From: a virus
DNA length: 64,000 nucleotides
Direction: 5' to 3' (one strand)
IMG/VR virus record: IMGVR_UViG_3300041964_000014
Span: 47,189 to 111,188 of that record
The notes beneath the pieces were generated by a model, which ran no database searches, was not told where the DNA came from, and saw only the letters and a list, made by a program, of their open reading frames with translations. The position numbers were made by a program, and so were the translations under genes. Position 1 is the first letter of the stretch; every line of letters starts with the position of its first letter. Shown here piece by piece: positions 1 to 64,000 of this stretch.

Positions 1-1271
1 ATTAAGCCGCTCACATGACGTTGCAAGGTATCTATAGCCGCCTGTCCATTGCTTTTCTTTTCAATTAGTATTGCCCTAATCTCTGGATACTTCAACTTAA
101 AAGAAACAATAGCCTCAATCTGTTGTGGGAATGTTAGTTTTGCCCTAATACAATCTACCAAGTATCTCCGACTACCGACTTTGCCCCACACAGTTCCGAC
201 ACAATAGTCATTCTTATTACTATTAGCTAAATCCCACGACGCTACCAATATGTCGAAATGATCTGGGAGTCCCGCATCAGAATACTCATTTATTTGTTCG
301 GACTTGACATACCCCCCACCTTTCGGGACTGGTTGTTGTTGGAACTGGCTAGCCCATCTCCATTCACCTTTACGTTTTTCTTTAGCTACCGTTTCCTCAC
401 TCATTAGGTTGGGGGCTAATAACTCTCCCGGTTCACGGCGGGGATCTTCAAAGCCTAGCGAAGTAGTATAAGTACGCTCCGGATCGTATTCAATTGGTAG
501 TGCAAAGTAATCCCAACCACTATCCTGCGACAACACACGCCCAATTAAATCGTCTTCTGCCAGTCTCTGATGCACAATCAACTGTGTAAAGGTCTCAGGA
601 GTCTCCCAACGTGACGACATAGTATCGAAGTACCAATCACTCACTTTGTCTTTAGATACCCTTGAATGAGCTTCTAGAGCTTTGTGGGGGTCATCTATGA
701 TTAGTGTGCGACAACCTTCTCCCGTACCTTTACCTTCAATAGATGTGGCTAATCTAAAGCCTCCTTTATCGTTTTCATAGCGAGACTTTTGGTTAGTATC
801 GTGCCGCAGTTTAAATAATCGTCCCCACCTGTTTTGAAACCATGTTGTATTAATTAATCTACGGCTAGCTACTGCATCTCGCACAACCAAACTTTCACCA
901 TAACTCGCGGTAATAAAAGTATGTGTAGCATCTTGTATCCAGCACCATACCGGAAACGCCACACTACATATTGTGGATTTTGCATGACGTGGACTTACGG
1001 CTATGGCTAGTTTTTCAATTTGGCGAGTACGTAATGCCATTAAGTGTTCACAAATGGCATCTACGTACCAGTTCTCTTTAAACTCCCCTCGTGCTATGTG
1101 TTGCCAGCTAGCTACTAGAAAATGATATAAATTAGCTTCTGCTAGTATTGTTAATTCTTCTTCTAGTAATACCTCTAATTCCGATTCTTCGTTAGTACTG
1201 TTATTTTCTAACTTAGCTATTTCAGCTTCAATTAGTTGTAGTTCTTTTAATAACGCATCTTTACTAGCCAT
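1..1271 (-). CDS. terL: Phage terminase large subunit (C-terminus outside window)
   Basis: This is the ATP-driven DNA-packaging motor with its headful or cos nuclease. Reading leftward from the ATG at 1271 gives 423 codons with no stop before the window edge, so the C-terminus is missing. Visible motifs are an ATPase A-loop-like segment (SPRHAKSTICSVAFPVW), a Walker B segment (TLIIDDPHK), and the start of the RNase H-like nuclease domain (LVASWDLANSNKNDYCVG), which carries its first acidic residue. A later segment (AILIEKKSNGQAAID) fits the second nuclease motif. The gene follows the membrane-protein gene by 2 bases and the small-terminase candidate, so all three form one leftward operon. Identity is secure from motif order; packaging type cannot be told. 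Confidence 0.95.
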   Translation of the reverse strand, partial: MASKDALLKELQLIEAEIAKLENNSTNEESELEVLLEEELTILAEANLYHFLVASWQHIARGEFKENWYVDAICEHLMALRTRQIEKLAIAVSPRHAKSTICSVAFPVWCWIQDATHTFITASYGESLVVRDAVASRRLINTTWFQNRWGRLFKLRHDTNQKSRYENDKGGFRLATSIEGKGTGEGCRTLIIDDPHKALEAHSRVSKDKVSDWYFDTMSSRWETPETFTQLIVHQRLAEDDLIGRVLSQDSGWDYFALPIEYDPERTYTTSLGFEDPRREPGELLAPNLMSEETVAKEKRKGEWRWASQFQQQPVPKGGGYVKSEQINEYSDAGLPDHFDILVASWDLANSNKNDYCVGTVWGKVGSRRYLVDCIRAKLTFPQQIEAIVSFKLKYPEIRAILIEKKSNGQAAIDTLQRHVSGL

Positions 1272-1273
1272 AA

Positions 1274-2095
1274 TTAATTAGATACCTTCATTAAACTACC
1301 CAATTTATCCAACACTTTAATAAAGATGTTAGTACTCTCAATATGTGGCACTAAATGGCTTTCAATTGTTGCCACTAATTCCTCAATCTTACGGTTAATA
1401 CTACGTACTTTATCCAAGCTATTGTATTGAACAAATACAGCCCCAATATCTCGTTCTTCTTTGTCTACATTACCTCGCAACAAAAAACAGTAGTATCCTT
1501 CCACACCCATACGTAACATACGTTGTTTACTAGTACTACTATTTTTAGAATCTCCAAAACTATTAGGGGTTATAAATACATAGTTTGTGGGTAGTAATTC
1601 CTGAAACTCCTCGTTATCATAAGCTTTCTTTTTTACTAGTGCCAAATCTTCGGCATACAAACTAAGCGGTATTTCCCTCAAATTAAACGCTACTGTAGCT
1701 ACCCCATTATCTACTGTTTCATGTGTGATAGTTAGTTTGCTATAAGAGTATCCCCCGTAATAGTTCTGCCCGTTATGAAACTGAGCAATTAATACGCGAC
1801 TAGCACAGCTTTCAGCTAGTATACGCCCCAACAGTGAATTGATATGGTGTTCTGTTTCGACAGGTAGTGCCAACGATCTTTTGGCTGCCGATAACTTTGG
1901 TTGCAATATGTTTTTACTTACCCAACCCAACACCAACAGCGAAACTAACCCTAGCGTTTGTCCCCCCACAACTATTAACTTGTCTTTGATTGGGGCATCG
2001 TCTTGTGAATTTGGTGGTACTGTTATAACAGAAGCCCCGCTTTTGTCTTGTTTAATTATATTGGTGTTGTCATTCGCTAATATCATTTGGCTCAC
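1274..2095 (-). CDS. Membrane-anchored protein of unknown function
   Basis: The 273-residue product has a hydrophilic N-terminus, one predicted membrane segment at about residues 40-60 (rich in V, L, G), and then a soluble domain. That domain contains the motif VLIAQFHNGQNYYGGYS, a pattern I recall from phage and bacterial proteins with a GAF-like fold. A coiled or helical tail follows. It overlaps the 3' end of the upstream gene by 26 bases and ends 2 bases before terL, so it is translated within the packaging operon. A signalling or membrane-sensing role is conceivable, but no function is assigned. Confidence 0.75.
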   Translation of the reverse strand: MSQMILANDNTNIIKQDKSGASVITVPPNSQDDAPIKDKLIVVGGQTLGLVSLLVLGWVSKNILQPKLSAAKRSLALPVETEHHINSLLGRILAESCASRVLIAQFHNGQNYYGGYSYSKLTITHETVDNGVATVAFNLREIPLSLYAEDLALVKKKAYDNEEFQELLPTNYVFITPNSFGDSKNSSTSKQRMLRMGVEGYYCFLLRGNVDKEERDIGAVFVQYNSLDKVRSINRKIEELVATIESHLVPHIESTNIFIKVLDKLGSLMKVSN

Positions 2096-2810
2096 TTAAA
2101 TCCTGCATTTGTGATTCTATTTGACGTTTTTTCTTCATCAAGTCTTCCAACACCGATTGGCGACTTTCCACTGATTTTAATAAGTTATTAATACGTTGTT
2201 TACCTTGTTTTTTACCTGCTTTCTTATTGTTTTCGGCTTGCTCTAATTGTTGCAATTCTAATAGCTCATTGACAATCTTTTCAGCGTTTATAGGTTCTCC
2301 CATTATATTTCGGACTAGTGTATGCCCTTTACTAATTAGTCCTATAGCAGCCTCCAAGTCTTTGATTTTATGCGAACGAGCAAATGGGGATGCCTGAGTA
2401 ATATCTTCTTCCCCCGTTGTATCGGATAACAATGCTTCGGTGTCTAGCCATATATCTAATTGCTCGTATATCTTATCGAGCAGTATAAGGTTTTTAGCGT
2501 CGTAACGAGCGCTTTCACTCATTAGTGAGTTGACTTTTTCTTGCCCAATACGTCGCTTGATTTTTTGCTTGTACAGCTCCCTACGTTCTACCCATTTCTC
2601 TGTACGACATTTCTCAGCTAACCGCCTTACATCTATTTCGTATTTCTTAGCTAAATCAGCTTGAGAAGGGAAATACATATTGCGGGTGCCTGTATTGCTG
2701 TCTACTGTTATGCATCCGTGTATGTATTCTGCTTCGATGCTTAACCAGTCTATCTGACGCCGTGTAGACGCTGATCCTGGTTTGTGCTGTATCTGTCGGA
2801 TATCGTGCAT
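2070..2810 (-). CDS. Probable terminase small subunit
   Basis: The 246-residue protein is first in the leftward packaging operon. Residues about 20-75 form a homeodomain-like helix-turn-helix (FPSQADLAKKYEIDVRRLAE, then a WVERRELYKQ segment), the usual N-terminal DNA-recognition fold of small terminases. A long charged helical region follows (KIKRRIGQEKV onward), fitting an oligomerisation domain, with a lysine/glutamine-rich C-terminal third. Small terminases bind the packaging site and load the large subunit. The assignment rests on the HTH plus position next to terL; the sequence is too divergent to name a family. An HTH regulator of the operon is the alternative. Confidence 0.6.
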   Translation of the reverse strand: MHDIRQIQHKPGSASTRRQIDWLSIEAEYIHGCITVDSNTGTRNMYFPSQADLAKKYEIDVRRLAEKCRTEKWVERRELYKQKIKRRIGQEKVNSLMSESARYDAKNLILLDKIYEQLDIWLDTEALLSDTTGEEDITQASPFARSHKIKDLEAAIGLISKGHTLVRNIMGEPINAEKIVNELLELQQLEQAENNKKAGKKQGKQRINNLLKSVESRQSVLEDLMKKKRQIESQMQDLSEPNDISE

Positions 2811-3195
2811 AAGTGTATATTGTGAAATACTGTTTATATACTGTTATTTTAGTGTAGTTTGATGTGGATTGATATAGGTACTGTTCTTGTGGAAAACGTT
2901 ACCCCCAATAACGTAGAATACCACACAGGCTAAAACGTATACACCGTATACCTTACACCAATTCAACAACACCAGTGACAAAGCAGGGGGTGAAAGGTAT
3001 TCTATATACATGGCGAGGGAATGGCTCTCGTAGCGCGTCGGTCGGTTACTTCCCCTTAATGGTAGGGGTATATACAGTAACCTTAATTACCCACTATGGT
3101 GATTAATTTAGTTGCTCTTAACTCAGCTATCTGTATATCAGTTAGTTGTATTGAGTGCAATGCACTCTCTTACCCTGTTTATCGAGGTTTTTATC
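2811..3195. promoter_or_regulatory. Divergent non-coding region between packaging genes and rightward genes
   Basis: About 385 bases without a convincing gene separate the leftward terminase operon from the long rightward run. It holds several GTATAC-like elements: two copies of GTATAC in inverted arrangement near 2937-2951, TATATACA near 3003, and GTATATACAG near 3067. A weak stem (TAATTACC / GGTGATTA) lies near 3088-3109. It should contain promoters for both directions and might contain the packaging site, since it flanks the small-terminase candidate. No single -10/-35 pair is clear enough to mark. Confidence 0.4.
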
Positions 3196-3948
3196 ATGTC
3201 TGATTTTACTTTTCCCACAATTCAGATTACTTGTGTTGATACTAATCTAGTTGTCCCAGTCGAGACTAAACTGGCTAAAGGCAAGTTAGAAGACGTTTTC
3301 TACCGTATCGAGTTAGTGCGTGATTTTCCCACGTTAAGCATTGGTATATCATTAGGCACTCAATCCACCCAAACACCCGAAAAAGGCAAGCCCGGTTACA
3401 AAGTCAAGGGTACTAAGTACGTTGACTACTCACCGCTTATCGTTTACTCTTTCGATAAGCAAATGCAACCTAGCATTGATAAGTTCGATTTACTCGACCA
3501 ATCCCCATCAGTGGACGGCTCAACAGTGTATATATATACAAATGACAATAAGAAGGAAGCCCGCGACTACCCCAATCACTTAGACCTGATTAACTCACAT
3601 ATCCTACCTATGGCTGTGAGATTGCTGTTTAATCCGAAATACATAGGTGCCAGGTTCTCTAGTTGGCTATACGTCGGCTTAAAGCTTATCACCCTCATTA
3701 CTGAGAGAATTGACAAGACAGAGGATAACGGCTTTATTAAGACACTACAACCAATCACACAAGAAGCACTGTTTGAAGCGGTTACCAGTGCCCAGAGTGA
3801 ATTACACAGTGCTAAAGCATACGTTACCGAGACTCATACAAAGATTGCTGAATCAATCCGTAGCAAGCAGAAGCAGTTACCTAATGTACCCGCTACCGTG
3901 ACTGTTGAAGCTGAAGTTAAACCAGTTATATCAACAGAAACCAAGTAA
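3196..3948 (+). CDS. Hypothetical protein, 250 aa
   Basis: I do not recognise this protein. The start at 3196 is preferred over upstream in-frame codons because CGAGG lies at a suitable distance before it and the upstream stretch is not protein-like. The product is soluble, with alternating beta-type segments in the first half (FYRIELVRDFPTLSIGI) and a helical C-terminal half ending in a charged lysine/glutamate tail. It is the first rightward gene after the divergent region and is followed by a paired copy of the dispersed 15-base repeat. Confidence 0.7.
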   Translation: MSDFTFPTIQITCVDTNLVVPVETKLAKGKLEDVFYRIELVRDFPTLSIGISLGTQSTQTPEKGKPGYKVKGTKYVDYSPLIVYSFDKQMQPSIDKFDLLDQSPSVDGSTVYIYTNDNKKEARDYPNHLDLINSHILPMAVRLLFNPKYIGARFSSWLYVGLKLITLITERIDKTEDNGFIKTLQPITQEALFEAVTSAQSELHSAKAYVTETHTKIAESIRSKQKQLPNVPATVTVEAEVKPVISTETK

Positions 3949-3957
3949 CGTGTACTA

Positions 3958-4016
3958 GTCCGAAACAATAAGAGGCGAGGCGGCTCAAATGTCACTTACC
4001 CTTATTGATTTCGGAC
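3958..4016. repeat. Inverted pair of the dispersed 15-bp repeat (GTCCGAAACAATAAG variant)
   Basis: The left arm GTCCGAAACAATAAG and the right arm CTTATTGATTTCGGAC bracket about 30 bases, in the intergenic space after the 250-aa protein. The arms are imperfect copies of the window-wide motif and could form a hairpin. Confidence 0.85.
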
Positions 4017-4105
4017 AGCATCCCGTCTCTATCTTTCCTTTCACGGATAGATAGACAGGGGATAAATGCCTCTAACACACAGTACTCTAATGGTGAGTAA
4101 CACAA

Positions 4106-6601
4106 ATGACTAACTACGACGCTTTAAACAAATCTGAACTTTGGGCACTAATCAAGACTCGTCAGAACACTGCGGGTGTACATAGCAGTATCAACGATAT
4201 CGTGTGGCAAACATCTAAGCGCGATATGGTGTATGCGCTTATCTGGGATGATAACCAACATATACACTTACCTGTGCCAGAGGTAGTTAGTGCTGAAGCT
4301 GTTAGTGATGACTTCTCGCTATGGGATGAGATAGTTAGTGAAGCGTTAGGGGAAGAAATAGTCGATAGTACCCCCCCTACCCTTAGCGGAACTGTAGTAC
4401 ACGAACCAACCAACCAAATAATTCCTAAAGCTGATGTGATAACAGAATCACATACATCAACCGAAGTATCTCCCCCAAAACTTGATGTGATAACAAGTAC
4501 CACAAGTACGGTGGATACTACAGAGGTAGCTAACGTAATTACCTCCACAAAAAAATCAACCACTACAAAAGCAAGTGTTAGTTCTGCGAAAGCACTCACA
4601 AATACACCGGATACTGTAATAACCCGTACCACTGTTTACACATGGCAATATTTAGACCATGAGATGAGCGGACGCTGGAAACAGATCACTGAGCAAGAAA
4701 GCATTGAGCAATATATAGAGTTTTTGGAAGCGGTTAACGCTCATTTGCAAGCTAACAATGCTAAGACGTTCTTAGTCAGGAATTGTACTCTATCCGTAAA
4801 AATGAAACCTCGGATAGTAAAAGAGCAAGATGTAAATGGACGTACCTTAAACCGTATAGACCGTTCGGCTCAAAAGAACAATATGTACGATAACCGCAAT
4901 CGTACATCTATGGCTACCACTGAAACAGCTGGTAGAAATATTGGTGAAGCTGCTGTTAAAGCGTCGGTACTGTTTCAAGCTAGTCGCTACATACCTCAAG
5001 CTATTCGGGTAAACAATGCTTGGAATATCGACGGGATTGACACAATAAGTGTTAACGGTAAGCAAGTTTATCCGGTATCGCTTACAGCAGCTATTGACGA
5101 GAGTGAGCCTGTAAATCAAGACTTACCCACTAAGGTGTTGAAACGTCGTGAAATATCGGCAGAGAAAAAGGTTGAAGGTCGTTCTTTCTCTCATATCCGG
5201 GGAAAAATCAACAACGGTTTATCACCATCGTTTAAGGACGGTGATAAGTTCTTCTGCTTTCAAGTAGACAGCAATAACCGAGTGTCGTTGTGGCTACTCT
5301 CTAATGATGTAAACCATACTGTGTCAGCCAGTGATTTAGTTAAGGGTAGGAAGCTAGCCGATATCGGTTACGTAGAGGCACAACCGTATCAAGAGACTGA
5401 ATTTGTCAATGTCACAATGGACATGATTAAAGGAGGGCAAGAAGCACGGGTTGAACGCTTTGACTGGATACGTAAGCAACTAAATAAACAGTGGCTTGAT
5501 TCCGATGAAGCTATTTATCAATTCCTATCCAACCTAAAAAAAGTAAATGGCGAGGCGCTTGTTATCACAAACCTACAAGTTATCGATGGTGTTGTAACTG
5601 GTAACCTGTATGGCAGCAAGCTAATTATCCGTAAGAGAAATGTTACAAAGCATCGTGTAGTATTTCACCCTGTAATCCGTTCGAGCTTTGGAATGGGGGA
5701 GCGCAACAAAAAAACTGGTAGCAAAATCATTAGAGATACTGCTGTAAGTCGTAGCGATGCTTATGACCGCATAATCGCAGCAGCTAATACTTGGCTGTTT
5801 GGGATTGGTGGCAGTGTGCTAAGTGACCTTAACGTGAGGACAGACGGGTTAACACATCGTAACCAGGTAATAGGGTTGCATAACGCTCAACGTAACGCCC
5901 GTACACGGGAAAGGTTTGATGGAACTAAGAAATCGCTTCGCAATCCGAAAGATAGAAAGTACATTGCAAAGCTGCTAACCCGGTTCACTACTAACGGGAT
6001 ATTCACCCGTACAGACGGAGATTACATCGGTAAGCTAACCAAAACAGATGGCTCTCAATTAACCGAGAGCGAGATTACACGCATTACTGAAGTAGTAATG
6101 AACAACTACCCCGTAAATAAACCATTAGCCACTTTATTCACTCCCTCTCACTTTGACTCTCCTGAAGAATGGCAGAGTACATTCCTGAACTTGTTAAAAG
6201 CTTATGGGGATATCGAGGTGGCTATCCTAGAAGATGGCAAACTACTAACATACAACACAGGTAATCAGGTTCTTGAAGGATACGCACGAGAGCTGTACTC
6301 ATATCTGCAAAGTATGGGTAAGGAAGTAGACACACTCACAATGAACGGTGCTATAGAGCTATTACAGATGTCTCCCTCATCACCGTATAAGGAAATTCTG
6401 TTAAGGGTGCCTAACGTAGCACAGCTTAATGGTAGTCAATCCTTGAGATTGTTAGCAGGGCATGACAGAGCTGAGGCAATCGCTCAACGTCGCAAGGAAA
6501 GTATCTACAATCTGACGGTAGGTTTAGAGGTAGCAAAGCTAGACAAAGTAGCTGCTGATAAAGCAGCTAAACTAGCCAAGCTAACGCAACATCTCAAATA
6601 A
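4106..6601 (+). CDS. Large hypothetical protein, 831 aa
   Basis: The longest unrecognised protein in the window. Residues 1-50 (LNKSELWALIKTR, later DMVYALIWDD) have the spacing of a SAP/Rho-N-like helix-extended-helix, a common nucleic-acid-binding module; this is a weak match. Residues about 105-190 are a low-complexity Thr/Ser/Val linker. The remaining 640 residues are mixed alpha/beta, with an Arg/Asn-rich stretch near 250-275 and a basic region near 600-640. Codon use and lack of breaks show it is a real gene. It ends just before a strong terminator. A role in DNA handling or as a minor structural protein is possible but not shown. Confidence 0.8.
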   Translation: MTNYDALNKSELWALIKTRQNTAGVHSSINDIVWQTSKRDMVYALIWDDNQHIHLPVPEVVSAEAVSDDFSLWDEIVSEALGEEIVDSTPPTLSGTVVHEPTNQIIPKADVITESHTSTEVSPPKLDVITSTTSTVDTTEVANVITSTKKSTTTKASVSSAKALTNTPDTVITRTTVYTWQYLDHEMSGRWKQITEQESIEQYIEFLEAVNAHLQANNAKTFLVRNCTLSVKMKPRIVKEQDVNGRTLNRIDRSAQKNNMYDNRNRTSMATTETAGRNIGEAAVKASVLFQASRYIPQAIRVNNAWNIDGIDTISVNGKQVYPVSLTAAIDESEPVNQDLPTKVLKRREISAEKKVEGRSFSHIRGKINNGLSPSFKDGDKFFCFQVDSNNRVSLWLLSNDVNHTVSASDLVKGRKLADIGYVEAQPYQETEFVNVTMDMIKGGQEARVERFDWIRKQLNKQWLDSDEAIYQFLSNLKKVNGEALVITNLQVIDGVVTGNLYGSKLIIRKRNVTKHRVVFHPVIRSSFGMGERNKKTGSKIIRDTAVSRSDAYDRIIAAANTWLFGIGGSVLSDLNVRTDGLTHRNQVIGLHNAQRNARTRERFDGTKKSLRNPKDRKYIAKLLTRFTTNGIFTRTDGDYIGKLTKTDGSQLTESEITRITEVVMNNYPVNKPLATLFTPSHFDSPEEWQSTFLNLLKAYGDIEVAILEDGKLLTYNTGNQVLEGYARELYSYLQSMGKEVDTLTMNGAIELLQMSPSSPYKEILLRVPNVAQLNGSQSLRLLAGHDRAEAIAQRRKESIYNLTVGLEVAKLDKVAADKAAKLAKLTQHLK

Positions 6602-6642
6602 ACCGCTTAGTTATCTACTCTAAAACTGAATACCACTAATTA

Positions 6643-6690
6643 GCTTACCAGGTTAACTCTCTAACGAGGGTTAATTTGGTAGGCTTTTTT
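6643..6690 (+). terminator. Rho-independent terminator
   Basis: A 19-base stem (GCTTACCAGGTTAACTCTC pairing, with G-U wobbles, to GAGGGTTAATTTGGTAGGC) with a short TAAC loop is followed by TTTTTT. It closes the transcription unit of the 831-aa gene. Confidence 0.85.
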
Positions 6691-6741
6691 GTTGTGTGAG
6701 TATGTGCAACTTTTTTCTTTGTTGTTAAAGGTATTAATCGT

Positions 6742-6963
6742 ATGCAAGAACAACCACTAAATCCCGGTCATTATGTTGAGGCTTGCGAAAGAGCTTTTCT
6801 AGCATCTAAATTTCTAGAAACAATAGCAGACCATCCTGTGTTTTTATCTAACACAGAGCTAAAGAAACAATGGGATACTGTGCAAGAACTGGTAGCAGAT
6901 ATCTACCAGCTTGCTGGGACTCTAATGTATTACTCGGAGAATGCAGAGAATAGTCCGAAATAA
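6742..6963 (+). CDS. Hypothetical protein, 73 aa
   Basis: Small, acidic, probably all-helical protein with no family I recognise. It lies between a strong terminator and another small gene. Codon use resembles its neighbours. Confidence 0.6.
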   Translation: MQEQPLNPGHYVEACERAFLASKFLETIADHPVFLSNTELKKQWDTVQELVADIYQLAGTLMYYSENAENSPK

Positions 6964-7076
6964 TGGGGTGGAGTTTTTTTTGTTGTTGTGGGGAATTGTA
7001 TTATGGTTACAATGAGAGCCGTTGTTGAAACTTTAAATGCAGTTAATTTTATAGGTACTAACTGTAGTTTTTTTTC

Positions 7077-7394
7077 ATGCTTAATCCCCCAAACAGTTTA
7101 GATCAAATCAGACAAGCAGTAACGGGAGTATCGTTAGTAGCTGGTCGTAGTACTAATTTAGATACCCTAAAAGCGAATACCAGTATCTGTAGTTACAGTA
7201 GCTACTGCGACAATCTTGTAGTAGGTATAAAGTTTACTTGTTTTAACCTATCTAATTTAAACCAAGTTAAACAAGTAGCTACTACTGTTATTAAGAATGT
7301 GCATCCTAACCCACTACAAATAAAGCCTGTAGTGCTGTTAGAAACAGGGGTTAGTTTTGTTATTGGAGTAACACTAGTAAAGTTGCAGCGATAA
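7077..7394 (+). CDS. Hypothetical protein, 105 aa (start uncertain)
   Basis: Unrecognised protein with several valine-rich segments. The start is uncertain: no ribosome site precedes the ATG at 7077, which sits directly after a run of eight T. A 32-codon frame beginning at 7003 (ATGGTTACAATGAG) runs into that T tract in another frame, so the true gene may start at 7003 and have suffered, or use, a frameshift at the T run. It abuts the next gene by 2 bases. Confidence 0.45.
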   Translation: MLNPPNSLDQIRQAVTGVSLVAGRSTNLDTLKANTSICSYSSYCDNLVVGIKFTCFNLSNLNQVKQVATTVIKNVHPNPLQIKPVVLLETGVSFVIGVTLVKLQR

Positions 7395-7396
7395 GT

Positions 7397-7819
7397 ATGC
7401 CTAAACAACCATCTCGTTTATGGGCTATTGCTGAAGGTACTTACCAACAGCATCAGATCAATGAAGCGCTACTGAAAAATAAATCCCGCCGTGAAGAACA
7501 GAAAAGGTTCGCTGAAAATACACGACGATTTTCTTTGGCACTTACGAAAGTGTTAGGTACACAGCTATATAAGGAGCTTATTTGTTTCGGACTCCGGTAT
7601 GAGTTGCACGACTACAACAACGGATTGCATGGTGCTGAACTACATTTCTGTGAAACATTAGTAGTAATTCTGTTCAACCATAGTTCGCTTAGTTTTGGCT
7701 TAGACGTAGGAGGTAAACGGATATTTAGTATGGAACGGGAGGAGGAATTCAAGACTAAGTTTCTAACTGAACTCGGAAGATTGATTGTGGAGTGTAAGGA
7801 GAAGTATCGGATTAGTTAG
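7397..7819 (+). CDS. Hypothetical protein, 140 aa
   Basis: Unrecognised soluble protein. The N-terminal 45 residues are basic and helical (KNKSRREEQKRFAENTRR), followed by a more ordered region with a histidine-bearing segment (HDYNNGLHGAELHFCETLV). It sits 2 bases after the previous stop and is followed by a copy of the dispersed repeat. Confidence 0.65.
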   Translation: MPKQPSRLWAIAEGTYQQHQINEALLKNKSRREEQKRFAENTRRFSLALTKVLGTQLYKELICFGLRYELHDYNNGLHGAELHFCETLVVILFNHSSLSFGLDVGGKRIFSMEREEEFKTKFLTELGRLIVECKEKYRIS

Positions 7820-7825
7820 GTAATA

Positions 7826-7841
7826 GTCCGAAACAAATAAG
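7826..7841 (+). repeat. Dispersed repeat, single copy (GTCCGAAACAAATAAG)
   Basis: One-base-longer variant of the 15-base motif, between two small genes, with no facing partner arm. Confidence 0.75.
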
Positions 7842-7873
7842 AGAATTTTTTTAGTTAGTAATGGAGTAATCTC

Positions 7874-8083
7874 ATGCGCGTTAAAGTACTCAACAATCGA
7901 ACGATAGTTGGAGATAATCTCCACGATCTTTTAGTCCAAGCTTATGGAGGTACTATCGAGGACTATCAATACGGAGACACTATCGATTCTAAGGAGGAGC
8001 CGTATCGCCACTGTGTACTTTTCAGAAATGGAAAGCAAGAGATGATTCAAAAAGTGAATTTAGTCAATGTAAGAGCTTTGTAG
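7874..8083 (+). CDS. Hypothetical protein, 69 aa
   Basis: Small protein of unknown function preceded by GGAG. Its beta-rich pattern (MRVKVLNNRTIVGDNLHDLL) resembles a small single-domain fold. It is 9 bases upstream of the next gene, so the two are probably co-translated. Confidence 0.6.
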   Translation: MRVKVLNNRTIVGDNLHDLLVQAYGGTIEDYQYGDTIDSKEEPYRHCVLFRNGKQEMIQKVNLVNVRAL

Positions 8084-8092
8084 GTAAATCAC

Positions 8093-8464
8093 ATGAGTAA
8101 ACTCAAAGTGCTAGGAGTTGCAGTTTTAGTTGTTGGCAGTATTGTTCTGTCAGCAGCAAGTGGGATGTTTTACTACTCGAAGCGAGAGATAGTAGAAGTC
8201 AAGATCTTTGATACTGCTATTAAGCGTAGCGAAGAAGATGGTATAGATAAATACCTGGTATACACTAACAGCGAGGTATTTGAGAATGTTGGTGATGTGT
8301 GGATAGGGAAGTTGGATAGTTCTGATGTGCAAAATCAGCTTATCCAAGCCAAGCAAAAGATCTGCACTATCGATGTGGTAGGTTACAGGCTACATTCTCG
8401 ATCTGTGTATCGCAACGTACTTAGAATTGAAGAGTGTCGAGATGTTCCAGCAATATCGGAGTAA
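8093..8464 (+). CDS. Membrane-anchored DUF1523-like protein
   Basis: The 123-residue product has an N-terminal membrane anchor at about residues 5-27 and a short extracytoplasmic or cytoplasmic beta domain. The pattern DKYLVYTNSEVFEN, then KLDSSDVQNQL, then GYRLHSRSVYRNVL matches from memory a family of small phage and bacterial proteins with a single anchor (DUF1523-like). No biochemical role is known to me. It lies in a co-directional run of small genes. Confidence 0.65.
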   Translation: MSKLKVLGVAVLVVGSIVLSAASGMFYYSKREIVEVKIFDTAIKRSEEDGIDKYLVYTNSEVFENVGDVWIGKLDSSDVQNQLIQAKQKICTIDVVGYRLHSRSVYRNVLRIEECRDVPAISE

Positions 8465-8470
8465 TTAACT

Positions 8471-8920
8471 ATGTGCGATTTAGATAGAGTTTGGATAGTG
8501 TATCATTCCGATTGCTACAGTATCTGTCCGGATACAAATACAGGAGGGGTTAGCATCTTGGGTACGTTTGCTGATGAAACAGATGCAACGGATTTCCGAA
8601 ACCAGCAAGATGCTGATAACCTAGATTGTATCTTCATTCAGAGTAGTACTTGGCAGGCGAGAAAGTTGGCACAAGACAATCCGCCGGGTATTCGTAATGA
8701 CCTGTACTTTGCAGTGGAAATACTCGACAGTTGTTATAAGTCCGTTGGATTCATGGATAACGATGGTAAGGTTTCTCCTATCGTTTTTTGGATACATGAA
8801 AATCAAGTGGCTCGTTTGGGCAACATAGTAATTTCGCAGAAAATGTATCCTACTTTCGTAGCTACTAAAACTTTTCGAGAATTAACTCCCGAAGAATACC
8901 AACAAACTATCTTGGAGTAA
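8471..8920 (+). CDS. Hypothetical protein, 149 aa
   Basis: Unrecognised soluble protein with five to six cysteines spread along the chain and many aromatic residues. It starts 6 bases after the preceding stop and ends 5 bases before the next start, so it is part of one transcript. Confidence 0.6.
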   Translation: MCDLDRVWIVYHSDCYSICPDTNTGGVSILGTFADETDATDFRNQQDADNLDCIFIQSSTWQARKLAQDNPPGIRNDLYFAVEILDSCYKSVGFMDNDGKVSPIVFWIHENQVARLGNIVISQKMYPTFVATKTFRELTPEEYQQTILE

Positions 8921-8925
8921 CTATT

Positions 8926-9147
8926 ATGTCTGATTGCGACGAGATTTCTGATAAAACAAGTGCAGAGCTAGATGCGATTAGCAAAAAGCTGTTCGATGGA
9001 GACGCATCTTATGTTACGCAAGGAGACAAGACATACAAACTGCGGCACTTTCCAGCTATCTATCCTGGCTATTCTGTATATAGCCAGGATAGTAAGGGAT
9101 ACCGGATAGTTTACAAAAAGTACGGTTGTCTCACTCGCCCTTATTAG
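8926..9147 (+). CDS. Hypothetical protein, 73 aa
   Basis: Small protein, acidic N-terminus and tyrosine-rich basic C-terminus. No family recognised. Its last codons and downstream bases (CTCACTCG...TTAGTTTT) are partly repeated near 9372, before the second small membrane protein, suggesting local duplication. Confidence 0.55.
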   Translation: MSDCDEISDKTSAELDAISKKLFDGDASYVTQGDKTYKLRHFPAIYPGYSVYSQDSKGYRIVYKKYGCLTRPY

Positions 9148-9163
9148 TTTTAGGAGTCACACA

Positions 9164-9349
9164 ATGGATTGCCATCACATTTTTCTTGACCAAAGCGAAA
9201 TGAATGTATACTACTGGCTATTTATGATACCTGTAGTGTGTTTTATTATCTACACCTATTGCAAGTATCCTAGCAAGCAAACAGCATACCGCATGGTGCT
9301 TATGGGGTATTTACTCGGTTGTATCGAAAGGGCGTTTCAAATCTGGTAA
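9164..9349 (+). CDS. Small two-helix membrane protein, copy 1
   Basis: 61 residues with two predicted membrane helices (WLFMIPVVCFIIYTY and a segment ending GYLLGCIERAF). It is a clear paralogue of the gene at 9405: both begin with a HHIF/YHIF-type motif, share MIPVV and end YLLGCI.RAF..W. Function unknown; small phage membrane proteins often act in lysis or superinfection exclusion, which is speculation here. Confidence 0.65.
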   Translation: MDCHHIFLDQSEMNVYYWLFMIPVVCFIIYTYCKYPSKQTAYRMVLMGYLLGCIERAFQIW

Positions 9350-9404
9350 GTAGGAAATAGTTATCTCTGCCTCACTCGTCCACATTAGTTTTGGGAAATA
9401 ACCA

Positions 9405-9590
9405 ATGAACTTGTACCACATATTCCTCGAATCTAATCAATTCAACTGGAATTTCGCGATTGTAATGATCCCAGTTGTCACTGCTGTATTCATAACTTAC
9501 AGGGTACATCCGGGCATGAAAACTGCACTTACAACTAGCTTCTTGGCTTATCTTCTTGGGTGTATTGGACGAGCTTTTTATCTTTGGTAA
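9405..9590 (+). CDS. Small two-helix membrane protein, copy 2
   Basis: 61 residues, same length and topology as the gene at 9164, with the shared MIPVV and YLLGCIGRAF motifs. The leader preceding it also resembles the leader of copy 1, so the duplication included upstream DNA. Function unknown. Confidence 0.65.
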   Translation: MNLYHIFLESNQFNWNFAIVMIPVVTAVFITYRVHPGMKTALTTSFLAYLLGCIGRAFYLW

Positions 9591-9594
9591 ACGT

Positions 9595-9801
9595 ATGAAA
9601 CTAAGTGAGTTTTTGACAGAAGGAAATAAGTTACTTAGAGAATTGGGGGACAGAGAAATCGCAATAGAAGTTTGCGATGGTGCAAATACGGGATACTACA
9701 CAGTACCCGATTTACAACTAAGTCATGGTGTAGTTATCATCCAAGAAAACTTACGTGTATCCGAGGAAGAACTCGAAGCGCTAAGGAAGCACTTTGTCTA
9801 G
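9595..9801 (+). CDS. Hypothetical protein, 68 aa
   Basis: The ATG at 9595 is preferred because an upstream in-frame start would overlap the membrane-protein gene by 35 bases. The product is acidic with an N-terminal helix and a beta region (REIAIEVCDGANTGYYTVPD). Similar short segments occur in small phage proteins of unknown role; compare the 11317 gene. Confidence 0.55.
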   Translation: MKLSEFLTEGNKLLRELGDREIAIEVCDGANTGYYTVPDLQLSHGVVIIQENLRVSEEELEALRKHFV

Positions 9802-9826
9802 TCAATTGATTTGTTAGTAGATATGT

Positions 9827-9863
9827 GTCCGAAATAATAAGTGCCCCGCTATTTATTTCGGAC
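9827..9863. repeat. Inverted pair of the dispersed 15-bp repeat
   Basis: An exact left arm GTCCGAAATAATAAG and right arm CTATTTATTTCGGAC separated by a short GC-rich loop, between two genes. Confidence 0.9.
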
Positions 9864-9894
9864 TGCCTTTGTGATCTTTCTAGGGAGAAATTAA

Positions 9895-10164
9895 ATGGCT
9901 AATTGGACAGATGAACTGAGCCATAACCCTGATGTAGTACTACGCATCAATACTCTTACACTGCTAATACATATTTCGGATAATGTGCCTGTAGCTGCAA
10001 TAAATGAGCTAACCGAAATTAATAAGAAAGCTGGGTTTCAATTAACATCAGAAAGACCGGGACTGTACGGGATTCATGTATCGTTTCCTTACAATATGTG
10101 TACACTTCAAGATGCGGTAGCCAAAATGTTTGCTGGTCATGGGTGCGTAGTTACAAAGCACTAG
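9895..10164 (+). CDS. Hypothetical protein, 89 aa
   Basis: Unrecognised soluble protein preceded by AGGGAGA. Mixed alpha/beta composition; two cysteines near the C-terminus. Followed directly by a decayed copy of the dispersed repeat (GTCCAAAATAAATAG). Confidence 0.6.
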   Translation: MANWTDELSHNPDVVLRINTLTLLIHISDNVPVAAINELTEINKKAGFQLTSERPGLYGIHVSFPYNMCTLQDAVAKMFAGHGCVVTKH

Positions 10165-10187
10165 TCCAAAATAAATAGGAGATGCCT

Positions 10188-10268
10188 ATGGATATCTATC
10201 TCACGGAGTCTAAAGCCAAAGAGTTAAGTGCGGCATTAGATCCAAATTGTGCATTGAAGGTAGTCTAG
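10188..10268 (+). pseudogene. N-terminal remnant of the L7/L12-motif gene family
   Basis: A 26-codon open frame (ATG at 10188, stop at 10266) whose product reads LTESKAKELSAALDPNCAL.. and then a stop. This matches the first 25 residues of the paralogues at 14279 (ISKELAKALASTLTPGSD) and 15209 (LTLDQAKQFAQALPYDSN). The rest of the gene is missing, so it is a decayed third copy. Confidence 0.6.
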
Positions 10269-10328
10269 CAAGTAAGTTACTTGCTAGTAGACACACGGGA
10301 GCGAGAATTAACTAACTGTGAGTTAGTA

Positions 10329-10580
10329 ATGCAACCGCTGAAAAACACGCAATTAGTAGATACTAATCGTACCTACAGGGAGTTACTATTCATAGCATTG
10401 CCTCAAATAATTGATTGCGATCAAGAACACGAAAGGCAGCTTAAGTTAGTTGACCAACTCATGGAAATTGGGGAAGAAAATCTGTCGTCTGCCCAAAACG
10501 AATTACTAGGATTGCTAGTCGGATTAATTGCTGACTACGAAGATCGCACAGTAGATTTTCCCCGCAGTAAGGAACAATAG
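10329..10580 (+). CDS. HigA-like antitoxin N-terminal domain without HTH
   Basis: 83 residues from the ATG at 10329 (an in-frame TTG at 10281 is less likely). The segment HERQLKLVDQLMEIGEE...ELLGLLVGLIADYED follows the pattern of the helical N-terminal region of HigA-type antitoxins (acidic helix, then LLxxLIxxYE). The XRE helix-turn-helix normally following is absent and there is no toxin gene beside it. It lies between decayed inverted copies of the dispersed repeat (10162 and 10597). Possibly a stray antitoxin fragment acting as an anti-toxin decoy; function unproven. Confidence 0.5.
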   Translation: MQPLKNTQLVDTNRTYRELLFIALPQIIDCDQEHERQLKLVDQLMEIGEENLSSAQNELLGLLVGLIADYEDRTVDFPRSKEQ

Positions 10581-10637
10581 GCTAACTGTCTTAGCCCTTA
10601 TTATTTCAGACGACTTGCTACTGGAGTAAATGATTGT

Positions 10638-10667
10638 GAGGGGAGTACCTTGGGGTACTTCTCCCAG
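10638..10667 (+). terminator. Hairpin, possible terminator or attenuator
   Basis: GGGGAGTACC pairs with GGTACTTCTCCC with one bulge. No strong T run follows, so termination is uncertain. Confidence 0.4.
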
Positions 10668-10714
10668 AGTTTATAACTCTACTGTTACTTGTCTTTTACT
10701 GTAAGTATTAAGCT

Positions 10715-11257
10715 ATGCAGACATACAACATCAACCCAGTCGTACAAATTATTGCTGATCAAGAAGTCTCAGTTATTTCCTTGGGAGAACAAGGAAGGGG
10801 ACGTAAATATAAGCTGATTAAGTGTCCAAAGAATTTCACTAACCTAAGTGTGGTTGCACCTAAGCCGGGAATGCCAGGTAATGTGCGTTTAGTCGAAACC
10901 GAGGATAATAAGCCAGGTTTAATCATGAGAGTGTGTACACACTCCTCGTATGTTCGAGGTGCTAACGGTAATGTATCCGTACATCCCGACCACATTAAAA
11001 ATGTAGAAGTGATAACTGCTGGACAAGGCGCATTCGGTGCAGCTGGACGCACAGGTACATGGGATGACTTGCTGTTAGTGGTAACGGGGGAAACTGTCCT
11101 ACGTGTGAAACCTTCTAGGGGAGATGCCTACATCTTGAGGGTTAATGAAGATTTCACGGTTCAGAGGCTAACATACGCTGAGGCGGAAGTCCTAGAGGTT
11201 GATACATTGAGTTCCAGTACAACTTCTCGTGGGGAGTTCATCCGATTGTCTGTTTAG
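10715..11257 (+). CDS. Hypothetical protein, 180 aa
   Basis: Unrecognised protein, beta-rich with glycine-rich turns (ITAGQGAFGAAGRTGTWDD) and a valine-rich C-terminus. No membrane segment or signal peptide. It stands between hairpins on both sides and so may form its own transcription unit. Confidence 0.7.
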   Translation: MQTYNINPVVQIIADQEVSVISLGEQGRGRKYKLIKCPKNFTNLSVVAPKPGMPGNVRLVETEDNKPGLIMRVCTHSSYVRGANGNVSVHPDHIKNVEVITAGQGAFGAAGRTGTWDDLLLVVTGETVLRVKPSRGDAYILRVNEDFTVQRLTYAEAEVLEVDTLSSSTTSRGEFIRLSV

Positions 11258-11265
11258 TAGTTTTA

Positions 11266-11292
11266 GGGGCTTGAAATACAGCCCCGATTTTC
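11266..11292 (+). terminator. Rho-independent terminator
   Basis: GGGGCT...AGCCCC stem with an eight-base loop followed by GATTTTC, directly after the 180-aa gene. Confidence 0.65.
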
Positions 11293-11316
11293 GTAACCTA
11301 ACAGTTGGAGTATACT

Positions 11317-11667
11317 ATGTTTTCAGCAATCCGTAAATTGTTTGCCCCGAAGACTGTGAATAATACAGGCACGATTACTCTAAATGAGTATATCGCCAAG
11401 TTACAAAAGTTAGCAAAACAGTATGGAGATAACCCAATAACTGTTCAGCTAACGGTAAAAGAAGATGAGGATTATTCAGATACCTGGATAGTATATGGTG
11501 TACCGGATATTTGGTTGCGACATAAAACTCAGCAATTAATTATTCGACCAGGCGATGCAAGTAAATTGTCGTCTGAGCTAATGGAACCTTTATTGGAAGA
11601 GGGATTTGGTGAAGAAGATGATGATTACTACAAAGAACGATTTTACTCAGCTTACAAGAAACTGTAA
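11317..11667 (+). CDS. Hypothetical protein, 116 aa
   Basis: The start at 11317 is chosen because GGAG sits 7 bases upstream. The segment TLNEYIAKLQKLAKQYGDNP resembles the opening of small phage proteins in which a helix is followed by a beta strand describing a sequence like 'PVTV'. C-terminus is strongly acidic (EEGFGEEDDDYY). Function unknown. Confidence 0.65.
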   Translation: MFSAIRKLFAPKTVNNTGTITLNEYIAKLQKLAKQYGDNPITVQLTVKEDEDYSDTWIVYGVPDIWLRHKTQQLIIRPGDASKLSSELMEPLLEEGFGEEDDDYYKERFYSAYKKL

Positions 11668-11707
11668 GTAACACAACGATAACTTGTAATTACTGCGTAG
11701 TAGTTGT

Positions 11708-11793
11708 GCCCCTTAGTGGTTAAGGGGCTTAGTTGTTTAGGAAAAACAGGGAGTACACTAGACTACTTAATCTTAATACCATTAAGTAGTCTA
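11708..11793. terminator. Two hairpins in a 240-base non-coding stretch
   Basis: The first stem is GCCCCTTA/TAAGGGGC at 11708-11728. The second is TAGACTACTTAAT/ATTAAGTAGTCTA at 11759-11793, followed by ATTTTCTT, and is the better terminator. No gene is seen in 11668-11909. Confidence 0.55.
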
Positions 11794-11909
11794 ATTTTCT
11801 TATACTCTTAACAGCATTAAATTTCACAGGGTGTCTTTGCTCTTTTAGGTGTACAACTACTTACGGTTATTTATCGTAGGTAGTTTTCTTAGTAATTTAG
11901 TGTACTTAA

Positions 11910-12155
11910 ATGACAAAGTTTGATCTTAGTAATAATAGTCCTAATAAAGACCCTTATATACTATGGCGAGAACTAGCTACAAGAGTCCGAAATAATAAGG
12001 ACTACAACCAAGTAGTATCTGTCACGGTTATGGAAGGTTACCTTCAAATACAGTTTGAAGGGCATACCAAGCTGTATTTCTATAGAGACAAGCACAAAAT
12101 TGCTTCACTATTAAGCCGCCAAGATGCCGAGTGGTGGTTAAGTCAACCGTTTTAG
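11910..12155 (+). CDS. Hypothetical protein, 81 aa
   Basis: Unrecognised small protein. An exact copy of the dispersed repeat lies inside it (11985-11999) and is translated as part of TRVRNNKD, so the motif is tolerated in coding sequence here. Confidence 0.6.
   Translation: MTKFDLSNNSPNKDPYILWRELATRVRNNKDYNQVVSVTVMEGYLQIQFEGHTKLYFYRDKHKIASLLSRQDAEWWLSQPF
11985..11999 (+). repeat. Dispersed 15-bp repeat, exact, inside a gene
   Basis: GTCCGAAATAATAAG, in frame within the 81-aa protein gene. Confidence 0.9.
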
Positions 12156-12170
12156 ATAGTAGGAGGTTCG

Positions 12171-12362
12171 ATGTTACTTAGGTATGGGATTTACGAGGCA
12201 TTAGTTATGTATGACAAAGAATCCCACAAACTATGTGGGAGGATTACAAATATTGGGAATGATGTGGTAACTTTCCAAAGTACTACGTGGAAAGGAATAC
12301 AAGAGGAATTTAAAACCTCGGTTGACGATTACGTAGAATGGTGTGTTGAATTAGCGGCTTAA
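12171..12362 (+). CDS. Hypothetical protein, 63 aa
   Basis: Small protein preceded by AGGAGG. Pattern (VMYDKESHKLCGRITNIGND) suggests a small beta barrel-like fold. No family recognised. Confidence 0.55.
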   Translation: MLLRYGIYEALVMYDKESHKLCGRITNIGNDVVTFQSTTWKGIQEEFKTSVDDYVEWCVELAA

Positions 12363-12441
12363 TACGTACCCCGATTTGAGATCGGGAAGGGTAAATTAGT
12401 GGAATCTATTTTGTTTACTTGTATATTCAGAGGAAAAACAA

Positions 12442-13188
12442 ATGACTGAGTTTAGTTTGGATTTGGCTAAAGAATTAGTAGCATCTAACGATGAGTTTCC
12501 TGTTGATTTTGAGCAAGCATATGTTTGGTTAGAGTACTCTCGTAAGGATGTTGCAAAACGAGCGTTTTTAAATGTAGGCTTTATTGAGAATGTCGATTTC
12601 AAGGTTTTCCACACTTCTGCGGAAAACTCCCAAGGTGGTCGTCCCACTGAGATTATTAAGTTGACAGTAGATTGTTTCAAGCAATGGGGAATGGTATGTG
12701 GCAACGATAAAGGAAAACAGATTCGTTTGTATTTCCTTGAATGCGAAAAGGTAGCCAAACAAGTAACTAATATCCCTGCCGAAATGTTGCAGTTTATGCA
12801 GACTATGCAATCAGAAATGCGATTATTAAGGGAGCGTACTGAGAAACTAGATATTGTACAAGAAGAAAAGCAGCAACTAGCGTCAGAACTCCAAGACCGT
12901 AACACACTACTCAAACTGCTGGATGAAGCGGGCTACGAACACCAGGGTTGTTACAACATTGTCAATCAAGCCGTAGTTTCCCCAAAACAACGACTATTCA
13001 CAGCTTTTAAGTACCTTGATCATATGGGATACGATACTGGGTTTGCCAATATACTTGCACGTCGAGCAGCTGCTTTCTACCGTACTAGTAAGAAAATCGA
13101 GCCGCACCGTGATGCAGATAATAATCTGCTGTTTGAGGAAAGCTATTTAGCAGAAGTATATGAAGCACTCAAGCAAGTAGACGAATAG
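12442..13188 (+). CDS. AntA/AntB-type antirepressor with shared C-terminal module
   Basis: 248 residues. Residues about 1-105 match the AntA domain of phage antirepressors (SLDLAKELVASNDEFPVDF, then VWLEYSRKDVAKRAFL, then RPTEIIKLTVDCFKQWGM). A coiled-coil spans about 115-155. The C-terminal 85 residues begin HQGCYNIV and include ILARRAAAFYR; the same module is fused to different N-terminal domains at 27718, 36776 and 49483. AntA domains are found in phage proteins that inactivate repressors or regulate late functions. A broken copy exists at 36453. Role here inferred. Confidence 0.85.
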   Translation: MTEFSLDLAKELVASNDEFPVDFEQAYVWLEYSRKDVAKRAFLNVGFIENVDFKVFHTSAENSQGGRPTEIIKLTVDCFKQWGMVCGNDKGKQIRLYFLECEKVAKQVTNIPAEMLQFMQTMQSEMRLLRERTEKLDIVQEEKQQLASELQDRNTLLKLLDEAGYEHQGCYNIVNQAVVSPKQRLFTAFKYLDHMGYDTGFANILARRAAAFYRTSKKIEPHRDADNNLLFEESYLAEVYEALKQVDE

Positions 13189-13192
13189 TTCT

Positions 13193-13207
13193 CTTATTGT
13201 TTCGGAC
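13193..13207 (-). repeat. Dispersed repeat, single reverse copy
   Basis: CTTATTGTTTCGGAC, 5 bases after the AntA gene stop. Confidence 0.8.
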
Positions 13208-13224
13208 ATCTTAAAGGAGTTATC

Positions 13225-13473
13225 ATGTCTCAACTAAAAAGAACCTTAGTAGTTACTAGTACTACTATCAATCTTGTGGGGACTAATGAATCTGGCGCAG
13301 TAGAAGAACTAATTGTATTTCGAGGCAAGGATATACGCGGAGCAGCTATTAAGGGAGATAAAGCTGAGTTGTTTGTAAATCAAGAGTCGGGAAACACTTG
13401 GATAAATGTTTCTCCTTGGAAAGAGCCACTAACCAAATGGCTCTTAGACGTAGATGGTACAACTTACGAGTAA
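13225..13473 (+). CDS. Hypothetical protein, 82 aa
   Basis: Small beta-rich protein preceded by AAAGGAG. Unrecognised. Confidence 0.6.
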   Translation: MSQLKRTLVVTSTTINLVGTNESGAVEELIVFRGKDIRGAAIKGDKAELFVNQESGNTWINVSPWKEPLTKWLLDVDGTTYE

Positions 13474-13506
13474 TCCGCTTTTGTAATTAGTAACTAGGAG
13501 AGTATC

Positions 13507-13884
13507 ATGTTTGACGTATCGCACTTACCGTTTTTTACTCGTATGTATTGGGAAGCAGAATTCCAGTGGATAGCCGAATTTGAAGCCAAAATTATGGCAG
13601 TGAGAAAGTTACAGGAGCGGCAACAGTTCTTTCATTACCTAGGGAAGTTGAAGTGCTTTCCCCGCAAAGTGCATGATGCTAAGTCTCGGCGACACACACT
13701 AGCGATTCCTATTGCTAGTTTGGTACAAGCAGGTTTACTTAAACCCACTGGAAAATTACCCACGGAACATATTGTTAAAAAGCGGTACTTGACGAAAGAT
13801 GGGGGCGAGAAAGTAGTCCCAATGCTCAAGGTTTCTTACGTGAAGAAACTAGTCAATAAGCAGAAGAAATCATTAGCAGCATAA
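13507..13884 (+). CDS. Hypothetical basic protein, 125 aa
   Basis: The first 60 residues are aromatic and helical; the last 65 are strongly basic (KVSYVKKLVNKQKKSLAA at the end), which would suit nucleic-acid binding. Preceded by AGGAGAG. No family recognised. Confidence 0.65.
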   Translation: MFDVSHLPFFTRMYWEAEFQWIAEFEAKIMAVRKLQERQQFFHYLGKLKCFPRKVHDAKSRRHTLAIPIASLVQAGLLKPTGKLPTEHIVKKRYLTKDGGEKVVPMLKVSYVKKLVNKQKKSLAA

Positions 13885-13922
13885 TCCCTCACACACTTAG
13901 TAATTTACAAGGTCAATTAACT

Positions 13923-14195
13923 ATGCGTTTAGTTTTGAAGTTGAAGAATGCTGAAAATCTGTACTATAGTAACAGCACCCGGACAGGATTAACAAGGTCT
14001 ATCAAAAAAGCTACTAACTGCAACATTAAAAGGTTGGTAGACATCTCTCCCAGGCTGTTAGACGTGTTTGACTTACTTGTGGTAGAGCCAGGTAAAACAA
14101 TGGAGTCTACTATGCAGTTTCCCGACAAAAACACTCAGGAAATATATCAGTCCTTGATCGATGCATTTTCTAACGGGGTTCCTCACGTTGAGTAA
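13923..14195 (+). CDS. Hypothetical protein, 90 aa
   Basis: Unrecognised small protein, basic first half and acidic second half. Followed by a paired dispersed repeat. Confidence 0.6.
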   Translation: MRLVLKLKNAENLYYSNSTRTGLTRSIKKATNCNIKRLVDISPRLLDVFDLLVVEPGKTMESTMQFPDKNTQEIYQSLIDAFSNGVPHVE

Positions 14196-14208
14196 ATAGT
14201 AGTATAGT

Positions 14209-14244
14209 GTCCGAAATAATAGCTTCCTCCTTGTTGTTTCGGAC
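14209..14244. repeat. Inverted pair of the dispersed repeat
   Basis: Left arm GTCCGAAATAATAG and right arm CTTGTTGTTTCGGAC; both slightly decayed. Confidence 0.8.
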
Positions 14245-14278
14245 TTCTAATGTGTAGATAATTATTTAGGAGATACAA

Positions 14279-14779
14279 ATGGTTGACCACATAATTAGCA
14301 AAGAATTAGCTAAAGCATTGGCAAGTACCTTAACACCGGGAAGTGACGTTCAAGTTGTGGCAGAAACTACTTATAAGCTTGTGGTATTGGAAGGACGGGG
14401 ATTAAAAGACAACGAAGAATTGTATGTAGTTCCGCCAGACCCTAATTCAGAAGTAGATGAAGACATTCGTAATAATTTCTCGGAAGGTATGTTTCCTCCG
14501 GGAATGCGGCTAAAATTAGCCAGACTGTTACGCCATGTTACGAGAAAACAGCTGACACTGCGACAATGCAAAGAACTATCTGAGTACCTATCTCCGACTA
14601 GTGAAAGCTTTGTACAGCAACTTCAGGGTAAGTACAGCAATTGTAGACCGTTACAAGTAAACAGCTTTACTCAGACTCAAGTAGGGCAGATAGCTCATAT
14701 TATTAGTATTGCGACTAATTACGCTCTGTCGTATGAGGACGCTGCAAAAGTAGCACAGCATATTGTTGATTTGTGGTAG
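14279..14779 (+). CDS. L7/L12-motif protein, paralogue 1
   Basis: 166 residues. Residues about 77-104 (MRLKLARLLRHVTRKQLTLR, then QCKELSEYL) follow the pattern of the ribosomal protein bL12 C-terminal domain, whose hallmark is a helix KIxVIKxVRxxTGLGLKEAKxLV. The paralogue at 15209 matches more closely. The bL12 domain contacts translation factors on the ribosome; whether these proteins do so is inference. N-terminal 40 residues and C-terminal 60 are family-specific. Preceded by AGGAG; followed at once by a zinc-ribbon gene. Confidence 0.65.
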   Translation: MVDHIISKELAKALASTLTPGSDVQVVAETTYKLVVLEGRGLKDNEELYVVPPDPNSEVDEDIRNNFSEGMFPPGMRLKLARLLRHVTRKQLTLRQCKELSEYLSPTSESFVQQLQGKYSNCRPLQVNSFTQTQVGQIAHIISIATNYALSYEDAAKVAQHIVDLW

Positions 14780-14786
14780 TTACAAG

Positions 14787-14909
14787 ATGAAGTGTCAACA
14801 TTGCGGTAGTAGCAATCTTAGTTTCGTGCAAATAATCACTATGTACTCTAAAAAGTACAAGGATTATAGATGTAACGATTGTCGTAAGAACACAGCCTTC
14901 ACAGCATAA
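14787..14909 (+). CDS. Small zinc-ribbon protein, 40 aa
   Basis: The product has two CxxC pairs: CQHCG at residues 3-7 and CNDC at 29-32, spaced as in a zinc ribbon. It lies 7 bases after the previous stop and 5 before the next start, inside one transcript. Such mini-ribbons bind nucleic acid or protein partners; no specific function is known. Confidence 0.6.
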   Translation: MKCQHCGSSNLSFVQIITMYSKKYKDYRCNDCRKNTAFTA

Positions 14910-14914
14910 ACATA

Positions 14915-15145
14915 ATGGAAACTCTCCACAGTCCTAACAGTGATGTATTTAAGTTTGCAGTATTTGATGAAGTGAGTTTCGCCATGTTAGCTAATGTGGC
15001 TAATAAATTGTATTTGTATCGGGGGATAACCCCGAAAGTCTGGAAAGAGTTGCTAGCAGCTGAAAGCAAAGGTAGGTATTTCAATGTGCAAATTAAAGAT
15101 CGGTATCAGACTACGGAGTTAAATAGTCTGGATATTGTGAAGTAA
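14915..15145 (+). CDS. KTSC-domain protein
   Basis: 76 residues. The segment KLYLYRGITPKVWKELLAAE followed by SKGRYFNVQIKDRY matches the KTSC domain, a short beta domain common in phage and bacterial proteins (name from its Lys-Thr-Ser-Cys positions). It is sometimes fused to nucleases or to lysyl-tRNA synthetase-type proteins, but its function alone is unknown. Confidence 0.75.
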   Translation: METLHSPNSDVFKFAVFDEVSFAMLANVANKLYLYRGITPKVWKELLAAESKGRYFNVQIKDRYQTTELNSLDIVK

Positions 15146-15208
15146 CTTGCTTACTACGGGAAATTTCTTCGGGGTGTCTACTATTTACTTACCTAAGGGA
15201 GTTATATC

Positions 15209-15694
15209 ATGTCTACGAATCTTACACTCGACCAAGCCAAACAATTTGCTCAAGCGTTACCCTACGATAGTAACTTAAGGGTAGTTGTCGCTAGTACTGA
15301 GACTTATAAGCTCGTTAATGCTGACGAGTATGCGCCGCAACCGGGAGAATCGTATTGGGCAACAACACCTAGTGTAATAAGTCAGATTCAGAATCGATTT
15401 CCTGAAGGTTATTTGTCTGGCAACTCATGTATCAAATTAATTAAGTTGCTTCGGACTATTGACACCAACTTAGGACTTCGCGAAGCCAAAGATGTTGCCG
15501 ACTACTTACTTCCATCCATAGAGGCGACAAAAGAAAAGTGGAAACAGCAAATCTCAGATAGCACTGCCTTACAGGACAATAAGTTTTTTGGTTGTGATGC
15601 CTCCGCTTTGGAAGACTTAATTGAAATACTCACGAATGATCAGCTTAATTCCGAGGATGTGAAAGAAATTGTGAATGTATTAATCGGTAAGTAA
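15209..15694 (+). CDS. L7/L12-motif protein, paralogue 2
   Basis: 161 residues, same architecture as the gene at 14279. Residues 75-100 (IKLIKLLRTIDTNLGLREAK, then DVADYL) match the bL12 C-terminal helix-turn-helix motif very well, including the GLxEAK core. Start supported by AAGGGAG. An N-terminal remnant of a third copy is at 10188. The function is unknown; interaction with translation factors or with RNA polymerase-like partners is a guess from the fold. Confidence 0.7.
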   Translation: MSTNLTLDQAKQFAQALPYDSNLRVVVASTETYKLVNADEYAPQPGESYWATTPSVISQIQNRFPEGYLSGNSCIKLIKLLRTIDTNLGLREAKDVADYLLPSIEATKEKWKQQISDSTALQDNKFFGCDASALEDLIEILTNDQLNSEDVKEIVNVLIGK

Positions 15695-15708
15695 ACGTTA
15701 AGCAAAGA

Positions 15709-15742
15709 GTCCGAAATAACAAGACACTTATTTATTTCGGAC
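15709..15742. repeat. Inverted pair of the dispersed repeat
   Basis: GTCCGAAATAACAAG facing CTTATTTATTTCGGAC with almost no loop. Confidence 0.85.
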
Positions 15743-15773
15743 TTCTGCATTCCTATTCCAAAAGGAGATTTCT

Positions 15774-16304
15774 ATGTTGGTGCCTAATGTTGCCAGATGT
15801 ATACGCAGCTTGTTTTCTAAGCCTCCTTTGCATTTGAAGCATTCCGATTGGAGCTATGTATTTAAGTGTTCATCTGGGTACGTAATCGCGGGCATCCCTT
15901 TATCGGAAACAACGCGAATTCCGTCGCATAGCTTACTTGTAGAACTTTACGCGGATGAGAAAGGAGACTCGTATCACTTTGGTAAGTTTGCTGACGGCTC
16001 AGTAATACAACTCAATCCGGTACATTGGTCAGAAACACCTCCACAGCTAGTTTGGCATCCCCCTGATTTTGATATTTGGGATAAGTTATCTGTAGCAGGA
16101 TTAGCTCCGAGATACCCTAAAGAGCAAATAGATAAAGCTTGTCAAGCCGAGAAAACACTTAAAGAAGCTTACTCACAGTATGAAGCCACAATGAAACAGT
16201 TGGGAGCTGAACTAGTAGATGAACGTTGGGAAAACTTGGAATGCTATCAATTTCCTACCCATCCGTTAATAGAGTTTTATGCTGACTCCGAATTAGGAGA
16301 ATAA
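15774..16304 (+). CDS. Hypothetical protein, 176 aa
   Basis: Unrecognised soluble protein, tryptophan- and proline-rich in the middle, with a helical stretch near residues 120-145. Preceded by AAAGGAG. Confidence 0.65.
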   Translation: MLVPNVARCIRSLFSKPPLHLKHSDWSYVFKCSSGYVIAGIPLSETTRIPSHSLLVELYADEKGDSYHFGKFADGSVIQLNPVHWSETPPQLVWHPPDFDIWDKLSVAGLAPRYPKEQIDKACQAEKTLKEAYSQYEATMKQLGAELVDERWENLECYQFPTHPLIEFYADSELGE

Positions 16305-16310
16305 GTTTAT

Positions 16311-16529
16311 ATGAATATCCGTATAACTGCCAAGAAAGTACTGTGGGCTTCAGTGCATAGAACTGGGGAGTCTAAGCTTCAAGCGGGAGAGTCAGCCACA
16401 ATTACCAAAGCCGTGGTAGCTCACCCGACTAATCCTCTGTATGAGGTGACTAAAGCGGATGGTAAACAATTTGTGGTGTATCGTGACGATTTAGTTGAAT
16501 GTGGGGCTTTAGATAGAATACCGGAATGA
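16311..16529 (+). CDS. Hypothetical protein, 72 aa
   Basis: Small beta-rich protein (SATITKAVVAHPTNPLYEV) of unknown function, 6 bases after the previous stop. Confidence 0.55.
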   Translation: MNIRITAKKVLWASVHRTGESKLQAGESATITKAVVAHPTNPLYEVTKADGKQFVVYRDDLVECGALDRIPE

Positions 16530-16536
16530 TGTAATA

Positions 16537-16551
16537 GTCCGAAACAATAAG
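16537..16551 (+). repeat. Dispersed repeat, left flank of the 16601 gene
   Basis: GTCCGAAACAATAAG. A reverse copy lies at 16893-16907, so one gene sits between inverted copies. Confidence 0.85.
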
Positions 16552-16600
16552 GGTGTGTTTGCTACTTCCGATGTTGTTATTTAATGGTAAGGAGTTACTA

Positions 16601-16873
16601 ATGACGGCTACCGTAATATACGTTGCGAGTTTAGTGGTATTAAAATTAGATGGTACTATTCACACTAAACCAGTTATTAGTAACCCCGCAGCTTATTCCT
16701 CCTTGTCAAGTTTTGTTGAGAGTTGTGTTACCAATATTAAAAGTGTGGCGGAGTTTAGTAATACTAAAATAGTGGGTTGTTTTGCTCATGAGGTACTCGA
16801 TATTAGTACTGGTAAAGTAATGGTATTAGATGAGGTTAGTTTTATGGAGGATAATAGACCAACTATCAATTAA
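16601..16873 (+). CDS. Hypothetical protein, 90 aa, between inverted repeats
   Basis: The start at 16601 is set by AAGGAG 7 bases upstream. The pattern (TVIYVASLVVLKLDGTIHTK) is beta-rich with no recognised family. The gene is flanked by facing copies of the 15-base motif (16537 and 16893), as though it were a discrete cassette. Confidence 0.6.
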   Translation: MTATVIYVASLVVLKLDGTIHTKPVISNPAAYSSLSSFVESCVTNIKSVAEFSNTKIVGCFAHEVLDISTGKVMVLDEVSFMEDNRPTIN

Positions 16874-16892
16874 GCCCCGCAGTTAGGTAGTC

Positions 16893-16907
16893 TTTATTGT
16901 TTCGGAC
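16893..16907 (-). repeat. Dispersed repeat, right flank of the 16601 gene
   Basis: TTTATTGTTTCGGAC, reverse orientation. Confidence 0.8.
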
Positions 16908-16941
16908 ACTTAGTAGTTAGCAAGTTAAAAAGGGTAAGACT

Positions 16942-17280
16942 ATGGATGAGAATTACAAACGTAAATGGCAAGAAGCTCTACGCAATGGGGGCTATCTTAA
17001 AACAGAAGGGGTACTAAGAGATAGTACTACTGGAATGCCTTGTTTTTGTGCAGTAGGAGTATTAGCAGATATCTTTGTTCAAGAATCCGATAACTATTAC
17101 TGGGATGAGGATGACTATTTAGTGGATAAGACTACTAAGCTTAAGTATTACGATAGTTTACCAAGAGAGGTATTGAGCATGATAGGATTAGAAGCTTATG
17201 ACGAGTGTGTCATAACTGCAATAAATGATAAAGAAGATACGGATTTTGATCAAGTAGCCGATGCACTAGAAAGATATTAA
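16942..17280 (+). CDS. Conserved phage protein of unknown function, 112 aa
   Basis: The pattern WQEALRNGGYLKTEGVLRD, then CFCAVGVLADI, then a C-terminal ITAINDKEDTDFDQVADALE recurs in many tailed phages as a small protein of unknown function (opening W..AL.sG.Y.Q..G.L, closing ND..... F..IA..IE). No enzymatic motif is visible. Confidence 0.75.
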   Translation: MDENYKRKWQEALRNGGYLKTEGVLRDSTTGMPCFCAVGVLADIFVQESDNYYWDEDDYLVDKTTKLKYYDSLPREVLSMIGLEAYDECVITAINDKEDTDFDQVADALERY

Positions 17281-17317
17281 ACTGTTTAATTTACTAGCCC
17301 TACTTTGGAGATTACAT

Positions 17318-18235
17318 ATGACCACTACTATGCCTAAATTAGGGCTGTGTTGTTTAACAGATGATAAGATAATTAGTTATCGCACAATAACTAAGACGAG
17401 GTTTGAGAGACTTAATTACAGCGAACAATATACTGCGCTATATAAGATATATAGCGACAATGTAGCTATGTTTGCTACAGCTATTAAATACTGTAGTGAT
17501 AACGGTATTAAAATGTACCGTGTAACAAGCCATCTATTTCCCTTTTACGAGAGTACCGTAGGAGCAGATATTTTAGATCACTTAACCGATAAGTTGCTAG
17601 ATGTAGGTAATTTAGCGAGAGCATTAGATATAAGGGTAGTAATGCACCCAGATCAATGGGTAGTTCTTAGCTCCGATACTAAAGAAGTTGTGGAGCGTAG
17701 TATCCAGGAACTACAACATCACGCACGAGTGTTTGATGATATGGGATTATCTCAGACACACTATAACTTGCTTAACATTCACGGGGGTAAGAGAGACAGG
17801 CTTAATAACCTGATAAAGGTTATCAATGATTTACCTACCAACGTTAAGTCCCGACTCACATTGGAGAATGACGAAAACTGCTACAGTGTCAGAGAGTTGT
17901 ATAAGGTACACGAGCTGACCAACATACCCATACTCTTTGATTTCCACCATTCAATTATTAATAACAAATTGTGCAGCTATGATCACAAGAAGATTACCGA
18001 AGAATACCAAGTTGCAGCCTCCACATGGTCTCAGCACAGTAACGTCACTACTCATATATCTAATGGCGCTGCTGATTTGTTGGATAGCAAGCATAGTGAT
18101 TATATTGTTAGATATCCAGAGTTACTACTCACAGTACCGTGGGTAGAGGTTGAGGCTCGGAAAAAAGAACTAGCATTGGTACAATTGAAACAAAGTTTAG
18201 AAAACTATTATGGACATGACCACACAAACAATTGA
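17318..18235 (+). CDS. uvsE: UV DNA-damage endonuclease (UvsE/UvdE family)
   Basis: 305 residues, near the usual family length. These TIM-barrel, metal-dependent enzymes nick DNA 5' to UV photoproducts and start an alternative excision-repair path. Seen in order: KLGLCCLTDDK at the N-terminus, YRVTSHLFPF, a metal-ligand region VVMHPDQWVVLSS, NIHGGKRDR, the LENDENCYS segment with its ligand Glu, and FDFHHSIIN. All fall where UvsE places its histidine and acidic metal ligands. For a phage of a photosynthetic host, light-damage repair makes sense. The next gene begins within its last 26 bases. Confidence 0.93.
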   Translation: MTTTMPKLGLCCLTDDKIISYRTITKTRFERLNYSEQYTALYKIYSDNVAMFATAIKYCSDNGIKMYRVTSHLFPFYESTVGADILDHLTDKLLDVGNLARALDIRVVMHPDQWVVLSSDTKEVVERSIQELQHHARVFDDMGLSQTHYNLLNIHGGKRDRLNNLIKVINDLPTNVKSRLTLENDENCYSVRELYKVHELTNIPILFDFHHSIINNKLCSYDHKKITEEYQVAASTWSQHSNVTTHISNGAADLLDSKHSDYIVRYPELLLTVPWVEVEARKKELALVQLKQSLENYYGHDHTNN

Positions 18236-18446
18236 ATCCCCCGTAGGAATAATCGCCCGGACTGCTGACTTCACCTACTATTTAAAATCGTACCAAGTAC
18301 CCGACAACTGGTTACTCCCAGAAAGTCTCCAGAAAAAGCTAGGGGCAAATGATTTGCATAAACAAGCTAGTGGTAAAGGAGTAGTCGGGAACACTCCGGG
18401 ATTTACTGGCAAGATGTTGGACTTGAGTATAGTGCCTGTGGAATGA
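18210..18446 (+). CDS. Hypothetical protein, 78 aa
   Basis: Unrecognised small protein beginning inside the end of uvsE (26-base overlap) and overlapping the next start by 4 bases, so translationally coupled on both sides. Confidence 0.6.
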   Translation: MDMTTQTIESPVGIIARTADFTYYLKSYQVPDNWLLPESLQKKLGANDLHKQASGKGVVGNTPGFTGKMLDLSIVPVE

Positions 18447-18664
18447 ACAAAACAGTATTTGGAACTCTCCAAAAACGCAAGGATAGAAATAAGTGGTATC
18501 TTCTAACTGATAGAGGTGCCACTTATTTTATTTCGGACTATGAGCCTTTGCTTGTACTTGTGACTTCAGGGGATATTGGAAAGAACTTTAAAGGACAAGT
18601 TACTGAAACTCCTACAGGGTTGTATAATGGATTCGTTAATAATTCAACCTTAGAACGAGCATGA
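18443..18664 (+). CDS. Hypothetical protein, 73 aa
   Basis: Small beta-rich protein (NKWYLLTDRGATYFISDYEP). A reverse copy of the dispersed repeat at 18524-18538 encodes part of it. ATGA overlaps at both ends show coupling. Confidence 0.6.
   Translation: MNKTVFGTLQKRKDRNKWYLLTDRGATYFISDYEPLLVLVTSGDIGKNFKGQVTETPTGLYNGFVNNSTLERA
18524..18538 (-). repeat. Dispersed repeat inside a gene, reverse
   Basis: TTATTTTATTTCGGAC-type copy, in frame within the 73-aa gene. Confidence 0.7.
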
Positions 18665-18858
18665 AACGCAGAGTAACATTAATAGTTCATCCCCCTGGTT
18701 TACCTATGAAAAGTATAAAGAAGGTGTATGCAGGAGAGTACACTACTTGGGTTAATCCTGGAGATGCTATTCCACTGGCTAAATACAACTTTTACCAGGA
18801 GAATCCTAAACATAAGAATTGGGTAATTACACGAGAAATCGAGGAACCAATGGAATGA
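18661..18858 (+). CDS. Hypothetical protein, 65 aa
   Basis: Small basic protein of unknown function, overlapping its neighbours by 4 bases each (ATGA type). Confidence 0.6.
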   Translation: MKRRVTLIVHPPGLPMKSIKKVYAGEYTTWVNPGDAIPLAKYNFYQENPKHKNWVITREIEEPME

Positions 18859-19094
18859 TTGAAAATAACTTGCCAGATTCCCTACTCCTATACACGGGGG
18901 TAGGGTTTTATTTGTCAGTAATGTGCATCTACATTGCGGGAATGTACGATATCATTTGGTCGGCAGATGACCTTCTGCATAGAGAGAAAATAGTTAACAC
19001 TATTTTTATAGTGTGCATATCTCCGCTATGGGTGCTGATTGCGTTGTATGTGTTTATAAAACCCCTCTTAACCGGAGACGATGATTACCAGTAA
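18855..19094 (+). CDS. Small membrane protein, 79 aa
   Basis: The ATG at 18855 overlaps the previous stop and is preferred over an upstream in-frame start. Two membrane helices are predicted (LLLYTGVGFYLSVMCIYIAG and FIVCISPLWVLIALYVFI). Function unknown. Confidence 0.6.
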   Translation: MIENNLPDSLLLYTGVGFYLSVMCIYIAGMYDIIWSADDLLHREKIVNTIFIVCISPLWVLIALYVFIKPLLTGDDDYQ

Positions 19095-19139
19095 GTATCG
19101 CTCTCAGGCTGTTTTTGTGACAAACTAAGGAGTTGCTTT

Positions 19140-19283
19140 ATGATGATGTTAGTACCTGCATCTACACACAAGGCATTGCACGAGATTTCCAGACTTTACA
19201 GAGTTAGTGTGCTGGATTTAATCAACTTTCATGGCAGCATATCTCAGGTACTAGAAGACTATGGATACGAATACTGCGATTGA
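19140..19283 (+). CDS. Small hypothetical protein, 47 aa
   Basis: Starts after TAAGGAG. The product (HKALHEISRLYRVSVLDLIN) looks like a small helical, possibly HTH-like peptide. It overlaps the next gene by 23 bases. Confidence 0.5.
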   Translation: MMMLVPASTHKALHEISRLYRVSVLDLINFHGSISQVLEDYGYEYCD

Positions 19284-19611
19284 AATCTATCACAAAGATG
19301 TTAGCTACAGTTTAGTTGTAGCTAAACGTCCTATCACAATGATGTTCTTGTATCGGATCGTTAGGTTCGCATACAATGAATCATTATACAGCTACGTCCG
19401 AAATAATCAGAGCGATAATTCTGATTACTACATTCCTGGTTTAGGGGCATTTCAATTGCAAGCACTAGATCCGGGTACTGACATCACAGTCGTTCGATTA
19501 GGTGGTCATCCTGTTTCTCTTGCACGGTACTTAACACCTATGCTAGGATATACTCCAGAACTCTGGAGTGAGGAACAAGTGTTTGAGCAATTTTTGGCTC
19601 AAACCGCATAG
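19261..19611 (+). CDS. Hypothetical protein, 116 aa
   Basis: Unrecognised protein directly upstream of the ubiquitin-like cassette. A copy of the dispersed repeat (GTCCGAAATAATCAG, 19396-19410) lies in frame inside it. A role with the cassette is not implied by sequence. Confidence 0.6.
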   Translation: MDTNTAIEIYHKDVSYSLVVAKRPITMMFLYRIVRFAYNESLYSYVRNNQSDNSDYYIPGLGAFQLQALDPGTDITVVRLGGHPVSLARYLTPMLGYTPELWSEEQVFEQFLAQTA

Positions 19612-19663
19612 AACAAAGTTACGAGTTTCACTGTACACACTGTTTACTTAGAGGTTCTTTCTC

Positions 19664-20047
19664 ATGGCTAACACTAACTTTTTCGGTCGTTTCATCAATC
19701 GTGCAGCTGAAGTTGTTTTTGGTGCTAATGAATCTGATGTACAACAACCAACACTGTCTGTCGAATCATTGCAAGTTGAGCAAATCGAAAAAGATGACGC
19801 GGCTAAAACAGTTACTTTACGGGCACAAGTCGGACTTACTCCAATTGAACTTACAGTCCCCGTGGGTACAACTTACTTGGAAATGATTGAGCTTTCCAAA
19901 AAGCAAGTGCCGGGATTAAATGTCTCAGCTGAGTCCGTGACTATCTTAAATACGGATACTAATGTAACGGTGCCCAACAATGCAATGACAACTCCAGTAC
20001 AGGAAGGTAACTACTCCTTCGAGTCTACTAGCGGTACTGCGGGTTAG
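19664..20047 (+). CDS. Ubiquitin-like protein 1 (PRTRC-C-like)
   Basis: 127 residues ending in ...STSGTAG with the final glycine as the last residue, so no processing is needed to expose it. A family of small beta-grasp proteins ending in GTKG is known from PRTRC cassettes. The N-terminus carries a short extension (NFFGRFINRA) shared with the second copy, followed by a domain with alternating strands and one helix (TYLEMIELSKKQVPG), consistent with the beta-grasp fold. Downstream genes supply protease, E2-like and E1-like partners. Predicted role: a modifier attached to a target through its C-terminal glycine. The fold is inferred from pattern and context. Confidence 0.75.
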   Translation: MANTNFFGRFINRAAEVVFGANESDVQQPTLSVESLQVEQIEKDDAAKTVTLRAQVGLTPIELTVPVGTTYLEMIELSKKQVPGLNVSAESVTILNTDTNVTVPNNAMTTPVQEGNYSFESTSGTAG

Positions 20048-20077
20048 AGATTGATTTAGTTCCGTCTACTGATTGAG

Positions 20078-20104
20078 ATACAGGGGATTATACATCTCCT
20101 GTAT
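20078..20104 (+). terminator. Hairpin between the two Ubl genes
   Basis: ATACAGGGGA pairs with TCTCCTGTAT (one wobble), followed by TTCTTGTTTGTTT. It would reduce read-through from the first Ubl gene. Confidence 0.6.
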
Positions 20105-20158
20105 TTCTTGTTTGTTTGTATAACGTCCACATTCAACTACAAAAGAACGAGAATCACT

Positions 20159-20524
20159 ATGGCTATCAATAACTTCTTCGGTCGCTTCGTTTCCAACTTC
20201 GCCCCTAAGTCCAACGAAGTCTCATTGCCTGTAGAGTCAGTAACTGCCGATATCGAAACAATCTCCGAGAACAAAGAAGATAAGACTGTGACTGTCTCGG
20301 TTACTTATAAATTCACCAGCGAGACATTTACGGTGGCTGTGGGAACGACAATGAACAATTTGTTCAAGTTAATTGCTGCTAAGTTCTCTATTGGCTCACT
20401 CGATGCAGTGGCTATTCTTAATACTGAAACCAATAGTGTTGCAAAGCTAGCCGATGTGCAGGAAACCCCGATCACCGAAGATACTTCTCTGTCTATCGAA
20501 GACACCAGTGGTACAGCTGGTTAA
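20159..20524 (+). CDS. Ubiquitin-like protein 2 (PRTRC-C-like)
   Basis: 121 residues, paralogue of the gene at 19664. It opens NNFFGRFVSNF, has the same strand-helix-strand pattern (VGTTMNNLFKLIAAKF), shares the SxxSVAILNTxTN core, and ends DTSGTAG. The ATG at 20159 is chosen because homology to copy 1 begins there. Sequence differs from copy 1 over much of the middle, so the two may have distinct targets or form a heteromer. Same predicted role as copy 1. Confidence 0.75.
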   Translation: MAINNFFGRFVSNFAPKSNEVSLPVESVTADIETISENKEDKTVTVSVTYKFTSETFTVAVGTTMNNLFKLIAAKFSIGSLDAVAILNTETNSVAKLADVQETPITEDTSLSIEDTSGTAG

Positions 20525-20567
20525 TCTGGTAGCAATCAGATAGAGGATAAAGGCGCGTAGTTAATCC

Positions 20568-20598
20568 GGTCTGGGAGTGTAGTGCTTCCAGACCTTTT
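20568..20598 (+). terminator. Hairpin after the second Ubl gene
   Basis: GGTCTGGGAG pairs with CTTCCAGACC (one G-U), followed by TTTT. It may attenuate expression of the enzyme genes relative to the Ubl genes. Confidence 0.65.
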
Positions 20599-20620
20599 CT
20601 GTAATGTTTAGGAGACACAA

Positions 20621-21526
20621 ATGAGACTTATTAACGGAATGCGTGTTCGGCTAGCTACGGAATATCCGTATGGTAGTTATATCGCCAGAGATACTACCCC
20701 CGAAGAAGGTGGGCTAGAATTCGAGGCTTTGAATTATCTAGACCCTAATCCCGATCTACCGAAAATCCCCCAACAACTGTTTCGTAAGCTGAGTAAGTTC
20801 TTCTACGATTACGCATCTAAATCTCTGGAGGTTCACGCACGAGTAGTATATAACCCTCGTGATAAAAGTTTCCGGGTGTTTGTCCCAACACAAACAATTG
20901 CCGGAGCTAGTGTTGACCACTTTGAATACTCCCATGCCGTAGACCTGGAGACGGGAGAATCAGTATCTCTTCCACACAAAGACTACGCTACTCTGTGGCA
21001 GTTTCATGTGCATCCGTTTGCAATGCCGGGACCTTCTAGTATCGACGATAACGGTTTTCCAAACCAGCCAGGTACTGGAGAACTTGATCGCCCCGGTGGA
21101 TATGGGATATTCAGTTGTTGGAATAAGAACAAAGACGGATATGCTATTTTCACCCTTCGCTGTAACGTAGTTGTTTCGGACGGATTTAAAACCCGTAACA
21201 AGAGACTAGACATTGCTACTAGCGATGTAGTTGAAGGTGTTGAAGATGGTGAGCAGATACTTGTATACAATGTGCCTTACAGTGAATTAGCACATAGTGT
21301 TGTGTCTAGATATATACCAAAGCCTCAAGCGAAAGTAAAAGGCGGCGTTAATCTACTTAACGTCCAGTATCTGCCTAAGAATTTTGTTTCCCAAGCACAA
21401 GCATCAGACTATCTAGCGTTAGATAGCGTAATACACTCTCACTCTTTAGAGGAAGTGTTAATGGCACTTCAGATTAAGTACGACAAGGCTCAAATAGAAA
21501 CAGCACTGAATACAATGTTTGGCTGA
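20621..21526 (+). CDS. JAB/JAMM metalloprotease (PRTRC-A-like)
   Basis: 301 residues. The JAMM zinc-binding motif is complete: HVHPFAMPGPSSID at residues 129-142, the exact HxHP-x6-SSxD spacing of deubiquitinases such as Rpn11. An upstream Glu (E70 in SLEVHARVVY) is the likely catalytic acid. JAB proteases remove or process ubiquitin-like proteins from targets; the Ubl proteins here end in the exposed glycine, so deconjugation is the more likely job. It follows the two Ubl genes and lies 5 bases before the E2-like gene. The C-terminal 100 residues are family-specific. Confidence 0.85.
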   Translation: MRLINGMRVRLATEYPYGSYIARDTTPEEGGLEFEALNYLDPNPDLPKIPQQLFRKLSKFFYDYASKSLEVHARVVYNPRDKSFRVFVPTQTIAGASVDHFEYSHAVDLETGESVSLPHKDYATLWQFHVHPFAMPGPSSIDDNGFPNQPGTGELDRPGGYGIFSCWNKNKDGYAIFTLRCNVVVSDGFKTRNKRLDIATSDVVEGVEDGEQILVYNVPYSELAHSVVSRYIPKPQAKVKGGVNLLNVQYLPKNFVSQAQASDYLALDSVIHSHSLEEVLMALQIKYDKAQIETALNTMFG

Positions 21527-21531
21527 TCAAT

Positions 21532-22305
21532 ATGGTACAAGTTACTACTCCACCTAACATACAAGCTATTGTGACTGTATCTGATTCTGATGAAGATACT
21601 GTTGCAAGAGGGATGATTCTATTGTGTGATGAAATTGATGTGCGCCTACAAGTCCGCCGTGGTGTACTGTCGGAGGCAATATACTACGAGCGTTGCAGAA
21701 ACTGCAAAACCAGGGCACAGAATAAGTGCATTGGGGGAATGAAAATAATCAAAGACCATCTGTGTCCCGAAGGTGTAACTGCAAGATCCGAAATAGCATA
21801 TATCCCCAAAAGATTACCTCAGCACATTGTGTACATTGATGGATCTCTGGAATACTATCTCTTTGTAGTTGAAGGGGAGATAACACCGGAAGGGAATCTC
21901 AGGGTATTTCCCATGATGCTAGGTAACATAACTACATACGGCTCACTTTGTTCTGGAAATATGAGAACAAGGAGATGGAATTTCGCTGAATCATATGCAG
22001 CTATTTGGCAGCTGCTATGGACTGGCGATTACAACTATACAGAGCATTCTATTGCTCAGCTAATCGAGAACTGGTCTCCGGAATGGCAGAAAGAAAACTA
22101 CAGATACGATGATCTAGATACACTGTACAAAGACTTGTTTAGTTTAGTGGGAATACGTTCCTTAGATCAGACAGTAATAAGGCAGCCGGGTACTTACGAT
22201 ATATACAATGCTCGTGAGCTTTACTCAAGCAAAGTATCGGAACTGATAAAAGACGGATATGAATACTTGAACTGCCGAGTGCTAGGCAAAAGGATAGATA
22301 GCTAA
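21532..22305 (+). CDS. E2-like protein (PRTRC-B-like)
   Basis: 257 residues. In PRTRC cassettes, protein B has an E2-like fold. The segment NITTYGSLCSGNMRTRRWNF places a cysteine (C140) after the central strands in a position matching the LC.GN motif of that family, the candidate thioester cysteine. A separate Cys cluster (CRNCKTRAQNKC, residues 55-66) is unusual and could bind metal. It overlaps the E1-like gene by 1 base, so expression is coupled. The assignment is by motif and order, since sequence similarity to classical E2 enzymes is weak. Confidence 0.65.
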   Translation: MVQVTTPPNIQAIVTVSDSDEDTVARGMILLCDEIDVRLQVRRGVLSEAIYYERCRNCKTRAQNKCIGGMKIIKDHLCPEGVTARSEIAYIPKRLPQHIVYIDGSLEYYLFVVEGEITPEGNLRVFPMMLGNITTYGSLCSGNMRTRRWNFAESYAAIWQLLWTGDYNYTEHSIAQLIENWSPEWQKENYRYDDLDTLYKDLFSLVGIRSLDQTVIRQPGTYDIYNARELYSSKVSELIKDGYEYLNCRVLGKRIDS

Positions 22306-23192
22306 TGCAACTCAATCAAACAACTTTGTATGTGGTAGGTTGTGGTGGAACGGGAGGTCGTTTGCTAGACTTACTAGCGGACTATTTTGCCTTTAGCCAC
22401 AACTACCCTAATCGTATAGTTCTAGTAGACGATGACAAAATCGAAGAACGCAATGCCGAAAGACAGGTGTTTGACAGATTAGACGCAGGTAGATATAAAG
22501 TAGAAGTACTTAAAGACCGATTTATTACAAAGTCCGGGTTTGGTCGTGTAGAAGCGCTTCCCGTAAAGTGGACACCTGAAACACTTCCCCATGATTTGGG
22601 GAAAATGTCGGAGGCAGGAGCTTCTATCAGTTTGTTTATCTGCATAGACAATGCAAGGGGGCGTAACGCACTGTGGTCGTATATAGTGGGATATTACGAC
22701 TCAGTTAAGCGGGAGTACGAGAAAGCCGAAGTTGCATACAAAGGTAACTTTCTTATCGTAGATGGTGGGAATGGCACGTATGATGGTCAGGTAACTACTT
22801 GCTTACGGGTGCGCTACGAAAACTTTGACTGCATTTTAGGGCAAGACCCTAGAGTTCTTTTCGAGAACGTTCGTAACGCAGATCCCCGAATCACGGGTTG
22901 TGCCGCTGCCGAGGGCGATGACGTTGCCCAAACAGTGATGGCAAATATGCAAGTAGCCACACTTATGTTTAGTGAATTTGTTAGTGCAATAACCACTCAC
23001 AAATTTCAACCGTTAATCAAGTTTGATTTACAGCAACGTCGAATGTTACCTGTCGGCGCAATGTGCGACTTGGGTGCTGAATACACGGCATTCATCACCG
23101 AAAAAACAGCCGCACTAGAAGCAGCCGCTAACACTCAAATAGTTGAGACTGCTGAAGCTACGACCGAAACAGTAATTGAAGTCACCGTTTAG
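22305..23192 (+). CDS. E1-like/ThiF-family adenylyltransferase (PRTRC ThiF-like)
   Basis: 295 residues with a Rossmann nucleotide-binding loop VVGCGGTGGRLLDLLA (GxGGxG at residues 12-17). It is followed by the ThiF/E1 acidic motif VLVDDDKIEERNAERQVF and a second substrate region (FICIDNARGR). GCAAAEGDDVAQTVMANMQV near residues 198-217 matches the C-terminal Cys region of PRTRC ThiF proteins; C199 may carry a thioester. E1-like enzymes adenylate the C-terminal glycine of the modifier before transfer. It is the enzyme expected to activate the two Ubl proteins. Confidence 0.85.
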   Translation: MQLNQTTLYVVGCGGTGGRLLDLLADYFAFSHNYPNRIVLVDDDKIEERNAERQVFDRLDAGRYKVEVLKDRFITKSGFGRVEALPVKWTPETLPHDLGKMSEAGASISLFICIDNARGRNALWSYIVGYYDSVKREYEKAEVAYKGNFLIVDGGNGTYDGQVTTCLRVRYENFDCILGQDPRVLFENVRNADPRITGCAAAEGDDVAQTVMANMQVATLMFSEFVSAITTHKFQPLIKFDLQQRRMLPVGAMCDLGAEYTAFITEKTAALEAAANTQIVETAEATTETVIEVTV

Positions 23193-23203
23193 TGAGAAAT
23201 ACC

Positions 23204-23809
23204 ATGAACCAAGAATTGTACACCAGACTAATCGACCAAGGAATGAATGAAGAAGCTGCTAGTGCAATAGCCGCTGACTTTAGCCAAGTGACTCGTGCAA
23301 AGAAACTACCTAAGCAAACACTATCTACTTGGTCAGACGAGTATGTTGCGGCATCGGCTAAGTTGCGTTTACAAGCTATATCTTCTTTAATCGCAGTCTT
23401 AGGATTGCAACCATCTCCTCAAATGGTAATGGAAGTAAAAAACTTTGAACCCGAAACCATTGAAATACTACGACGACTAGGGGCTTTAATGGAGAGCAAA
23501 TGGATAACAATGCGAAACACAGGAGGCAAGTTGCAAGAACTAGCAAATGAGCTAAATGGCAATAAGGGTAAAAAGCCTATAGTCCAAGCCTCCGAAGATG
23601 TTGACGAGATGTTGAACTTAGTATCTTCCGTGGTAATACCAACAAGTGAAATAGAGGAGTCCGAAATAAAAAAGGAGGAGGGTGATTTGGAGTCTGTTGA
23701 TGCTTTGGCACTAGCAGAACTTGAGGATAAAACCGATACACCTGAAACCTCGGAGATGTTAGGTATGGGCGCGTTGCCGGACGATTTCGACGTGTCTAAG
23801 TTCTACTAA
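23204..23809 (+). CDS. Companion of the Ubl cassette, 201 aa, unknown
   Basis: Co-directional with, and directly after, the E1-like gene; an in-frame GTG at 23192 overlaps that gene's stop. Residues about 8-30 (TRLIDQGMNEEAASAIAADF) look like the first helices of a UBA-type three-helix bundle, a ubiquitin-binding fold, but this is a weak pattern match. The C-terminal half is acidic and disordered and includes VVIPTSEIEESE, a hydrophobic patch beside acids as in SUMO-interacting motifs. The gene contains a copy of the dispersed repeat (23659). Possible Ubl target or adaptor; not proven. Confidence 0.6.
   Translation: MNQELYTRLIDQGMNEEAASAIAADFSQVTRAKKLPKQTLSTWSDEYVAASAKLRLQAISSLIAVLGLQPSPQMVMEVKNFEPETIEILRRLGALMESKWITMRNTGGKLQELANELNGNKGKKPIVQASEDVDEMLNLVSSVVIPTSEIEESEIKKEEGDLESVDALALAELEDKTDTPETSEMLGMGALPDDFDVSKFY
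23659..23675 (+). repeat. Dispersed repeat inside a gene
   Basis: GTCCGAAATAAAAAAGG, in frame (SEIKK) within the 201-aa gene. Confidence 0.75.
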
Positions 23810-23873
23810 ATTTCAGTAATAGTGTGGGGCTAATTAGTATAAGTAGTTAGCCCCCACTAATACCCTTAACTAT

Positions 23874-25328
23874 ATGGTTGATAAGTTAGTGTTAGAGCAG
23901 TATCTTTTAGATACTTTAAAACAAAATAAAGAACTGTTTGATTTAGTAGTAAATAAACAATACATACTATACGGAGAGTATTTAGGCACATTACTGGTTA
24001 ATAAAGTAATGCAGCTAAATTATTCGTTACCTAAGCCTACCTTACTTCGTTTAGATCCTACTAATAAAACTAATGGATATTCAGAGGTAATAGAATATCC
24101 TACATACGTTATTAGTATTACTTCTAATATAGGTTTACTGGATAGTTGTACTAATTTTAATAGTTGCTTTATTACTAGTACTGATGTTGTTATTTCAGAT
24201 AGCTTTGTAGAACTACTAAATACCAAACAATTAGAGATAGTTAATATTAATCCGCTATCGAAAGCTTTAGCAGAGTTAGTTTATCTAGCCGATAGGTACA
24301 AGGGATACTTATATGCTAATATTACCAAAGCTATTGCAATGGCTAAAGATATTAGCAGGTTAATGGCTTCTCCAGAATGCAGTTTAATTACTTCAAACAC
24401 TAACGCTGGTATATTAAAAACACTAACCGATATTGAAATTAAATGGGTTACTTTAGATGTCTACAAAGACTCGTTAGTACCTTTAGTCGTGCTTCCTGAA
24501 GTATCGTTATTACCGGATAATATTTCCAAATACTCTAAAAGCCATCTTGCCCATGATGATACTTTATCTCAATGTTATTTAGCATTAGCTAATTGCTTAT
24601 ACGGTAACGGTGTTAAAAAGTCTGCTAGAGAAAACAAGTTAATAGTATTAGAATATCCTGAACTATACCCGTATGTTGTAAGTAACCTTAGTTACACAGA
24701 TAATCTACCTAACAATTGGAAAGCCAAACTACCTTACTTAAACAAGCTTTTAGCAGAACACAATGTAAGGCTATTTTTTAATAAGCTTAATTTAGCAGAA
24801 CAAATACAGTTACTAGATGAGTTGCGTGGATTAATTAAACAATACGGCTTATGGGTAATTGGTTTATTAGAGCAACAATCTAAATACGATAAAAAAGAGT
24901 TAGTTAAACTAATAGAGTTTAAAAAACTAGAAAATAGCAAATGGTTAGTTCCTCCGTTTAAGCTCCCGGAAATATTCCCATTTGGACTACATAAAACATG
25001 GAAAATAGTTGAGTTAAATACACGCCAACTACTAATACATGAAGGCGAATACCAAGGGCATTGCGTAGGAGGATACAGTGTATCTCCAGCGCATAGAATC
25101 TTCTCATTGAGGAAAGATAAGCTTCGCTATACTCTAGAGATATATTACGATACCTACAAACACAAGTGGATAACAGGACAAGAGCGAGGAAAACATAATT
25201 CCTTGCTAGAAAGTATTGAACCAATCACACAACAAGAACTACGGATTATAATTCCGTGGTTACTCTCAGTACTACCTAGGGTAACTGTTTCTCCGAGTAC
25301 AACAAGCAACGACTACATATACTTTTGA
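23874..25328 (+). CDS. PcfJ-like protein
   Basis: 484 residues. The C-terminal 130 residues carry the PcfJ-type signature: HKTWKIVELNTRQLLIHEG, then GHCVGGYSV, IFSLRKDKLRYTLEIY and WITGQERGKHN, matching the EG..HCVG.Y / SLR...TLEI / G..N pattern. The first 350 residues are helical and rich in Leu/Lys/Asn. PcfJ homologues occur on conjugative plasmids and phages; their biochemical role is unsettled. It is the next gene after the Ubl cassette, so a link to it is possible but could be coincidence. Confidence 0.8.
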   Translation: MVDKLVLEQYLLDTLKQNKELFDLVVNKQYILYGEYLGTLLVNKVMQLNYSLPKPTLLRLDPTNKTNGYSEVIEYPTYVISITSNIGLLDSCTNFNSCFITSTDVVISDSFVELLNTKQLEIVNINPLSKALAELVYLADRYKGYLYANITKAIAMAKDISRLMASPECSLITSNTNAGILKTLTDIEIKWVTLDVYKDSLVPLVVLPEVSLLPDNISKYSKSHLAHDDTLSQCYLALANCLYGNGVKKSARENKLIVLEYPELYPYVVSNLSYTDNLPNNWKAKLPYLNKLLAEHNVRLFFNKLNLAEQIQLLDELRGLIKQYGLWVIGLLEQQSKYDKKELVKLIEFKKLENSKWLVPPFKLPEIFPFGLHKTWKIVELNTRQLLIHEGEYQGHCVGGYSVSPAHRIFSLRKDKLRYTLEIYYDTYKHKWITGQERGKHNSLLESIEPITQQELRIIIPWLLSVLPRVTVSPSTTSNDYIYF

Positions 25329-25340
25329 GGTTCAAACAAA

Positions 25341-25823
25341 ATGGCTACTTCAACTCTTACAGCTTCAACTGAAACAATTACTCACAACATGACTGCGTAT
25401 GAACTAGCTCTTGCCCCTATTATTTCGGACGAGGCTACATCTTTGTTCGTGCTATCGGCTCTTTATGGAGAGGAGGTAGAAACAATTTTTGAAGATTATC
25501 AGGGAAAAGCTATTACTCGAACAGGAGCAATTGCTAGTCAATTCAAATTAAACACTTGGGAGATTGCCGCTAAAAGAGCAATGTATAAAGACTTTTTCTT
25601 GAAGCTGGGCTGCATTCGGGAAGAGTTAGATAGTACTACTACCCTTCGAGGAATGTTGTTAACTAAGTATAAGTCTCACACTGTCACATGGGGAATGTCT
25701 CCATCAGGTGTTGTAGCTATTCTATTAAATAGCAGTCCTGATTTTAATACACTACTAAGTCTGTTATTGGGGATTAATCTCCCACCAGGCTTTAGTCTGG
25801 GTGCATTGGATGCTATGATTTAA
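25341..25823 (+). CDS. Hypothetical protein, 160 aa
   Basis: Unrecognised protein, mostly helical. A reverse copy of the dispersed repeat at 25417-25430 encodes PIISDEA within it. The C-terminus is glycine/leucine-rich and could be mildly hydrophobic. Confidence 0.6.
   Translation: MATSTLTASTETITHNMTAYELALAPIISDEATSLFVLSALYGEEVETIFEDYQGKAITRTGAIASQFKLNTWEIAAKRAMYKDFFLKLGCIREELDSTTTLRGMLLTKYKSHTVTWGMSPSGVVAILLNSSPDFNTLLSLLLGINLPPGFSLGALDAMI
25417..25430 (-). repeat. Dispersed repeat inside a gene, reverse
   Basis: CTATTATTTCGGAC, in frame in the 160-aa gene. Confidence 0.8.
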
Positions 25824-25851
25824 ACCACATTACACCAATCCAAAGGCACAT

Positions 25852-26025
25852 ATGCACTTCGCAACACTATCTCTAACAATGGGAGACTGTCCCTCAACAC
25901 TACTAGCAGAACTTCGTCAGCTAGAGAAAGAACTAACTAATCCAAATTTATCTGATATAGTTAGATACGCGAAGGTGCGAAGACGGGATACCTTGCTAAG
26001 TCTGCAAAGACGTGGCAAGTTTTAA
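25852..26025 (+). CDS. Small hypothetical protein, 57 aa
   Basis: The product is helical with a basic C-terminus (RYAKVRRRDTLLSLQRRGKF). No family recognised. Preceded by AAAGG. Confidence 0.5.
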   Translation: MHFATLSLTMGDCPSTLLAELRQLEKELTNPNLSDIVRYAKVRRRDTLLSLQRRGKF

Positions 26026-26112
26026 GTGAAGTACGATGGGGGCTGACAACCCCCTTTTCAGTTAGTACTTTATAATGGACTATAACTATGCTACAACTCA
26101 TTCACCAAAACA

Positions 26113-26409
26113 ATGCAACGATACGATCAAGCAGTAGCAATCGAGACAGACGGGAGTATTAGATGTTGTAACGGTAAGACGCGTGTTTATACCGTGGAAT
26201 ACGAAAATGCTGGTTATATCAAGCTATTTGATGTACCCGGCATATTATTTGACAGTAATGGGAATATTGTTGTTATGAGTGCTGTAGACAGATTTTCCGT
26301 AGATAGCGGGGAAGAACTAACTGCACATTCTGTTGTGAGGTCGAACGTTAATTGGTCACCTGGCGTATCGCTTAGGTACGCTTGTTCTTTGTTAAATAAA
26401 TTTAAATAA
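26113..26409 (+). CDS. Hypothetical protein, 98 aa
   Basis: Small beta-rich soluble protein of unknown function, directly upstream of the broken RecA-fold ATPase gene. Confidence 0.6.
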   Translation: MQRYDQAVAIETDGSIRCCNGKTRVYTVEYENAGYIKLFDVPGILFDSNGNIVVMSAVDRFSVDSGEELTAHSVVRSNVNWSPGVSLRYACSLLNKFK

Positions 26410-26416
26410 TTATATA

Positions 26417-27396
26417 ATGGCTAAGAAAATTTATCTTCGAGAAAGCTTCACGCAAGAAGCTAAAAGCCCGTATATGTATTTATGGTTTAAGCGGTAGCGG
26501 AAAAAGCTACGGAGCTTTGCAGATTGCTACATTACTAGCTCAGGGAAAACCTATTGTTGTAATCGATACAGAGAATGGGACTTCATCGATATACGCCAAA
26601 GGCGACGATGGTGTAGGTTTTGATTTTGACACTATAGTTTTGGACGGAGACTATAGTATGGATACATTAGTTGCTTGCTTTCAACAAGCAGAAGCTCATG
26701 TAGGCGCAGGGGAGTCATCATTATTGACAGCACCTCGAAGTTTTGGGCAGGTACAAATGGTGCATTAGATGAAGTAAATAAGTTAACCGGAGGTAATCAA
26801 GCTAAAACCGAGATGCTTGGAACACCGTTACCCCTAAAATTGGTAAAGCTATTGAGACGATTTCTTCTAGTAAATCAGCTCATGTGATTTGCACATTCCG
26901 ATGCAAGTCCGAAACAATACAGGAAGAGTACGTCGATTACAAGGGTAAAACTCGAACTAAAGCCACAAAAGTTGGATTGGCTCCAGTATTCAAGGATGGT
27001 ATTGAGTATGAGTTTGATGTAGCTCTCGAAGCCTCTTTAGTCACTAACAAAGACGGTACAGATAGTCAAGTTATTCGTGTAAGCAAACCGCCTCGTTTCC
27101 GTGAGTTTACTAAATTAAATGCATCGATTTACGGAGATGTGGAAGGAACAACTATGTGGGATGCAGAAGCTTTTGTTAAAACACTGCTGTACCGCTTAGA
27201 TCAAGGAGAAGATCCCGAACAAAAGCGTAAAGACAAAGCTCGTGAAGCTATAGGGCAGTTACTACTTCAGTACGAGGAGTTAAAGCATGAACCATATGCT
27301 GTAGAATTGAATCCGGAAGCCACCATTCCAGAACTACAAACATACTATTTACAACTAGCTAAAGAGGTAAAGGAACTTGAATCAGTCCCACAATAA
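26417..27396 (+). pseudogene. RecA-fold (Sak4-like) ATPase, three frameshifts
   Basis: Reading across frames restores one protein of about 325 residues. Frame 1 gives MAKKIYLRESFTQEAK. Frame 2 gives the Walker A region (ARICIYGLSGSGKSYGALQI) and VVIDTENGTSS. Frame 3 gives Walker B (IIIDSTSKFWAGTNGALDEV). Frame 4 gives the HVICTFRCKSE and KVGLAPVFKDGIEYEFDV regions typical of phage Sak4-type single-strand annealing ATPases. Breaks lie near 26460, 26712 and 26816; the first looks like a gained A, the other two like a lost base. It may be inactive, or the breaks may be sequencing errors. SSB and a nuclease follow, so a recombination role fits. Confidence 0.8.
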
Positions 27397-27496
27397 AGAA
27401 CGAAAGCCTGTCATTATCAATGGCAAACCTGTGCCATACGAAGACGTGTTTGGCGATGATATAGATACTACAACTAAATCTCAGCCTCGCCGTTAA
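27377..27496 (+). CDS. Possible small protein, 39 aa (TTG start)
   Basis: Open frame from TTG at 27377 overlapping the ATPase remnant, encoding a polar, charged peptide (KERKPVIINGKPVPYEDVFG). Its sense looks protein-like, but the start is weak. Confidence 0.35.
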   Translation: MNQSHNKERKPVIINGKPVPYEDVFGDDIDTTTKSQPRR

Positions 27497-27515
27497 CCCA
27501 AAGTAAAAGTAAGTA

Positions 27516-27564
27516 GTCCGAAATAATAAGTAGTCATTCCTCCGTGGCTCTTATTGTTTCGGAC
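27516..27564. repeat. Inverted pair of the dispersed repeat
   Basis: Exact left arm GTCCGAAATAATAAG and right arm CTTATTGTTTCGGAC. The rest of 27565-27717 is non-coding; a GTTATTATC/GATAATAAC stem lies near 27612-27635. Confidence 0.9.
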
Positions 27565-27717
27565 TCTTTATTTGTCAGCTCCTCATTTATGCGGAACTCA
27601 GACTGTATGGGGTTATTATCAGTAAAGATAATAACTAACAAGGAGGTTTTAGTGTTTAATGGGTAGGGATTGTTCGTTTATGCGTGAGATTACTAAAAGT
27701 TAAATAAATGCAGAATT

Positions 27718-28479
27718 ATGGCTAATTTAGTTCGCTACGATCACGATGGTTTAGAGTTGGTTATCGATACGGAGACCGGAGAGAGTTTTGCCACTATTTC
27801 GGGTTATGCTCGAATGGTAGGAAAAGATAAATCAACTATCTCACGCCGATGCGATGGTGTTGCATCAGGAGTCGTAGGAACGGCTGAAATTCCCACAGAG
27901 AGGGGGTTACGAACCGTTGCAATGATTCCGGAATCATTAATTACCGAATGGGTGGTTAAAGATAACCCCGATTTAGCTGTGCAACTTATGAGAGCAGGGG
28001 TTCGAGTATTCCTACATAAGCTGGCGGGATATACCGTTACATCTACTGTAGTAGCCCCGCAGCCGCACGATATTAGTAAGTTAGTCGAACTAGTTACGGA
28101 GGTGAATCAAAAGCTACAGCAGCAGGAAACACAACTGCTGATGATGACTGTTGATAAAGCAAAACTAGACAAGCTTCAACAAGAAAGGGAGGAATTGGAA
28201 ACTGCATCTCAAGTACATCCAGGATGCGCTGACGTACTTGCTGAAGAAACCGATTGTCCATACCCAAGAGATTTGACTCTTACGGTTGCTCAGTACCTTA
28301 AGTTCAAAGAGTTAGAAGGAGAAACATTGTACCATGCAATGACAAAGAAAGCGGCACAGTATTACCGATTTGCCAAAAAGTGTTCGCCGCCTAAGAACAC
28401 TAAGCAACAAAACATCTACACCGGGAGTGCCATTCTGTATTTAGACGAAGCACTAAAATCTGTGCTAAATCTAAGCTAG
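27718..28479 (+). CDS. Regulator-like protein with the shared C-terminal module
   Basis: 253 residues. The N-terminal 100 residues (ELVIDTETGESFATISGYAR, then KSTISRRC) suggest an HTH-bearing phage regulator. A coiled coil follows at about 115-165. The C-terminal 85 residues begin HPGCADVL and include KKAAQYYRFAKKC and YLDEALKSVLNL, the module also found at 12442, 36776 and 49483. A DNA-binding regulatory role is likely; the specific target is unknown. It sits just upstream of SSB and the replication genes. Confidence 0.75.
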   Translation: MANLVRYDHDGLELVIDTETGESFATISGYARMVGKDKSTISRRCDGVASGVVGTAEIPTERGLRTVAMIPESLITEWVVKDNPDLAVQLMRAGVRVFLHKLAGYTVTSTVVAPQPHDISKLVELVTEVNQKLQQQETQLLMMTVDKAKLDKLQQEREELETASQVHPGCADVLAEETDCPYPRDLTLTVAQYLKFKELEGETLYHAMTKKAAQYYRFAKKCSPPKNTKQQNIYTGSAILYLDEALKSVLNLS

Positions 28480-28532
28480 AATTAACTTACCTACAACGCG
28501 TTTAACTAGATAACTATATACCGATTAATATT

Positions 28533-28949
28533 ATGGCAGTTACAATTTGTGGTTCTTTTCGTGTTACTAATATTCGCCAGAGTGATAAAGTCAATGCTGT
28601 TAACTTCAAAGCCAGCGCTCCGATTGGTCGTAAGAACACTGAAGGCAAAAAAGAATATGTGAATATTGACTGCACTCTTTGGGGTGTGCAAGGGGAGAAA
28701 GTATTTTTGCCGTATGTTAAAGAAGGTGACTACATAACTCTTACTTTAGATTGGGAGGCTCTGAGTATCTGGGAAGCTTCGGGTAAGACGGGTATCAACA
28801 TCAAAGCCACAGTACTTACTATCACTTTGCTGAATCAATCGGCAGTTGCTGTCGAAGTATCTGCCAGTGCTGACGATTTAACTGAGGCTACGAACACTAC
28901 AGCTCCAAATGTATCGGCGGAAGCTACCAAAGACGGTATCCCGTTCTAA
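28533..28949 (+). CDS. ssb: Single-stranded DNA-binding protein
   Basis: 138 residues with an OB-fold pattern (NFKASAPIGRKNTEGKKEYV, NIDCTLWG, YITLTLDWEALSIWE) and the diagnostic C-terminal acidic tip ending DGIPF, which recruits partner proteins. It coats single-stranded DNA in replication and recombination. It lies between the regulator gene and the nuclease gene in the replication block. Confidence 0.85.
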   Translation: MAVTICGSFRVTNIRQSDKVNAVNFKASAPIGRKNTEGKKEYVNIDCTLWGVQGEKVFLPYVKEGDYITLTLDWEALSIWEASGKTGINIKATVLTITLLNQSAVAVEVSASADDLTEATNTTAPNVSAEATKDGIPF

Positions 28950-29012
28950 GTCTTAGTTCCACGTCTGGCTCCTAAATAGCTTACACTGGTCATTAGTTGT
29001 TCTTCTATACTA

Positions 29013-29951
29013 ATGACCAGTTTTTTAGATATTGATGACAGTTTCATACAGCAAACTGAAATTAACGGTGTTAGGTATTACGAAGTTATGGGGGATTATG
29101 GTCAACGCAAATATCCGAGTGTATCTACACTAGTTAATAGCTTCAAGAGTACAGAGGGACTAAAAATTTGGGCAACGAATCTCGGATACGAAACAATTAC
29201 ACCGGAAGAACAGGCAGCGCTATCGTCCGAAACAATAAGAGAACTTGTGGAGAGTAGAGGTAAAGTAGCCGCTAATAATATTCGAGATAGTGCTGCAAGA
29301 CGAGGCACAAAAACCCACGACTTGTGTGAGAAATATTTTAAGTACGGGACTGTATCAGATGACCCTTGTTTCCAGAGATTACTACCGTTCTTGAAAATAT
29401 GTGAACCACTTACCGTCGAAACCAAGGTGAAATGGGAGTGGAGACCCAGCCCTGATGTTGTAGTAGATTTACCTGAAAATACAGTAGTCGGTTGGTCAGG
29501 TCGATTAGACAAAGTGGGTAAAGTGGATTTAACTAAACTGTATACTGAGCATGGCGTGTTACTTGGTAATACGTCTACTCCGGCTATTATTGATTACAAG
29601 ACCTGGGACAAAGCTAAATACAATAGTGGACAAACTAAAGCAGGAAGTAAATATTATCCGCTGCTAAGTTACTACCTACAGTTGTCAGCGTATTTAGCTG
29701 GCTTTAATCAGTGTAAGTACTACTCGCAATTAGTTGATGATGCTTTCTTAGTAGGTGTAACTGTAACTTGCAGAGAACCTTGGATATACCATATTAATTT
29801 AGAGAAGGTTAATTTTTATTTTAAAGAGCTTAAGGCAATGGTGTTAGCTTACTACAAGTTAGGTACTTACTCTTGGGAAGCATTAGAAGAAAAGGTAGAA
29901 CCTTACTTAGGAGAAAGAGTATATATTAATGCACCTAAATTACCGTTTTAA
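29013..29951 (+). CDS. PD-(D/E)XK nuclease family exonuclease
   Basis: 312 residues. Seen: RGTKTHDLCEKYFKYG (helix with the conserved G-x-x-x-H), VVGWSGRLDKVG (acidic catalytic position), AIIDYKTWDKAKYN (D-x-K catalytic motif), and YYLQLSAYLAGFNQ (helix packing on the active site). This is the RecB/Cas4-type nuclease layout, used by phage exonucleases in recombination and DNA processing. An exact in-gene repeat variant lies at 29225 (SETIREL). Next to SSB and the broken annealing ATPase, it probably forms part of a recombination set. Confidence 0.88.
   Translation: MTSFLDIDDSFIQQTEINGVRYYEVMGDYGQRKYPSVSTLVNSFKSTEGLKIWATNLGYETITPEEQAALSSETIRELVESRGKVAANNIRDSAARRGTKTHDLCEKYFKYGTVSDDPCFQRLLPFLKICEPLTVETKVKWEWRPSPDVVVDLPENTVVGWSGRLDKVGKVDLTKLYTEHGVLLGNTSTPAIIDYKTWDKAKYNSGQTKAGSKYYPLLSYYLQLSAYLAGFNQCKYYSQLVDDAFLVGVTVTCREPWIYHINLEKVNFYFKELKAMVLAYYKLGTYSWEALEEKVEPYLGERVYINAPKLPF
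29225..29239 (+). repeat. Dispersed repeat inside the nuclease gene
   Basis: GTCCGAAACAATAAG, in frame (SSETIRE). Confidence 0.8.
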
Positions 29952-29973
29952 TAAGCGTATTGTTAAATAACAA

Positions 29974-30378
29974 ATGGACTACGAATTAACTCATTTGGCT
30001 GAGATTAAATCAGGGGATTTAATATTACTAGACTGCTTTTATCTTGCAGGATTAGTAAATGTGCTTAATATTAAACAGAATATAAGAACAAGTAGTTTTA
30101 CACTACTACTATCTTATGCAAAGTTACTGTCAGGACACGTATATACAATTATCGTATCTAAAGACCAAAGTAACGTAGTTAGATTTAATCGATCTAGATT
30201 ATTAGATTTAAAGTATCTTGCTTTAAGAGAAGTACCACTTAGTGCCACTATATTTTACAAACACAAACTATGGAGTTTAACTGAGTTAACAAATAATAAA
30301 GAGTTTAATCCACCAGATTATGTATGGTCTATTACAAAGAGTTGTGACGCACCTAATACTTTATCGTTTTTATTGTAG
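29974..30378 (+). CDS. Hypothetical protein, 134 aa, paralogue pair A
   Basis: Unrecognised. Ends DAPNTLSFLL, and the gene at 30390 ends IAPDNLAFQL; the regions before these (VWSITKSCD / VWVVDHFPI) also correspond. The two are probably diverged tandem duplicates with a beta-rich fold. Confidence 0.6.
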   Translation: MDYELTHLAEIKSGDLILLDCFYLAGLVNVLNIKQNIRTSSFTLLLSYAKLLSGHVYTIIVSKDQSNVVRFNRSRLLDLKYLALREVPLSATIFYKHKLWSLTELTNNKEFNPPDYVWSITKSCDAPNTLSFLL

Positions 30379-30389
30379 GTAATTTAGCT

Positions 30390-30791
30390 ATGTTTAACTT
30401 CGATAAGTATCAAATAGCCAGTGTTCTTAGTTTACAAATCAACGATAAAGTAATAGTAGATAACCTAAATAGAGACGGATTATTAGTAGTTAAAAAGATA
30501 TCTATACATACTGATAATGAGCCGTATACTACAATATCTTTTGAAACTGAGTTTGGAGATATAGTTAGCGATGATTATTACACTGAAGAGTTTAAAGTAT
30601 TAAAGCTACTAGACCATAATCTAGACGTTATGTTTAGGTTCACAAAAAGAGTAGAAGATAATGCTGTAGTTTTTTACGGTGGTGAACTGTATCCAGCTTT
30701 TGAGCTAAAAAGTAGAAGGTACAAACCATTCAAAGTGTGGGTAGTAGATCACTTTCCTATTGCACCCGACAATTTAGCCTTTCAACTATAA
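30390..30791 (+). CDS. Hypothetical protein, 133 aa, paralogue pair B
   Basis: Tandem partner of the gene at 29974 with similar length and C-terminal pattern. Codon use is AT-rich compared with the replication genes. Function unknown. Confidence 0.6.
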   Translation: MFNFDKYQIASVLSLQINDKVIVDNLNRDGLLVVKKISIHTDNEPYTTISFETEFGDIVSDDYYTEEFKVLKLLDHNLDVMFRFTKRVEDNAVVFYGGELYPAFELKSRRYKPFKVWVVDHFPIAPDNLAFQL

Positions 30792-30884
30792 ATGAAATAC
30801 CAAATAGTCGAAGTACACAGTCTCCAGCTTTCGACTGTGATACCTCTAAAATAAAAAGAGGCAGTCTTCCCAAAACCACCCCTT

Positions 30885-31700
30885 ATGGATATTACACGAT
30901 ATTTAGGACAACCGAAAGGATTTATAGGTTCCACGGTTGCTGTTTACGTTTGTCCTTGTTGTAACAAGGATCTAAAAGTAAATATAGCAATAAAAACAAA
31001 ACCTTACAAATGCTGGAGTGGTGGTTGTACTCCAGATCAGATCCGGGCTAAGTTGAAGCTAACCGTACTTCCCAAGTCCGAAATAATAAGCCAGCCAGCT
31101 TACAACATTCAGCCAATCCACTTAAGTAGCATAGATCCCCTATTTATTTCGGACTATGTTCCTCCTATCGCGGTACGACGTAATATAATTCACGACGGCA
31201 AGGCAGCGGTAAGTACTACTTATAGGTACTCATCTACACATCAAGTACAACGTATAGATTTCCTAGACGGTAGTAAGAAAAAGTTTCTGCCGTCTTATAT
31301 ATTTGAAGGAAACAGAAAATACGGGGCAGATTACAATTGCCCACTGTTTAACGAAGAATTTATTAAAGATGAGGGTAAAACAATCTATATGGTGGAGGGA
31401 GAAAAATGTGCTGTAACAATGACACAAGCATTAGGGCTGTTAGCTGTAAGTCCACCGGGATTTGGATGGAACGAAAAGTATTTAAGACCTAGACTGCAAA
31501 TACTCTCTAAGAAAATATCGGGGATTGTAATTCTGCCTGACAATGATAAAGCTGGTATAACCAAAGCGGATTTATTACGAACAGTAGCTTGGACAGTCGG
31601 GATTCCCACTAAGTTAGTTAAGTTCCCAGAAGCCCAAGACAGTGAAGATATAGCTGATCTGATATATAGAAACGTTAATGTACTACCTTACTTAAAGTAA
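30885..31700 (+). CDS. DNA primase (zinc ribbon + TOPRIM)
   Basis: 271 residues. N-terminal zinc ribbon: VCPCCNKDL then KCWSGGC. TOPRIM catalytic motifs: YMVEGEKCAVTM (Glu) and VILPDNDKAGI (DxD-type), as in DnaG and phage gp4-type primases. It makes RNA primers for lagging-strand synthesis. The stop overlaps the start of the next gene, the RepA-like helicase, so the two are coupled. Two facing copies of the dispersed repeat lie inside it (31076, 31140), read in frame as PKSEIIS and PLFISDY. Confidence 0.88.
   Translation: MDITRYLGQPKGFIGSTVAVYVCPCCNKDLKVNIAIKTKPYKCWSGGCTPDQIRAKLKLTVLPKSEIISQPAYNIQPIHLSSIDPLFISDYVPPIAVRRNIIHDGKAAVSTTYRYSSTHQVQRIDFLDGSKKKFLPSYIFEGNRKYGADYNCPLFNEEFIKDEGKTIYMVEGEKCAVTMTQALGLLAVSPPGFGWNEKYLRPRLQILSKKISGIVILPDNDKAGITKADLLRTVAWTVGIPTKLVKFPEAQDSEDIADLIYRNVNVLPYLK
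31076..31154. repeat. Inverted repeat pair inside the primase gene
   Basis: Exact GTCCGAAATAATAAG at 31076-31090 and CTATTTATTTCGGAC at 31140-31154, both in frame, 49 bases apart; could form a hairpin in the mRNA. Confidence 0.9.
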
Positions 31701-33394
31701 TGCTTAATAACTTGTTAATCATGCTCAGTAATGAGCCAGATTCATCACGTCGGCTGGTGCTGATGGACGACTGGCTTGTGGATAACCCAGATATAATGTC
31801 CAAGGAAGAACTCGAAGATCAGTTCTATCAGTATCTCGAAGACATTACCCGAGAAAGATTATTGCTGATCCGGGACGCCCCGAATCCATTTAAAAGTGCG
31901 TCGTTGAAAAATGATTTAGTAAATTGGTTGAAACTATTTGTTTCGGACAAACAAGACCTTCAACGGTTAATAGAAACATACTCATCGGAGGCAAAAGAAG
32001 CCGAAACCTATACTCTCGCTCAGTTGCGGGAGTTAGCTAAAGACCATAAAGACTTTTACTTAGTTCAAGGACTAATAAGGAAGAATATATTACTACTTAT
32101 TGTTGGTGCGCCCAAGACAGGCAAGTCGCTATTTGCTACTAACCTAGCGGTACGGGTTATCCAGGGTGAGCCGTTTCTGAATAGAAATACTTATAAAAGC
32201 CGAGTATTATTTCTTCAAAACGAAGAAAACGTTATAAATACATATAAGCGTATTTATAACAATGGACTTCAGCTGCTAGAAGCACAAGAGCCAGAATTAT
32301 TTAATGAATTATTGGATAGTGAGAATCTGTTAATTGCCAAGCATCTTGACTTGGTAGTTGATAAGAAAACTATTATTAAAACTCTGGAAGAAAGTGAAGC
32401 CGATGTGCTAATCATCGACTCACTGGCTGCGTCTATACGTAAGTCCGGACTAACCGAATATTCCCCCGAACTAGCTGGTGTACTATACGATTATCAAGAG
32501 ATAGCGCATACTCGGAATGTAACTATCTTAGTACTGCATCATAGTACTAAGATGGATTCCACCGAAAGCAAAACATCAATGATACGAGGTGTTGGTGGTA
32601 GTAACGCATTAGTACGGGCTAATGACGGATTGTTTAAGCTACATCCACGTAAAGATGGTGATGTCGATTTATTTACCATTCCTCGGGATGGAAATCCCGA
32701 AGAGCTAGTAATCCGTTATGTAGAGGAGGAGGCATCGTTCTGGAGCTTCGAGGTTAAGGCAGAGAAGACTTTGTCTCCAGAAAACATAGCACTCCAGAAC
32801 TCTATTCTTCGTTTGTTGCTAGAGTCTTACTTGTTGTGGAAAGAATCAGTTACAGAAGATGATACAGAAGTTGGGGGTCTTAATTTAACTGAGCTAGTGG
32901 ATATCCTTGCTGTTCCACGGATGGATATTATCAAAAGGCTCAATCATATGTATGATACAGAAGGTATTTCCCGACGTATCTCCCAACGAAAATATGTGTA
33001 TCACATTCCTGCTAGTGGTGAAAGCTGGCTATTAGCTTACTTAGAGGTAGAGGAAGCTGAGAAACGGAGACAACAAGAACAGCAGGAAATAGACGCTCGG
33101 ATGGCAACTGCTGTCCGAAATACTAAGACGAGGGAAGAGTTTCTTGCTTTAATACAAAACTGGACAGACGAGGAAAAGAAACGGGTTTTTAATTTAATCG
33201 ACCCAGCTATTCGGCTAGAAAAAATGTTATTAGTAAACCCACCTAAGTATCCGGTTGGTACTGCTTTAACAGTAGAAGGCATCGAAGTATTCGTAGCAGA
33301 AGTCAAAATCAAGGAAGGTAAACACTTGTATAATATCCGTGATGCAGCAGGAAATGTATTAACCGAGTACTTGGAGGAACAGCTGAATACATGA
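31700..33394 (+). CDS. RepA-like replicative helicase/ATPase
   Basis: 564 residues. RecA-fold core: Walker A LLIVGAPKTGKSLFATNL, RVLFLQNEENVINTYKRIYN, Walker B ADVLIIDSLAASIRKSG, and TILVLHHSTKMDSTESKTSM with a RGVGGSNALVRANDG sensor-like region. This is the hexameric RepA/DnaB-type ATPase family. It starts at the primase stop and its last bases overlap the polymerase fragment start, giving a primase-helicase-polymerase order. The C-terminal 200 residues contain a winged-helix-like piece (LTELVDILAVPRMDIIKRLN). A dispersed repeat is inside it at 31936 and 33113. Confidence 0.85.
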   Translation: MLNNLLIMLSNEPDSSRRLVLMDDWLVDNPDIMSKEELEDQFYQYLEDITRERLLLIRDAPNPFKSASLKNDLVNWLKLFVSDKQDLQRLIETYSSEAKEAETYTLAQLRELAKDHKDFYLVQGLIRKNILLLIVGAPKTGKSLFATNLAVRVIQGEPFLNRNTYKSRVLFLQNEENVINTYKRIYNNGLQLLEAQEPELFNELLDSENLLIAKHLDLVVDKKTIIKTLEESEADVLIIDSLAASIRKSGLTEYSPELAGVLYDYQEIAHTRNVTILVLHHSTKMDSTESKTSMIRGVGGSNALVRANDGLFKLHPRKDGDVDLFTIPRDGNPEELVIRYVEEEASFWSFEVKAEKTLSPENIALQNSILRLLLESYLLWKESVTEDDTEVGGLNLTELVDILAVPRMDIIKRLNHMYDTEGISRRISQRKYVYHIPASGESWLLAYLEVEEAEKRRQQEQQEIDARMATAVRNTKTREEFLALIQNWTDEEKKRVFNLIDPAIRLEKMLLVNPPKYPVGTALTVEGIEVFVAEVKIKEGKHLYNIRDAAGNVLTEYLEEQLNT

Positions 33395-33798
33395 TACAAC
33401 CGTGTTTACTGGCTATGCTCCAGCCAGATGTACAGCTGGACAGCCATATTATTCTGATAGACCATCCGGATTTCTTTGACGCCCTCCGAGAGTTTCACAA
33501 TGCTGAGCTGTTTGGCTGTGACATCGAGACTTTTGGAGCCAAGGGGGAAATATTCGATAAAGAGAATGATGACGCTTTAGTGCCCTGGAAAGGATGTATC
33601 CGGCTGATTCAGATTGCTCTCCCAGTATCGCGGAGAGTCATTATTGTTGACCTTGGTGGACGGGAATACAAGCCTGTGCTGTATCCTGAGCGATATCGGC
33701 AGTTTGGAATAGTACTACTCACAAAGCTAGCGTGTCCGAAAACAAAAAGGTTGGACATAATTTCAAGTTTGATGGCAAGTTTTTGGCAGTGCATCTAG
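33391..33798 (+). CDS. DNA polymerase I N-terminal fragment (3'-5' exonuclease motif I)
   Basis: 135 residues, interrupted. Carries exonuclease motif I: GCDIETFGAKGEI (D44, E46). The remaining exonuclease motifs and the polymerase lie in another frame downstream (33732). The switch is at about 33734-33748, in a decayed copy of the dispersed repeat (GTCCGAAAACAAAAAGG) containing an A run. A single-base loss there would restore one protein. The fragment begins overlapping the helicase stop. Confidence 0.75.
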   Translation: MIQPCLLAMLQPDVQLDSHIILIDHPDFFDALREFHNAELFGCDIETFGAKGEIFDKENDDALVPWKGCIRLIQIALPVSRRVIIVDLGGREYKPVLYPERYRQFGIVLLTKLACPKTKRLDIISSLMASFWQCI

Positions 33799-35468
33799 GG
33801 GCTACTTTCCGGACACTATGTGACACTATGTTGATGTCGCAAATTGTTTGGTCGGGTGTTGGAGTATCTAAAGCCAAGAAAGGAGAAAACAGAGCTGATC
33901 GTTGTAAGTTATCTCATAGTCTCAAAGCAGTAGCTGAAAGACTAGAAATAGGGGATTTAGATAAAACAGAGCAAAAAAGTGATTGGGGAGGCACACTTAC
34001 TAATGCTCAGTTAAATTATGCAGGAAATGACGCATTAATACTACTGGATATATACGCAAGATTACGGCGGTTAATTATAGAGCATCAACAACAGTACCCT
34101 ATTTATAGCGAGTTTTTGTTTCTTCCAGTACTAATAGATATGGAAGTACAAGGTGTACCTGTTGATGCCGCTAGATTAGATGAGTTAATCTTGCAATATA
34201 CAGAAGCTATTAACTACCATACTGCTATTTGGTATAGCGAGTTTCCTGATTTATCTCATACTGCTACTAAGAAAGATCTTGTACCCGCACTTAATAATAA
34301 GTACAGTTTAAATCTAGAGGCAACTGATGATAGTGCTTTAGCTCCTTTAGCAAAAGAGTATCCTGCCATTAGAGCGCTGTTAGATTACCGTACATTAAAT
34401 ATTAGTCTTAAGTACCTTACTAGTGTTAAGACTAATATGTTTAACGGTACAGTACGTAGTAATTATAGGCAGGTTACTGGAGGCTGGCGTACTAGTAGTA
34501 ATAAGATAAATCTACAAAACCCTCCTAAACTGCATCCTCGGTTTAAGCAGTACAATTACGGTAGTGTTAAAAGTGCATTTAAACCCCCCGAGGGTTATGC
34601 GTTTTTAGTGGCAGATCTTAGTGCCGCGCATAGTCGCATTGCCACTCAAGTAACTAAATGTCAGGCATTAATTGATGGTTATAACTTAGGACAAGATAAT
34701 CACATTAAAGTATGTGCAAGAATACTGCAAGCTAGTGGAGTAGAAGTATCAGAACAAGAAGCTCTTAATTTACATAAGAGTTACAAGGCTAAAAAGAAAG
34801 ATAAATTAGCAGTAACAGAATTAGAAGCTAAGGTTGCTGAATATCGTGACTACGGTAAGATAGGTTTCTACGCCTATCTAAATCAAGCTGGGGCTTATAC
34901 TATGCAGCAGACTTTTGCTGGATGGGGAATTACAGTTACTTTAGAATTCTGCGAACTACTAATTAGTATTCTTAGAGAAATATACGGAGAGATCTACGAC
35001 TATGTACGTAAGGTATTAATCCCCTACGCTAATAGTCATGATATTGATTTCAGCCATTTTAAGGACATAAATGGTAAGCCATTACAAGGTACATACGGTA
35101 TTACTTATGGACTAACGGGTGGGCGTAATTATTGTTTAAAGGTAAAGAATAAACATACAGGTAGATACGAGGTTCCTTACACAGATACTATTAGCTTTAC
35201 TTGGCTAAGTAGTGAAGCCAATATGTTAATGGAGGCAGCCGGATTACTGTATCTAGAGTTTCTCAATCACCCTGAATGGGAAGCTCGTATATGTAACTAC
35301 GTTCACGACGAGACAGATATAGTATGTCTGCAAGAATACGCGGAGGTTGTGGCTAGCCTGGTTGGCAATACTATTAAAGCTGTACTAAGCCGATTTATTA
35401 CTATCATTCCAGTAGAAGAGGATAGTAACTATAGTGCTTTTATTGTTGAGGACTGGAGTAAGAAATAA
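33732..35468 (+). CDS. polA: Family A DNA polymerase (exonuclease C-part + polymerase domain)
   Basis: 578 residues from a GTG at 33732. It continues the exonuclease with motif II (VGHNFKFDG, H9-D14) and motif III (YAGNDAL, Y96/D100). Polymerase: YRQVTGGWRTSSNKINLQNP, then motif A FLVADLSAAHSRIATQ, motif B region RDYGKIGFYAYLNQAG, and motif C NYVHDETDI. The motif A usual DYSQIELR is replaced by DLSAAHSR and the usual YG after motif B is not conserved, so the family is divergent. Together with the 5' fragment it forms a polymerase with proofreading domain. Main replicative polymerase candidate. Confidence 0.88.
   Translation: MSENKKVGHNFKFDGKFLAVHLGATFRTLCDTMLMSQIVWSGVGVSKAKKGENRADRCKLSHSLKAVAERLEIGDLDKTEQKSDWGGTLTNAQLNYAGNDALILLDIYARLRRLIIEHQQQYPIYSEFLFLPVLIDMEVQGVPVDAARLDELILQYTEAINYHTAIWYSEFPDLSHTATKKDLVPALNNKYSLNLEATDDSALAPLAKEYPAIRALLDYRTLNISLKYLTSVKTNMFNGTVRSNYRQVTGGWRTSSNKINLQNPPKLHPRFKQYNYGSVKSAFKPPEGYAFLVADLSAAHSRIATQVTKCQALIDGYNLGQDNHIKVCARILQASGVEVSEQEALNLHKSYKAKKKDKLAVTELEAKVAEYRDYGKIGFYAYLNQAGAYTMQQTFAGWGITVTLEFCELLISILREIYGEIYDYVRKVLIPYANSHDIDFSHFKDINGKPLQGTYGITYGLTGGRNYCLKVKNKHTGRYEVPYTDTISFTWLSSEANMLMEAAGLLYLEFLNHPEWEARICNYVHDETDIVCLQEYAEVVASLVGNTIKAVLSRFITIIPVEEDSNYSAFIVEDWSKK
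33734..33750 (+). repeat. Decayed dispersed repeat at the polymerase frame break
   Basis: GTCCGAAAACAAAAAGG; the frame changes within or beside it. Confidence 0.6.
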
Positions 35469-35770
35469 TGGAAACTAATTTAACACGCGATCAGGTATAT
35501 CAAGGCTTATTAGCCTATTATTTTAAGCGTTACGAGCAATTACTATTTGAGCGTAATTTGCCAAGTTTGAGTGAAGATGTTAAAGAACAATTAGACAATC
35601 ACTACAACGGATTTATTTTCAACGTATTAATCGACCCAGAACATTCTCCCGCCGCTGTTTGGACATTTGAACTACTGGGTAAAGCCTATTTAATTATTGA
35701 GGACGCAATTCAAAATGACATCCGTACAAAGTTAAATAAGGTAGGAGGAGACAATGCTAAATTGGCTTAA
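35468..35770 (+). CDS. Hypothetical protein, 100 aa
   Basis: Starts at the polymerase stop (1-base overlap). Mixed helical protein, unrecognised; coupled to the polymerase, so possibly a replication accessory. Confidence 0.6.
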   Translation: METNLTRDQVYQGLLAYYFKRYEQLLFERNLPSLSEDVKEQLDNHYNGFIFNVLIDPEHSPAAVWTFELLGKAYLIIEDAIQNDIRTKLNKVGGDNAKLA

Positions 35771-36116
35771 GAGGGGTATTAATGAGGATACTGTTCAAGC
35801 ACAGCGGGAGTTGTCTACTTCAGATAAGCAGTGGCAATCTAACTTAACTCGTAAGGAGTTTAGCGATGCTGAGAAAGCCATTGAAATGGATAGTAATTAC
35901 AAAGCTCTTACTAACCTCAATACAAGGGAGCTAAGAAATATAGCTTGTAAATCCGCTAGTGAATCTCCCCGTCCTAGTTTTAACAAAGAAGCTCTAAAGG
36001 AGACAAAAGAGCTACTTGACAATCAAACTAGCTGTACTAAGCCGCTAACAAATAAAGAGGAAATCAAAGAAAAACTAGAAGAAGAACGCAGTAAGAAACG
36101 AGGCTTATTCTGGTAA
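35754..36116 (+). CDS. Hypothetical coiled-coil protein, 120 aa
   Basis: Lysine/glutamate-rich helical protein (ends EERSKKRGLFW), overlapping the previous gene by 17 bases. No family. Confidence 0.6.
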   Translation: MLNWLKRGINEDTVQAQRELSTSDKQWQSNLTRKEFSDAEKAIEMDSNYKALTNLNTRELRNIACKSASESPRPSFNKEALKETKELLDNQTSCTKPLTNKEEIKEKLEEERSKKRGLFW

Positions 36117-36149
36117 TCAAGTAGAGAAATAAGTAATAGAGTCCGAAGT

Positions 36150-36329
36150 ATGGATCATGTGCTACCAACATACAAAGGTTTCACAGCACGTTGCAAGTTA
36201 GATTTAACTACAATGACCTACAAAGGAATTGCTGACGGTAATCCTAGTATTCAGTTTGAAGGTGCAAGCATTGTGCAGGCAAGTATGAGATTCAGGGATG
36301 CTGTGGATGCTTACCTGAAAAGTAAATAG
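36150..36329 (+). CDS. HicB-like antitoxin domain, 59 aa
   Basis: The pattern YKGFTARCKLDLTTMTYKGI, then IQFEGASIVQASMRFRDAVD and AYL matches the HicB partial RNase H-like antitoxin fold (YKG..g.....d...y.G.v.....i.feg.s..e....f..avd.Y). The DNA-binding C-terminus usual for HicB is missing, and no HicA toxin gene is adjacent. Decayed inverted copies of the dispersed repeat lie just before and after (GTCCGAAGTA at 36141 and AGTATTTCGGAC at 36361). Could counter a host HicA or be a relic. Confidence 0.6.
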   Translation: MDHVLPTYKGFTARCKLDLTTMTYKGIADGNPSIQFEGASIVQASMRFRDAVDAYLKSK

Positions 36330-36452
36330 TAAATAGTAGTTTGTTTGAAATACTCCCCGTAGTATTTCGGACAGCAGCTGCCTTGTTTTAAACGGCACTT
36401 GGTATATTAATTGGATTAAATTTGTTGTACCTATATTTGGAAATTAAAAACC

Positions 36453-36700
36453 ATGACGGAGTTTAGTTTAGATTTAGCAAAACAATTGATTAATTCTGGA
36501 GAACAATTTCCAGTTAATTTTAACGATGCTTATGTATGGTTAGAATATTCCAGAAAAGACAATGCTAAAGTTAGTTTTCTTAAGTGTGGGTTTATCGAGG
36601 GTGTAGATTATCGGCTCCTGAGAGTTCAGGAGTCGGCTCCAACGGGGATAGATATTTAAAAGAAGCCATAACATCTATATCCGATTTGTTAGTAGATTAA
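36453..36700 (+). pseudogene. Broken AntA-type gene with the tail of a neighbouring gene
   Basis: The first 68 codons match the AntA gene at 12442 (TEFSLDLAKQLINSGEQFPV, VWLEYSRKDNAK). After VDYRLL the frame is lost and the remaining DNA reads, in another frame, YLKEAITSISDLLVD, identical in the last 13 residues to the end of the Rha gene at 36776. This looks like a deletion or recombination that joined an AntA start to a Rha-type end. Confidence 0.8.
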
Positions 36701-36728
36701 GTCCGAAATAATAAGAAGCGCGGGGCTT
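36662..36728 (+). repeat. 67-bp direct repeat, copy 1
   Basis: Identical to 37481-37547. It covers the last 13 codons of a Rha-type gene plus a dispersed repeat and GC-rich loop. Confidence 0.9.
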
Positions 36729-36743
36729 CTTATTATTTCGGAC
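36701..36743. repeat. Perfect inverted pair of the dispersed repeat
   Basis: A 19-base perfect stem (GTCCGAAATAATAAGAAGC / GCTTCTTATTATTTCGGAC) with a five-base loop. The most complete copy in the window. Confidence 0.95.
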
Positions 36744-36775
36744 TATTGTTTTGTGTATATAAAAAGGAAATTATT

Positions 36776-37519
36776 ATGTTACAAGTAATTGAAAAGAATA
36801 GTGTTTTAGTAGTAGACTCTCGTTTAATTGCCGAAGAATTGGGAATAGAACATCGTAGTTTTAAAGATACTATCCAGGTTAATGCTTCAGATTTAGAGGA
36901 ACATTTTGGACAGTTGCGGCGTGAAACCGCACCGTCAAAAGCTAATGGTGGTGGGGGTTTTGGAGAAACGTACTATTTGCTAACAGAAGAACAAGCCACT
37001 TATTTGATGACTCTTTCTCGTAATACTGAGCAAGTCAAGAAAGCCAAGCTTAATTTAGTTAAAGCCTTTAGTGCGGCTAAACAATCCTTAATCGTAACTC
37101 CTAGCAAAGAAATAACACAGTTATTAACTACACTAATTAATAACCAACAAAATCAGGCACAGCAATTAGCTACATTAACTGAACGTACACAACGTTTAGA
37201 TACTGTAGAACAAGAGAAAGCACAATTAGCTAACCAACTTACAGAGTTTAATGTAGCTGGCTCAATACATCAAGGTTGTTACAATATTATTCGTGCCGAG
37301 ATTAATCAACAAACTATAGTACTGATTACTGCTACAGATTACTTATTAGAAAACGGTAAATCAATAACTTACTCAAAACTACTCGCTCGACGTGCTGCTA
37401 GTTTGTATCGTTGTAGTAGAAAAGCCGAACCATTTAAAAACAAACAAAATCAAATGTTATTTGAACGTAAATATCTTGATGAAGCCATAACATCTATATC
37501 CGATTTGTTAGTAGATTAA
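36776..37519 (+). CDS. Rha-family phage regulatory protein with shared C-terminal module
   Basis: 247 residues from the ATG at 36776 (AAGGAAA upstream). Residues 1-105 match Rha: VVDSRLIAEELGIEHRSFKD, then YLLTEEQATYLMTLSRNTEQ and VKKAKLNLVKAFSAAK. Then a coiled coil, then the shared module (HQGCYNII, LLARRAASLYRCSRKAE, YLDEAITS). Rha proteins in lambdoid phages interfere with growth in certain hosts; here they are probably transcription or host-interaction regulators. Confidence 0.85.
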   Translation: MLQVIEKNSVLVVDSRLIAEELGIEHRSFKDTIQVNASDLEEHFGQLRRETAPSKANGGGGFGETYYLLTEEQATYLMTLSRNTEQVKKAKLNLVKAFSAAKQSLIVTPSKEITQLLTTLINNQQNQAQQLATLTERTQRLDTVEQEKAQLANQLTEFNVAGSIHQGCYNIIRAEINQQTIVLITATDYLLENGKSITYSKLLARRAASLYRCSRKAEPFKNKQNQMLFERKYLDEAITSISDLLVD

Positions 37520-37547
37520 GTCCGAAATAATAAGAAGCGCGGGGCTT
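37481..37547 (+). repeat. 67-bp direct repeat, copy 2
   Basis: End of the Rha gene and following intergenic DNA; identical to 36662-36728. Confidence 0.9.
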
Positions 37548-37564
37548 ACCTATTTATTTCGGAC
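37520..37564. repeat. Inverted pair of the dispersed repeat
   Basis: GTCCGAAATAATAAG with CTATTTATTTCGGAC; overlaps the 67-bp duplication. Confidence 0.9.
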
Positions 37565-37587
37565 TATTACTTTATATCTAATAGATT

Positions 37588-38004
37588 ATGACTACAAAGA
37601 AGATAGAGCAAGAAATGTTAGCGGCTATAGCTAACAAAACATATTGGAGAAAGAGTAATACTGAGGTATACCATGACTATTACACTGGGGACATTAGAAT
37701 TCGTTTATTTGGACATATAATAGCTGTAATTACCTCTGAGACAGTACATCTTACTGATGCTGGATATCAAACAGCAACTACTAAGTCAAGATTAAATGCA
37801 TTACTAGAATATTTTAAAGAAGGTGACACAATACAAGTAATCTCTTCTGTAAGAGGGACTTGGCGAATATACAGTACCGCAGGTTCTAGCTATAGTCGAA
37901 TATGGACAGGAGAACTAATATTTGATAACCCTCATAACCCGGCTAATAGCACACCGCCACCAGTACCTGTAATTACACCAAAAGATATGAGTTTTGTATT
38001 ATGA
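37588..38004 (+). CDS. Conserved phage hypothetical protein, 138 aa
   Basis: The segment EVYHDYYTGDIRIRLFGHII, then LTDAGYQTATTKSRLNA, is a pattern I recall in many phage genomes as a short, beta-rich protein of unknown role. The C-terminus is proline-rich. It overlaps the next start by 4 bases. Confidence 0.7.
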   Translation: MTTKKIEQEMLAAIANKTYWRKSNTEVYHDYYTGDIRIRLFGHIIAVITSETVHLTDAGYQTATTKSRLNALLEYFKEGDTIQVISSVRGTWRIYSTAGSSYSRIWTGELIFDNPHNPANSTPPPVPVITPKDMSFVL

Positions 38005-38231
38005 ATCTAACTTCAGAATTGTCCGTTGAAGAACTATTTCTAATCGAACAGAGTATGTTGTTATATCAGCGCAGTTCTCCTAGGGAGAAAGAATTGTACT
38101 ACAGACAACTACTCCATCAAGCCTTTATGATGCAGAAAGTAGCTAGACAACTATTCGAGGAACTAGAAGAAAGAGAACAAGCAGAGTCACAGCTTTCTGT
38201 TAACGCACTTATAGGATTCTCCGATGGATAA
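38001..38231 (+). CDS. Hypothetical helical protein, 76 aa
   Basis: Glutamate-rich helical protein with no recognised family, coupled to the previous gene. Confidence 0.6.
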   Translation: MNLTSELSVEELFLIEQSMLLYQRSSPREKELYYRQLLHQAFMMQKVARQLFEELEEREQAESQLSVNALIGFSDG

Positions 38232-38325
38232 ACAAGATAAAGACAAAGATAAGGGTAGCGAAAAAAAAGATAAGCCCAAGGTAGTTAAAAAGCAACCAGG
38301 ATCGGGACGTAAAAGTGGAAGATAA
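38224..38325 (+). CDS. Small Lys/Asp-rich peptide, 33 aa
   Basis: A charged, low-complexity peptide (KDKDKGSEKKDKPKVVKK) ending PGSGRKSGR. Overlaps neighbours on both sides. Confidence 0.45.
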   Translation: MDKQDKDKDKGSEKKDKPKVVKKQPGSGRKSGR

Positions 38326-38569
38326 TCTTGTTAAACAATTAGCTCGGATGGCTACTGAATATAGTTATGACTTCAAGGTTAGCTCACAGTTAGCTGCTGC
38401 CCATAACTTGGTAGCACAAGATGAACCTCGTAAAGCTTTTAGTGTTTTAAACCAACTAATAACTAACACACAGCAAGGTGAACTTAAATTTGTTTTATTT
38501 CATATTGCACATTTGTTAAGCATAAGAATTACGCTGCAATGTATACCGTCTAAAGCTAGGGTATTTTAG
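38315..38569 (+). CDS. Hypothetical helical protein, 84 aa
   Basis: Starts with GTG inside the previous gene. All-helical pattern, similar in character to the 39251 gene (both read ..AF/AYRDLQLVI / SVLNQLITN). Function unknown. Confidence 0.55.
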   Translation: MEDNLVKQLARMATEYSYDFKVSSQLAAAHNLVAQDEPRKAFSVLNQLITNTQQGELKFVLFHIAHLLSIRITLQCIPSKARVF

Positions 38570-38582
38570 TAGTGTTAAATTA

Positions 38583-38614
38583 ACCCCCTTTAAAATTACT
38601 TAGCTTAAGGGGGT
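38583..38614 (+). terminator. Hairpin, probable terminator
   Basis: ACCCCCTT pairs with AAGGGGGT across a 16-base loop. Weak T run follows (TATCGTT). Confidence 0.45.
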
Positions 38615-38644
38615 ATCGTTAAACATAGCTAGCGAGGTTATTTA

Positions 38645-38839
38645 ATGGAAAGTATAAGTTTGATAAAAGCTGACGATTATGTGGTCACTATTTTAGCCCC
38701 ATTAGTAGATAGATCTGAACTAGAGCTTAAACTACAACAAGTTTGCGTATCTCAAATAAGTTGTATTAAAAAAGGCAACATGATTAGTATCCAGCACACT
38801 GGGGAACAAGACACAATCCTGAAAGAGTTGGGATTATGA
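38645..38839 (+). CDS. Small hypothetical protein, 64 aa
   Basis: Beta-helix-beta pattern. It is a distant paralogue of the gene at 40828: both end with an iQHxGExDxxxKxLGL motif. Function unknown. Confidence 0.55.
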   Translation: MESISLIKADDYVVTILAPLVDRSELELKLQQVCVSQISCIKKGNMISIQHTGEQDTILKELGL

Positions 38840-38913
38840 GCGAATACGAAACTGGAATGTACTTGTTGTTTCTGTTAGGTGCTGTTTGGATTGTTTTGAA
38901 CAGCCTCGAATAA
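38836..38913 (+). CDS. Small membrane peptide, 25 aa
   Basis: Coupled to the previous gene by ATGA overlap. One membrane helix (MYLLFLLGAVWIVL). Probably real given the coupling. Confidence 0.4.
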   Translation: MSEYETGMYLLFLLGAVWIVLNSLE

Positions 38914-38922
38914 CTTTGTCTC

Positions 38923-38937
38923 CCTATTATTTCGGAC
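38923..38937 (-). repeat. Dispersed repeat, reverse, single
   Basis: CCTATTATTTCGGAC, just before the GIY-YIG gene. Confidence 0.75.
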
Positions 38938-38943
38938 AATACC

Positions 38944-39237
38944 ATGTTGTACGTGCTAATTGAGAAAGACGATTACCGAGTAGTCAAGCTGGGTACAACA
39001 GTTAACCTCAAACAGCGACTAAGAGATCTACAAACTGGCAATTACCGTGAGCTACAAATAGTAGCAGTATTAGATGGTGACGCAACTACAGAAGCACTAC
39101 TAAAACTACAGTTTAAAGAGTATAGGTTAAATCGGGAGTGGTTTAATTTAGAAGGTGAGTTATTAGAGTTTCTAAGACCTCACTTGTTTAGTTACCGAAA
39201 TCCTAAGCTAATAAGTGTTTGCAATTGTCCGAAATAA
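38944..39237 (+). CDS. GIY-YIG family nuclease-like protein
   Basis: 97 residues. LYVLIEKDDYRVVKLGTTVN, LKQRLRDLQTGN and EALLKLQFKEYRL fit the Mug113/T5orf172 branch of the GIY-YIG fold (Y-V-L, then GxT.N...RL..LQ, then an E...F catalytic helix). It might be a homing or repair nuclease; alone, it is not next to any intron. Its stop codon is supplied by a copy of the dispersed repeat (39227), whose CCGAAATAA ends the frame. Confidence 0.7.
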   Translation: MLYVLIEKDDYRVVKLGTTVNLKQRLRDLQTGNYRELQIVAVLDGDATTEALLKLQFKEYRLNREWFNLEGELLEFLRPHLFSYRNPKLISVCNCPK

Positions 39238-39241
39238 TAAG
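39227..39241 (+). repeat. Dispersed repeat supplying a stop codon and ribosome site
   Basis: GTCCGAAATAATAAG, then GAG: ends the GIY-YIG gene in frame and supplies AAGGAG before the next start at 39251. Confidence 0.85.
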
Positions 39242-39250
39242 GAGAGAAGT

Positions 39251-39499
39251 ATGTCGCTTCCAATAACTACCTACACAGTACTGTCACTAATTTATCAGTT
39301 AATAGATATGTTACAAAACCCTGAGACAATGCCAGAAGTAGCGGCTATATTGCAACTACTAAAGGATGGGCAAGTTAAGGAAGCTTACCGGGATTTGCAA
39401 CTGGTAATAGATAAGCCAGATATTAGTCCGGAGCTAAAAGCGGAGTTATGTAATGTTAGTTCGTCACTGTTAGTGCGGATACTGAATAGCGGAATTTAG
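39251..39499 (+). CDS. Hypothetical protein, 82 aa
   Basis: Start at 39251 has AAGGAG upstream (from the repeat). All-helical pattern, resembles the gene at 38315. Unknown function. Confidence 0.6.
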   Translation: MSLPITTYTVLSLIYQLIDMLQNPETMPEVAAILQLLKDGQVKEAYRDLQLVIDKPDISPELKAELCNVSSSLLVRILNSGI

Positions 39500-39526
39500 A
39501 TAGTAAATTAGCTAAGGTACAAACGA

Positions 39527-39895
39527 ATGTTGGATGTTATTTCCTATAACGGAATTTGTATTCCGTTAGTAGACAACTGTAATGTGATGTACGATAATCT
39601 TCGTAGATATTATCAGAGAAGAAATAAACAGATTAGAGATATTTGTAAATTACCAATATATACTGATGAACAAGAAAAACTAGTACTCGATTATCAGTAT
39701 GGGGAATATCTATACAATCAGTTTTGTTGCGGATACAACCCATCATCTCCAGATACCCTAAAATATGAGCCAACGTGGTTTAACTCGCCTTGGACAACTG
39801 AAAAGTTAGAGCGATGCATAGTTACCATCGAAATACAGTTGTGGAAAGACGCGGCTATTGAGTTAAGTACAACCTTGTCTACGGAGGTAAAATAA
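39527..39895 (+). CDS. Hypothetical protein, 122 aa
   Basis: Unrecognised, tyrosine-rich protein; coupled to the next gene. Confidence 0.6.
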   Translation: MLDVISYNGICIPLVDNCNVMYDNLRRYYQRRNKQIRDICKLPIYTDEQEKLVLDYQYGEYLYNQFCCGYNPSSPDTLKYEPTWFNSPWTTEKLERCIVTIEIQLWKDAAIELSTTLSTEVK

Positions 39896-39896
39896 G

Positions 39897-40058
39897 ATGC
39901 CCAGGGATTTCTTAAAATCTTCCGGAGAAAATAACAATTCAGAATATGTACATACTGCAATGACGGATATCGAGTGGCAACAAACCTTGGAAGCTAAAAG
40001 AGTGACTATCCGAGAGGATACATTTCAGGCTTTGGAAGAGGAACGCCGAAAACGATAA
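39897..40058 (+). CDS. Small hypothetical protein, 53 aa
   Basis: Preceded by GGAGG. Polar, helical product ending EEERRKR. Confidence 0.5.
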   Translation: MPRDFLKSSGENNNSEYVHTAMTDIEWQQTLEAKRVTIREDTFQALEEERRKR

Positions 40059-40078
40059 TATTGAAATAGTTAGCTAGA

Positions 40079-40121
40079 GTCCGAAATAATAAGCCTCCCG
40101 ACAATGTGGAGGCTTATTTTG
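40079..40121 (+). terminator. Repeat-derived hairpin and probable terminator
   Basis: The dispersed-repeat left arm GTCCGAAATAATAAG is followed by AATAAGCCTCC / GGAGGCTTATT with a T-rich tail (TTTTGTG). Only one arm of the usual pair is present; the other arm is a separate stem. Confidence 0.7.
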
Positions 40122-40139
40122 TGTTGAGAAGAGGGAAAA

Positions 40140-40411
40140 TCCATCCCTGACAATCAAAAATTAAAAAAACGGCACCGTCTCCCCTAATAATTGATTTATA
40201 TAATTATAATTAATAATAAATAAATATACTTTTAGTACCTGTAATAATGATTGTGTAATTATGAAGACGACTATGGTAACGTAGAACGAGTTAGAACTTG
40301 CCGAGCCGAACTAAGTATTTTAGATAATGTAATACTAAGTCTACTTAAGTTGCGTAATAAGTTACTACGTAAATAAACTAAATTTCACTAGCGTATATAC
40401 CACTAAATACT
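40140..40411. other. AT-rich non-coding region
   Basis: 270 bases, very AT-rich (TAATTATAATTAATAATAAATAAATA), with only a weak small frame at 40251-40376 (41 codons, TTG start, product like a short helical peptide). Shares short segments with the AT-rich region before 53966 (TTTTAGTAcctgtaataat versus TTTAGTAggtgtattataat). It may be a promoter or replication-associated stretch. Confidence 0.4.
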
Positions 40412-40623
40412 ATGACCCCAAGAGATTTTTGCTACTGGTTTAATGGTTACATTGAGTTAACTAATCCCTCACAATTAGTGCTACGGAAGTTAAAGTAATT
40501 AAGCGCCATTTAAGAATGGTGTTTCATCATATAGATGCTACTTACCCGGACGATCAGCAAGCAGCACTAAATCAGCTGCACAGCGGTGATGATGATAACC
40601 CTTATATTGATGTGAGATGTTAA
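40412..40623 (+). pseudogene. Frameshifted conserved phage gene
   Basis: MTPRDFCYWFNGYIELTNPS in frame 1, then a frameshift near 40465-40497. The other frame continues EVKVIKRHLRMVFHHIDATY. The combined pattern resembles a short phage protein of unknown function that begins MTP.EF.YWL.GF.EL and ends with an acidic tail. One missing base would restore it. Confidence 0.6.
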
Positions 40624-40835
40624 TGGCAAATAATCGTGTAGCACTAACACTTGCACAACACTTACGTATTAACGATGTTTACGTATGCCCACTAACTAAC
40701 GAACATTTAATAGTCACTCAAGTAGTTGAAGATAGAACTACTAATCCTATACAGTATTTAGTGAGCTTTAAAAATAGTTCACTAACAGCTGTACATAATT
40801 ACAACGATATGGTAGATATACTTGTTTATGGCTAA
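40623..40835 (+). CDS. Hypothetical protein, 70 aa
   Basis: Starts at the stop of the preceding remnant (TAATG). Beta-rich. Overlaps the next gene by 8 bases. Confidence 0.55.
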   Translation: MANNRVALTLAQHLRINDVYVCPLTNEHLIVTQVVEDRTTNPIQYLVSFKNSSLTAVHNYNDMVDILVYG

Positions 40836-41031
40836 TTCTCGAATAAGCATAGTTAGTCAGCAAACCAATTTAATGGTGCTTAAAGTCGCTAACACACTTA
40901 ATATTGCAGACATCCAGACAGCACTAAACATGAGGTCGGATACTATGCGGTTTAACGTGCTTCGTAATGGTAATCTACAAATACACCACCAAGGTGAAGA
41001 CGCACTTATTAAGCGTGTTCTAGGGTTATAG
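40828..41031 (+). CDS. Small hypothetical protein, 67 aa
   Basis: Distant paralogue of the gene at 38645: same C-terminal pattern LQIHHQGEDALIKRVLGL. Start ATG at 40828 is coupled to the previous stop. Confidence 0.55.
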   Translation: MANSRISIVSQQTNLMVLKVANTLNIADIQTALNMRSDTMRFNVLRNGNLQIHHQGEDALIKRVLGL

Positions 41032-41059
41032 AATTCCCGCAATTTGTAGTAAGTAAATA

Positions 41060-41096
41060 GTCCGAAATAATAAGGGTGCATCTATTTATTTCGGAC
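41060..41096. repeat. Inverted pair of the dispersed repeat
   Basis: GTCCGAAATAATAAG with CTATTTATTTCGGAC, short loop. Confidence 0.9.
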
Positions 41097-41136
41097 TCTT
41101 AGTTGTTGTTTTTATTATTTAAATTACAAGGTTCTT

Positions 41137-41910
41137 ATGTCTCAAATAATTAAATCCTTTAATGGTAAGAGTATTCGGGTTAGAGAAGACGACCAATACT
41201 TTTGTTTAACCGATATGGCTCAAGCTGTAGATAAACGTGTCAACAATTGGAGCCGTTTAGAAAGTACTCGTACTTACTTATCTACGTTATCATCCGTTAC
41301 TCAGATTCCCGTAACGGGCTTAGTTTCTACTATTCAAGGGGGATTTCCAGAGTTACAGGGTACTTGGGCACACAAAATGGTTGCTTTGGAGTTTGCCAGA
41401 TGGTGTTCCCCAGAATTTGCTATACAATGCAATATGTGGGTCGAAGAATTAATGGCTAACGGTAAAGTAGAATTAGTCCCACAAAAACCTAAGTCATCTG
41501 CTGAAATGCTAGTACTGTATGCTGAACAGTTTTTGGAGCATGAACAACGTCTTCTGAAAATAGAAGAAGAAAATCAAAAACTACTAGCAGCCCAGGAAGA
41601 AATACATAATATAGTAACTATTGTTGAAGACCAGGTAGAAGAGTTTGCTCAAGCAACAGAAGAACGTTTAATCGCTATTGAAGTTGAACAAGACAGACAC
41701 AATACTCCCGCAGGGCATAAATACACAGTACTTGGTTATGCTCGTTTGCAGGGATTAGAGTTGTCTAATTCTTCTGCTTCAGTCAAAGGAAGAAAAGCCA
41801 CCCGTCTTTGCAGAGAAAGAGGGATTGAGGTAGAGCAAATACACGATCCCCGTTACGGCTATGTGGGCTTATATCCCGAATCGCTCTTACGTGAGGTATT
41901 CGCCGATTAG
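41137..41910 (+). CDS. KilA-N domain protein, copy 1
   Basis: 257 residues. N-terminal KilA-N domain (IRVREDDQYFCLTDMAQAVD, YLSTLSSVTQIPVTGLV, then GTWAHKMVALEFARWCSPEF). A coiled coil follows, then a C-terminal module (KYTVLGYARLQG, VKGRKATRLCRERGIE, DPRYGYVGLYPES) shared with copy 2. KilA-N binds DNA in phage and virus regulators. Leader is nearly identical to that of copy 2. Confidence 0.88.
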   Translation: MSQIIKSFNGKSIRVREDDQYFCLTDMAQAVDKRVNNWSRLESTRTYLSTLSSVTQIPVTGLVSTIQGGFPELQGTWAHKMVALEFARWCSPEFAIQCNMWVEELMANGKVELVPQKPKSSAEMLVLYAEQFLEHEQRLLKIEEENQKLLAAQEEIHNIVTIVEDQVEEFAQATEERLIAIEVEQDRHNTPAGHKYTVLGYARLQGLELSNSSASVKGRKATRLCRERGIEVEQIHDPRYGYVGLYPESLLREVFAD

Positions 41911-41920
41911 TTTTTGTCCT

Positions 41921-41935
41921 CTTATTATTTCGGAC
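41921..41935 (-). repeat. Dispersed repeat, reverse, exact
   Basis: CTTATTATTTCGGAC, then CTTAGTTGTTG, in the shared leader before copy 2. Confidence 0.9.
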
Positions 41936-41975
41936 TCTTAGTTGTTGTTTTTATTAGTTGAATTATGAGGTTAGT

Positions 41976-42752
41976 ATGTCTGCAATTATCAAGTCTTTTA
42001 ACGATGTAGATATCCGCATTCGAGATACAGACAATTATGTGTGTCTTACAGATATGGCAAATGCTTGTGGGAAACAGTTTGGTCACTGGAAGGCTTTAAA
42101 ATCTACTGAGTCATATCTGACAGCGTTATCCTCCGCAGTCGGAAAGCCGATAGCGGAGTTAATTGTATCAAAAGTGGGAGGAGTACCTGAGCTACAAGGA
42201 ACTTGGGGACATCCTAAGATAGCTATTCGTTTTGCTCAATGGTGTAGCGATGAATTTGCTGTACAGGTGGATTTTTGGATAGAAGAATTAATGACCAAGG
42301 GAAAAGTAGAGTTAAGCAAGCCTAAGTCTGCAATAGAGCTGGTACAACAGCAGTTAGAAACGTTGACTCAAATAGTAACTATATCTGTGGAGCATGAGCG
42401 CCAACTTCTTCTATTAAAAGAAAAGACAGAGCAACAAGATAAAGAATTAGCACTTGTAAAGCAAGAGAATGCTACACTAAATTTCAATCTAGAAACGGTA
42501 GAAATGGAAGTAGCAGCTAATACTGCTGAATTAGAGAGATTTTCTAATGGGCACGGTTACTGGTTTAGTATTGTGGGGTATTGTACTAAGCTAGGTATTA
42601 AACCTGATCTTAATTGGGTAACCAATCAAGGACGCAGAGCTACAGCAAGATGTAAGGAGTTAAATATTCGTCCAGTAAAAATAAATGACCCTCGCTACGG
42701 CACAGTAAACACTTATCCAGACAGTGTGCTGGAAACTCTTAATTGGGAATAG
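41976..42752 (+). CDS. KilA-N domain protein, copy 2
   Basis: 258 residues from the ATG at 41976. Same architecture as copy 1, with about half of N-terminal positions matching (VCLTDMANACGK, ELQGTWGHPKIAIRFAQWC) and the same C-terminal module (TNQGRRATARCKELNIRPV, DPRYGTVNTYPDS). A tandem duplicate with diverged specificity. An unpaired dispersed repeat (42755) follows. Confidence 0.88.
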   Translation: MSAIIKSFNDVDIRIRDTDNYVCLTDMANACGKQFGHWKALKSTESYLTALSSAVGKPIAELIVSKVGGVPELQGTWGHPKIAIRFAQWCSDEFAVQVDFWIEELMTKGKVELSKPKSAIELVQQQLETLTQIVTISVEHERQLLLLKEKTEQQDKELALVKQENATLNFNLETVEMEVAANTAELERFSNGHGYWFSIVGYCTKLGIKPDLNWVTNQGRRATARCKELNIRPVKINDPRYGTVNTYPDSVLETLNWE

Positions 42753-42754
42753 TA

Positions 42755-42769
42755 CTATTTATTTCGGAC
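42755..42769 (-). repeat. Dispersed repeat, reverse, single
   Basis: CTATTTATTTCGGAC, just after KilA-N copy 2. Confidence 0.8.
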
Positions 42770-42854
42770 TAAAATGCAGTAAAGTATCTTACTAACTGAG
42801 CTATCAAAGTATCTATAATTTGTTACAGTAAATTATCTACAGTAAATACTAACG

Positions 42855-45800
42855 ATGGACTTATTATCACAAGAGAGTTACCTAAAGTACTATCAGTTAA
42901 TCAATCCGCAGTATATTAGCTGGGACTTTTATTCGCAGTATTTAGACAAAGAACCCCCATTTGGTGAGTTAGGGGCAATTGTATTCCTACGTACATACAG
43001 TCGATTTGTGCTTGAACTCAAGCGACGCGAGAAGTTTGCCGAGACTTGTTTACGTGTTGTGGAATACAGTTTATCGCTAGATACTGTTAGCGATACTTAC
43101 GCTCTCCGGGAGGAAGCCGAGCAGTTATTTGATTGTTTATTTAGTTTACGGGGATTTGCTTCGGGACGCTCGTATTGGGTAGCCGGAACTGAGCAAACAA
43201 AACGATGTGGTTCTGCTACGTGGAATTGTTGCTTCCGTACAATGGATAGCATCTCCGCTTTTAGTGAAGTATTTTATTGGTTGCTACTAGGTGCTGGTGT
43301 TGGTTTCTCTGTAGAGAATAAGTATGTCAGCAAGCTGCCTACGTTTAATACTCAAGTAGAAATTAAACATACCCCATACATTTTTAATCAAAGTTATTAC
43401 CCTAATACTCTTATTTATCCCAATGAATCTCGGCTGGATGGCTATACTCTTACAGATACTGATCTAGTTGTTTCGGACGCAGAGTTTCTCCAACATTGGG
43501 GATTTCAGGATGAAGAACACTTTACCGTAATAGTTGGAGATAGTAAAGAAGGCTGGTGTACAGCTTTAAGAGTGTTATTGTATTTACTTACACTACCCAA
43601 CACTAAGTCAATAACATTTAACTATAATAACGTTCGCCCTAAAGGAGAACGTATTAAAGTATTTGGTGGACGTGCTAGTGGTCATCAGAATCTACAAGAT
43701 GTATTGCAACGTACTCACGACATTGTTTGCGAGAGTAAAGGTAAGCTTAATTCTCTTAACGTACTAGATGAAGTTAATACTATAGGTGTTGGAGTAGTTA
43801 GTGGCGGTGTTCGTCGTACTGCTGAAATTGCGTTAGGGGATGCGGATGATACTTATTTTATTGAAGCCAAACAAGATTTATGGACTGATGAGTCAAAGGC
43901 TAAGTATAGGAATATTCGAGTTATGTCTAATAATTCAGTAGTTTTCTATGAAAATCCTGGACTTGAAAAGATACGTGAAATTGTACGTAGAATTCAAACC
44001 AATGGTGAACCGGGCTTTTCTATTGTAGGCAATGCTCAAAAACATGATCCTAATATAAAGGGTTTCAATCCCTGCCATGAAGCCAGTCTTGATTCTCATC
44101 AATCCTGCAATTTAGTGACCGAGAATCTAGTAGCTCATATCTTTGATGGACTACTTGACTATGCTTTATTACAAGATACTTTACGCTTGATTACTCGTGT
44201 TGCGTGTCGTCAAACTACAGCTAGTCAGTGGCATCCACAATGGGACGCAGTACAAAAACGAGACAGACTAATCGGTGTATCGATGACTGGAGTTGAGGAT
44301 GCGTTTGATATTCTAAACTGGGGCGATGAACAAAAAGCTGATTTCTACAACTGGGCAGCAGATATTGTGCGGGATGAGGCAGATAAGTACAACGCTCATC
44401 TAGGTATTGAGAAATCTAAGCGGGTTACTTTGGTTAAACCTGAAGGCTGTGAAGTAATTGAGAGTTTGCGAGTCTTTAACGAAGGTATCCTTCGCATAGA
44501 TGAAATAGACTCCAATATATCTAATAAAACGGGATTTTACAAAAATACTGTTTCTTTGACAACAACACACTGGAATGATAAGGTTAGTAGCTTATTTAAT
44601 AATGGGTTATCTGATATTGCAGAAATTACTCTAAATAATGGTCGCAAGTTGAAGACAACAGTCGAGCATCGATTTCATGTGCAAGGAACATGGAAACGGG
44701 TTTTAGATCTAACTATAGGGGATGTATTAGATGTAGAATTAGGTAGTTATCAAAATAAAAACAATACCCCAATGTATGTTCCTACTAATGGAACAGGACT
44801 TAAGAAGGTTTCTCTACCTACACGAATGTCAGAACCTTTAGCTTGGTTTTTAGCTGCTATTTACGCAAATGGCAGCACTTCTACAAGGGGATATGTAGAT
44901 TTCTGTAGTGGACATTTGTTAGTTTGCACTAAATTCAAACAGATCGTTAAGCAATTATTCGGGGTAAATGTAGAGTTCAAAAAAGACTCTATAAAGGATA
45001 TGTATCGCACTCGTATTAATTCTGTCGATATTTGGCAATATTTGAAAGAAAATAACTGTTTAAAAAGCGATCAGTTTGATCGTGTACCGCTTGTTGTAAG
45101 AAAGTCTAGTCGTCAGAGTGTATTAGCTTTTGTGGCAGGCTATCTAGACACCGATGGCTGTTTTAAAAATAAAACTTGCGCGATTACATCCACGAAACTA
45201 GACTTTGCCCGAAATCTACAAGAAGTGTGCGAAGCCGTTGGATTATCATTCAGTGCTTACGAAACTAAACGAGAAACTACAAAAGGAGAATGTCATTATA
45301 TAGATTTGCAGTTATCCCGTACTTTTAGCACTAAAGATGCAATTGATTATATTAATCAAAACTGCATCAAGGCACAGGAGCATCCAATCCTTTACTCCAG
45401 TAAATCACATAAAAATCCCTATAAAGTAAAATCTATTACTTTACTGGATAACCTTGAAATGACTTATGATATCGAAGTAGAAAATTCACACTGTTACCTA
45501 AATGGGGGAATTAAATCGCATAACACATTAAGTCAATTGCCCACAGTATCGAGTGGTATTGGTAAAGCTTATGCCCCCTATTATCTTCGCCGTATAAGAT
45601 TTTCTAGTCTCGATCCACTAGCATTAGCACTGTATCAGCAAGGTGTGCCTGTAGTACCTGAGAATGGTCAGGGAGACGATTTATTTAGCGAAAAGTGCAA
45701 TACATGGGTATTTACTTTCCCAATAAAAACAAACGCTAAGATCCGTGCTATTGATGAACCTATTGAGGAGCAATTTAAGCGGTACTTGCTGGTACAAAAC

Positions 45801-45878
45801 ACATATGTGCGCGAAGGTTATAATGCGTCTAACACAATGACAGTAGCTCCGATGAGTGGGACAAAGCCGCTGAATTAG
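42855..45878 (+). CDS. nrdJ: Class II (B12-dependent) ribonucleotide reductase with intein
   Basis: Reduces ribonucleotides to deoxyribonucleotides using adenosylcobalamin. Seen: GRSYWVAGTEQ, RCGSATWNCCF, FNPCHEASLDSHQSCNL and TLVKPEG (host exon), later TLSQLPTVSSGIGKAY. The exteins join as KPEG-TLSQ, a known RNR intein site. After the intein the reductase continues for about 115 residues, then the frame shifts near 45833-45878. The stop at 45876-45878 comes before the C-terminus, so the C-terminal part is in the next feature. No separate small subunit is needed for class II, which suits this lone gene. Confidence 0.92.
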   Translation: MDLLSQESYLKYYQLINPQYISWDFYSQYLDKEPPFGELGAIVFLRTYSRFVLELKRREKFAETCLRVVEYSLSLDTVSDTYALREEAEQLFDCLFSLRGFASGRSYWVAGTEQTKRCGSATWNCCFRTMDSISAFSEVFYWLLLGAGVGFSVENKYVSKLPTFNTQVEIKHTPYIFNQSYYPNTLIYPNESRLDGYTLTDTDLVVSDAEFLQHWGFQDEEHFTVIVGDSKEGWCTALRVLLYLLTLPNTKSITFNYNNVRPKGERIKVFGGRASGHQNLQDVLQRTHDIVCESKGKLNSLNVLDEVNTIGVGVVSGGVRRTAEIALGDADDTYFIEAKQDLWTDESKAKYRNIRVMSNNSVVFYENPGLEKIREIVRRIQTNGEPGFSIVGNAQKHDPNIKGFNPCHEASLDSHQSCNLVTENLVAHIFDGLLDYALLQDTLRLITRVACRQTTASQWHPQWDAVQKRDRLIGVSMTGVEDAFDILNWGDEQKADFYNWAADIVRDEADKYNAHLGIEKSKRVTLVKPEGCEVIESLRVFNEGILRIDEIDSNISNKTGFYKNTVSLTTTHWNDKVSSLFNNGLSDIAEITLNNGRKLKTTVEHRFHVQGTWKRVLDLTIGDVLDVELGSYQNKNNTPMYVPTNGTGLKKVSLPTRMSEPLAWFLAAIYANGSTSTRGYVDFCSGHLLVCTKFKQIVKQLFGVNVEFKKDSIKDMYRTRINSVDIWQYLKENNCLKSDQFDRVPLVVRKSSRQSVLAFVAGYLDTDGCFKNKTCAITSTKLDFARNLQEVCEAVGLSFSAYETKRETTKGECHYIDLQLSRTFSTKDAIDYINQNCIKAQEHPILYSSKSHKNPYKVKSITLLDNLEMTYDIEVENSHCYLNGGIKSHNTLSQLPTVSSGIGKAYAPYYLRRIRFSSLDPLALALYQQGVPVVPENGQGDDLFSEKCNTWVFTFPIKTNAKIRAIDEPIEEQFKRYLLVQNTYVREGYNASNTMTVAPMSGTKPLN
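44448..45524 (+). other. Intein with LAGLIDADG homing endonuclease, inside nrdJ
   Basis: About 359 residues (protein positions 532-890). It begins CEVIESLRVFNEGIL with a catalytic Cys, has the block-B-like TVEHRFHV, LAGLIDADG-type motifs WFLAAIYANGS and VAGYLDTDGCF, and ends CYLNGGIKSHN before a threonine +1 residue. Terminal HN and Cys/Thr junctions are those expected for self-splicing. It should excise itself from the reductase. Confidence 0.92.
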
Positions 45879-46129
45879 TGCATGAACATTGGGGTTCAAT
45901 TATTGGTATTACTTTTCTACCCCGTTTTGATCCACGAGAAGGAGGTAAAGCTGCTTATCCTAATATGCCGTATGAGCCTTGCGAAGAACACGAGTATATC
46001 GAGTACTCGAAACAACTACCTAAGTTAACTGAAAATGATTTAATAAGGTTAGTAGCAAGCTTTGAACAACAAGCAGAAGAACAAACTTTAGACGATGCTT
46101 GTTCGACAGGTGCGTGCCCCGTCCGCTGA
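45833..46129 (+). pseudogene. C-terminal part of nrdJ in another frame
   Basis: The frame that restores the reductase is open from 45833. It reads SDEWDKAAELVHEHWGSIIG then ITFLPRF... and ends in CSTGACPVR. This continues the class II reductase to its expected end, including the C-terminal cysteine pair (CSTGAC) used for re-reduction. A single-base loss near 45840-45850 would explain the break. A start within it (GTG at 45878) could give a separate peptide, which is less likely. Confidence 0.8.
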
Positions 46130-46155
46130 GGGTAGTTAAAGATAACTAAAACAAT

Positions 46156-46185
46156 GCAGCTTAAGTACCCTACTATTTAAGCTGC
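46156..46185 (+). terminator. Hairpin, possible terminator
   Basis: GCAGCTTAA pairs with TTAAGCTGC over a 12-base loop, with a weak T tail. Confidence 0.45.
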
Positions 46186-46204
46186 TTACTACTACTAAAC
46201 TAAT

Positions 46205-46336
46205 ATGCTTATTACTAAAGACAATTTAGAGTTAGGTAGATTAGAACAGTTATTAAACTCGCCTAATCTTAGTAGTGCAGACATTAGAAGGATTAATAGA
46301 TTAATAAGGCTAATTAAGGAAGCAGAATCTGAGTGA
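46205..46336 (+). CDS. Small hypothetical protein, 43 aa
   Basis: Leucine-rich helical peptide (LEQLLNSPNLSSADIRRINR). Real by codon pattern and context, function unknown. Confidence 0.5.
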   Translation: MLITKDNLELGRLEQLLNSPNLSSADIRRINRLIRLIKEAESE

Positions 46337-46345
46337 TTATTACTT

Positions 46346-46705
46346 ATGCTATTATCCGAAGCTTTTAATACCCTTAACACTGTAGACTTCTTAGAACTAG
46401 TAAATAAGGTTATTACTAGCAATCAATTAGCTGTCGCAGATATAGACACATTAATAGTTTATAAATTAAGAAAGCTATGGATAGAGCATAATAGTATGGA
46501 TAAGTATCCTTGTTCTAGTAATGTTTATACAAATACTACTAATAACACTACTAGTACTACTAGGATATTTTACGACAGTAAGGAAGCTAGTACTTATTTA
46601 CAAGATGCAATAGTTGAACTAACTAAATTGGGTTATGTATTTGTAGCTCACAAAGTAGACACTATTGGCAAGAAATTTATAGTTAGTTATACAGTTACTA
46701 AATAA
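46346..46705 (+). CDS. Hypothetical protein, 119 aa
   Basis: Unrecognised. Threonine/serine-rich middle. One base from the next gene. Confidence 0.55.
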   Translation: MLLSEAFNTLNTVDFLELVNKVITSNQLAVADIDTLIVYKLRKLWIEHNSMDKYPCSSNVYTNTTNNTTSTTRIFYDSKEASTYLQDAIVELTKLGYVFVAHKVDTIGKKFIVSYTVTK

Positions 46706-46706
46706 T

Positions 46707-47339
46707 ATGCGATTAACTAGTTTACGTACCCGTAAAGGTAACTCCGGTTTTACCGAGCTAATTAAAGGTAACAGAGTACCTAAAAGCGATCAACTTTGCT
46801 TTATTAACAACGGTATTCAACGAGCAGCTACACGGGCTAACTTACTTAACAAAGAATACAACTTTCTGCATAAGGAGGATGCCGAGTTAATTGGCAAGTT
46901 GGTAAACCCTGAGTTAGGTAAACTTATTGCTAGCTTATGGGCGAAGTTAGAACTAAATGAAATGGCTCCACAACTATCTTTACTTGAATCATTTGAAGCA
47001 AGACTGTCCGAAATAAATAAGGGGTTTAAGTCAGAGCATGAGTTTGTGGTATTCCATAGTGTCCCAGCGCTGAAATTTTATATGGTGACTCTGGATATCC
47101 GCGATGTAGAACACTTTGCATGGTGCATCATACATCGCTTCTATGGATATGCTGAGGAAAACTTCAGTGACGAGGTACAGATCACAGGATCGTTTTATAA
47201 CTTGCTGGGTGATTACTTTTTCAATGTATGTCGTTTGATAGAAAAAGATCATTACGGTAAGGTAGAGTACTGGCAAAACCCGCTAACAAACAATCCCCTT
47301 ATTATTTCGGACGCATCTTCCAGCTCCGAGGAACTATAA
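46707..47339 (+). CDS. PduO-type corrinoid adenosyltransferase-like protein
   Basis: 210 residues. The N-terminus (LRTRKGNSGFTELIKGNRVP, then KSD) follows the PduO signature TRtGD.G.T.L.gg.RV.K.d. Near the C-terminus SFYNLLGDYFFNVCRLIEKD, then YGKVEYW, matches the yLNRLSD.lFvlaR...g.e.v.W helix. PduO enzymes convert cob(I)alamin to adenosylcobalamin, the cofactor of the class II reductase encoded just upstream, so the pairing makes sense. Catalytic residues are only partly conserved, so activity is not assured. Confidence 0.6.
   Translation: MRLTSLRTRKGNSGFTELIKGNRVPKSDQLCFINNGIQRAATRANLLNKEYNFLHKEDAELIGKLVNPELGKLIASLWAKLELNEMAPQLSLLESFEARLSEINKGFKSEHEFVVFHSVPALKFYMVTLDIRDVEHFAWCIIHRFYGYAEENFSDEVQITGSFYNLLGDYFFNVCRLIEKDHYGKVEYWQNPLTNNPLIISDASSSSEEL
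47006..47021 (+). repeat. Dispersed repeat inside a gene, forward
   Basis: GTCCGAAATAAATAAG, with a reverse exact copy at 47298-47312 in the same gene. Confidence 0.85.
47298..47312 (-). repeat. Dispersed repeat inside a gene, reverse
   Basis: CTTATTATTTCGGAC, in frame near the C-terminus of the PduO-like gene (LIISDAS). Confidence 0.85.
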
Positions 47340-47366
47340 TATAACCAGTGAAGCGGAGGGACAACG

Positions 47367-47846
47367 ATGGACAGTTTTAGTCAGTTACTTATAATACTTG
47401 GTAAGCTAGTGGCTGAAGCTGAAGATCGAACAGCTCTACGTATACGAACTCTTTTGTCAAAACCACCATTTAATTACGTACCAGAAGGAAATATGTCAGC
47501 AAAACTTGGCGATACACTTACCTTGCTTGAGCAGTTGGCTGAAAAGTTAGTTGCAGAAGAAGTTCAGGAAGACGAAGCAGCTAAAGCGCAGGTTCAAGAT
47601 CTGCAAAAGCAGATTGAAAAATTGTCAGCTGAGGCTGTAACTGAGCAACAAATGGCACGTCTGGATGCTTTGCGTGACCAGCTAGCAGCTATGCTACCCG
47701 CAGACTCTGTAACTCCCCCTATTGCAGAAGTTCCGCCTGTAGATGAGCCTGTAAACCCTCCAGACGTGGATGTTCCTCCGGCTATTCCTGGTAATCCTAC
47801 TGAAGAATCCCCAGTCGAAGCTCCTCCAGGGATTATCAACGAGTAA
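47367..47846 (+). CDS. Coiled-coil, proline-rich protein, 159 aa
   Basis: Residues about 50-125 form a coiled coil with repeated acidic and alanine segments; the C-terminal 40 residues are proline-rich and acidic (PVNPPDVDVPPAIPG). Structure suggests a linker or scaffold. Function unknown. Confidence 0.65.
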   Translation: MDSFSQLLIILGKLVAEAEDRTALRIRTLLSKPPFNYVPEGNMSAKLGDTLTLLEQLAEKLVAEEVQEDEAAKAQVQDLQKQIEKLSAEAVTEQQMARLDALRDQLAAMLPADSVTPPIAEVPPVDEPVNPPDVDVPPAIPGNPTEESPVEAPPGIINE

Positions 47847-47871
47847 TCTCGGCAGCGCACACAACACATTT

Positions 47872-47898
47872 GCCCCAGACTAAGTTCTGGGGCTTTTA
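47872..47898 (+). terminator. Rho-independent terminator
   Basis: GCCCCAGA pairs with TCTGGGGC over a six-base loop, followed by TTTT. Confidence 0.8.
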
Positions 47899-47919
47899 AT
47901 TTATATGTTTAGGTGTACT

Positions 47920-48381
47920 ATGCAAGAAGAACTAGGTTTGGCTATATCGGATGTTCAATCGACTATAGATCGTCAACCTTATGTAAATCAATTAACTTTA
48001 CCACAACGACAATTGATTGGACTACTAGGGTTAGTTGAAGAAGCGAATGAAGTAGCGGAGGTTTTATTTAACAACTTAGACATCTTTGCTACACAAGATG
48101 AAGGGTATAGTACATCGGAAAGACTACAAACGCTATTAGAGTTAAGTATAACTACTGGTAAAGAGTTAGGAGTCTTTAAGAAAAGACTACTTAGTGAAAG
48201 TCTACATATTAACGTAGTTAATCGATATACTTATCGACAGTATCAGGATAATGTACAAGAAGGGTGTTTTAATGTTTTATATTACTGGTTATTAATTACT
48301 GACACTAATTCTATTGATTTAGTAACTCTGCTAAAAACCGGATTAAGTAAGGTTAAACGACGAGATCCTAATGTCCGCTAA
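47920..48381 (+). CDS. Hypothetical protein, 153 aa, weak MazG-like pattern
   Basis: The segment LLGLVEEANEVAEVLFNN resembles the first acidic helix of MazG-like pyrophosphatases (GL.EE..E...a), and KELGVFKKRLLSES resembles the later helix, but the conserved Asp of the second motif is absent. Treated as hypothetical. The ATG at 47920 has AGGTG upstream. Confidence 0.5.
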   Translation: MQEELGLAISDVQSTIDRQPYVNQLTLPQRQLIGLLGLVEEANEVAEVLFNNLDIFATQDEGYSTSERLQTLLELSITTGKELGVFKKRLLSESLHINVVNRYTYRQYQDNVQEGCFNVLYYWLLITDTNSIDLVTLLKTGLSKVKRRDPNVR

Positions 48382-48553
48382 TATTGAATACAACTTAAAG
48401 CAGTTAATTCTAGAGTACATAAGACTTATTCAACTACCGGAATTAACTGAAGAAGAAGAAGAGTCATTGAACAGTATTTTAATACTGGCTAAAACCGACT
48501 ACTTACTTCAAGCTTATATTAACGTAGCTAAAAAACATTACCCTACAAACTAG
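48371..48553 (+). CDS. Hypothetical protein, 60 aa
   Basis: Helical, acidic protein overlapping the previous gene by 11 bases. Confidence 0.55.
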   Translation: MSANIEYNLKQLILEYIRLIQLPELTEEEEESLNSILILAKTDYLLQAYINVAKKHYPTN

Positions 48554-48560
48554 ATAAACT

Positions 48561-49268
48561 ATGAACCTTATTGAACTGGAAATCAAAGCACTAGCTAATA
48601 ATTTTGATATTGCTAAATTAGAGGCTTTAGAATACTATGTTTACTCGCGGGAAAAACAACTCAATCATTACTTTGCTTACGATAACCCCGATAGTTTAAA
48701 TAATTTATTAGAAGCAGTAAAACAGTTTGTGGGTTTATCTACTTACGAGGAGCTACGTACTGCGTTTACTACAAAAAAAGTAAGTGTGCGTACTCGTGAA
48801 GTAACTGATATTCACGGTAATCATGTAGTTTATTTTATTGTTAAGTACTCGCTAGTAGATAGTAATGCTGCTAACGGTAATCTCCGGAAAGAGATAGAGC
48901 TAGAAACAGATCTTAGCTTGTCGGCTTTAGATAATCTACTGAAAGAACAAGGACTAACTTATGCAAGTAAATGGTCCAGAGAGCGGGAAACATATGTGAA
49001 TCTCGATTTGTCGAAGCCAACAATATGCTTAGACAAGAACGCAGGGTATGGACGACTGTTAGAGGTGGAAAAACTTGTGCAAGAAGAGGAAATCGAAGCC
49101 ACAAAACCCTTACTGTACGCCACACTATCTAGCCTAGAGCTAGAAGAACTTGATAGTGAGTTACTGTCAAATATGTTTGCTTTCTACGAAGCGAACTGGA
49201 AGAAATACTACGGTACTGATAAACTGATTTGGGATGACCCTGAGTTTATTAGGAGTCTCGACAAGTAA
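48561..49268 (+). CDS. Hypothetical protein, 235 aa
   Basis: Unrecognised. Helical N-terminus, beta-rich middle (KVSVRTREVTDIHGNHVVYF), acidic C-terminus. Preceded only by a weak ribosome site. Confidence 0.65.
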   Translation: MNLIELEIKALANNFDIAKLEALEYYVYSREKQLNHYFAYDNPDSLNNLLEAVKQFVGLSTYEELRTAFTTKKVSVRTREVTDIHGNHVVYFIVKYSLVDSNAANGNLRKEIELETDLSLSALDNLLKEQGLTYASKWSRERETYVNLDLSKPTICLDKNAGYGRLLEVEKLVQEEEIEATKPLLYATLSSLELEELDSELLSNMFAFYEANWKKYYGTDKLIWDDPEFIRSLDK

Positions 49269-49313
49269 TAAGTGCGCTAAACTGGGGAAGTGATATAAAC
49301 GACCACGATAATA

Positions 49314-49356
49314 GTCCGAAATAATAAGGGAGTGAGAGTTCCTTGTTGTTTCGGAC
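49314..49356. repeat. Inverted pair of the dispersed repeat
   Basis: GTCCGAAATAATAAG with CTTGTTGTTTCGGAC, in the 200-base gap before the second Rha gene. Confidence 0.9.
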
Positions 49357-49482
49357 TTCCTTTAGGGTTATAACCTAGAACATACTGAGTTATTTTTACT
49401 ACTTCAAATAAGTATGTTTTCACGGATGGCAAGAATTATCTAATTATTTATATTGAACTTACTACTACTTAACTCTAAACAA

Positions 49483-50196
49483 ATGTTAGAAATACACAAC
49501 AAAGATGGGATTTTACTGGTAGATTCTCGGTTAGTTGCAGATGCTCTAGGTATTCAGCACGAATCCTTTATGAGAACCATACATAACTACGAAACCGAGG
49601 CTAGCTTTGCGTTTGGAGTTTTCCGATTTGAAATCGGGAAACCTCAAAGTGACGCAGAGGGGGGTAGACCGACATCCTACGCTTTATTAACCGAAGATCA
49701 AGCGATTTTCCTGATGACTCTCAGCCGTAATACTCCCCAGGTAGTGCAAGCCAAGCTTAATTTAGTTAAAGCGTTTTCGACGGCTAAAGAAGCACTTAAA
49801 GCCCAACAAGTGGACTTGAATGCGATGCTTCTACTTATCCAAGAGATGCATCAGAAGCTTGCTCAACAAGAGCAAAATATGAATGTGCTTACTGAGCGTA
49901 CTCAGCGATTAGATCGAGCAGAACAAGACCTTGCACAAATAGAAGAAGCTAGTATTGAGCATCCCGGTTGTGCTGGTGTGATCTTTGATGACGATGACAG
50001 CATTGAAATGACTGCTGCGGAGTTTGTTGAGTTAAAAGGTATAGACCAACGTCATACCAACACGTTAAGCAAACGAGCAGCAAATTTTCAAAGGGTGGGT
50101 AAGAATGAAACGCCATCTAGTCGCCGTAATGGGCGTTTACTACTAGCGGTTCGTTACCTTAAACAAGCCGCTAAATCAGTATTAAACTTAGACTAA
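49483..50196 (+). CDS. Rha-family regulatory protein, copy 2
   Basis: 237 residues from the ATG at 49483. Residues 1-105 match Rha (LLVDSRLVADALGIQHESFM, YALLTEDQAIFLMTLSRNTP, KLNLVKAFSTAK). The C-terminal module is the shared one (HPGCAGVI, LSKRAANFQRVGK, YLKQAAKSVLNLD). It resembles the copy at 36776 in N-terminus and the gene at 27718 in C-terminus. Confidence 0.85.
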   Translation: MLEIHNKDGILLVDSRLVADALGIQHESFMRTIHNYETEASFAFGVFRFEIGKPQSDAEGGRPTSYALLTEDQAIFLMTLSRNTPQVVQAKLNLVKAFSTAKEALKAQQVDLNAMLLLIQEMHQKLAQQEQNMNVLTERTQRLDRAEQDLAQIEEASIEHPGCAGVIFDDDDSIEMTAAEFVELKGIDQRHTNTLSKRAANFQRVGKNETPSSRRNGRLLLAVRYLKQAAKSVLNLD

Positions 50197-50216
50197 TTAA
50201 AATTACTAGGGTGTTT

Positions 50217-50534
50217 ATGTTAAGTAAAAATCTCCAACCTTATACATTAGTAGCTATAGGCATATGCTATGTAACAGTATCTATAGCTAATCCAAATGCA
50301 ATAGTACTGGCACTAATATGGATTAGTTTTTGGAGTGTGTATATTACTTGGGATACTGCTCGTAACAAAGGCGTACTAAAATCGCGAGCGCAAGTATTAC
50401 GGTTAACACTAGCGCTGTTGTATCTACCTTGTTTGTTTATGCCTAAGAATACCTTACCAGTACTGCTACTAGTAGCAATGATAGATGCATTGTTAGTGGT
50501 TGCTATTTGTATGCCGGATGATGAGTATGTTTAA
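50217..50534 (+). CDS. Membrane protein, 105 aa
   Basis: Three to four predicted membrane helices (LVAIGICYVTVSIA, ALIWISFWSVYITW, LALLYLPCLFM, VLLLVAMIDALLVVAIC). Shares topology and segment order with the gene at 51074. Function unknown. Confidence 0.6.
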   Translation: MLSKNLQPYTLVAIGICYVTVSIANPNAIVLALIWISFWSVYITWDTARNKGVLKSRAQVLRLTLALLYLPCLFMPKNTLPVLLLVAMIDALLVVAICMPDDEYV

Positions 50535-50679
50535 AGACTTAGTATTTGATGGATTTGGTATACAGCCTCCTAATGACCGTCTTATAGGACATGACGTAAT
50601 ATGGCACGACGGTTATTGGCATAGATTTGGTTTGTACTTTGTGCCAATACATTGGCATTATATAGGTAATTACAAATGA
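50521..50679 (+). CDS. Small hypothetical protein, 52 aa
   Basis: Overlaps the ends of both neighbours. Histidine- and aromatic-rich (GHDVIWHDGYWHRFGLYFVP), which may mean metal binding. Confidence 0.5.
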   Translation: MSMFKDLVFDGFGIQPPNDRLIGHDVIWHDGYWHRFGLYFVPIHWHYIGNYK

Positions 50680-50999
50680 ATCAAAAAGAATTCTTAGAAT
50701 ATCACAGACAAGTTATCGAATCAATGCACGATACTTGCAAGAAAAAGAATGCCGACTATTGTGGAGGTAAAGATAATAACGATGCTTTTGCTAACTTTAG
50801 ATTAGTTGAAGCATTTGAGGTCACTACCGCAGAGATAGGATTGTTTACTCGATTGCTAGATAAATTAAGCCGTATTGCAAGTTTCCTTAAACAAGGTCAG
50901 TTATTAGTAACTAATGAGTCGGTAGTAGATACATTAATAGATGCAGCAAACTACTGTATATTGATGGCAGCGTTTTTGCAGTCTAAGAATAAAGAGTAA
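50676..50999 (+). CDS. DUF1599-like nucleotide metabolism protein
   Basis: 107 residues. KKKNADYCGGKDNNDAFANF, GLFTRLLDKLSRI and NESVVDTLIDAANYC match the DUF1599/nucleotide-modification-associated domain 1 pattern, an all-alpha MazG-like group. It acts in the nucleotide pool of phage. Coupled to the previous gene (4-base overlap). Confidence 0.75.
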   Translation: MNQKEFLEYHRQVIESMHDTCKKKNADYCGGKDNNDAFANFRLVEAFEVTTAEIGLFTRLLDKLSRIASFLKQGQLLVTNESVVDTLIDAANYCILMAAFLQSKNKE

Positions 51000-51013
51000 C
51001 AAACTACAGCAGA

Positions 51014-51029
51014 CCTTATTATTTCGGAC
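51014..51029 (-). repeat. Dispersed repeat, reverse, exact
   Basis: CTTATTATTTCGGAC after the DUF1599-like gene. Confidence 0.85.
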
Positions 51030-51073
51030 AATGATTGGATTTGCGATCGGTTTAACACTAGGAGTATTAAGCT

Positions 51074-51412
51074 ATGCGTTCTAGGAATAAAGTGAACACT
51101 AGCTATTTTGTATTAATAGCTACTATGGTCGCTTATTTAATTGTCTTATTCTCTACAGACAATGCAGTAGCTAAATGTGTGTTATGGATTTGTCTTTGGA
51201 TAGCAGATGCTATTTATGACATAGACAGGGAAATACCTTTATTTGGTAGTACTGCAAAGGTAGTTACCAAGATACTGGTAGTACTGCAAACACCTTTATA
51301 TTTCATTGAGAAACCCGTACTGTATTTGTATCCTGCCGTTAATGTATTGGCTTGGATGATTACAATATTTTTACTAATCTCCGTAATTGCAAGTGTGAGA
51401 GATTCCGATTAA
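51074..51412 (+). CDS. Membrane protein, 112 aa
   Basis: Three or four predicted membrane helices and a similar order to the gene at 50217 (VLWICLWIADAIYD matches ALIWISFWSVYITW). Likely a diverged duplicate. Function unknown. Confidence 0.6.
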   Translation: MRSRNKVNTSYFVLIATMVAYLIVLFSTDNAVAKCVLWICLWIADAIYDIDREIPLFGSTAKVVTKILVVLQTPLYFIEKPVLYLYPAVNVLAWMITIFLLISVIASVRDSD

Positions 51413-51456
51413 TGGACTTAGTTACGTGGACTTTGTTTACTTATATGGAGAATCCG

Positions 51457-51984
51457 ATGTCTGAAACAGTAGTATTTCAAACTCCCTTTGTGTGTATAAA
51501 GAAAACACAGAAAGGGTTTTTTTATTTAGAGCGTAAAGGAGTAAATTCTGTTGCTATATTCTTGATCAGGAAAACACTACTAAATAGTCAGCTAGATTGG
51601 GATGTACTAATCCGATACCAACCTCTCCCTATAGATAATTCCGAAGATATGTGCTTGTTTCCTTGCCCAATAACTGGGGGTATTGAACCCGGAGAAGTTC
51701 CACAAGATTGCGCGGACAGAGAAACATTTGAAGAAGCTGGGTACTCTGTGGAAACCAAATTATTATGCAATTATGTTGTTGGAACTCAAACTAATGAAAT
51801 AGTCAGTATTTACTGGGCAGATGTAACAGATATAGAGCCTGAAATTCCTAGTAATGATGGTACTTACTTTGAAAGTATTAGTAATAACCAATGGGAAAAA
51901 TTAGAAGACTTAAAACAACATCGATACAGCGCTTGTAAGATAGGCTACCTATATTTGTGTAGCTTATTAAATAAACCCGCTTAA
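51457..51984 (+). CDS. Nudix hydrolase
   Basis: 175 residues from ATG at 51457 (GGAG just upstream). Perfect Nudix box: GGIEPGEVPQDCADRETFEE then AGY, satisfying Gx5Ex7REUxEExGU. Nudix enzymes cleave nucleoside diphosphate derivatives; substrate cannot be told from sequence. A Nudix in the nucleotide-metabolism block may clean or trim nucleotides for phage replication. Confidence 0.9.
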   Translation: MSETVVFQTPFVCIKKTQKGFFYLERKGVNSVAIFLIRKTLLNSQLDWDVLIRYQPLPIDNSEDMCLFPCPITGGIEPGEVPQDCADRETFEEAGYSVETKLLCNYVVGTQTNEIVSIYWADVTDIEPEIPSNDGTYFESISNNQWEKLEDLKQHRYSACKIGYLYLCSLLNKPA

Positions 51985-52008
51985 TATACACCTTACTAAC
52001 TAATTAAA

Positions 52009-53253
52009 ATGTCAGAAGAGATTCAATACTTACAACTACTTGATCGTGTTCTTAATGAAGGTAGCCGCAAGACTATTTTCAGTCCGAGTGATAAGCTAGG
52101 GACAATTGACCGAAATAAATATAGCGAGATTCCCAAGGACAGTAAGTATCTGTTGTCTGTGTTTGGAGCGAGTTTGAGCTTCGATTGTTCGGATGGAAAG
52201 ATTCCCATCTATACAAGTAGAGAGGTATACTATCCAGGAGCATTCAAAGAGATGCTTTGGTTCCTTAAAGGGAACGGTAATGTAGCGGCTTTACATCAGC
52301 AAAAAGTCCCTATATGGAATGGGTTTGCTTATAAGTATCATTTGAAACAAGCGGGGATATCCTCGGATGTATTAAGCTACGAGAACTTCGTGCAAGGGTA
52401 TCTCTCAAAAGACGAGTACACTATCCCAATACCTTACACCGACTTTACGGGGTACTCAGTTAATAACACTGAGATCGACCAAACTAAATGGCTAATTGAT
52501 ACTATCCAGAAAACCCCGGATCGTAAGAGTTTCGTGGTATCTGCTTGGAATCCCGCAAGATTGTATGGGATGTCCGAAATATCAAGGCAGGAATCTGTAG
52601 TGCTTGCAGCTTGTCATTGCGAGCATCAATGTGTAGTAAATGACGGTAAATTAAATCTTCGTGTCACGATTCGCAGCAACGATTTGCCACTCGGTTAAAT
52701 AAGACTAGCTGAGTATAAACTCCTCTAAACGGTGGAACTCCCACTGGGACAATACCGTGGTAAGCTCAATAGAGTAATCCGTAACGACTATCGAAAAGGA
52801 GCTTTAGCTCACTGAGTAGAGTACATCCAAGTGGATGGAAACGGGGAGGCACCTAATAAGTGCAAGATATAGTCTGGTCTGCATAGATATCGAATATGCA
52901 GCTGCTTGAATAAAGCGGGTTAGAATTAACGACTCTAACTGAACATAACGAATCCTTTCAATGTGTGTCAATATGGCTTACTTTTGCATATGTACGCATA
53001 CTGTACTGGCTTCGAGCCTGGTACTTTACTTGTGCAGATAACTGACGCACATATCTATTCAGATCAGATAGATGCTGTTCAAAAGCAGATAGACACACAT
53101 CAATCAGATAGTTTAAAACCGTTCCCCACACTTTCGATAAAAGATCGTGGGCAGCAGTATCTAACAGACTTTATTTATGAGGATTTCAAGGTGTATGGCT
53201 ACTATCCAGAGGAATCCCTGCGATTTCCCCTTACACTAGTAGGTGGTTATTAA
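52009..53253 (+). CDS. thyA: Thymidylate synthase, split by a group I intron
   Basis: Exons 52009-52695 and 52951-53253 join to a 329-residue enzyme that makes dTMP from dUMP. Exon 1 holds the catalytic Cys in AACHCEHQ (C202) and the folate/dUMP region RSNDLPLG. Exon 2 continues NPFNVCQYGLLLHMYAY, then PGTLLVQITDAHIYSDQ. In thyA the sequence RSNDLPLGxPFNxxQY is continuous, and the intron lies exactly between LPLG and NPFN. Works with DHFR (55069) and RNR to supply dNTPs. A repeat variant lies in exon 1 (52572). Confidence 0.93.
52696..52950 (+). ncRNA. Group I intron in thyA, 255 nt
   Basis: A small group I ribozyme intron. It begins after exon T (52695, a U for the P1 U-G pair) and ends with G at 52950. 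GACTA at 52786-52790 pairs with TAGTC inside AAGATATAGTC at 52864-52874, forming the conserved P7 element (R/S). It carries no homing endonuclease reading frame. Confidence 0.88.
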
Positions 53254-53266
53254 CTAAAGGTAAGTT

Positions 53267-53428
53267 ATGACAGATTCAAATCAGTCCAAAAGCGATCGCC
53301 CAGAATACGATGAAGCAGTGGATAAAGATGAGCTGCTTGAACAAAATGAACAACTCGCACAAGAAGCTATCGAACGAGGAGCTGAAGCAATACGTAAGTT
53401 GAAAGCCGAACAAACTGATGCTGAATAA
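53267..53428 (+). CDS. Small acidic hypothetical protein, 53 aa
   Basis: Helical, acidic product (DKDELLEQNEQLAQEAIERG). One HIP1-type octamer GCGATCGC lies in it, the only such site I noticed. Confidence 0.5.
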   Translation: MTDSNQSKSDRPEYDEAVDKDELLEQNEQLAQEAIERGAEAIRKLKAEQTDAE

Positions 53429-53449
53429 GTTAAGCATCTAGTGAGGTAT

Positions 53450-53487
53450 GTCCGAAATAATAAGACACCCCCTTTATTATTTCGGAC
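53450..53487. repeat. Inverted pair of the dispersed repeat
   Basis: GTCCGAAATAATAAG with TTTATTATTTCGGAC, just before the truncated Bro-N gene. Confidence 0.9.
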
Positions 53488-53513
53488 TTCTTTTTTATTA
53501 TTATTGAGGTTTT

Positions 53514-53756
53514 ATGTCTGCAATAGAAAAGTTTTTCAATGGAAAGTCTGTTCGTGTAATAGTTAGAGAGGAAACTCCTTGGTTTATTGCACGAGATGTA
53601 TTTGAGATTTTGGGTATATCTTGGAATAGCTCTAGCAGTATAGATACCCTGTCAGATAGTATGAAGAGCAAAATAACTAAAAATGACGTAGAGTATGTTG
53701 ACCCCTCTCTGGGGGGGTCACGTCATTGTGTGTTGGAATGTATTAAGAGACTATAG
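53514..53756 (+). pseudogene. Truncated Bro-N domain protein
   Basis: 80 residues. Opens KFFNGKSVRVIVREETPWFI, then ARDVFEILGI: the Bro-N (baculovirus repeated ORF) domain. After DPSLGGSRH the frame leaves the domain and stops, beside a run of seven G, so the domain is cut short. Leader resembles the KilA-N genes (TCGGACTTCTTTTTTATTATTATTGAGG). Confidence 0.65.
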
Positions 53757-53965
53757 GGGTATGGCTAAAAGCGCCAATCCCTTAAACAGTGTGTGATTGA
53801 TATTATAAAAACTTTCCACCCCCCCTTATTTATAATAATTTGATATTATTATTATTATACCTTTAGTAGGTGTATTATAATAGAAAATGAAACCCTTACA
53901 GTGTATAGGTTTTAGGTTATGTATTATTAATTACAAAATTAGATTATTGAAAAATAATAAAAGTT
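53757..53965. other. AT-rich non-coding region before the second RepA-like gene
   Basis: About 200 bases of AT-rich DNA (TTATTATTATTATTATACC) containing TTTAGTAGGTGTATTATAAT; resembles the AT-rich stretch at 40140. Possible promoter or replication-linked region. Confidence 0.4.
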
Positions 53966-54859
53966 ATGAGAAGTATGATTAGAGATTATTCAGATATGCC
54001 CGTACTGCCTACTCAGTATGTAGCGGGAATGTTTCCCATAGGCAAAGTCAGCGCACTTATTGGCAATGGTGGAGTAGGGAAAAGCTTCACTCTTTTACTA
54101 GCCAGTATGTCGGTTACAAGTGGCTATACTTTCTTACCTAGAGAAGATTATCCGGTATGGGATGATAAAAAGGTAATGTTAATAGAAACAGAAAACAGAA
54201 GTAGAACGTTTTACGACAGATTAGTATTAGCAGGTGCCACTATAGAAAACTATTATGTACCTACTGATTGCCTGACCAATACAATATCCTTTTCTGATGA
54301 TAAGGATAAAGCATCTATTGAAGAAGAAATTCAAGATCCCGAAACTATAATGGTTTTAGTTGATTCTCTTGCAGGGTTTAATGGCGGCATAGATGAAAAT
54401 ACAATCGCCGCCTCTGCTTCTATTAAATGGTTAGGGAATCTAGCTCAGAAATATCATAAAGCCGTTGTTTTAACTCACTTTCTAAATAAAACAGAAGTTG
54501 CGGGTAAAATCAACACTGAAAATATGCGGGGGCATAGCAGTTGTCAGCAGTATATTGAATTAATTTGGGCAATAGATAAGGAAAAAGGATCTGAAAAAGT
54601 AAAGAGGCTATACCAAATTAAGAATAATGTATCGGAATTAGATGACACTATTTATAAATTCAAACTAACCAATGCCAGTGCTGAGTTTTTAAATGAACCA
54701 TCCGCATCTGAGCTTAAAGGTAAAGCTTTACGCATTAAGATTTATGAAGCTAATTTAGACAAATCTGATAAGGAAATAGCCGATTTAATTCATGCAACAG
54801 AACCTGATAGTATTATCTATAATTTGCTGGCTTGGGTTAAACGTCGTCGTAAAGGTTAG
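53966..54859 (+). CDS. RepA-like RecA-fold ATPase, second copy
   Basis: 297 residues. Walker A SALIGNGGVGKSFTLLLAS, then VMLIETENRSRTFYDRLVLA, Walker B TIMVLVDSLAGFNGG, and VVLTHFLNKTEVAGKINTEN with GHSSCQQYIELIW. It has the same domain as the helicase at 31700 but lacks its N- and C-terminal extensions, so it is a short RepA/helicase-like ATPase. Possibly a recombination or plasmid-type replication ATPase. Confidence 0.8.
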   Translation: MRSMIRDYSDMPVLPTQYVAGMFPIGKVSALIGNGGVGKSFTLLLASMSVTSGYTFLPREDYPVWDDKKVMLIETENRSRTFYDRLVLAGATIENYYVPTDCLTNTISFSDDKDKASIEEEIQDPETIMVLVDSLAGFNGGIDENTIAASASIKWLGNLAQKYHKAVVLTHFLNKTEVAGKINTENMRGHSSCQQYIELIWAIDKEKGSEKVKRLYQIKNNVSELDDTIYKFKLTNASAEFLNEPSASELKGKALRIKIYEANLDKSDKEIADLIHATEPDSIIYNLLAWVKRRRKG

Positions 54860-54874
54860 TAAGTGAGTTGGATT

Positions 54875-55072
54875 ATGACAGACCAAGACAAGTTACCTCT
54901 TCAGACTTATGTAGAAGCGTGGTGTCAAAAGTCAGGCTACACTGATCCGGAATTTAAAGACGGCAGTTGGTACGCGTATCCTCCTGGAAATGCTGTTATG
55001 AAAGTAAAACTCGAATGGTACGAGACAATGAAGGCTCAGTATATCTCACGTCCTCCGGAGAATAACGCATGA
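54875..55072 (+). CDS. Hypothetical protein, 65 aa
   Basis: Small, aromatic-rich protein; ATG at 54875 chosen, though an in-frame GTG lies 12 bases earlier. Overlaps the DHFR start by 4 bases. Confidence 0.6.
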   Translation: MTDQDKLPLQTYVEAWCQKSGYTDPEFKDGSWYAYPPGNAVMKVKLEWYETMKAQYISRPPENNA

Positions 55073-55551
55073 ACATTAATATCATCGCGGCAGTTGCTTT
55101 AAATGGAGTAATTGGTAATCAAGGCAGGTTACCTTGGAGTAGAATAAGTACTGATTTACAACACTTTTTTAATACTACAGTTAACCACACTGTAATAATG
55201 GGAGCTACTACGTTCTTAGACGATTTAAAAGGTAGGTCTTTGTACGACCGTCAAAATATTGTGCTAACTAAACAGCGGAATGATATACTATCTCATTACA
55301 TTAATGTTGAGGTAGCTAACAGCGTTGATAAAGCACTTGCTTTAGCAGTAAATAATGAGGTATTTATTATAGGGGGTGCTAAAGTGTATGAGGCTTTTTT
55401 ACCGCTAGCTAATACTATGTATATTACTCACATTTTTAATACGTATACTGGGGATACTTATTTTCCTAGTATTGATTGGGGGAAATACCGAGTAGATAGT
55501 GTATTGCATAAAGACGATACAATACTAATAAATAAGTATTGTAAAAAGTAG
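55069..55551 (+). CDS. folA: Dihydrofolate reductase
   Basis: 160 residues, the usual DHFR length. Seen: AAVALNGVIGNQGRLPWSRI, then STDLQHF (the catalytic acid D29 follows P-W-x-x-x-x-x-D), HTVIMGATTF, VFIIGGAKVYEAFLPLANTM and YITHI. It regenerates tetrahydrofolate used by ThyA. Overlaps the preceding gene by 4 bases; the RuvC gene starts 2 bases after. Confidence 0.93.
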   Translation: MNINIIAAVALNGVIGNQGRLPWSRISTDLQHFFNTTVNHTVIMGATTFLDDLKGRSLYDRQNIVLTKQRNDILSHYINVEVANSVDKALALAVNNEVFIIGGAKVYEAFLPLANTMYITHIFNTYTGDTYFPSIDWGKYRVDSVLHKDDTILINKYCKK

Positions 55552-55552
55552 T

Positions 55553-56014
55553 ATGTTATTAGCAATTGATCCGGGATACAAAAACATGGGTTACTGTGTA
55601 GGACATTTAGATACACTAAATGTGACTACTAGTGGCACTATCGTTACACGCAATAAAACATTCCCGGATCAGTTGTTAGAACTGTATACAAATTTAAGTA
55701 CCTTAATTAACACGCATAAAATAACTACTTTAGTATATGAAAAGCCTACATATGCTGTAGGTCACGATACAGGTAATAAAGTACAACAAGCAATAGGGAT
55801 ACTACTGTGTGTTAGTGCTTATCACGATATTAGGAGTATTACTACATACACTCCTAGTGAGATTAAGAAGCTACTAACTAAAGATGGTAAAGCTGATAAG
55901 TATGCTATTCAATTAGCTGTACTAAATCAATTACCAAATATACAGTTTAAGACGCATCATGAAAGTGATGCCATTGGGATGTATATTTGTTATGTTAATT
56001 CTATTTTTAAATAA
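55553..56014 (+). CDS. ruvC: RuvC-like Holliday junction resolvase
   Basis: 153 residues with the RNase H-fold resolvase pattern: LLAIDPGYKNMGYCV (D6), VYEKPTYA (E63), and HHESDAIGMYI (D139 with H135/136). It resolves recombination and replication intermediates before packaging. Directly behind DHFR. Confidence 0.85.
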   Translation: MLLAIDPGYKNMGYCVGHLDTLNVTTSGTIVTRNKTFPDQLLELYTNLSTLINTHKITTLVYEKPTYAVGHDTGNKVQQAIGILLCVSAYHDIRSITTYTPSEIKKLLTKDGKADKYAIQLAVLNQLPNIQFKTHHESDAIGMYICYVNSIFK

Positions 56015-56339
56015 CACAGGTAACAGTGTCGGTAAAATCCATTTAGAGAATGCTTTTTACCGCTCAGGAGATTATATTATTAATAACAAAGTCATTCAAG
56101 CACATTGTTATGGAGATATTCATAATCTGATACTGTATACTACCAACGATGTTGAGGTGCGATTACTCGATCAACAAACGAATTTGCTCGTATCCGCGCA
56201 TCCCACACCGTTATCTCACTTCTATTTTCGGTCAGGCGACTTGAGACTTTTTCCAATTGAATCACTGAAAATACCGATATACAGCAAAGACCATTACCAG
56301 GAGTATTGGGAACCGGAAACAGACTTACTAGAACTATAA
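55992..56339 (+). CDS. Hypothetical protein, 115 aa
   Basis: Unrecognised. The ATG at 55992 is chosen over an upstream in-frame start inside ruvC, though it still overlaps by 23 bases. Beta-rich, possibly with a short hydrophobic N-terminus (MLILFLNN). Confidence 0.55.
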   Translation: MLILFLNNTGNSVGKIHLENAFYRSGDYIINNKVIQAHCYGDIHNLILYTTNDVEVRLLDQQTNLLVSAHPTPLSHFYFRSGDLRLFPIESLKIPIYSKDHYQEYWEPETDLLEL

Positions 56340-56346
56340 GGAAAGT

Positions 56347-56610
56347 ATGACCACACCTACTAACTTTAGCGCTGCCCTAAACAATTCGGATGTACCTGTC
56401 ACTGAGTTAATTAGCTGGCTAAAAAGTGCTAATGTTCCTCTTTATGCCACGTTAACTTTTAAAGAGGTGGAACAGTTACATCATTATGCACTTATACCAG
56501 AAGAACGTCGTTCTAAAATAGTTTATCAGACTATCCGACAACTTAATGAGACTAACTATATAGGTGTAACTACTCAAGGTATTGTTAAGAGAGCATTTTT
56601 TGAAGGCTAA
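56347..56610 (+). CDS. Hypothetical protein, 87 aa
   Basis: Helical protein, unrecognised; its stop overlaps the next ATG by 1 base. Confidence 0.55.
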   Translation: MTTPTNFSAALNNSDVPVTELISWLKSANVPLYATLTFKEVEQLHHYALIPEERRSKIVYQTIRQLNETNYIGVTTQGIVKRAFFEG

Positions 56611-56993
56611 TGTCCGAAACAAATAGTGAGCTTATTGCTGCGTTGAGTTTTCACACTCACGCAGCGTTTCTTGCGGGAAAAATTCCACGAGAGTATCCGA
56701 TATTCGATAAAAATGGAACTAGATACTTAGATATTGCTGATGCTTATACTAAGTACTACAAACAATTGTTTTCTTACGATAGAAGATCTTTAGTAGTAAA
56801 ACTAATAACTAAGAAGTTTACTTTATATCCGCACTTAGTTATGGAGATTACTACATATGGCGGTACTAAGTGTATTAGTAGCAATACTATTACTGAGGCA
56901 CTACCAGAAATTAATGTTAATAGTGCCCGTCGTTTAATTGTACAAGCATATAACGATGTAGTAGTTCAACCTCCCCATTTATTTGTGTTATGA
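56610..56993 (+). CDS. Hypothetical protein, 127 aa (repeat at start codon)
   Basis: The start ATG is joined to a copy of the dispersed repeat: ATGTCCGAAACAAATAG, translated MSETNS. Unrecognised protein. Overlaps next gene by 4 bases. Confidence 0.6.
   Translation: MSETNSELIAALSFHTHAAFLAGKIPREYPIFDKNGTRYLDIADAYTKYYKQLFSYDRRSLVVKLITKKFTLYPHLVMEITTYGGTKCISSNTITEALPEINVNSARRLIVQAYNDVVVQPPHLFVL
56611..56626 (+). repeat. Dispersed repeat overlapping a start codon
   Basis: TGTCCGAAACAAATAG directly forms the N-terminus MSETN of the 127-aa protein. Confidence 0.75.
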
Positions 56994-57850
56994 GGAACTT
57001 TATAGTTAGGAAAATAGGACAAGTAGATTTACTCGAATCTCAATCAATACGTTGTGTAAAAGTACATCGTCCTTTTACATTAGGTAATCCGTTTCAATTG
57101 AGAGAAGAAGCAAGTCGTGATAAAGTAATTCAGGCTTATCGTAAGTGGTTGTGGGATAATCTACATACTATTGACAACAAGTATATATCTCCCGTAGCGG
57201 AGGGAGTACAATCTATATATCACGGTAACTTATCGAATCCCAGCGCAATTAAACGAGTTATTTTAGATATTTTATTAAGACATAGAGAAGATCGTACTAA
57301 ACCTATAGCCTTAATTTGTTATTGTCATCCTAAACCATGCCATGCAGATTCAATAGCCCAGTGTTTAGAGTGGTTAGCCATTCCTACGCTAGAGGTAATT
57401 ATTTCGGGAGGTCAGACGGGAGCCGATGAAGCTGGTTTAAGAGCAGCTAGAGATATCGGAATACCGACGGGAGGTACAGCTCCCAAAAATTATCGTATTT
57501 GTTTGCCAGATGGTAGTGATGGTACAAATCCCGATTTGGCTAACTACAGTCTAGTCGAATCGCATAGCTATTCATACAAGCCGCGTACTATTAAGAATGT
57601 AAAAGATTCAGATGGCACAGTGTGGTTTGGTTTTTCGGATTCTCCTGGGGGTATTCTAACTATAAAGACTTGTAAAGAAAATAATAAGCCTTACATTTTA
57701 AATCCAACTAGTTTGGATTTATTCTTCTGGGTTAAGACACGTAAAATTAAAGTGCTTAATGTAGCAGGTAATAGATTGTCGAATCTTAATCCCACTATTG
57801 CCGATACTACATATAAGTGCATTAAACACGCTTTCCAATACTGTAGGTAA
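56990..57850 (+). CDS. DUF4326 + YpsA-like (SLOG) fusion protein
   Basis: 286 residues in two domains. Residues 1-130: DUF4326 pattern (CVKVHRPFTLGNPFQ, YRKWLWDN, LICYCHPKPCHADSIA). Residues 135-286: YpsA/putative molybdenum-carrier, SLOG-superfamily nucleotide-binding fold (EVIISGGQTGADEAGLRAAR then DIGIPTGGTAPKNYR, GTVWFGFSDSPGG). SLOG domains bind nucleotides or NAD-related ligands and sit in some defence systems. The pairing occurs in other phages to my recollection, but the function is unknown. Confidence 0.82.
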   Translation: MRNFIVRKIGQVDLLESQSIRCVKVHRPFTLGNPFQLREEASRDKVIQAYRKWLWDNLHTIDNKYISPVAEGVQSIYHGNLSNPSAIKRVILDILLRHREDRTKPIALICYCHPKPCHADSIAQCLEWLAIPTLEVIISGGQTGADEAGLRAARDIGIPTGGTAPKNYRICLPDGSDGTNPDLANYSLVESHSYSYKPRTIKNVKDSDGTVWFGFSDSPGGILTIKTCKENNKPYILNPTSLDLFFWVKTRKIKVLNVAGNRLSNLNPTIADTTYKCIKHAFQYCR

Positions 57851-57856
57851 TATACT

Positions 57857-58060
57857 ATGGAAATTGAATATATTAGTGCAGGTACTTTAAACGAACTAGA
57901 AAAGAAGATAAACACATACTTATCTATGGGATATAGATTACATGGAACACTAATTTATACTCCAGATTTATATAGTAAGTACGTACAAACAGTAATTAAG
58001 CCACCTAAAGAACTTAAACGAGTATCCCTAGATTATCCTGTACTAAATAAAGGTCAATAA
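57857..58060 (+). CDS. DUF1737-like small protein, 67 aa
   Basis: Pattern: IEYISAGTLNELEKKINTYL, then GYRLHGTLIYTPD and YVQTVIK fits the short DUF1737-like beta-alpha-beta family (Yxv.s....eLe.kvn..l..Gw.p.G......yvQ.....). Function unknown. Confidence 0.6.
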   Translation: MEIEYISAGTLNELEKKINTYLSMGYRLHGTLIYTPDLYSKYVQTVIKPPKELKRVSLDYPVLNKGQ

Positions 58061-58061
58061 T

Positions 58062-58433
58062 ATGGAAGAGATAAATACAGCGATACAAAGTTTATTAGAT
58101 AGTGATAATCCCGAAACCGAGGAATACTATGTACTTAAAGAGGACAACTTCTTTGTTACTCTGATAGCTAATCGAGATTTCGATGCTAGTACAGGTATCA
58201 ATATCTTACATGAATACAATGACGATATTATTCGGATAGGCATAATACTTATGCGTAACCCCTTAAGCTGGATAGCGAGTAAAAGGTTCCTACAATATCC
58301 AGCTTGTATTACTGACACTATGGTTATAGTATTCTTACCCAACAAAGAAAAAGAGCCGGACCAAGTCAGACTCTTTTCTAAACTGTTTAGTAAGTTTGGC
58401 TTAGTTGGAACTTTCTGTGAAATAGCCAACTAG
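58062..58433 (+). CDS. Hypothetical protein, 123 aa
   Basis: Unrecognised. Its 3' end overlaps the end of the leftward C39-like gene by 4 bases (convergent). Confidence 0.55.
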   Translation: MEEINTAIQSLLDSDNPETEEYYVLKEDNFFVTLIANRDFDASTGINILHEYNDDIIRIGIILMRNPLSWIASKRFLQYPACITDTMVIVFLPNKEKEPDQVRLFSKLFSKFGLVGTFCEIAN

Positions 58434-58984
58434 CAAGCAGTAACTAATCGCCCCCAACCTCCTTCTCCGGGGGCATCAAAGTACACTTTATTCAGCAGTC
58501 CCCACGAATAAAAGTCATAGCTGCCGCCTACACCTACTGCATAAATGTCAGCAGAGCCGTCTCTAGTACCGTATGGATCGTGGATTAGAAAACCATCATC
58601 GGTATAGCCAACAATAAGAACAATATGTCCACTGCTTTTGTATATCACACCAGCTGGCACAGGATATTTGTTATCTATTTGGCTTATTATTTCGGACTTC
58701 GAGAGCTGCGTACACCACCGAGATTCAATACGAAACTCGTGTCTCAAACACTGAGTATGGGCGTTGTGGTCAGTGGTATCGCCATATTTATATAGCTTAC
58801 TACCGTAGTAAGATTCGGGTTCATCAAAACCGTTAGCTACACTACGCTTAACAAATTCTGGTTGCAAGTAAGCCACCATCATTGCGTGGGCAGTTAAGTT
58901 ACATTGACGATAACCAGTACCAAAGTAGTCGGTATTATTATCTACTTGATAGTAATAAGGTACGGATAATTTAACAGTAGTCAT
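58430..58984 (-). CDS. Peptidase C39-like protein
   Basis: 184 residues, leftward from ATG 58984. It has the cysteine-peptidase pattern: VPYYYQVDNNTDYFGTGYRQ followed by CNLTAHAM (candidate active Cys), SGHIVLIVGYTDDG (His) and FLIHDPYG (Asp). Phage C39-type domains occur as cell-wall hydrolases or processing peptidases. It lies alone, opposite to all neighbours, and contains a reverse-orientation repeat (58683) within its DNA. No signal peptide. Confidence 0.75.
   Translation of the reverse strand: MTTVKLSVPYYYQVDNNTDYFGTGYRQCNLTAHAMMVAYLQPEFVKRSVANGFDEPESYYGSKLYKYGDTTDHNAHTQCLRHEFRIESRWCTQLSKSEIISQIDNKYPVPAGVIYKSSGHIVLIVGYTDDGFLIHDPYGTRDGSADIYAVGVGGSYDFYSWGLLNKVYFDAPGEGGWGRLVTAC
58683..58697 (-). 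repeat. Dispersed repeat inside a leftward gene, exact
   Basis: CTTATTATTTCGGAC on the plus strand, so GTCCGAAATAATAAG in the leftward gene sense, in frame (KSEIIS). Confidence 0.85.
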
Positions 58985-59001
58985 AAACACAGTAATATAG
59001 T

Positions 59002-59460
59002 ATGTTAACCATTTTACCTAACAGTATTAATATATTCGATTATCCTAGTGATGCAATAGTAATACCTGTTAATTTAATAGGAGTAGCTGGAGCGGGATTA
59101 GCTAAACAGTGTAAGGAAAGACATCCAGATTGGTATGCTCAATATAATGCCGATTGTCATCAGTATTTAACTATAGGATCAATTACTACTTATTATTTAG
59201 TGGAAAGAGATCAATATATTATTAACTTTCCCACTAAGACTCATTATAAATACGATAGTGAACTAACTTATATTGAAAAAGGATTAGTATCTTTAGTGGA
59301 ATGGATTCTGGACAAAGATATTAAAGAGTCTGTGCAAAGACTCACTTTACCAGCTCTTGGTTGTGGATGTGGGAAGTTACAGTTCAAGGATGTCCGAAAT
59401 ATAATAGAGCGACACTTATGTAATCTCGATATTGATGTGTTTTTAATTTCACCACGATAA
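59002..59460 (+). CDS. Macrodomain protein (ADP-ribose-binding)
   Basis: 152 residues of a single macrodomain. Seen: DAIVIPVNLIGVAGAGLAKQ, then CKERHPDWYAQYN, INFPTKTHY, and LTLPALGCGCGKLQFKDV. The GVAGAGLAKQ loop and ALGCGCG phosphate loop are those of the TARG1/DarG branch of ADP-ribosyl hydrolases. Such domains remove ADP-ribose from DNA or protein. No DarT toxin is adjacent. May counter a host ADP-ribosylating defence. Confidence 0.88.
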   Translation: MLTILPNSINIFDYPSDAIVIPVNLIGVAGAGLAKQCKERHPDWYAQYNADCHQYLTIGSITTYYLVERDQYIINFPTKTHYKYDSELTYIEKGLVSLVEWILDKDIKESVQRLTLPALGCGCGKLQFKDVRNIIERHLCNLDIDVFLISPR

Positions 59461-59464
59461 TAAA

Positions 59465-60022
59465 ATGGCAACTAGATATTTGATGGTATTAGATGTTGAA
59501 TCTAATGGTTTGTATGGAGAAGGTTTTGCTGTAGCTACCGTAATATTTGATCGTAGTACTGGCGAAATTATAAAAAGACATCTTATAACTTGCCCGTATA
59601 CTACAGCAACACTAGGAGCAACTACTAAATCAAATTACGAATGGGTTGAAGTAAATGTATTACCTTATATGCCCCGTGCCAACATAAGTACTACTTGTCC
59701 TAAAGAGATGCGAGATGTTTGGTATAGCTACTACCAGCTATACACTTCTAGATACAGTAACGATATATCGATATGGGGTGATTGTATATATCCTGTTGAA
59801 GCTAACTTTTTACGGCAAGTAACTTTGGATCAAATGTGGGAAAGAGAATGGAAAATGCCGTATCCTATACACGAAATCGCTACCGTAAGAATGCTGGCGG
59901 GGCTTCATCCTACGGCTAGTTACAATTTACCTACAAATGAACAGCATAATCCCGTAGCTGAATGTAGCTATATTGTGCATCAACTGGACAAATGGTTAAC
60001 ACAAATAAATTGGGAAGCTTAA
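59465..60022 (+). CDS. Exonuclease/RNase H-like fold protein
   Basis: 185 residues. Opens MVLDVESNGLYGEGFAVATV with a D-x-E exonuclease I motif, has IWGDCIYPVEANFL as a second acidic site, and ends HNPVAECSYIVHQLDKWL, the DEDDh-like helix with an altered acid (D to A/E). Phage proteins of this type are common; nuclease activity is plausible but not certain. Confidence 0.65.
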   Translation: MATRYLMVLDVESNGLYGEGFAVATVIFDRSTGEIIKRHLITCPYTTATLGATTKSNYEWVEVNVLPYMPRANISTTCPKEMRDVWYSYYQLYTSRYSNDISIWGDCIYPVEANFLRQVTLDQMWEREWKMPYPIHEIATVRMLAGLHPTASYNLPTNEQHNPVAECSYIVHQLDKWLTQINWEA

Positions 60023-60023
60023 T

Positions 60024-60311
60024 ATGCCAACAGCAATACCTGAAATAGTTATACCCAATGTTTTCGTAGTTCCAACTACGGAGTATGGGTGGAATGTTAT
60101 ATTGTGGAATGACAACACTGTATCGGCTGAAGTAGTTATTGAGGCGTTACAAACAGAGTTGGGTTATGACGAGATTAAAGCTGGAGCGATTATGTGGGAA
60201 GCTCACACAGACAATAAAGCGAGTGTAATAGTTACTCACAAAACGTTGGCAGAACACTATCGAGAACGGTTGCAATCATATGGTTTAACAATTACAATCG
60301 AAAAAGTTTGA
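60024..60311 (+). CDS. ClpS-like adaptor protein
   Basis: 95 residues. YGWNVILWNDNTVSAEVVIE then ALQTELGYDE, MWEAHTDNKASVIV, and KTLAEHYRERLQSYGLTITI match ClpS along the chain, including the ND signature (N29, D30) and H61 in the ligand pocket region. ClpS delivers N-degron substrates to the ClpAP protease in bacteria; cyanobacteria carry two ClpS types. A phage copy might redirect host proteolysis. The next gene overlaps slightly. Confidence 0.85.
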   Translation: MPTAIPEIVIPNVFVVPTTEYGWNVILWNDNTVSAEVVIEALQTELGYDEIKAGAIMWEAHTDNKASVIVTHKTLAEHYRERLQSYGLTITIEKV

Positions 60312-60352
60312 CTATTGATTACAGTTGCTTAGTATCAGATAAGGGACATACA

Positions 60353-60574
60353 ATGCCTAATTTCAAAGGACCACAAGCTGCTCAACTTCAGGCTCAATAC
60401 AACGAAGCTAAGAATAATCTGTCTAAAGCTGAAACTGAATTAAACCGTTTGCAAGCCTTACACGCAACTTACTGCGCTGAAACTGGGAGTAGTGGTAGTG
60501 TGGCACAACAACTTGAAAATGCATTCCGTCAGGTAGAGCGATACAAGAGTATTCTTGCTCAATACAGTCGATAA
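60353..60574 (+). CDS. Small coiled-coil protein, 73 aa
   Basis: ATG at 60353 has AAGGGA upstream. Strong heptad pattern (QAAQLQAQYNEAKNNLSKAE). Unrecognised. Confidence 0.65.
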   Translation: MPNFKGPQAAQLQAQYNEAKNNLSKAETELNRLQALHATYCAETGSSGSVAQQLENAFRQVERYKSILAQYSR

Positions 60575-60592
60575 TCGTTAAGTAGTTTATAT

Positions 60593-60613
60593 GCCCCATC
60601 GATTAGGTGGGGC
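60593..60613 (+). terminator. Weak hairpin
   Basis: GCCCCA / TGGGGC with a nine-base loop, no T run. Confidence 0.4.
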
Positions 60614-60622
60614 AACAAGTGT

Positions 60623-60796
60623 ATGACTAAACAATCCGAATCGCCTTCTCGGATAACTTTATATAAATACGTGCTGGACAGAATATATTTCATAACCCCA
60701 CCTACTTCAGCGGGAGTCACACTTCTGTTGGAGAAAGGGTGGTCACGTAGCGAACAAGAAGCTTACAACAAATATTACGGAGTTACTGATGCGTAA
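60623..60796 (+). CDS. Small hypothetical protein, 57 aa
   Basis: Polar small protein overlapping the RNA ligase start by 8 bases. Function unknown. Confidence 0.5.
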   Translation: MTKQSESPSRITLYKYVLDRIYFITPPTSAGVTLLLEKGWSRSEQEAYNKYYGVTDA

Positions 60797-61766
60797 ACTA
60801 GCTACCATTCGAGTAATTGGTGAAATCTGTCCTATCGAGAATGCCGATTCTTTGGAGTTAGCAATTATCTATGGATGGCAAGCAGTAGTTAGGAAAGGAG
60901 AATACAAGGCAGGAGATATTGTAGTTTATTGTGAAATAGATTCTCTACTGCCAGTTATTCCAGAGTATGAGTTCTTACGGAAGTCTTGTTATAAGCGGCT
61001 TTCCGATGGACGAGAAGGTTTTCTAATCAAGACTATTAAGTTACGAGGACAATTATCTCAAGGGTTAGTATTGCCTGTAACTGCTCCAATATTCCAAACG
61101 ATTCCACCTCTGGGAACTGATGTTACTAAACTACTTGGCATTACTCATTACGATTCTTTAGCAGAAGGTAGTTTCCCAAGCTGTGTGCCTAAAACAGATG
61201 AGGAGCGTATCCAGAATCTTGTTTATATGTATCCAGAGTTATTAAACAACGAGTTTGCAGTTACGGAAAAGCTCGATGGTACTAGCTTTACTTGTTATAA
61301 CTATCGAGGACATTTTGGAGTATGTAGTCGCACCACAGAGTTACCAGATACTCCCAACTGCATATACTGGAATATAGTCCGAAAATATAAGCTGCGAGAA
61401 GCTCTGGAAAATACTAATATCGCAGTACAAGGGGAAATAATCGGACCCGGAATACGCGGCAATAAGTATAATCTCAAAGAGAAAGAGCTGTACGTGTTTA
61501 ATACATATAGTATTGATGCACAAAAGTACTTTAGTCCGTTTCTATCTCCGTTCCTGGCACAAGAGTTAGAGCTTAATTACGTGCCGATTATTTCAGACAG
61601 TATGCTTTTACCGGAAAGTATTTTAGATATTCTAGATTTTGCAGAAGGAAAGAGTGTACTAAACTCTGAAATAGAAAGAGAAGGTTTAGTATTTGTTAGT
61701 AGGTATGGTAAACGGATATCGTTTAAAGCTATATCTAATAAGTATCTATTAAAGTATAGTAATTAA
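60789..61766 (+). CDS. RNA ligase (DraRnl/Rnl5-type)
   Basis: 325 residues. An N-terminal OB-like domain (1-110) precedes the nucleotidyltransferase domain with the AMP-lysine motif VTEKLDGTSFT (K161), then VQGEIIGPGI, EGLVFVSRYG and ISFKAISNKYL. This is the arrangement of DRB0094-type RNA ligases that seal nicked RNA. In phages such enzymes may repair tRNAs cleaved by host defence nucleases. A repeat variant lies inside at 61377. Confidence 0.88.
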   Translation: MRKLATIRVIGEICPIENADSLELAIIYGWQAVVRKGEYKAGDIVVYCEIDSLLPVIPEYEFLRKSCYKRLSDGREGFLIKTIKLRGQLSQGLVLPVTAPIFQTIPPLGTDVTKLLGITHYDSLAEGSFPSCVPKTDEERIQNLVYMYPELLNNEFAVTEKLDGTSFTCYNYRGHFGVCSRTTELPDTPNCIYWNIVRKYKLREALENTNIAVQGEIIGPGIRGNKYNLKEKELYVFNTYSIDAQKYFSPFLSPFLAQELELNYVPIISDSMLLPESILDILDFAEGKSVLNSEIEREGLVFVSRYGKRISFKAISNKYLLKYSN

Positions 61767-61786
61767 AACCAATAGTTTAAGTACCT

Positions 61787-61813
61787 TAGTATCTATACTA
61801 TTAAGGTACTTAA
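61787..61813 (+). terminator. Hairpin, possible terminator
   Basis: TTAAGTACCTTA pairs with TAAGGTACTTAA; no strong T run. Confidence 0.45.
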
Positions 61814-61843
61814 ACAAAGTAATATATTAAGAGAAAATAAATT

Positions 61844-61987
61844 ATGTTTTACGTATTTGTTTATAACAGTACTAAGTACTACACAACTGTAGATAACTAT
61901 AGTAAGTTATCTAATGCTATTAAAACACAGTTTAAAGATGTTAACAAACGTAGTTATGTTAGTAGTAGTTATACTGAGTGGAAATAA
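61844..61987 (+). CDS. Small hypothetical protein, 47 aa
   Basis: Tyrosine-rich small protein (FYVFVYNSTKYYTTVDNYSK) in an AT-rich run. Unknown. Confidence 0.5.
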   Translation: MFYVFVYNSTKYYTTVDNYSKLSNAIKTQFKDVNKRSYVSSSYTEWK

Positions 61988-61990
61988 CCC

Positions 61991-62221
61991 ATGCTACATA
62001 AACATTTTAAAGGTAAGTATTACTTAGTACTAGGTCGTATCACTAATGGCGATACTTGTGAAGAATGCATAGTGTACTTATCTTTGTATGATAAGCCTCG
62101 CTTATTTGTTCGGACTGTTGCTGACTTTTATGCATGGATAAATAAACCGGAATACAACTACATAGGTAGTAGATTTACTAAAGTAACATTTACTAGTTAT
62201 TTAAAACAGTTATTTAAGTAA
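61991..62221 (+). CDS. Hypothetical protein, 76 aa
   Basis: Beta-rich, unrecognised; its stop overlaps the next start by 1 base. Confidence 0.55.
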   Translation: MLHKHFKGKYYLVLGRITNGDTCEECIVYLSLYDKPRLFVRTVADFYAWINKPEYNYIGSRFTKVTFTSYLKQLFK

Positions 62222-62466
62222 TGCTAAATAGTAACAATTACACAGTTATAGAAGAAGTATGCGATTACGAAGAAAAAGATATTGCTTCTTATATAGCTTA
62301 TTGTAGTGATGGTTATATACGTCGATATGTAGTTACTTTTAACCCCACTAATATTGAGCATACTAAAGAGACGTTTATTTACGAGGAGTATAAGCCTAGT
62401 AATAACAGTAAACAATATGATATATTGCAACTACTACTAAATACACTAAGTAGTGCCCCGTTATAG
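62221..62466 (+). CDS. Hypothetical protein, 81 aa
   Basis: Unrecognised, coupled to the previous gene. Confidence 0.55.
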   Translation: MLNSNNYTVIEEVCDYEEKDIASYIAYCSDGYIRRYVVTFNPTNIEHTKETFIYEEYKPSNNSKQYDILQLLLNTLSSAPL

Positions 62467-62491
62467 TCTGTAGATTTACCTTATTAAATAT

Positions 62492-62743
62492 ATGTCTAAT
62501 TTAACTACCAAAGAAGTTATTGATAATTTGGATGACGTAGGATATATAGCTAACTACGTTTGGGATATTTATAATAAATACTTTCCTAATTTTCCTACTA
62601 GTAAAGGTATTATTAAATCCACCGCAGAAGATGGTGCATTATTTTGTTGGCTACGTATGGTAGATAACAGTGAGTATATCATTATGGTGCATAACGATAT
62701 ACCGTGTTTGTTACCAACTGATTATCCGTATGTGAAGTGGTAG
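62492..62743 (+). CDS. Hypothetical protein, 83 aa
   Basis: Unrecognised; followed by a decayed repeat half-site (TTATTATTTCGGGC). Confidence 0.55.
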   Translation: MSNLTTKEVIDNLDDVGYIANYVWDIYNKYFPNFPTSKGIIKSTAEDGALFCWLRMVDNSEYIIMVHNDIPCLLPTDYPYVKW

Positions 62744-62765
62744 TGCTTATTATTTCGGGCTATAA

Positions 62766-62843
62766 GGGTATTGACATTGGCAATACCCTCCCAATATCAA
62801 TCATTAGTAAATAACCCTAATCCTGCAATATGATTAGGGTTAT
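62766..62843 (+). terminator. Two consecutive hairpins
   Basis: GGGTATTG/CAATACCC at 62766-62788, then ATAACCCTAAT/ATTAGGGTTAT at 62811-62843 followed by ACTTT. The second is the likelier terminator. Confidence 0.65.
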
Positions 62844-62873
62844 ACTTTAGTTAGTTGTGTAGTTATTAAAGAA

Positions 62874-63802
62874 ATGTCTAATCCTATTGTGGTTAATCTG
62901 ATCGTTGTAGATGAGATTGAATTTTACGTATCTAGCGATGGGAGCTATACGGGAATGAGCCAAGACGGCTTATCCCGATTATGTGGAGTTAATTTAAAAA
63001 CCATTCAAGACCTACTACCTAAAATAGGGGTCACGGGTTATGGGGGTTCTGAAACCCTGGAAGCCTTGCCCCGTAAGGATCAATGGTCAGAGGTTGAGGC
63101 TCCAAATAATGCTGAGGTTATTCCTGCTGAAGTTTGTGCGGCTATCATAAAATACTATGCTTTTGAATCAAAAGTAGCTAATGACACAGCTAAATACGCA
63201 TTCCGTAAATTTGTAAGAAGGGTATAGATACTTGGATTAAAGAACTTACAGGATACGCGGAGCAGAATCGAAACGACCAGATACTAGCCTGCTTACATCA
63301 GGTAGTGGGTGACATTGCTGAACTAAAAGAAACTAGTAAAGCATATCATAACTTAAAAGGAACTACCACTAAGGTATTCCCTAATTTTAATAAGATGCTG
63401 GAAGATTTGGAAGTAGAAGACGAATTAGCAGAATTAGAGCCAGATACTAAGGAAATGACAGCTACTGAGTGGCTTAAATCTAAAGGTATTACATTTAATA
63501 TGCCCCAAAAACGCCGCTTTGCTTTACTGTTGTCCGAAACATATAAAACTACCGTAGGTAGCGACGCTAAGAAGGTTAACCGTAAATCTAAAGACGGTAA
63601 GAAAAACAATGGTGTTAGTGTTTACCATTGGACAGAGTTTCCAATTCTTCAGCTGTGTTTGAATAAGATGTTGTTCGAGGATAACGTAGCTTTAGTATTT
63701 CGGACTATGGGTATGGTTGACTATTATCTGTCTCCATACCTTCTTCTACAGCAGCTTCTTCAGCATAGCTTCTGGCGCAGGCGGAGTATTCAGTGCTTGT
63801 AG
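62874..63802 (+). pseudogene. KilA-type regulatory gene with a frameshift
   Basis: Frame 1 (62874-63227, 117 codons) has a regulatory N-terminus (MSQDGLSRLCGVNLKTIQDL, IPAEVCAAIIKYYAFESK) ending FRKFVRRV-stop. The frame continuing from about 63220 reads KGIDTWIKELTGYAEQNRND and then a long C-terminal domain (TEWLKSKGITFNMPQKRRFA). Joined, it is a typical cyanobacterial phage-type regulator of about 305 residues. A missing base in GTAAGAAGGGT (63209-63219) would restore it. A repeat variant is inside (63532). The last 35 residues after FRTMG may not be original. Confidence 0.65.
63532..63546 (+). repeat. Dispersed repeat inside a gene, variant
   Basis: GTCCGAAACATATAA, in frame (SETYK). Confidence 0.6.
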
Positions 63803-64000
63803 TTGTGCTTGTAATTGAGCTTGAAACTGCTGCTCATCTGATTTGAATCGGGGCTATCCTCACACTTGTCTGAGGGAGTTAATAGCATCATTATCTCCTT
63901 GGGGAAATAAGTCCCATACTCATTGCCTGCATCAAGGTATTGTAAGTAGATTCTGTGTTTGTGGTCTTGACGAGCTTCTACCTTGAATTCCCCATACTCG
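63790..64000 (-). CDS. Leftward gene, 3' end only (partial)
   Basis: About 70 codons open from the window edge to a TGA at 63790-63792 (plus-strand TCA). The product has regular structure (EYGEFKVEARQDHKHRIYLQ, then YLDAGNEYGTYFPKE). It may also be frameshifted, since another frame downstream reads SDEQQFQAQLQAQLQALNTP. It is convergent with the KilA-type gene. Probably the start of another leftward, perhaps structural, block. Confidence 0.5.
   Translation of the reverse strand, partial: EYGEFKVEARQDHKHRIYLQYLDAGNEYGTYFPKEIMMLLTPSDKCEDSPDSNQMSSSFKLNYKHNYKH

Follow-up and report, generated by a model that had tools for sequence, protein, structure and literature searches.

Bacteria use ubiquitin-like protein (Ubl) conjugation against phages. 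Among known kinds of system, the one nearest to the locus described here is row 6d of Iyer 2006 (PMC1779556; Pfam Prok-E2_D; PRTRC), a Ubl/JAB/E1/E2 operon comprising genes for a Ubl, a JAB protease, an E1, an E2 and a helical protein, with the families Prok_Ub, Prok-JAB and Prok-E2_D. The cassette reported here would be a phage-encoded ubiquitin-like conjugation pathway of this 6d/Prok-E2_D (PRTRC-like) type, a reading to which a probability of roughly three in four is assigned. The window (the whole stretch of DNA analysed, 64 kb) is a section of a 111 kb tailed-phage record, identified as phage because it has matches to a terminase large subunit (4e-96), a major head protein (6e-18), a head maturation protease (6e-5) and a DNA polymerase (1e-42). 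The genes form an apparent operon in the order upstream gene, Ubl1, Ubl2, JAMM protease, E2, E1 and companion (Table 1). The small proteins, JAMM protease, E2, E1 and companion of the original prediction all lie where it had placed them; the extent it gave (19664-23809) stands for these genes but not for the start, since the conserved module begins one gene earlier, at 19261. The Ubl2 start is an ATG at 20159, with an alternative TTG at 20108 opening a longer frame, and for the companion an ATG at 23204 is a likelier start than 23192. Family searches with the upstream protein and with the companion gave no match.

Table 1. Features of the cassette, in window positions; L038 is a second phage with the whole module.
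Feature	Position	Strand	Basis
Upstream 116-aa protein, head of the module	19261..19611	+	L038 homologue in the corresponding position (E=1.5e-16, 38% identity)
Ubl1, 127 aa, predicted ubiquitin-like modifier	19664..20047	+	Beta-grasp model; C-terminus TSGTAG; paralogue of Ubl2
Terminator-like hairpin after Ubl1	20075..20107	+	14-pair stem, T-rich tail
Ubl2, 121 aa, predicted ubiquitin-like modifier	20159..20524	+	C-terminus TSGTAG; 39-42% identity to Ubl1
Terminator-like hairpin after Ubl2	20568..20594	+	12-pair stem, TTTTCTGTAA tail
JAMM/JAB metallopeptidase, predicted Ubl processing/deconjugating enzyme	20621..21526	+	Invariant JAMM residues; leave-one-out profiles
E2-like conjugating protein, catalytic Cys140	21532..22305	+	Prok-E2_D; leave-one-out profiles; invariant N132/C140/G142
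E1/ThiF-like Ubl-activating enzyme, candidate thioester Cys199	22305..23192	+	ThiF PF00899 and PRTRC_ThiF matches
Companion protein, 205 aa, overlaps E1 stop	23192..23809	+	L038 homologue directly after E1 (E=1.8e-21, 28% identity)

The module is present in a second phage, L038, whose terminase is 68% identical to that of the window phage and which keeps the upstream gene, two Ubls, JAMM, E2 (in two copies), E1 and companion in unchanged order. Four small ORFs separate the Ubls of L038 from its JAMM gene, and both of these Ubls are homologues of Ubl2 ending in SSGTAG. L038 was the sole relative found when viral contigs were scanned with the JAMM protein; scans of viral contigs with E1 alone or E2 alone, and distant blastn searches in phages, returned none. 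A three-row E1 alignment used as the query yielded 25 loci, and some 20 further viral records combine E2, JAB and E1. Phage-borne versions, which with duplicated modifiers had been supposed to be little described, are therefore not rare, and some cultured phages already carry the annotation PRTRC_A or ThiF; the literature covered, that outside preprints and most subscription journals, held no account of phage-borne PRTRC or Ubl-E1-E2 cassettes. A DnaN-like gene adjoins E1 in locus L002, and dnaN or dnaX lies near the cassette on plasmids; a link between cassette and sliding clamp was considered and set aside, the window showing no such neighbour.

The catalytic residues expected of each enzyme are in place. 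The JAMM spacing reads H129-V-H131-x7-S139-x2-D142, as predicted, and E70 (the upstream glutamate), H129, H131, S139 and D142 are invariant in 19 JABs. Pfam Prok-JAB matches 17 of these 19 aligned proteins and leaves the window protein itself unmatched; its N-terminal region aligns to relatives, and it is recovered by leave-one-out profiles, that is, profiles trained without the lineage of the window (HMM 7.9e-9, hhalign 2.7e-9). The window E2 scores 3.7e-4 against Prok-E2_D, under the gathering score, and is likewise recovered by leave-one-out profiles (HMM 5.3e-5, hhalign 9.6e-7), which were used in place of an hhalign comparison of A8 with A3 (1.5e-37) that was discarded as circular, A3 containing the query. 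The E2 motif GNITTYGSLCSGN contains N132-x7-C140-x-G142, with all three residues invariant in 20 E2s, and a lineage-specific motif, C55-x2-C58-x7-C66-x11-C78, lies towards the N-terminus. In the E1, GCGGTGG and VDDDKIEERNAERQ are both present, ThiF PF00899 matches with E=9.5e-16, and G12, G14, G17, D42, K65, D115 and C199 (nucleotide site and candidate Cys) are invariant in 9 E1s. Its identity outside its own lineage reaches 27-29% at best, and the cassette E1 and E2 are both distant from characterised members. Phage and plasmid rows are interleaved in the E1 tree, whose deep order is unreliable, and the window and L038 sit together on a long branch.

The E1 and JAMM genes are under purifying selection, with synonymous divergence far above nonsynonymous (pS 0.78/pN 0.33 and pS 0.79/pN 0.32, respectively). 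The E2, Ubl and companion proteins diverge fast, at 26-42% identity between the window phage and L038 against 68% for the terminase, which would also suit counter-defence, whereby the JAMM protease and the Ubl/E2 homologues strip host conjugates or poison a host cascade (CBASS Cap2/Cap3, Bil) and the phage has no pathway of its own. Host Ubl defence is indeed known for CBASS (PMC10097602) and for Bil (cited in PMC12660748). Counter-defence is nonetheless improbable, as the E1 and E2 active sites are complete, Ubl, E2, JAMM and E1 are maintained together, a decoy or lone protease would need no E1 plus E2, and plasmids carry an equivalent gene set with no hint of such a role.

The two short proteins are paralogous, as had been proposed (39% identity, both with the C-terminus TSGTAG), and each carries one terminal Gly, not GG. 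A GTxG C-terminus occurs in 12 of 3,427 ORFs, from loci picked by their E1 (L038 by its JAB), against 0.76 expected, an excess that argues against chance, and all 12 are cassette Ubl genes, both window Ubls included. Profile comparison of the window Ubls with Prok_Ub and with other phage Ubls gave no match (prob 0.5% and 0.8%), so that topology, C-terminus and gene position are what identifies them as Ubls. The original prediction had staked the cassette reading on the folds of the small proteins and of the E2, and both folds are predicted as required, though weakly. The AF2 model of Ubl1 (mean pLDDT 62) has an extra strand followed by b-b-a-b-b-a-b, the beta-grasp order, and its PDB matches are headed by MoaD and include SUMO, ISG15 and ubiquitin (best E 0.04). 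For the E2, the first eight Foldseek PDB matches of a low-confidence AF2 model (confidence 50) are eukaryotic E2s, with a best E of 0.06; the E2 profile gave chance matches only against PDB sequences. The missing link to Prok_Ub would be accounted for if the small proteins were not modifiers and the E1/E2/JAMM trio used another Ubl, unlinked or of the host, yet this is highly improbable given the same operon position, the conserved pair in L038, the beta-grasp topology and the excess of GTxG endings.

Two of the comparisons could instead point to small-molecule or peptide chemistry, in which the E1 would activate the C-terminus of the Ubl for sulfur transfer in the manner of ThiS/MoaD or modify a peptide in the manner of MccB/PaaA: MoaD is the best match of the Ubl model, and MccB the best PDB sequence match of the E1 profile, with ThiF and MoeB further down. 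Such chemistry is very unlikely for a cassette that also encodes a JAMM protease and an E2 with an invariant Cys, has no recognised sulfur-metabolism genes nearby, possesses an E1 without the CxxC zinc motif of the MoeB/ThiF kind and has relatives with tandem Ubl precursors. The conjugation reading proposed at the outset is supported by the leave-one-out profiles, the invariant catalytic residues, the synteny with L038 and the shared Ubl C-terminus, evidence that is stronger than the structure predictions.

The Ubls of other viral cassettes end in GTKG, and tandem Ubls of 2-5 repeats are found in L022, L029, L033, Vibrio phage D69 (L045) and Bacillus phage KLEB27-3 (L046), each repeat ending in GTKG or GVKG, with linkers or tails. 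Such tandem precursors are most simply explained by a protease that cleaves behind the glycine, and they would account for the JAMM protease. From the gene content we infer the following enzyme activities and covalent linkage. Either Ubl1 or Ubl2 would be adenylated by the E1 on its C-terminal glycine and then held as a Cys199 thioester; the Ubl would pass to Cys140 of the E2, which would join it to target proteins, and the JAMM protease would take it back off. Where relatives have tandem or tailed Ubls, a cut by the protease behind GTKG would also mature the precursor, whereas the window phage would supply its Ubl from two separate, mature-ended genes; because a terminator-like hairpin follows each of them, the modifier would be made in excess of the enzymes. 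Most likely, the proteins to which the cassette attaches its Ubls are those of the phage or of the host. The target is the least certain part: virion, host or defence proteins may be modified, and proteins that the phage itself makes while infecting, for the virion or for replication, are tentatively and narrowly favoured over host proteins. Virion proteomics of Salmonella phage Arash lists the cassette-region proteins Gp246-249 and Gp251 (PMC10585845), and its GenBank record labels E1 and E2 'structural protein', which together indicate that the cassette proteins of Arash are made in infection. For the wider proposal, that tailed phages run a complete Ubl pathway with duplicated or tandem, JAMM-matured modifiers tagging their own virion or replication (or host) proteins, the odds seem about even.

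If the cassette works, a bacterial virus has genes for a ubiquitin-like cascade from first step to last. The uncharacterised PRTRC/6d family could then have its function probed within a brief infection cycle whose proteome is defined, and studies of the origin of ubiquitin signalling would gain a simple system. The tandem Ubl genes of the cultured Vibrio phage D69 and Bacillus phage KLEB27-3 parallel eukaryotic polyubiquitin genes, and a pathway of the phage's own would be a viral counterpart of ubiquitin/SUMO signalling, polyubiquitin-style precursors included. Phages owning Ubl chemistry would alter the reading of bacteria-phage conflict.

Among known systems, Bil, type II-CBASS Cap2-Cap3 and the eukaryotic-like bacterial ubiquitination operons share with the cassette E1, E2 and JAMM components that work on a Ubl or on a Ubl-like terminus. 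However, these are host defence systems, and membership in Bil or CBASS is made unlikely by the phage location and by the E1 of the cassette, a separate short ThiF protein that fused E1-E2 models match weakly (1e-8 at best, across the ThiF core). The tail assembly pair TAPI (Ubl)/TAPK (JAB) of phage lambda is also a phage-encoded Ubl plus JAB, but lacks E1 and E2 and is sited in the tail module (PMC1779556). Like the 6d operon, the cassette has a separate gene for a small putative Ubl with a C-terminal Gly, a JAB that has an N-terminal domain besides its catalytic JAMM motif, a family D E2 in which the HPN His is missing and Asn and Cys are kept, an E1 without rhodanese that has the nucleotide-site residues and a conserved Cys, and one extra protein, the companion, for which no link emerged to the fifth protein of 6d, a largely alpha-helical one with conserved charged residues. 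It differs from 6d in its phage location, in its two Ubl genes with N-terminal extensions of about 40 aa, in the N-terminal Cys4 motif of its E2 (of which L038 has two), in the His downstream of the E2 Cys (H172 in the window E2, missing from the two E2s of L038 and from several phage E2s), which is not conserved in the window lineage, and in sequences too distant for curated cut-offs. With plasmid PRTRC (TIGR03736-03738; pQBR103) it shares the gene order Ubl - (JAB/other) - E2 - ThiF, and its E1 matches both PRTRC_ThiF (4.2e-11) and plasmid PRTRC ThiF genes, although ThiF scores 42.6 bits against a cut-off of 144.75 and protein B 13.4 against 131.45. The PRTRC ParB profile matched no ORF of the record, which may be incomplete, a search of the phage's own genome found neither PRTRC protein E nor the PRTRC gene of 480 aa, and the upstream gene and companion showed no relation to protein E. 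With ParB absent and the PRTRC cut-offs unreached, the cassette is therefore placed as a divergent, phage-borne variant of 6d/PRTRC.

The phage carries the genes of a predicted ubiquitin-like (Ubl) conjugation pathway in an apparent operon, running in order through a 116-aa gene, Ubl1, Ubl2, a JAMM protease, E2, E1 and a companion, with one-base overlaps between E2 and E1 and between E1 and the companion. From the motifs of these genes and their conservation we infer the enzyme activities and a covalent linkage: E1 would activate Ubl1 and Ubl2, E2 would conjugate them, and the JAMM protease would undo conjugation and, in relatives, also mature Ubl precursors. A terminator-like hairpin lies behind each of the two Ubl genes, an arrangement by which the modifiers could exceed the enzymes in amount. 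The whole viral record (111,188 bases) is assigned to a tailed phage because it encodes a terminase, a major head protein, a head maturation protease, DNA polymerase A and an intein-bearing ribonucleotide reductase.

In profile searches E1 matches ThiF (PF00899, E=9.5e-16) and PRTRC_ThiF (4.2e-11), and Cys199 and the nucleotide-site residues are common to nine aligned E1s of phages and plasmids. The JAMM protein itself has no Pfam match; it is recovered by a leave-one-out HMM (7.9e-9) and by profile comparison (2.7e-9), residues E70, H129, H131, S139 and D142 are invariant across 19 aligned proteins, and 17 of these match Prok-JAB. E2 matches Prok-E2_D (3.7e-4), an HMM built from 32 E2s with its own lineage left out (5.3e-5) and, under the same exclusion, a profile comparison (9.6e-7); N132, C140 and G142 are unvarying in all 20 aligned E2s. 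The spacing of GNITTYGSLC fits the eukaryotic HPN...C segment, with Asn eight residues before Cys as in UBE2D. The predicted E2 structure is of poor quality (pLDDT 50), and its PDB fold matches 1-8 are all E2s. Its N-terminal part contains C55-x2-C58-x7-C66-x11-C78, probably a metal site; this lineage-specific motif recurs in both E2s of the near relative L038 and is absent from the other aligned E2s.

In the AF2 model of the Ubl (pLDDT 62) the strands and helices run b-b-a-b-b-a-b, as in a beta-grasp, after one additional strand, and MoaD ranks first among its PDB fold matches, with SUMO, ISG15 and ubiquitin further down. Since neither window Ubl matches Prok_Ub by profile, weight falls on the C-terminus: among 3,427 ORFs of loci selected by E1 (by JAB for L038), a GTxG ending occurs in 12, where 0.76 would be expected, and each of these is a Ubl gene of an E1/E2/JAB-type cassette. 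The window phage has two separate Ubl genes, glycine-terminated as encoded, whereas several relatives have tandem Ubl precursors, located upstream of E2/JAB/E1, in which every repeat ends in GTKG or GVKG, is 48-100% identical to the first and is frequently accompanied by a linker or short tail; Ubls of further loci (L028/L030 and L024) have longer tails beyond GTKG. Judged by sequence, these tandem and tailed Ubls are polyubiquitin-like precursors, which gives the JAMM protease an evident task.

The single near relative found, L038 (in a record of 127,110 bases; terminase 68% identical), has the same genes, the 116-aa one included, and the same gene order with two adjacent E2s in place of one, and four additional small ORFs separate its Ubls, both ending SSGTAG, from the JAMM gene. 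Identity to the window is 60% for JAMM, 55% for E1, 28% for the companion and 26-29% for the E2 paralogues, and synonymous change exceeds nonsynonymous, most clearly in E1, JAMM and the L038 Ubl pair. Two E2s beside two Ubls make E2-Ubl pairing possible. More widely, an E1-based scan yielded at least 25 viral contigs, and E2, JAB and E1 occur together in about 20 records outside this lineage (viral contigs and phage isolates), including Salmonella phage Arash and Bacillus phage KLEB27-3. The ORF set of Vibrio phage D69 has E2 and JAB, E1 being only partly open there but matched by tblastn; in Acinetobacter phage ME3, E1 and JAB alone were found.

Gp246-249 and Gp251 are among the 116 proteins detected in Arash particles (PMC10585845), and its GenBank record labels both E1 (gp246c) and E2 (gp248c) 'structural protein'. 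As protein numbers in paper and record are possibly offset by one, and as abundant non-virion enzymes may, according to the authors, co-purify with particles (PMC10585845), the proteome is taken to show expression of cassette proteins during infection, without implying incorporation into the virion. Element-encoded conjugation targets are weakly favoured because the cassette adjoins virion genes in Arash-like phages, stands ahead of replication genes in the window and, in another locus (L002), has a DnaN-like clamp gene directly after E1 (judged by eye).

Elsewhere in the record, a PcfJ-like protein (E=1e-4, below cut-off) is encoded directly 3' of the cassette, with no homologue in the L038 locus. 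The reductase is class II-like, its intein has a LAGLIDADG domain, and its C-terminus apparently carries on in a separate, overlapping ORF. Antirepressor/Rha-like paralogues sharing MLEIQN..GQLLVDSRL[IV]AE.LGI are dispersed over the genome. Outside the window, nine proteins, most of them encoded among head/tail genes, have in common the N-terminal leader (L)(F/Y)(I/L)SDI...FARKKGSKDKKKR, which looks like a leader for capsid targeting or one cleaved off by a protease.

Coordinates of the cassette, its relatives and other features (G000:C1, whole viral record; L004-L006, its loci outside the window)
Feature	Location	Strand
Window	G000:C1:47189-111188	
Apparent operon, seven genes	window 19261-23809	+ (all)
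E2 four-cysteine motif	window 21693-21767	
PcfJ-like protein	window 23874-25328	
Ribonucleotide reductase, overlapping ORFs	window 42855-45878; 45878-46129	
Antirepressor/Rha-like paralogues	G000:C1:1250-2011, 4532-5233, 7088-7804; window 36746-37519, 49453-50196	
Leader-bearing proteins	G000:C1 about 8573-45180 (L004:8573-8767, 14431-15369; L005:5651-5854, 7536-7886, 15628-17264; L006:4847-5431, 6262-7180)	
E2 paralogues of near relative	L038:8929-10449	
Tandem Ubl, five repeats	L029:3586-4692	
Tandem Ubl, three repeats (Vibrio phage D69)	L045:1397-2188	
Tandem Ubl, three repeats (Bacillus phage KLEB27-3)	L046:3-425	
Tandem Ubl, two repeats	L022:4079-4459	
Tandem Ubl, two repeats	L033:4248-4688	

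A literature search, with preprints and most subscription papers outside its scope, found no description of complete phage-borne cassettes or of tandem Ubls in them; phage genomes with isolated PRTRC_A or ThiF annotations exist. The kind of system is already known from row 6d of Iyer et al. 2006, a bacterial Ubl/JAB/E1/E2 operon type (PMC1779556), and has further counterparts in Pfam Prok_Ub/Prok-JAB/Prok-E2_D and in plasmid PRTRC. The window cassette is accordingly rated a variant within this known type (row 6d/Prok-E2_D/PRTRC).
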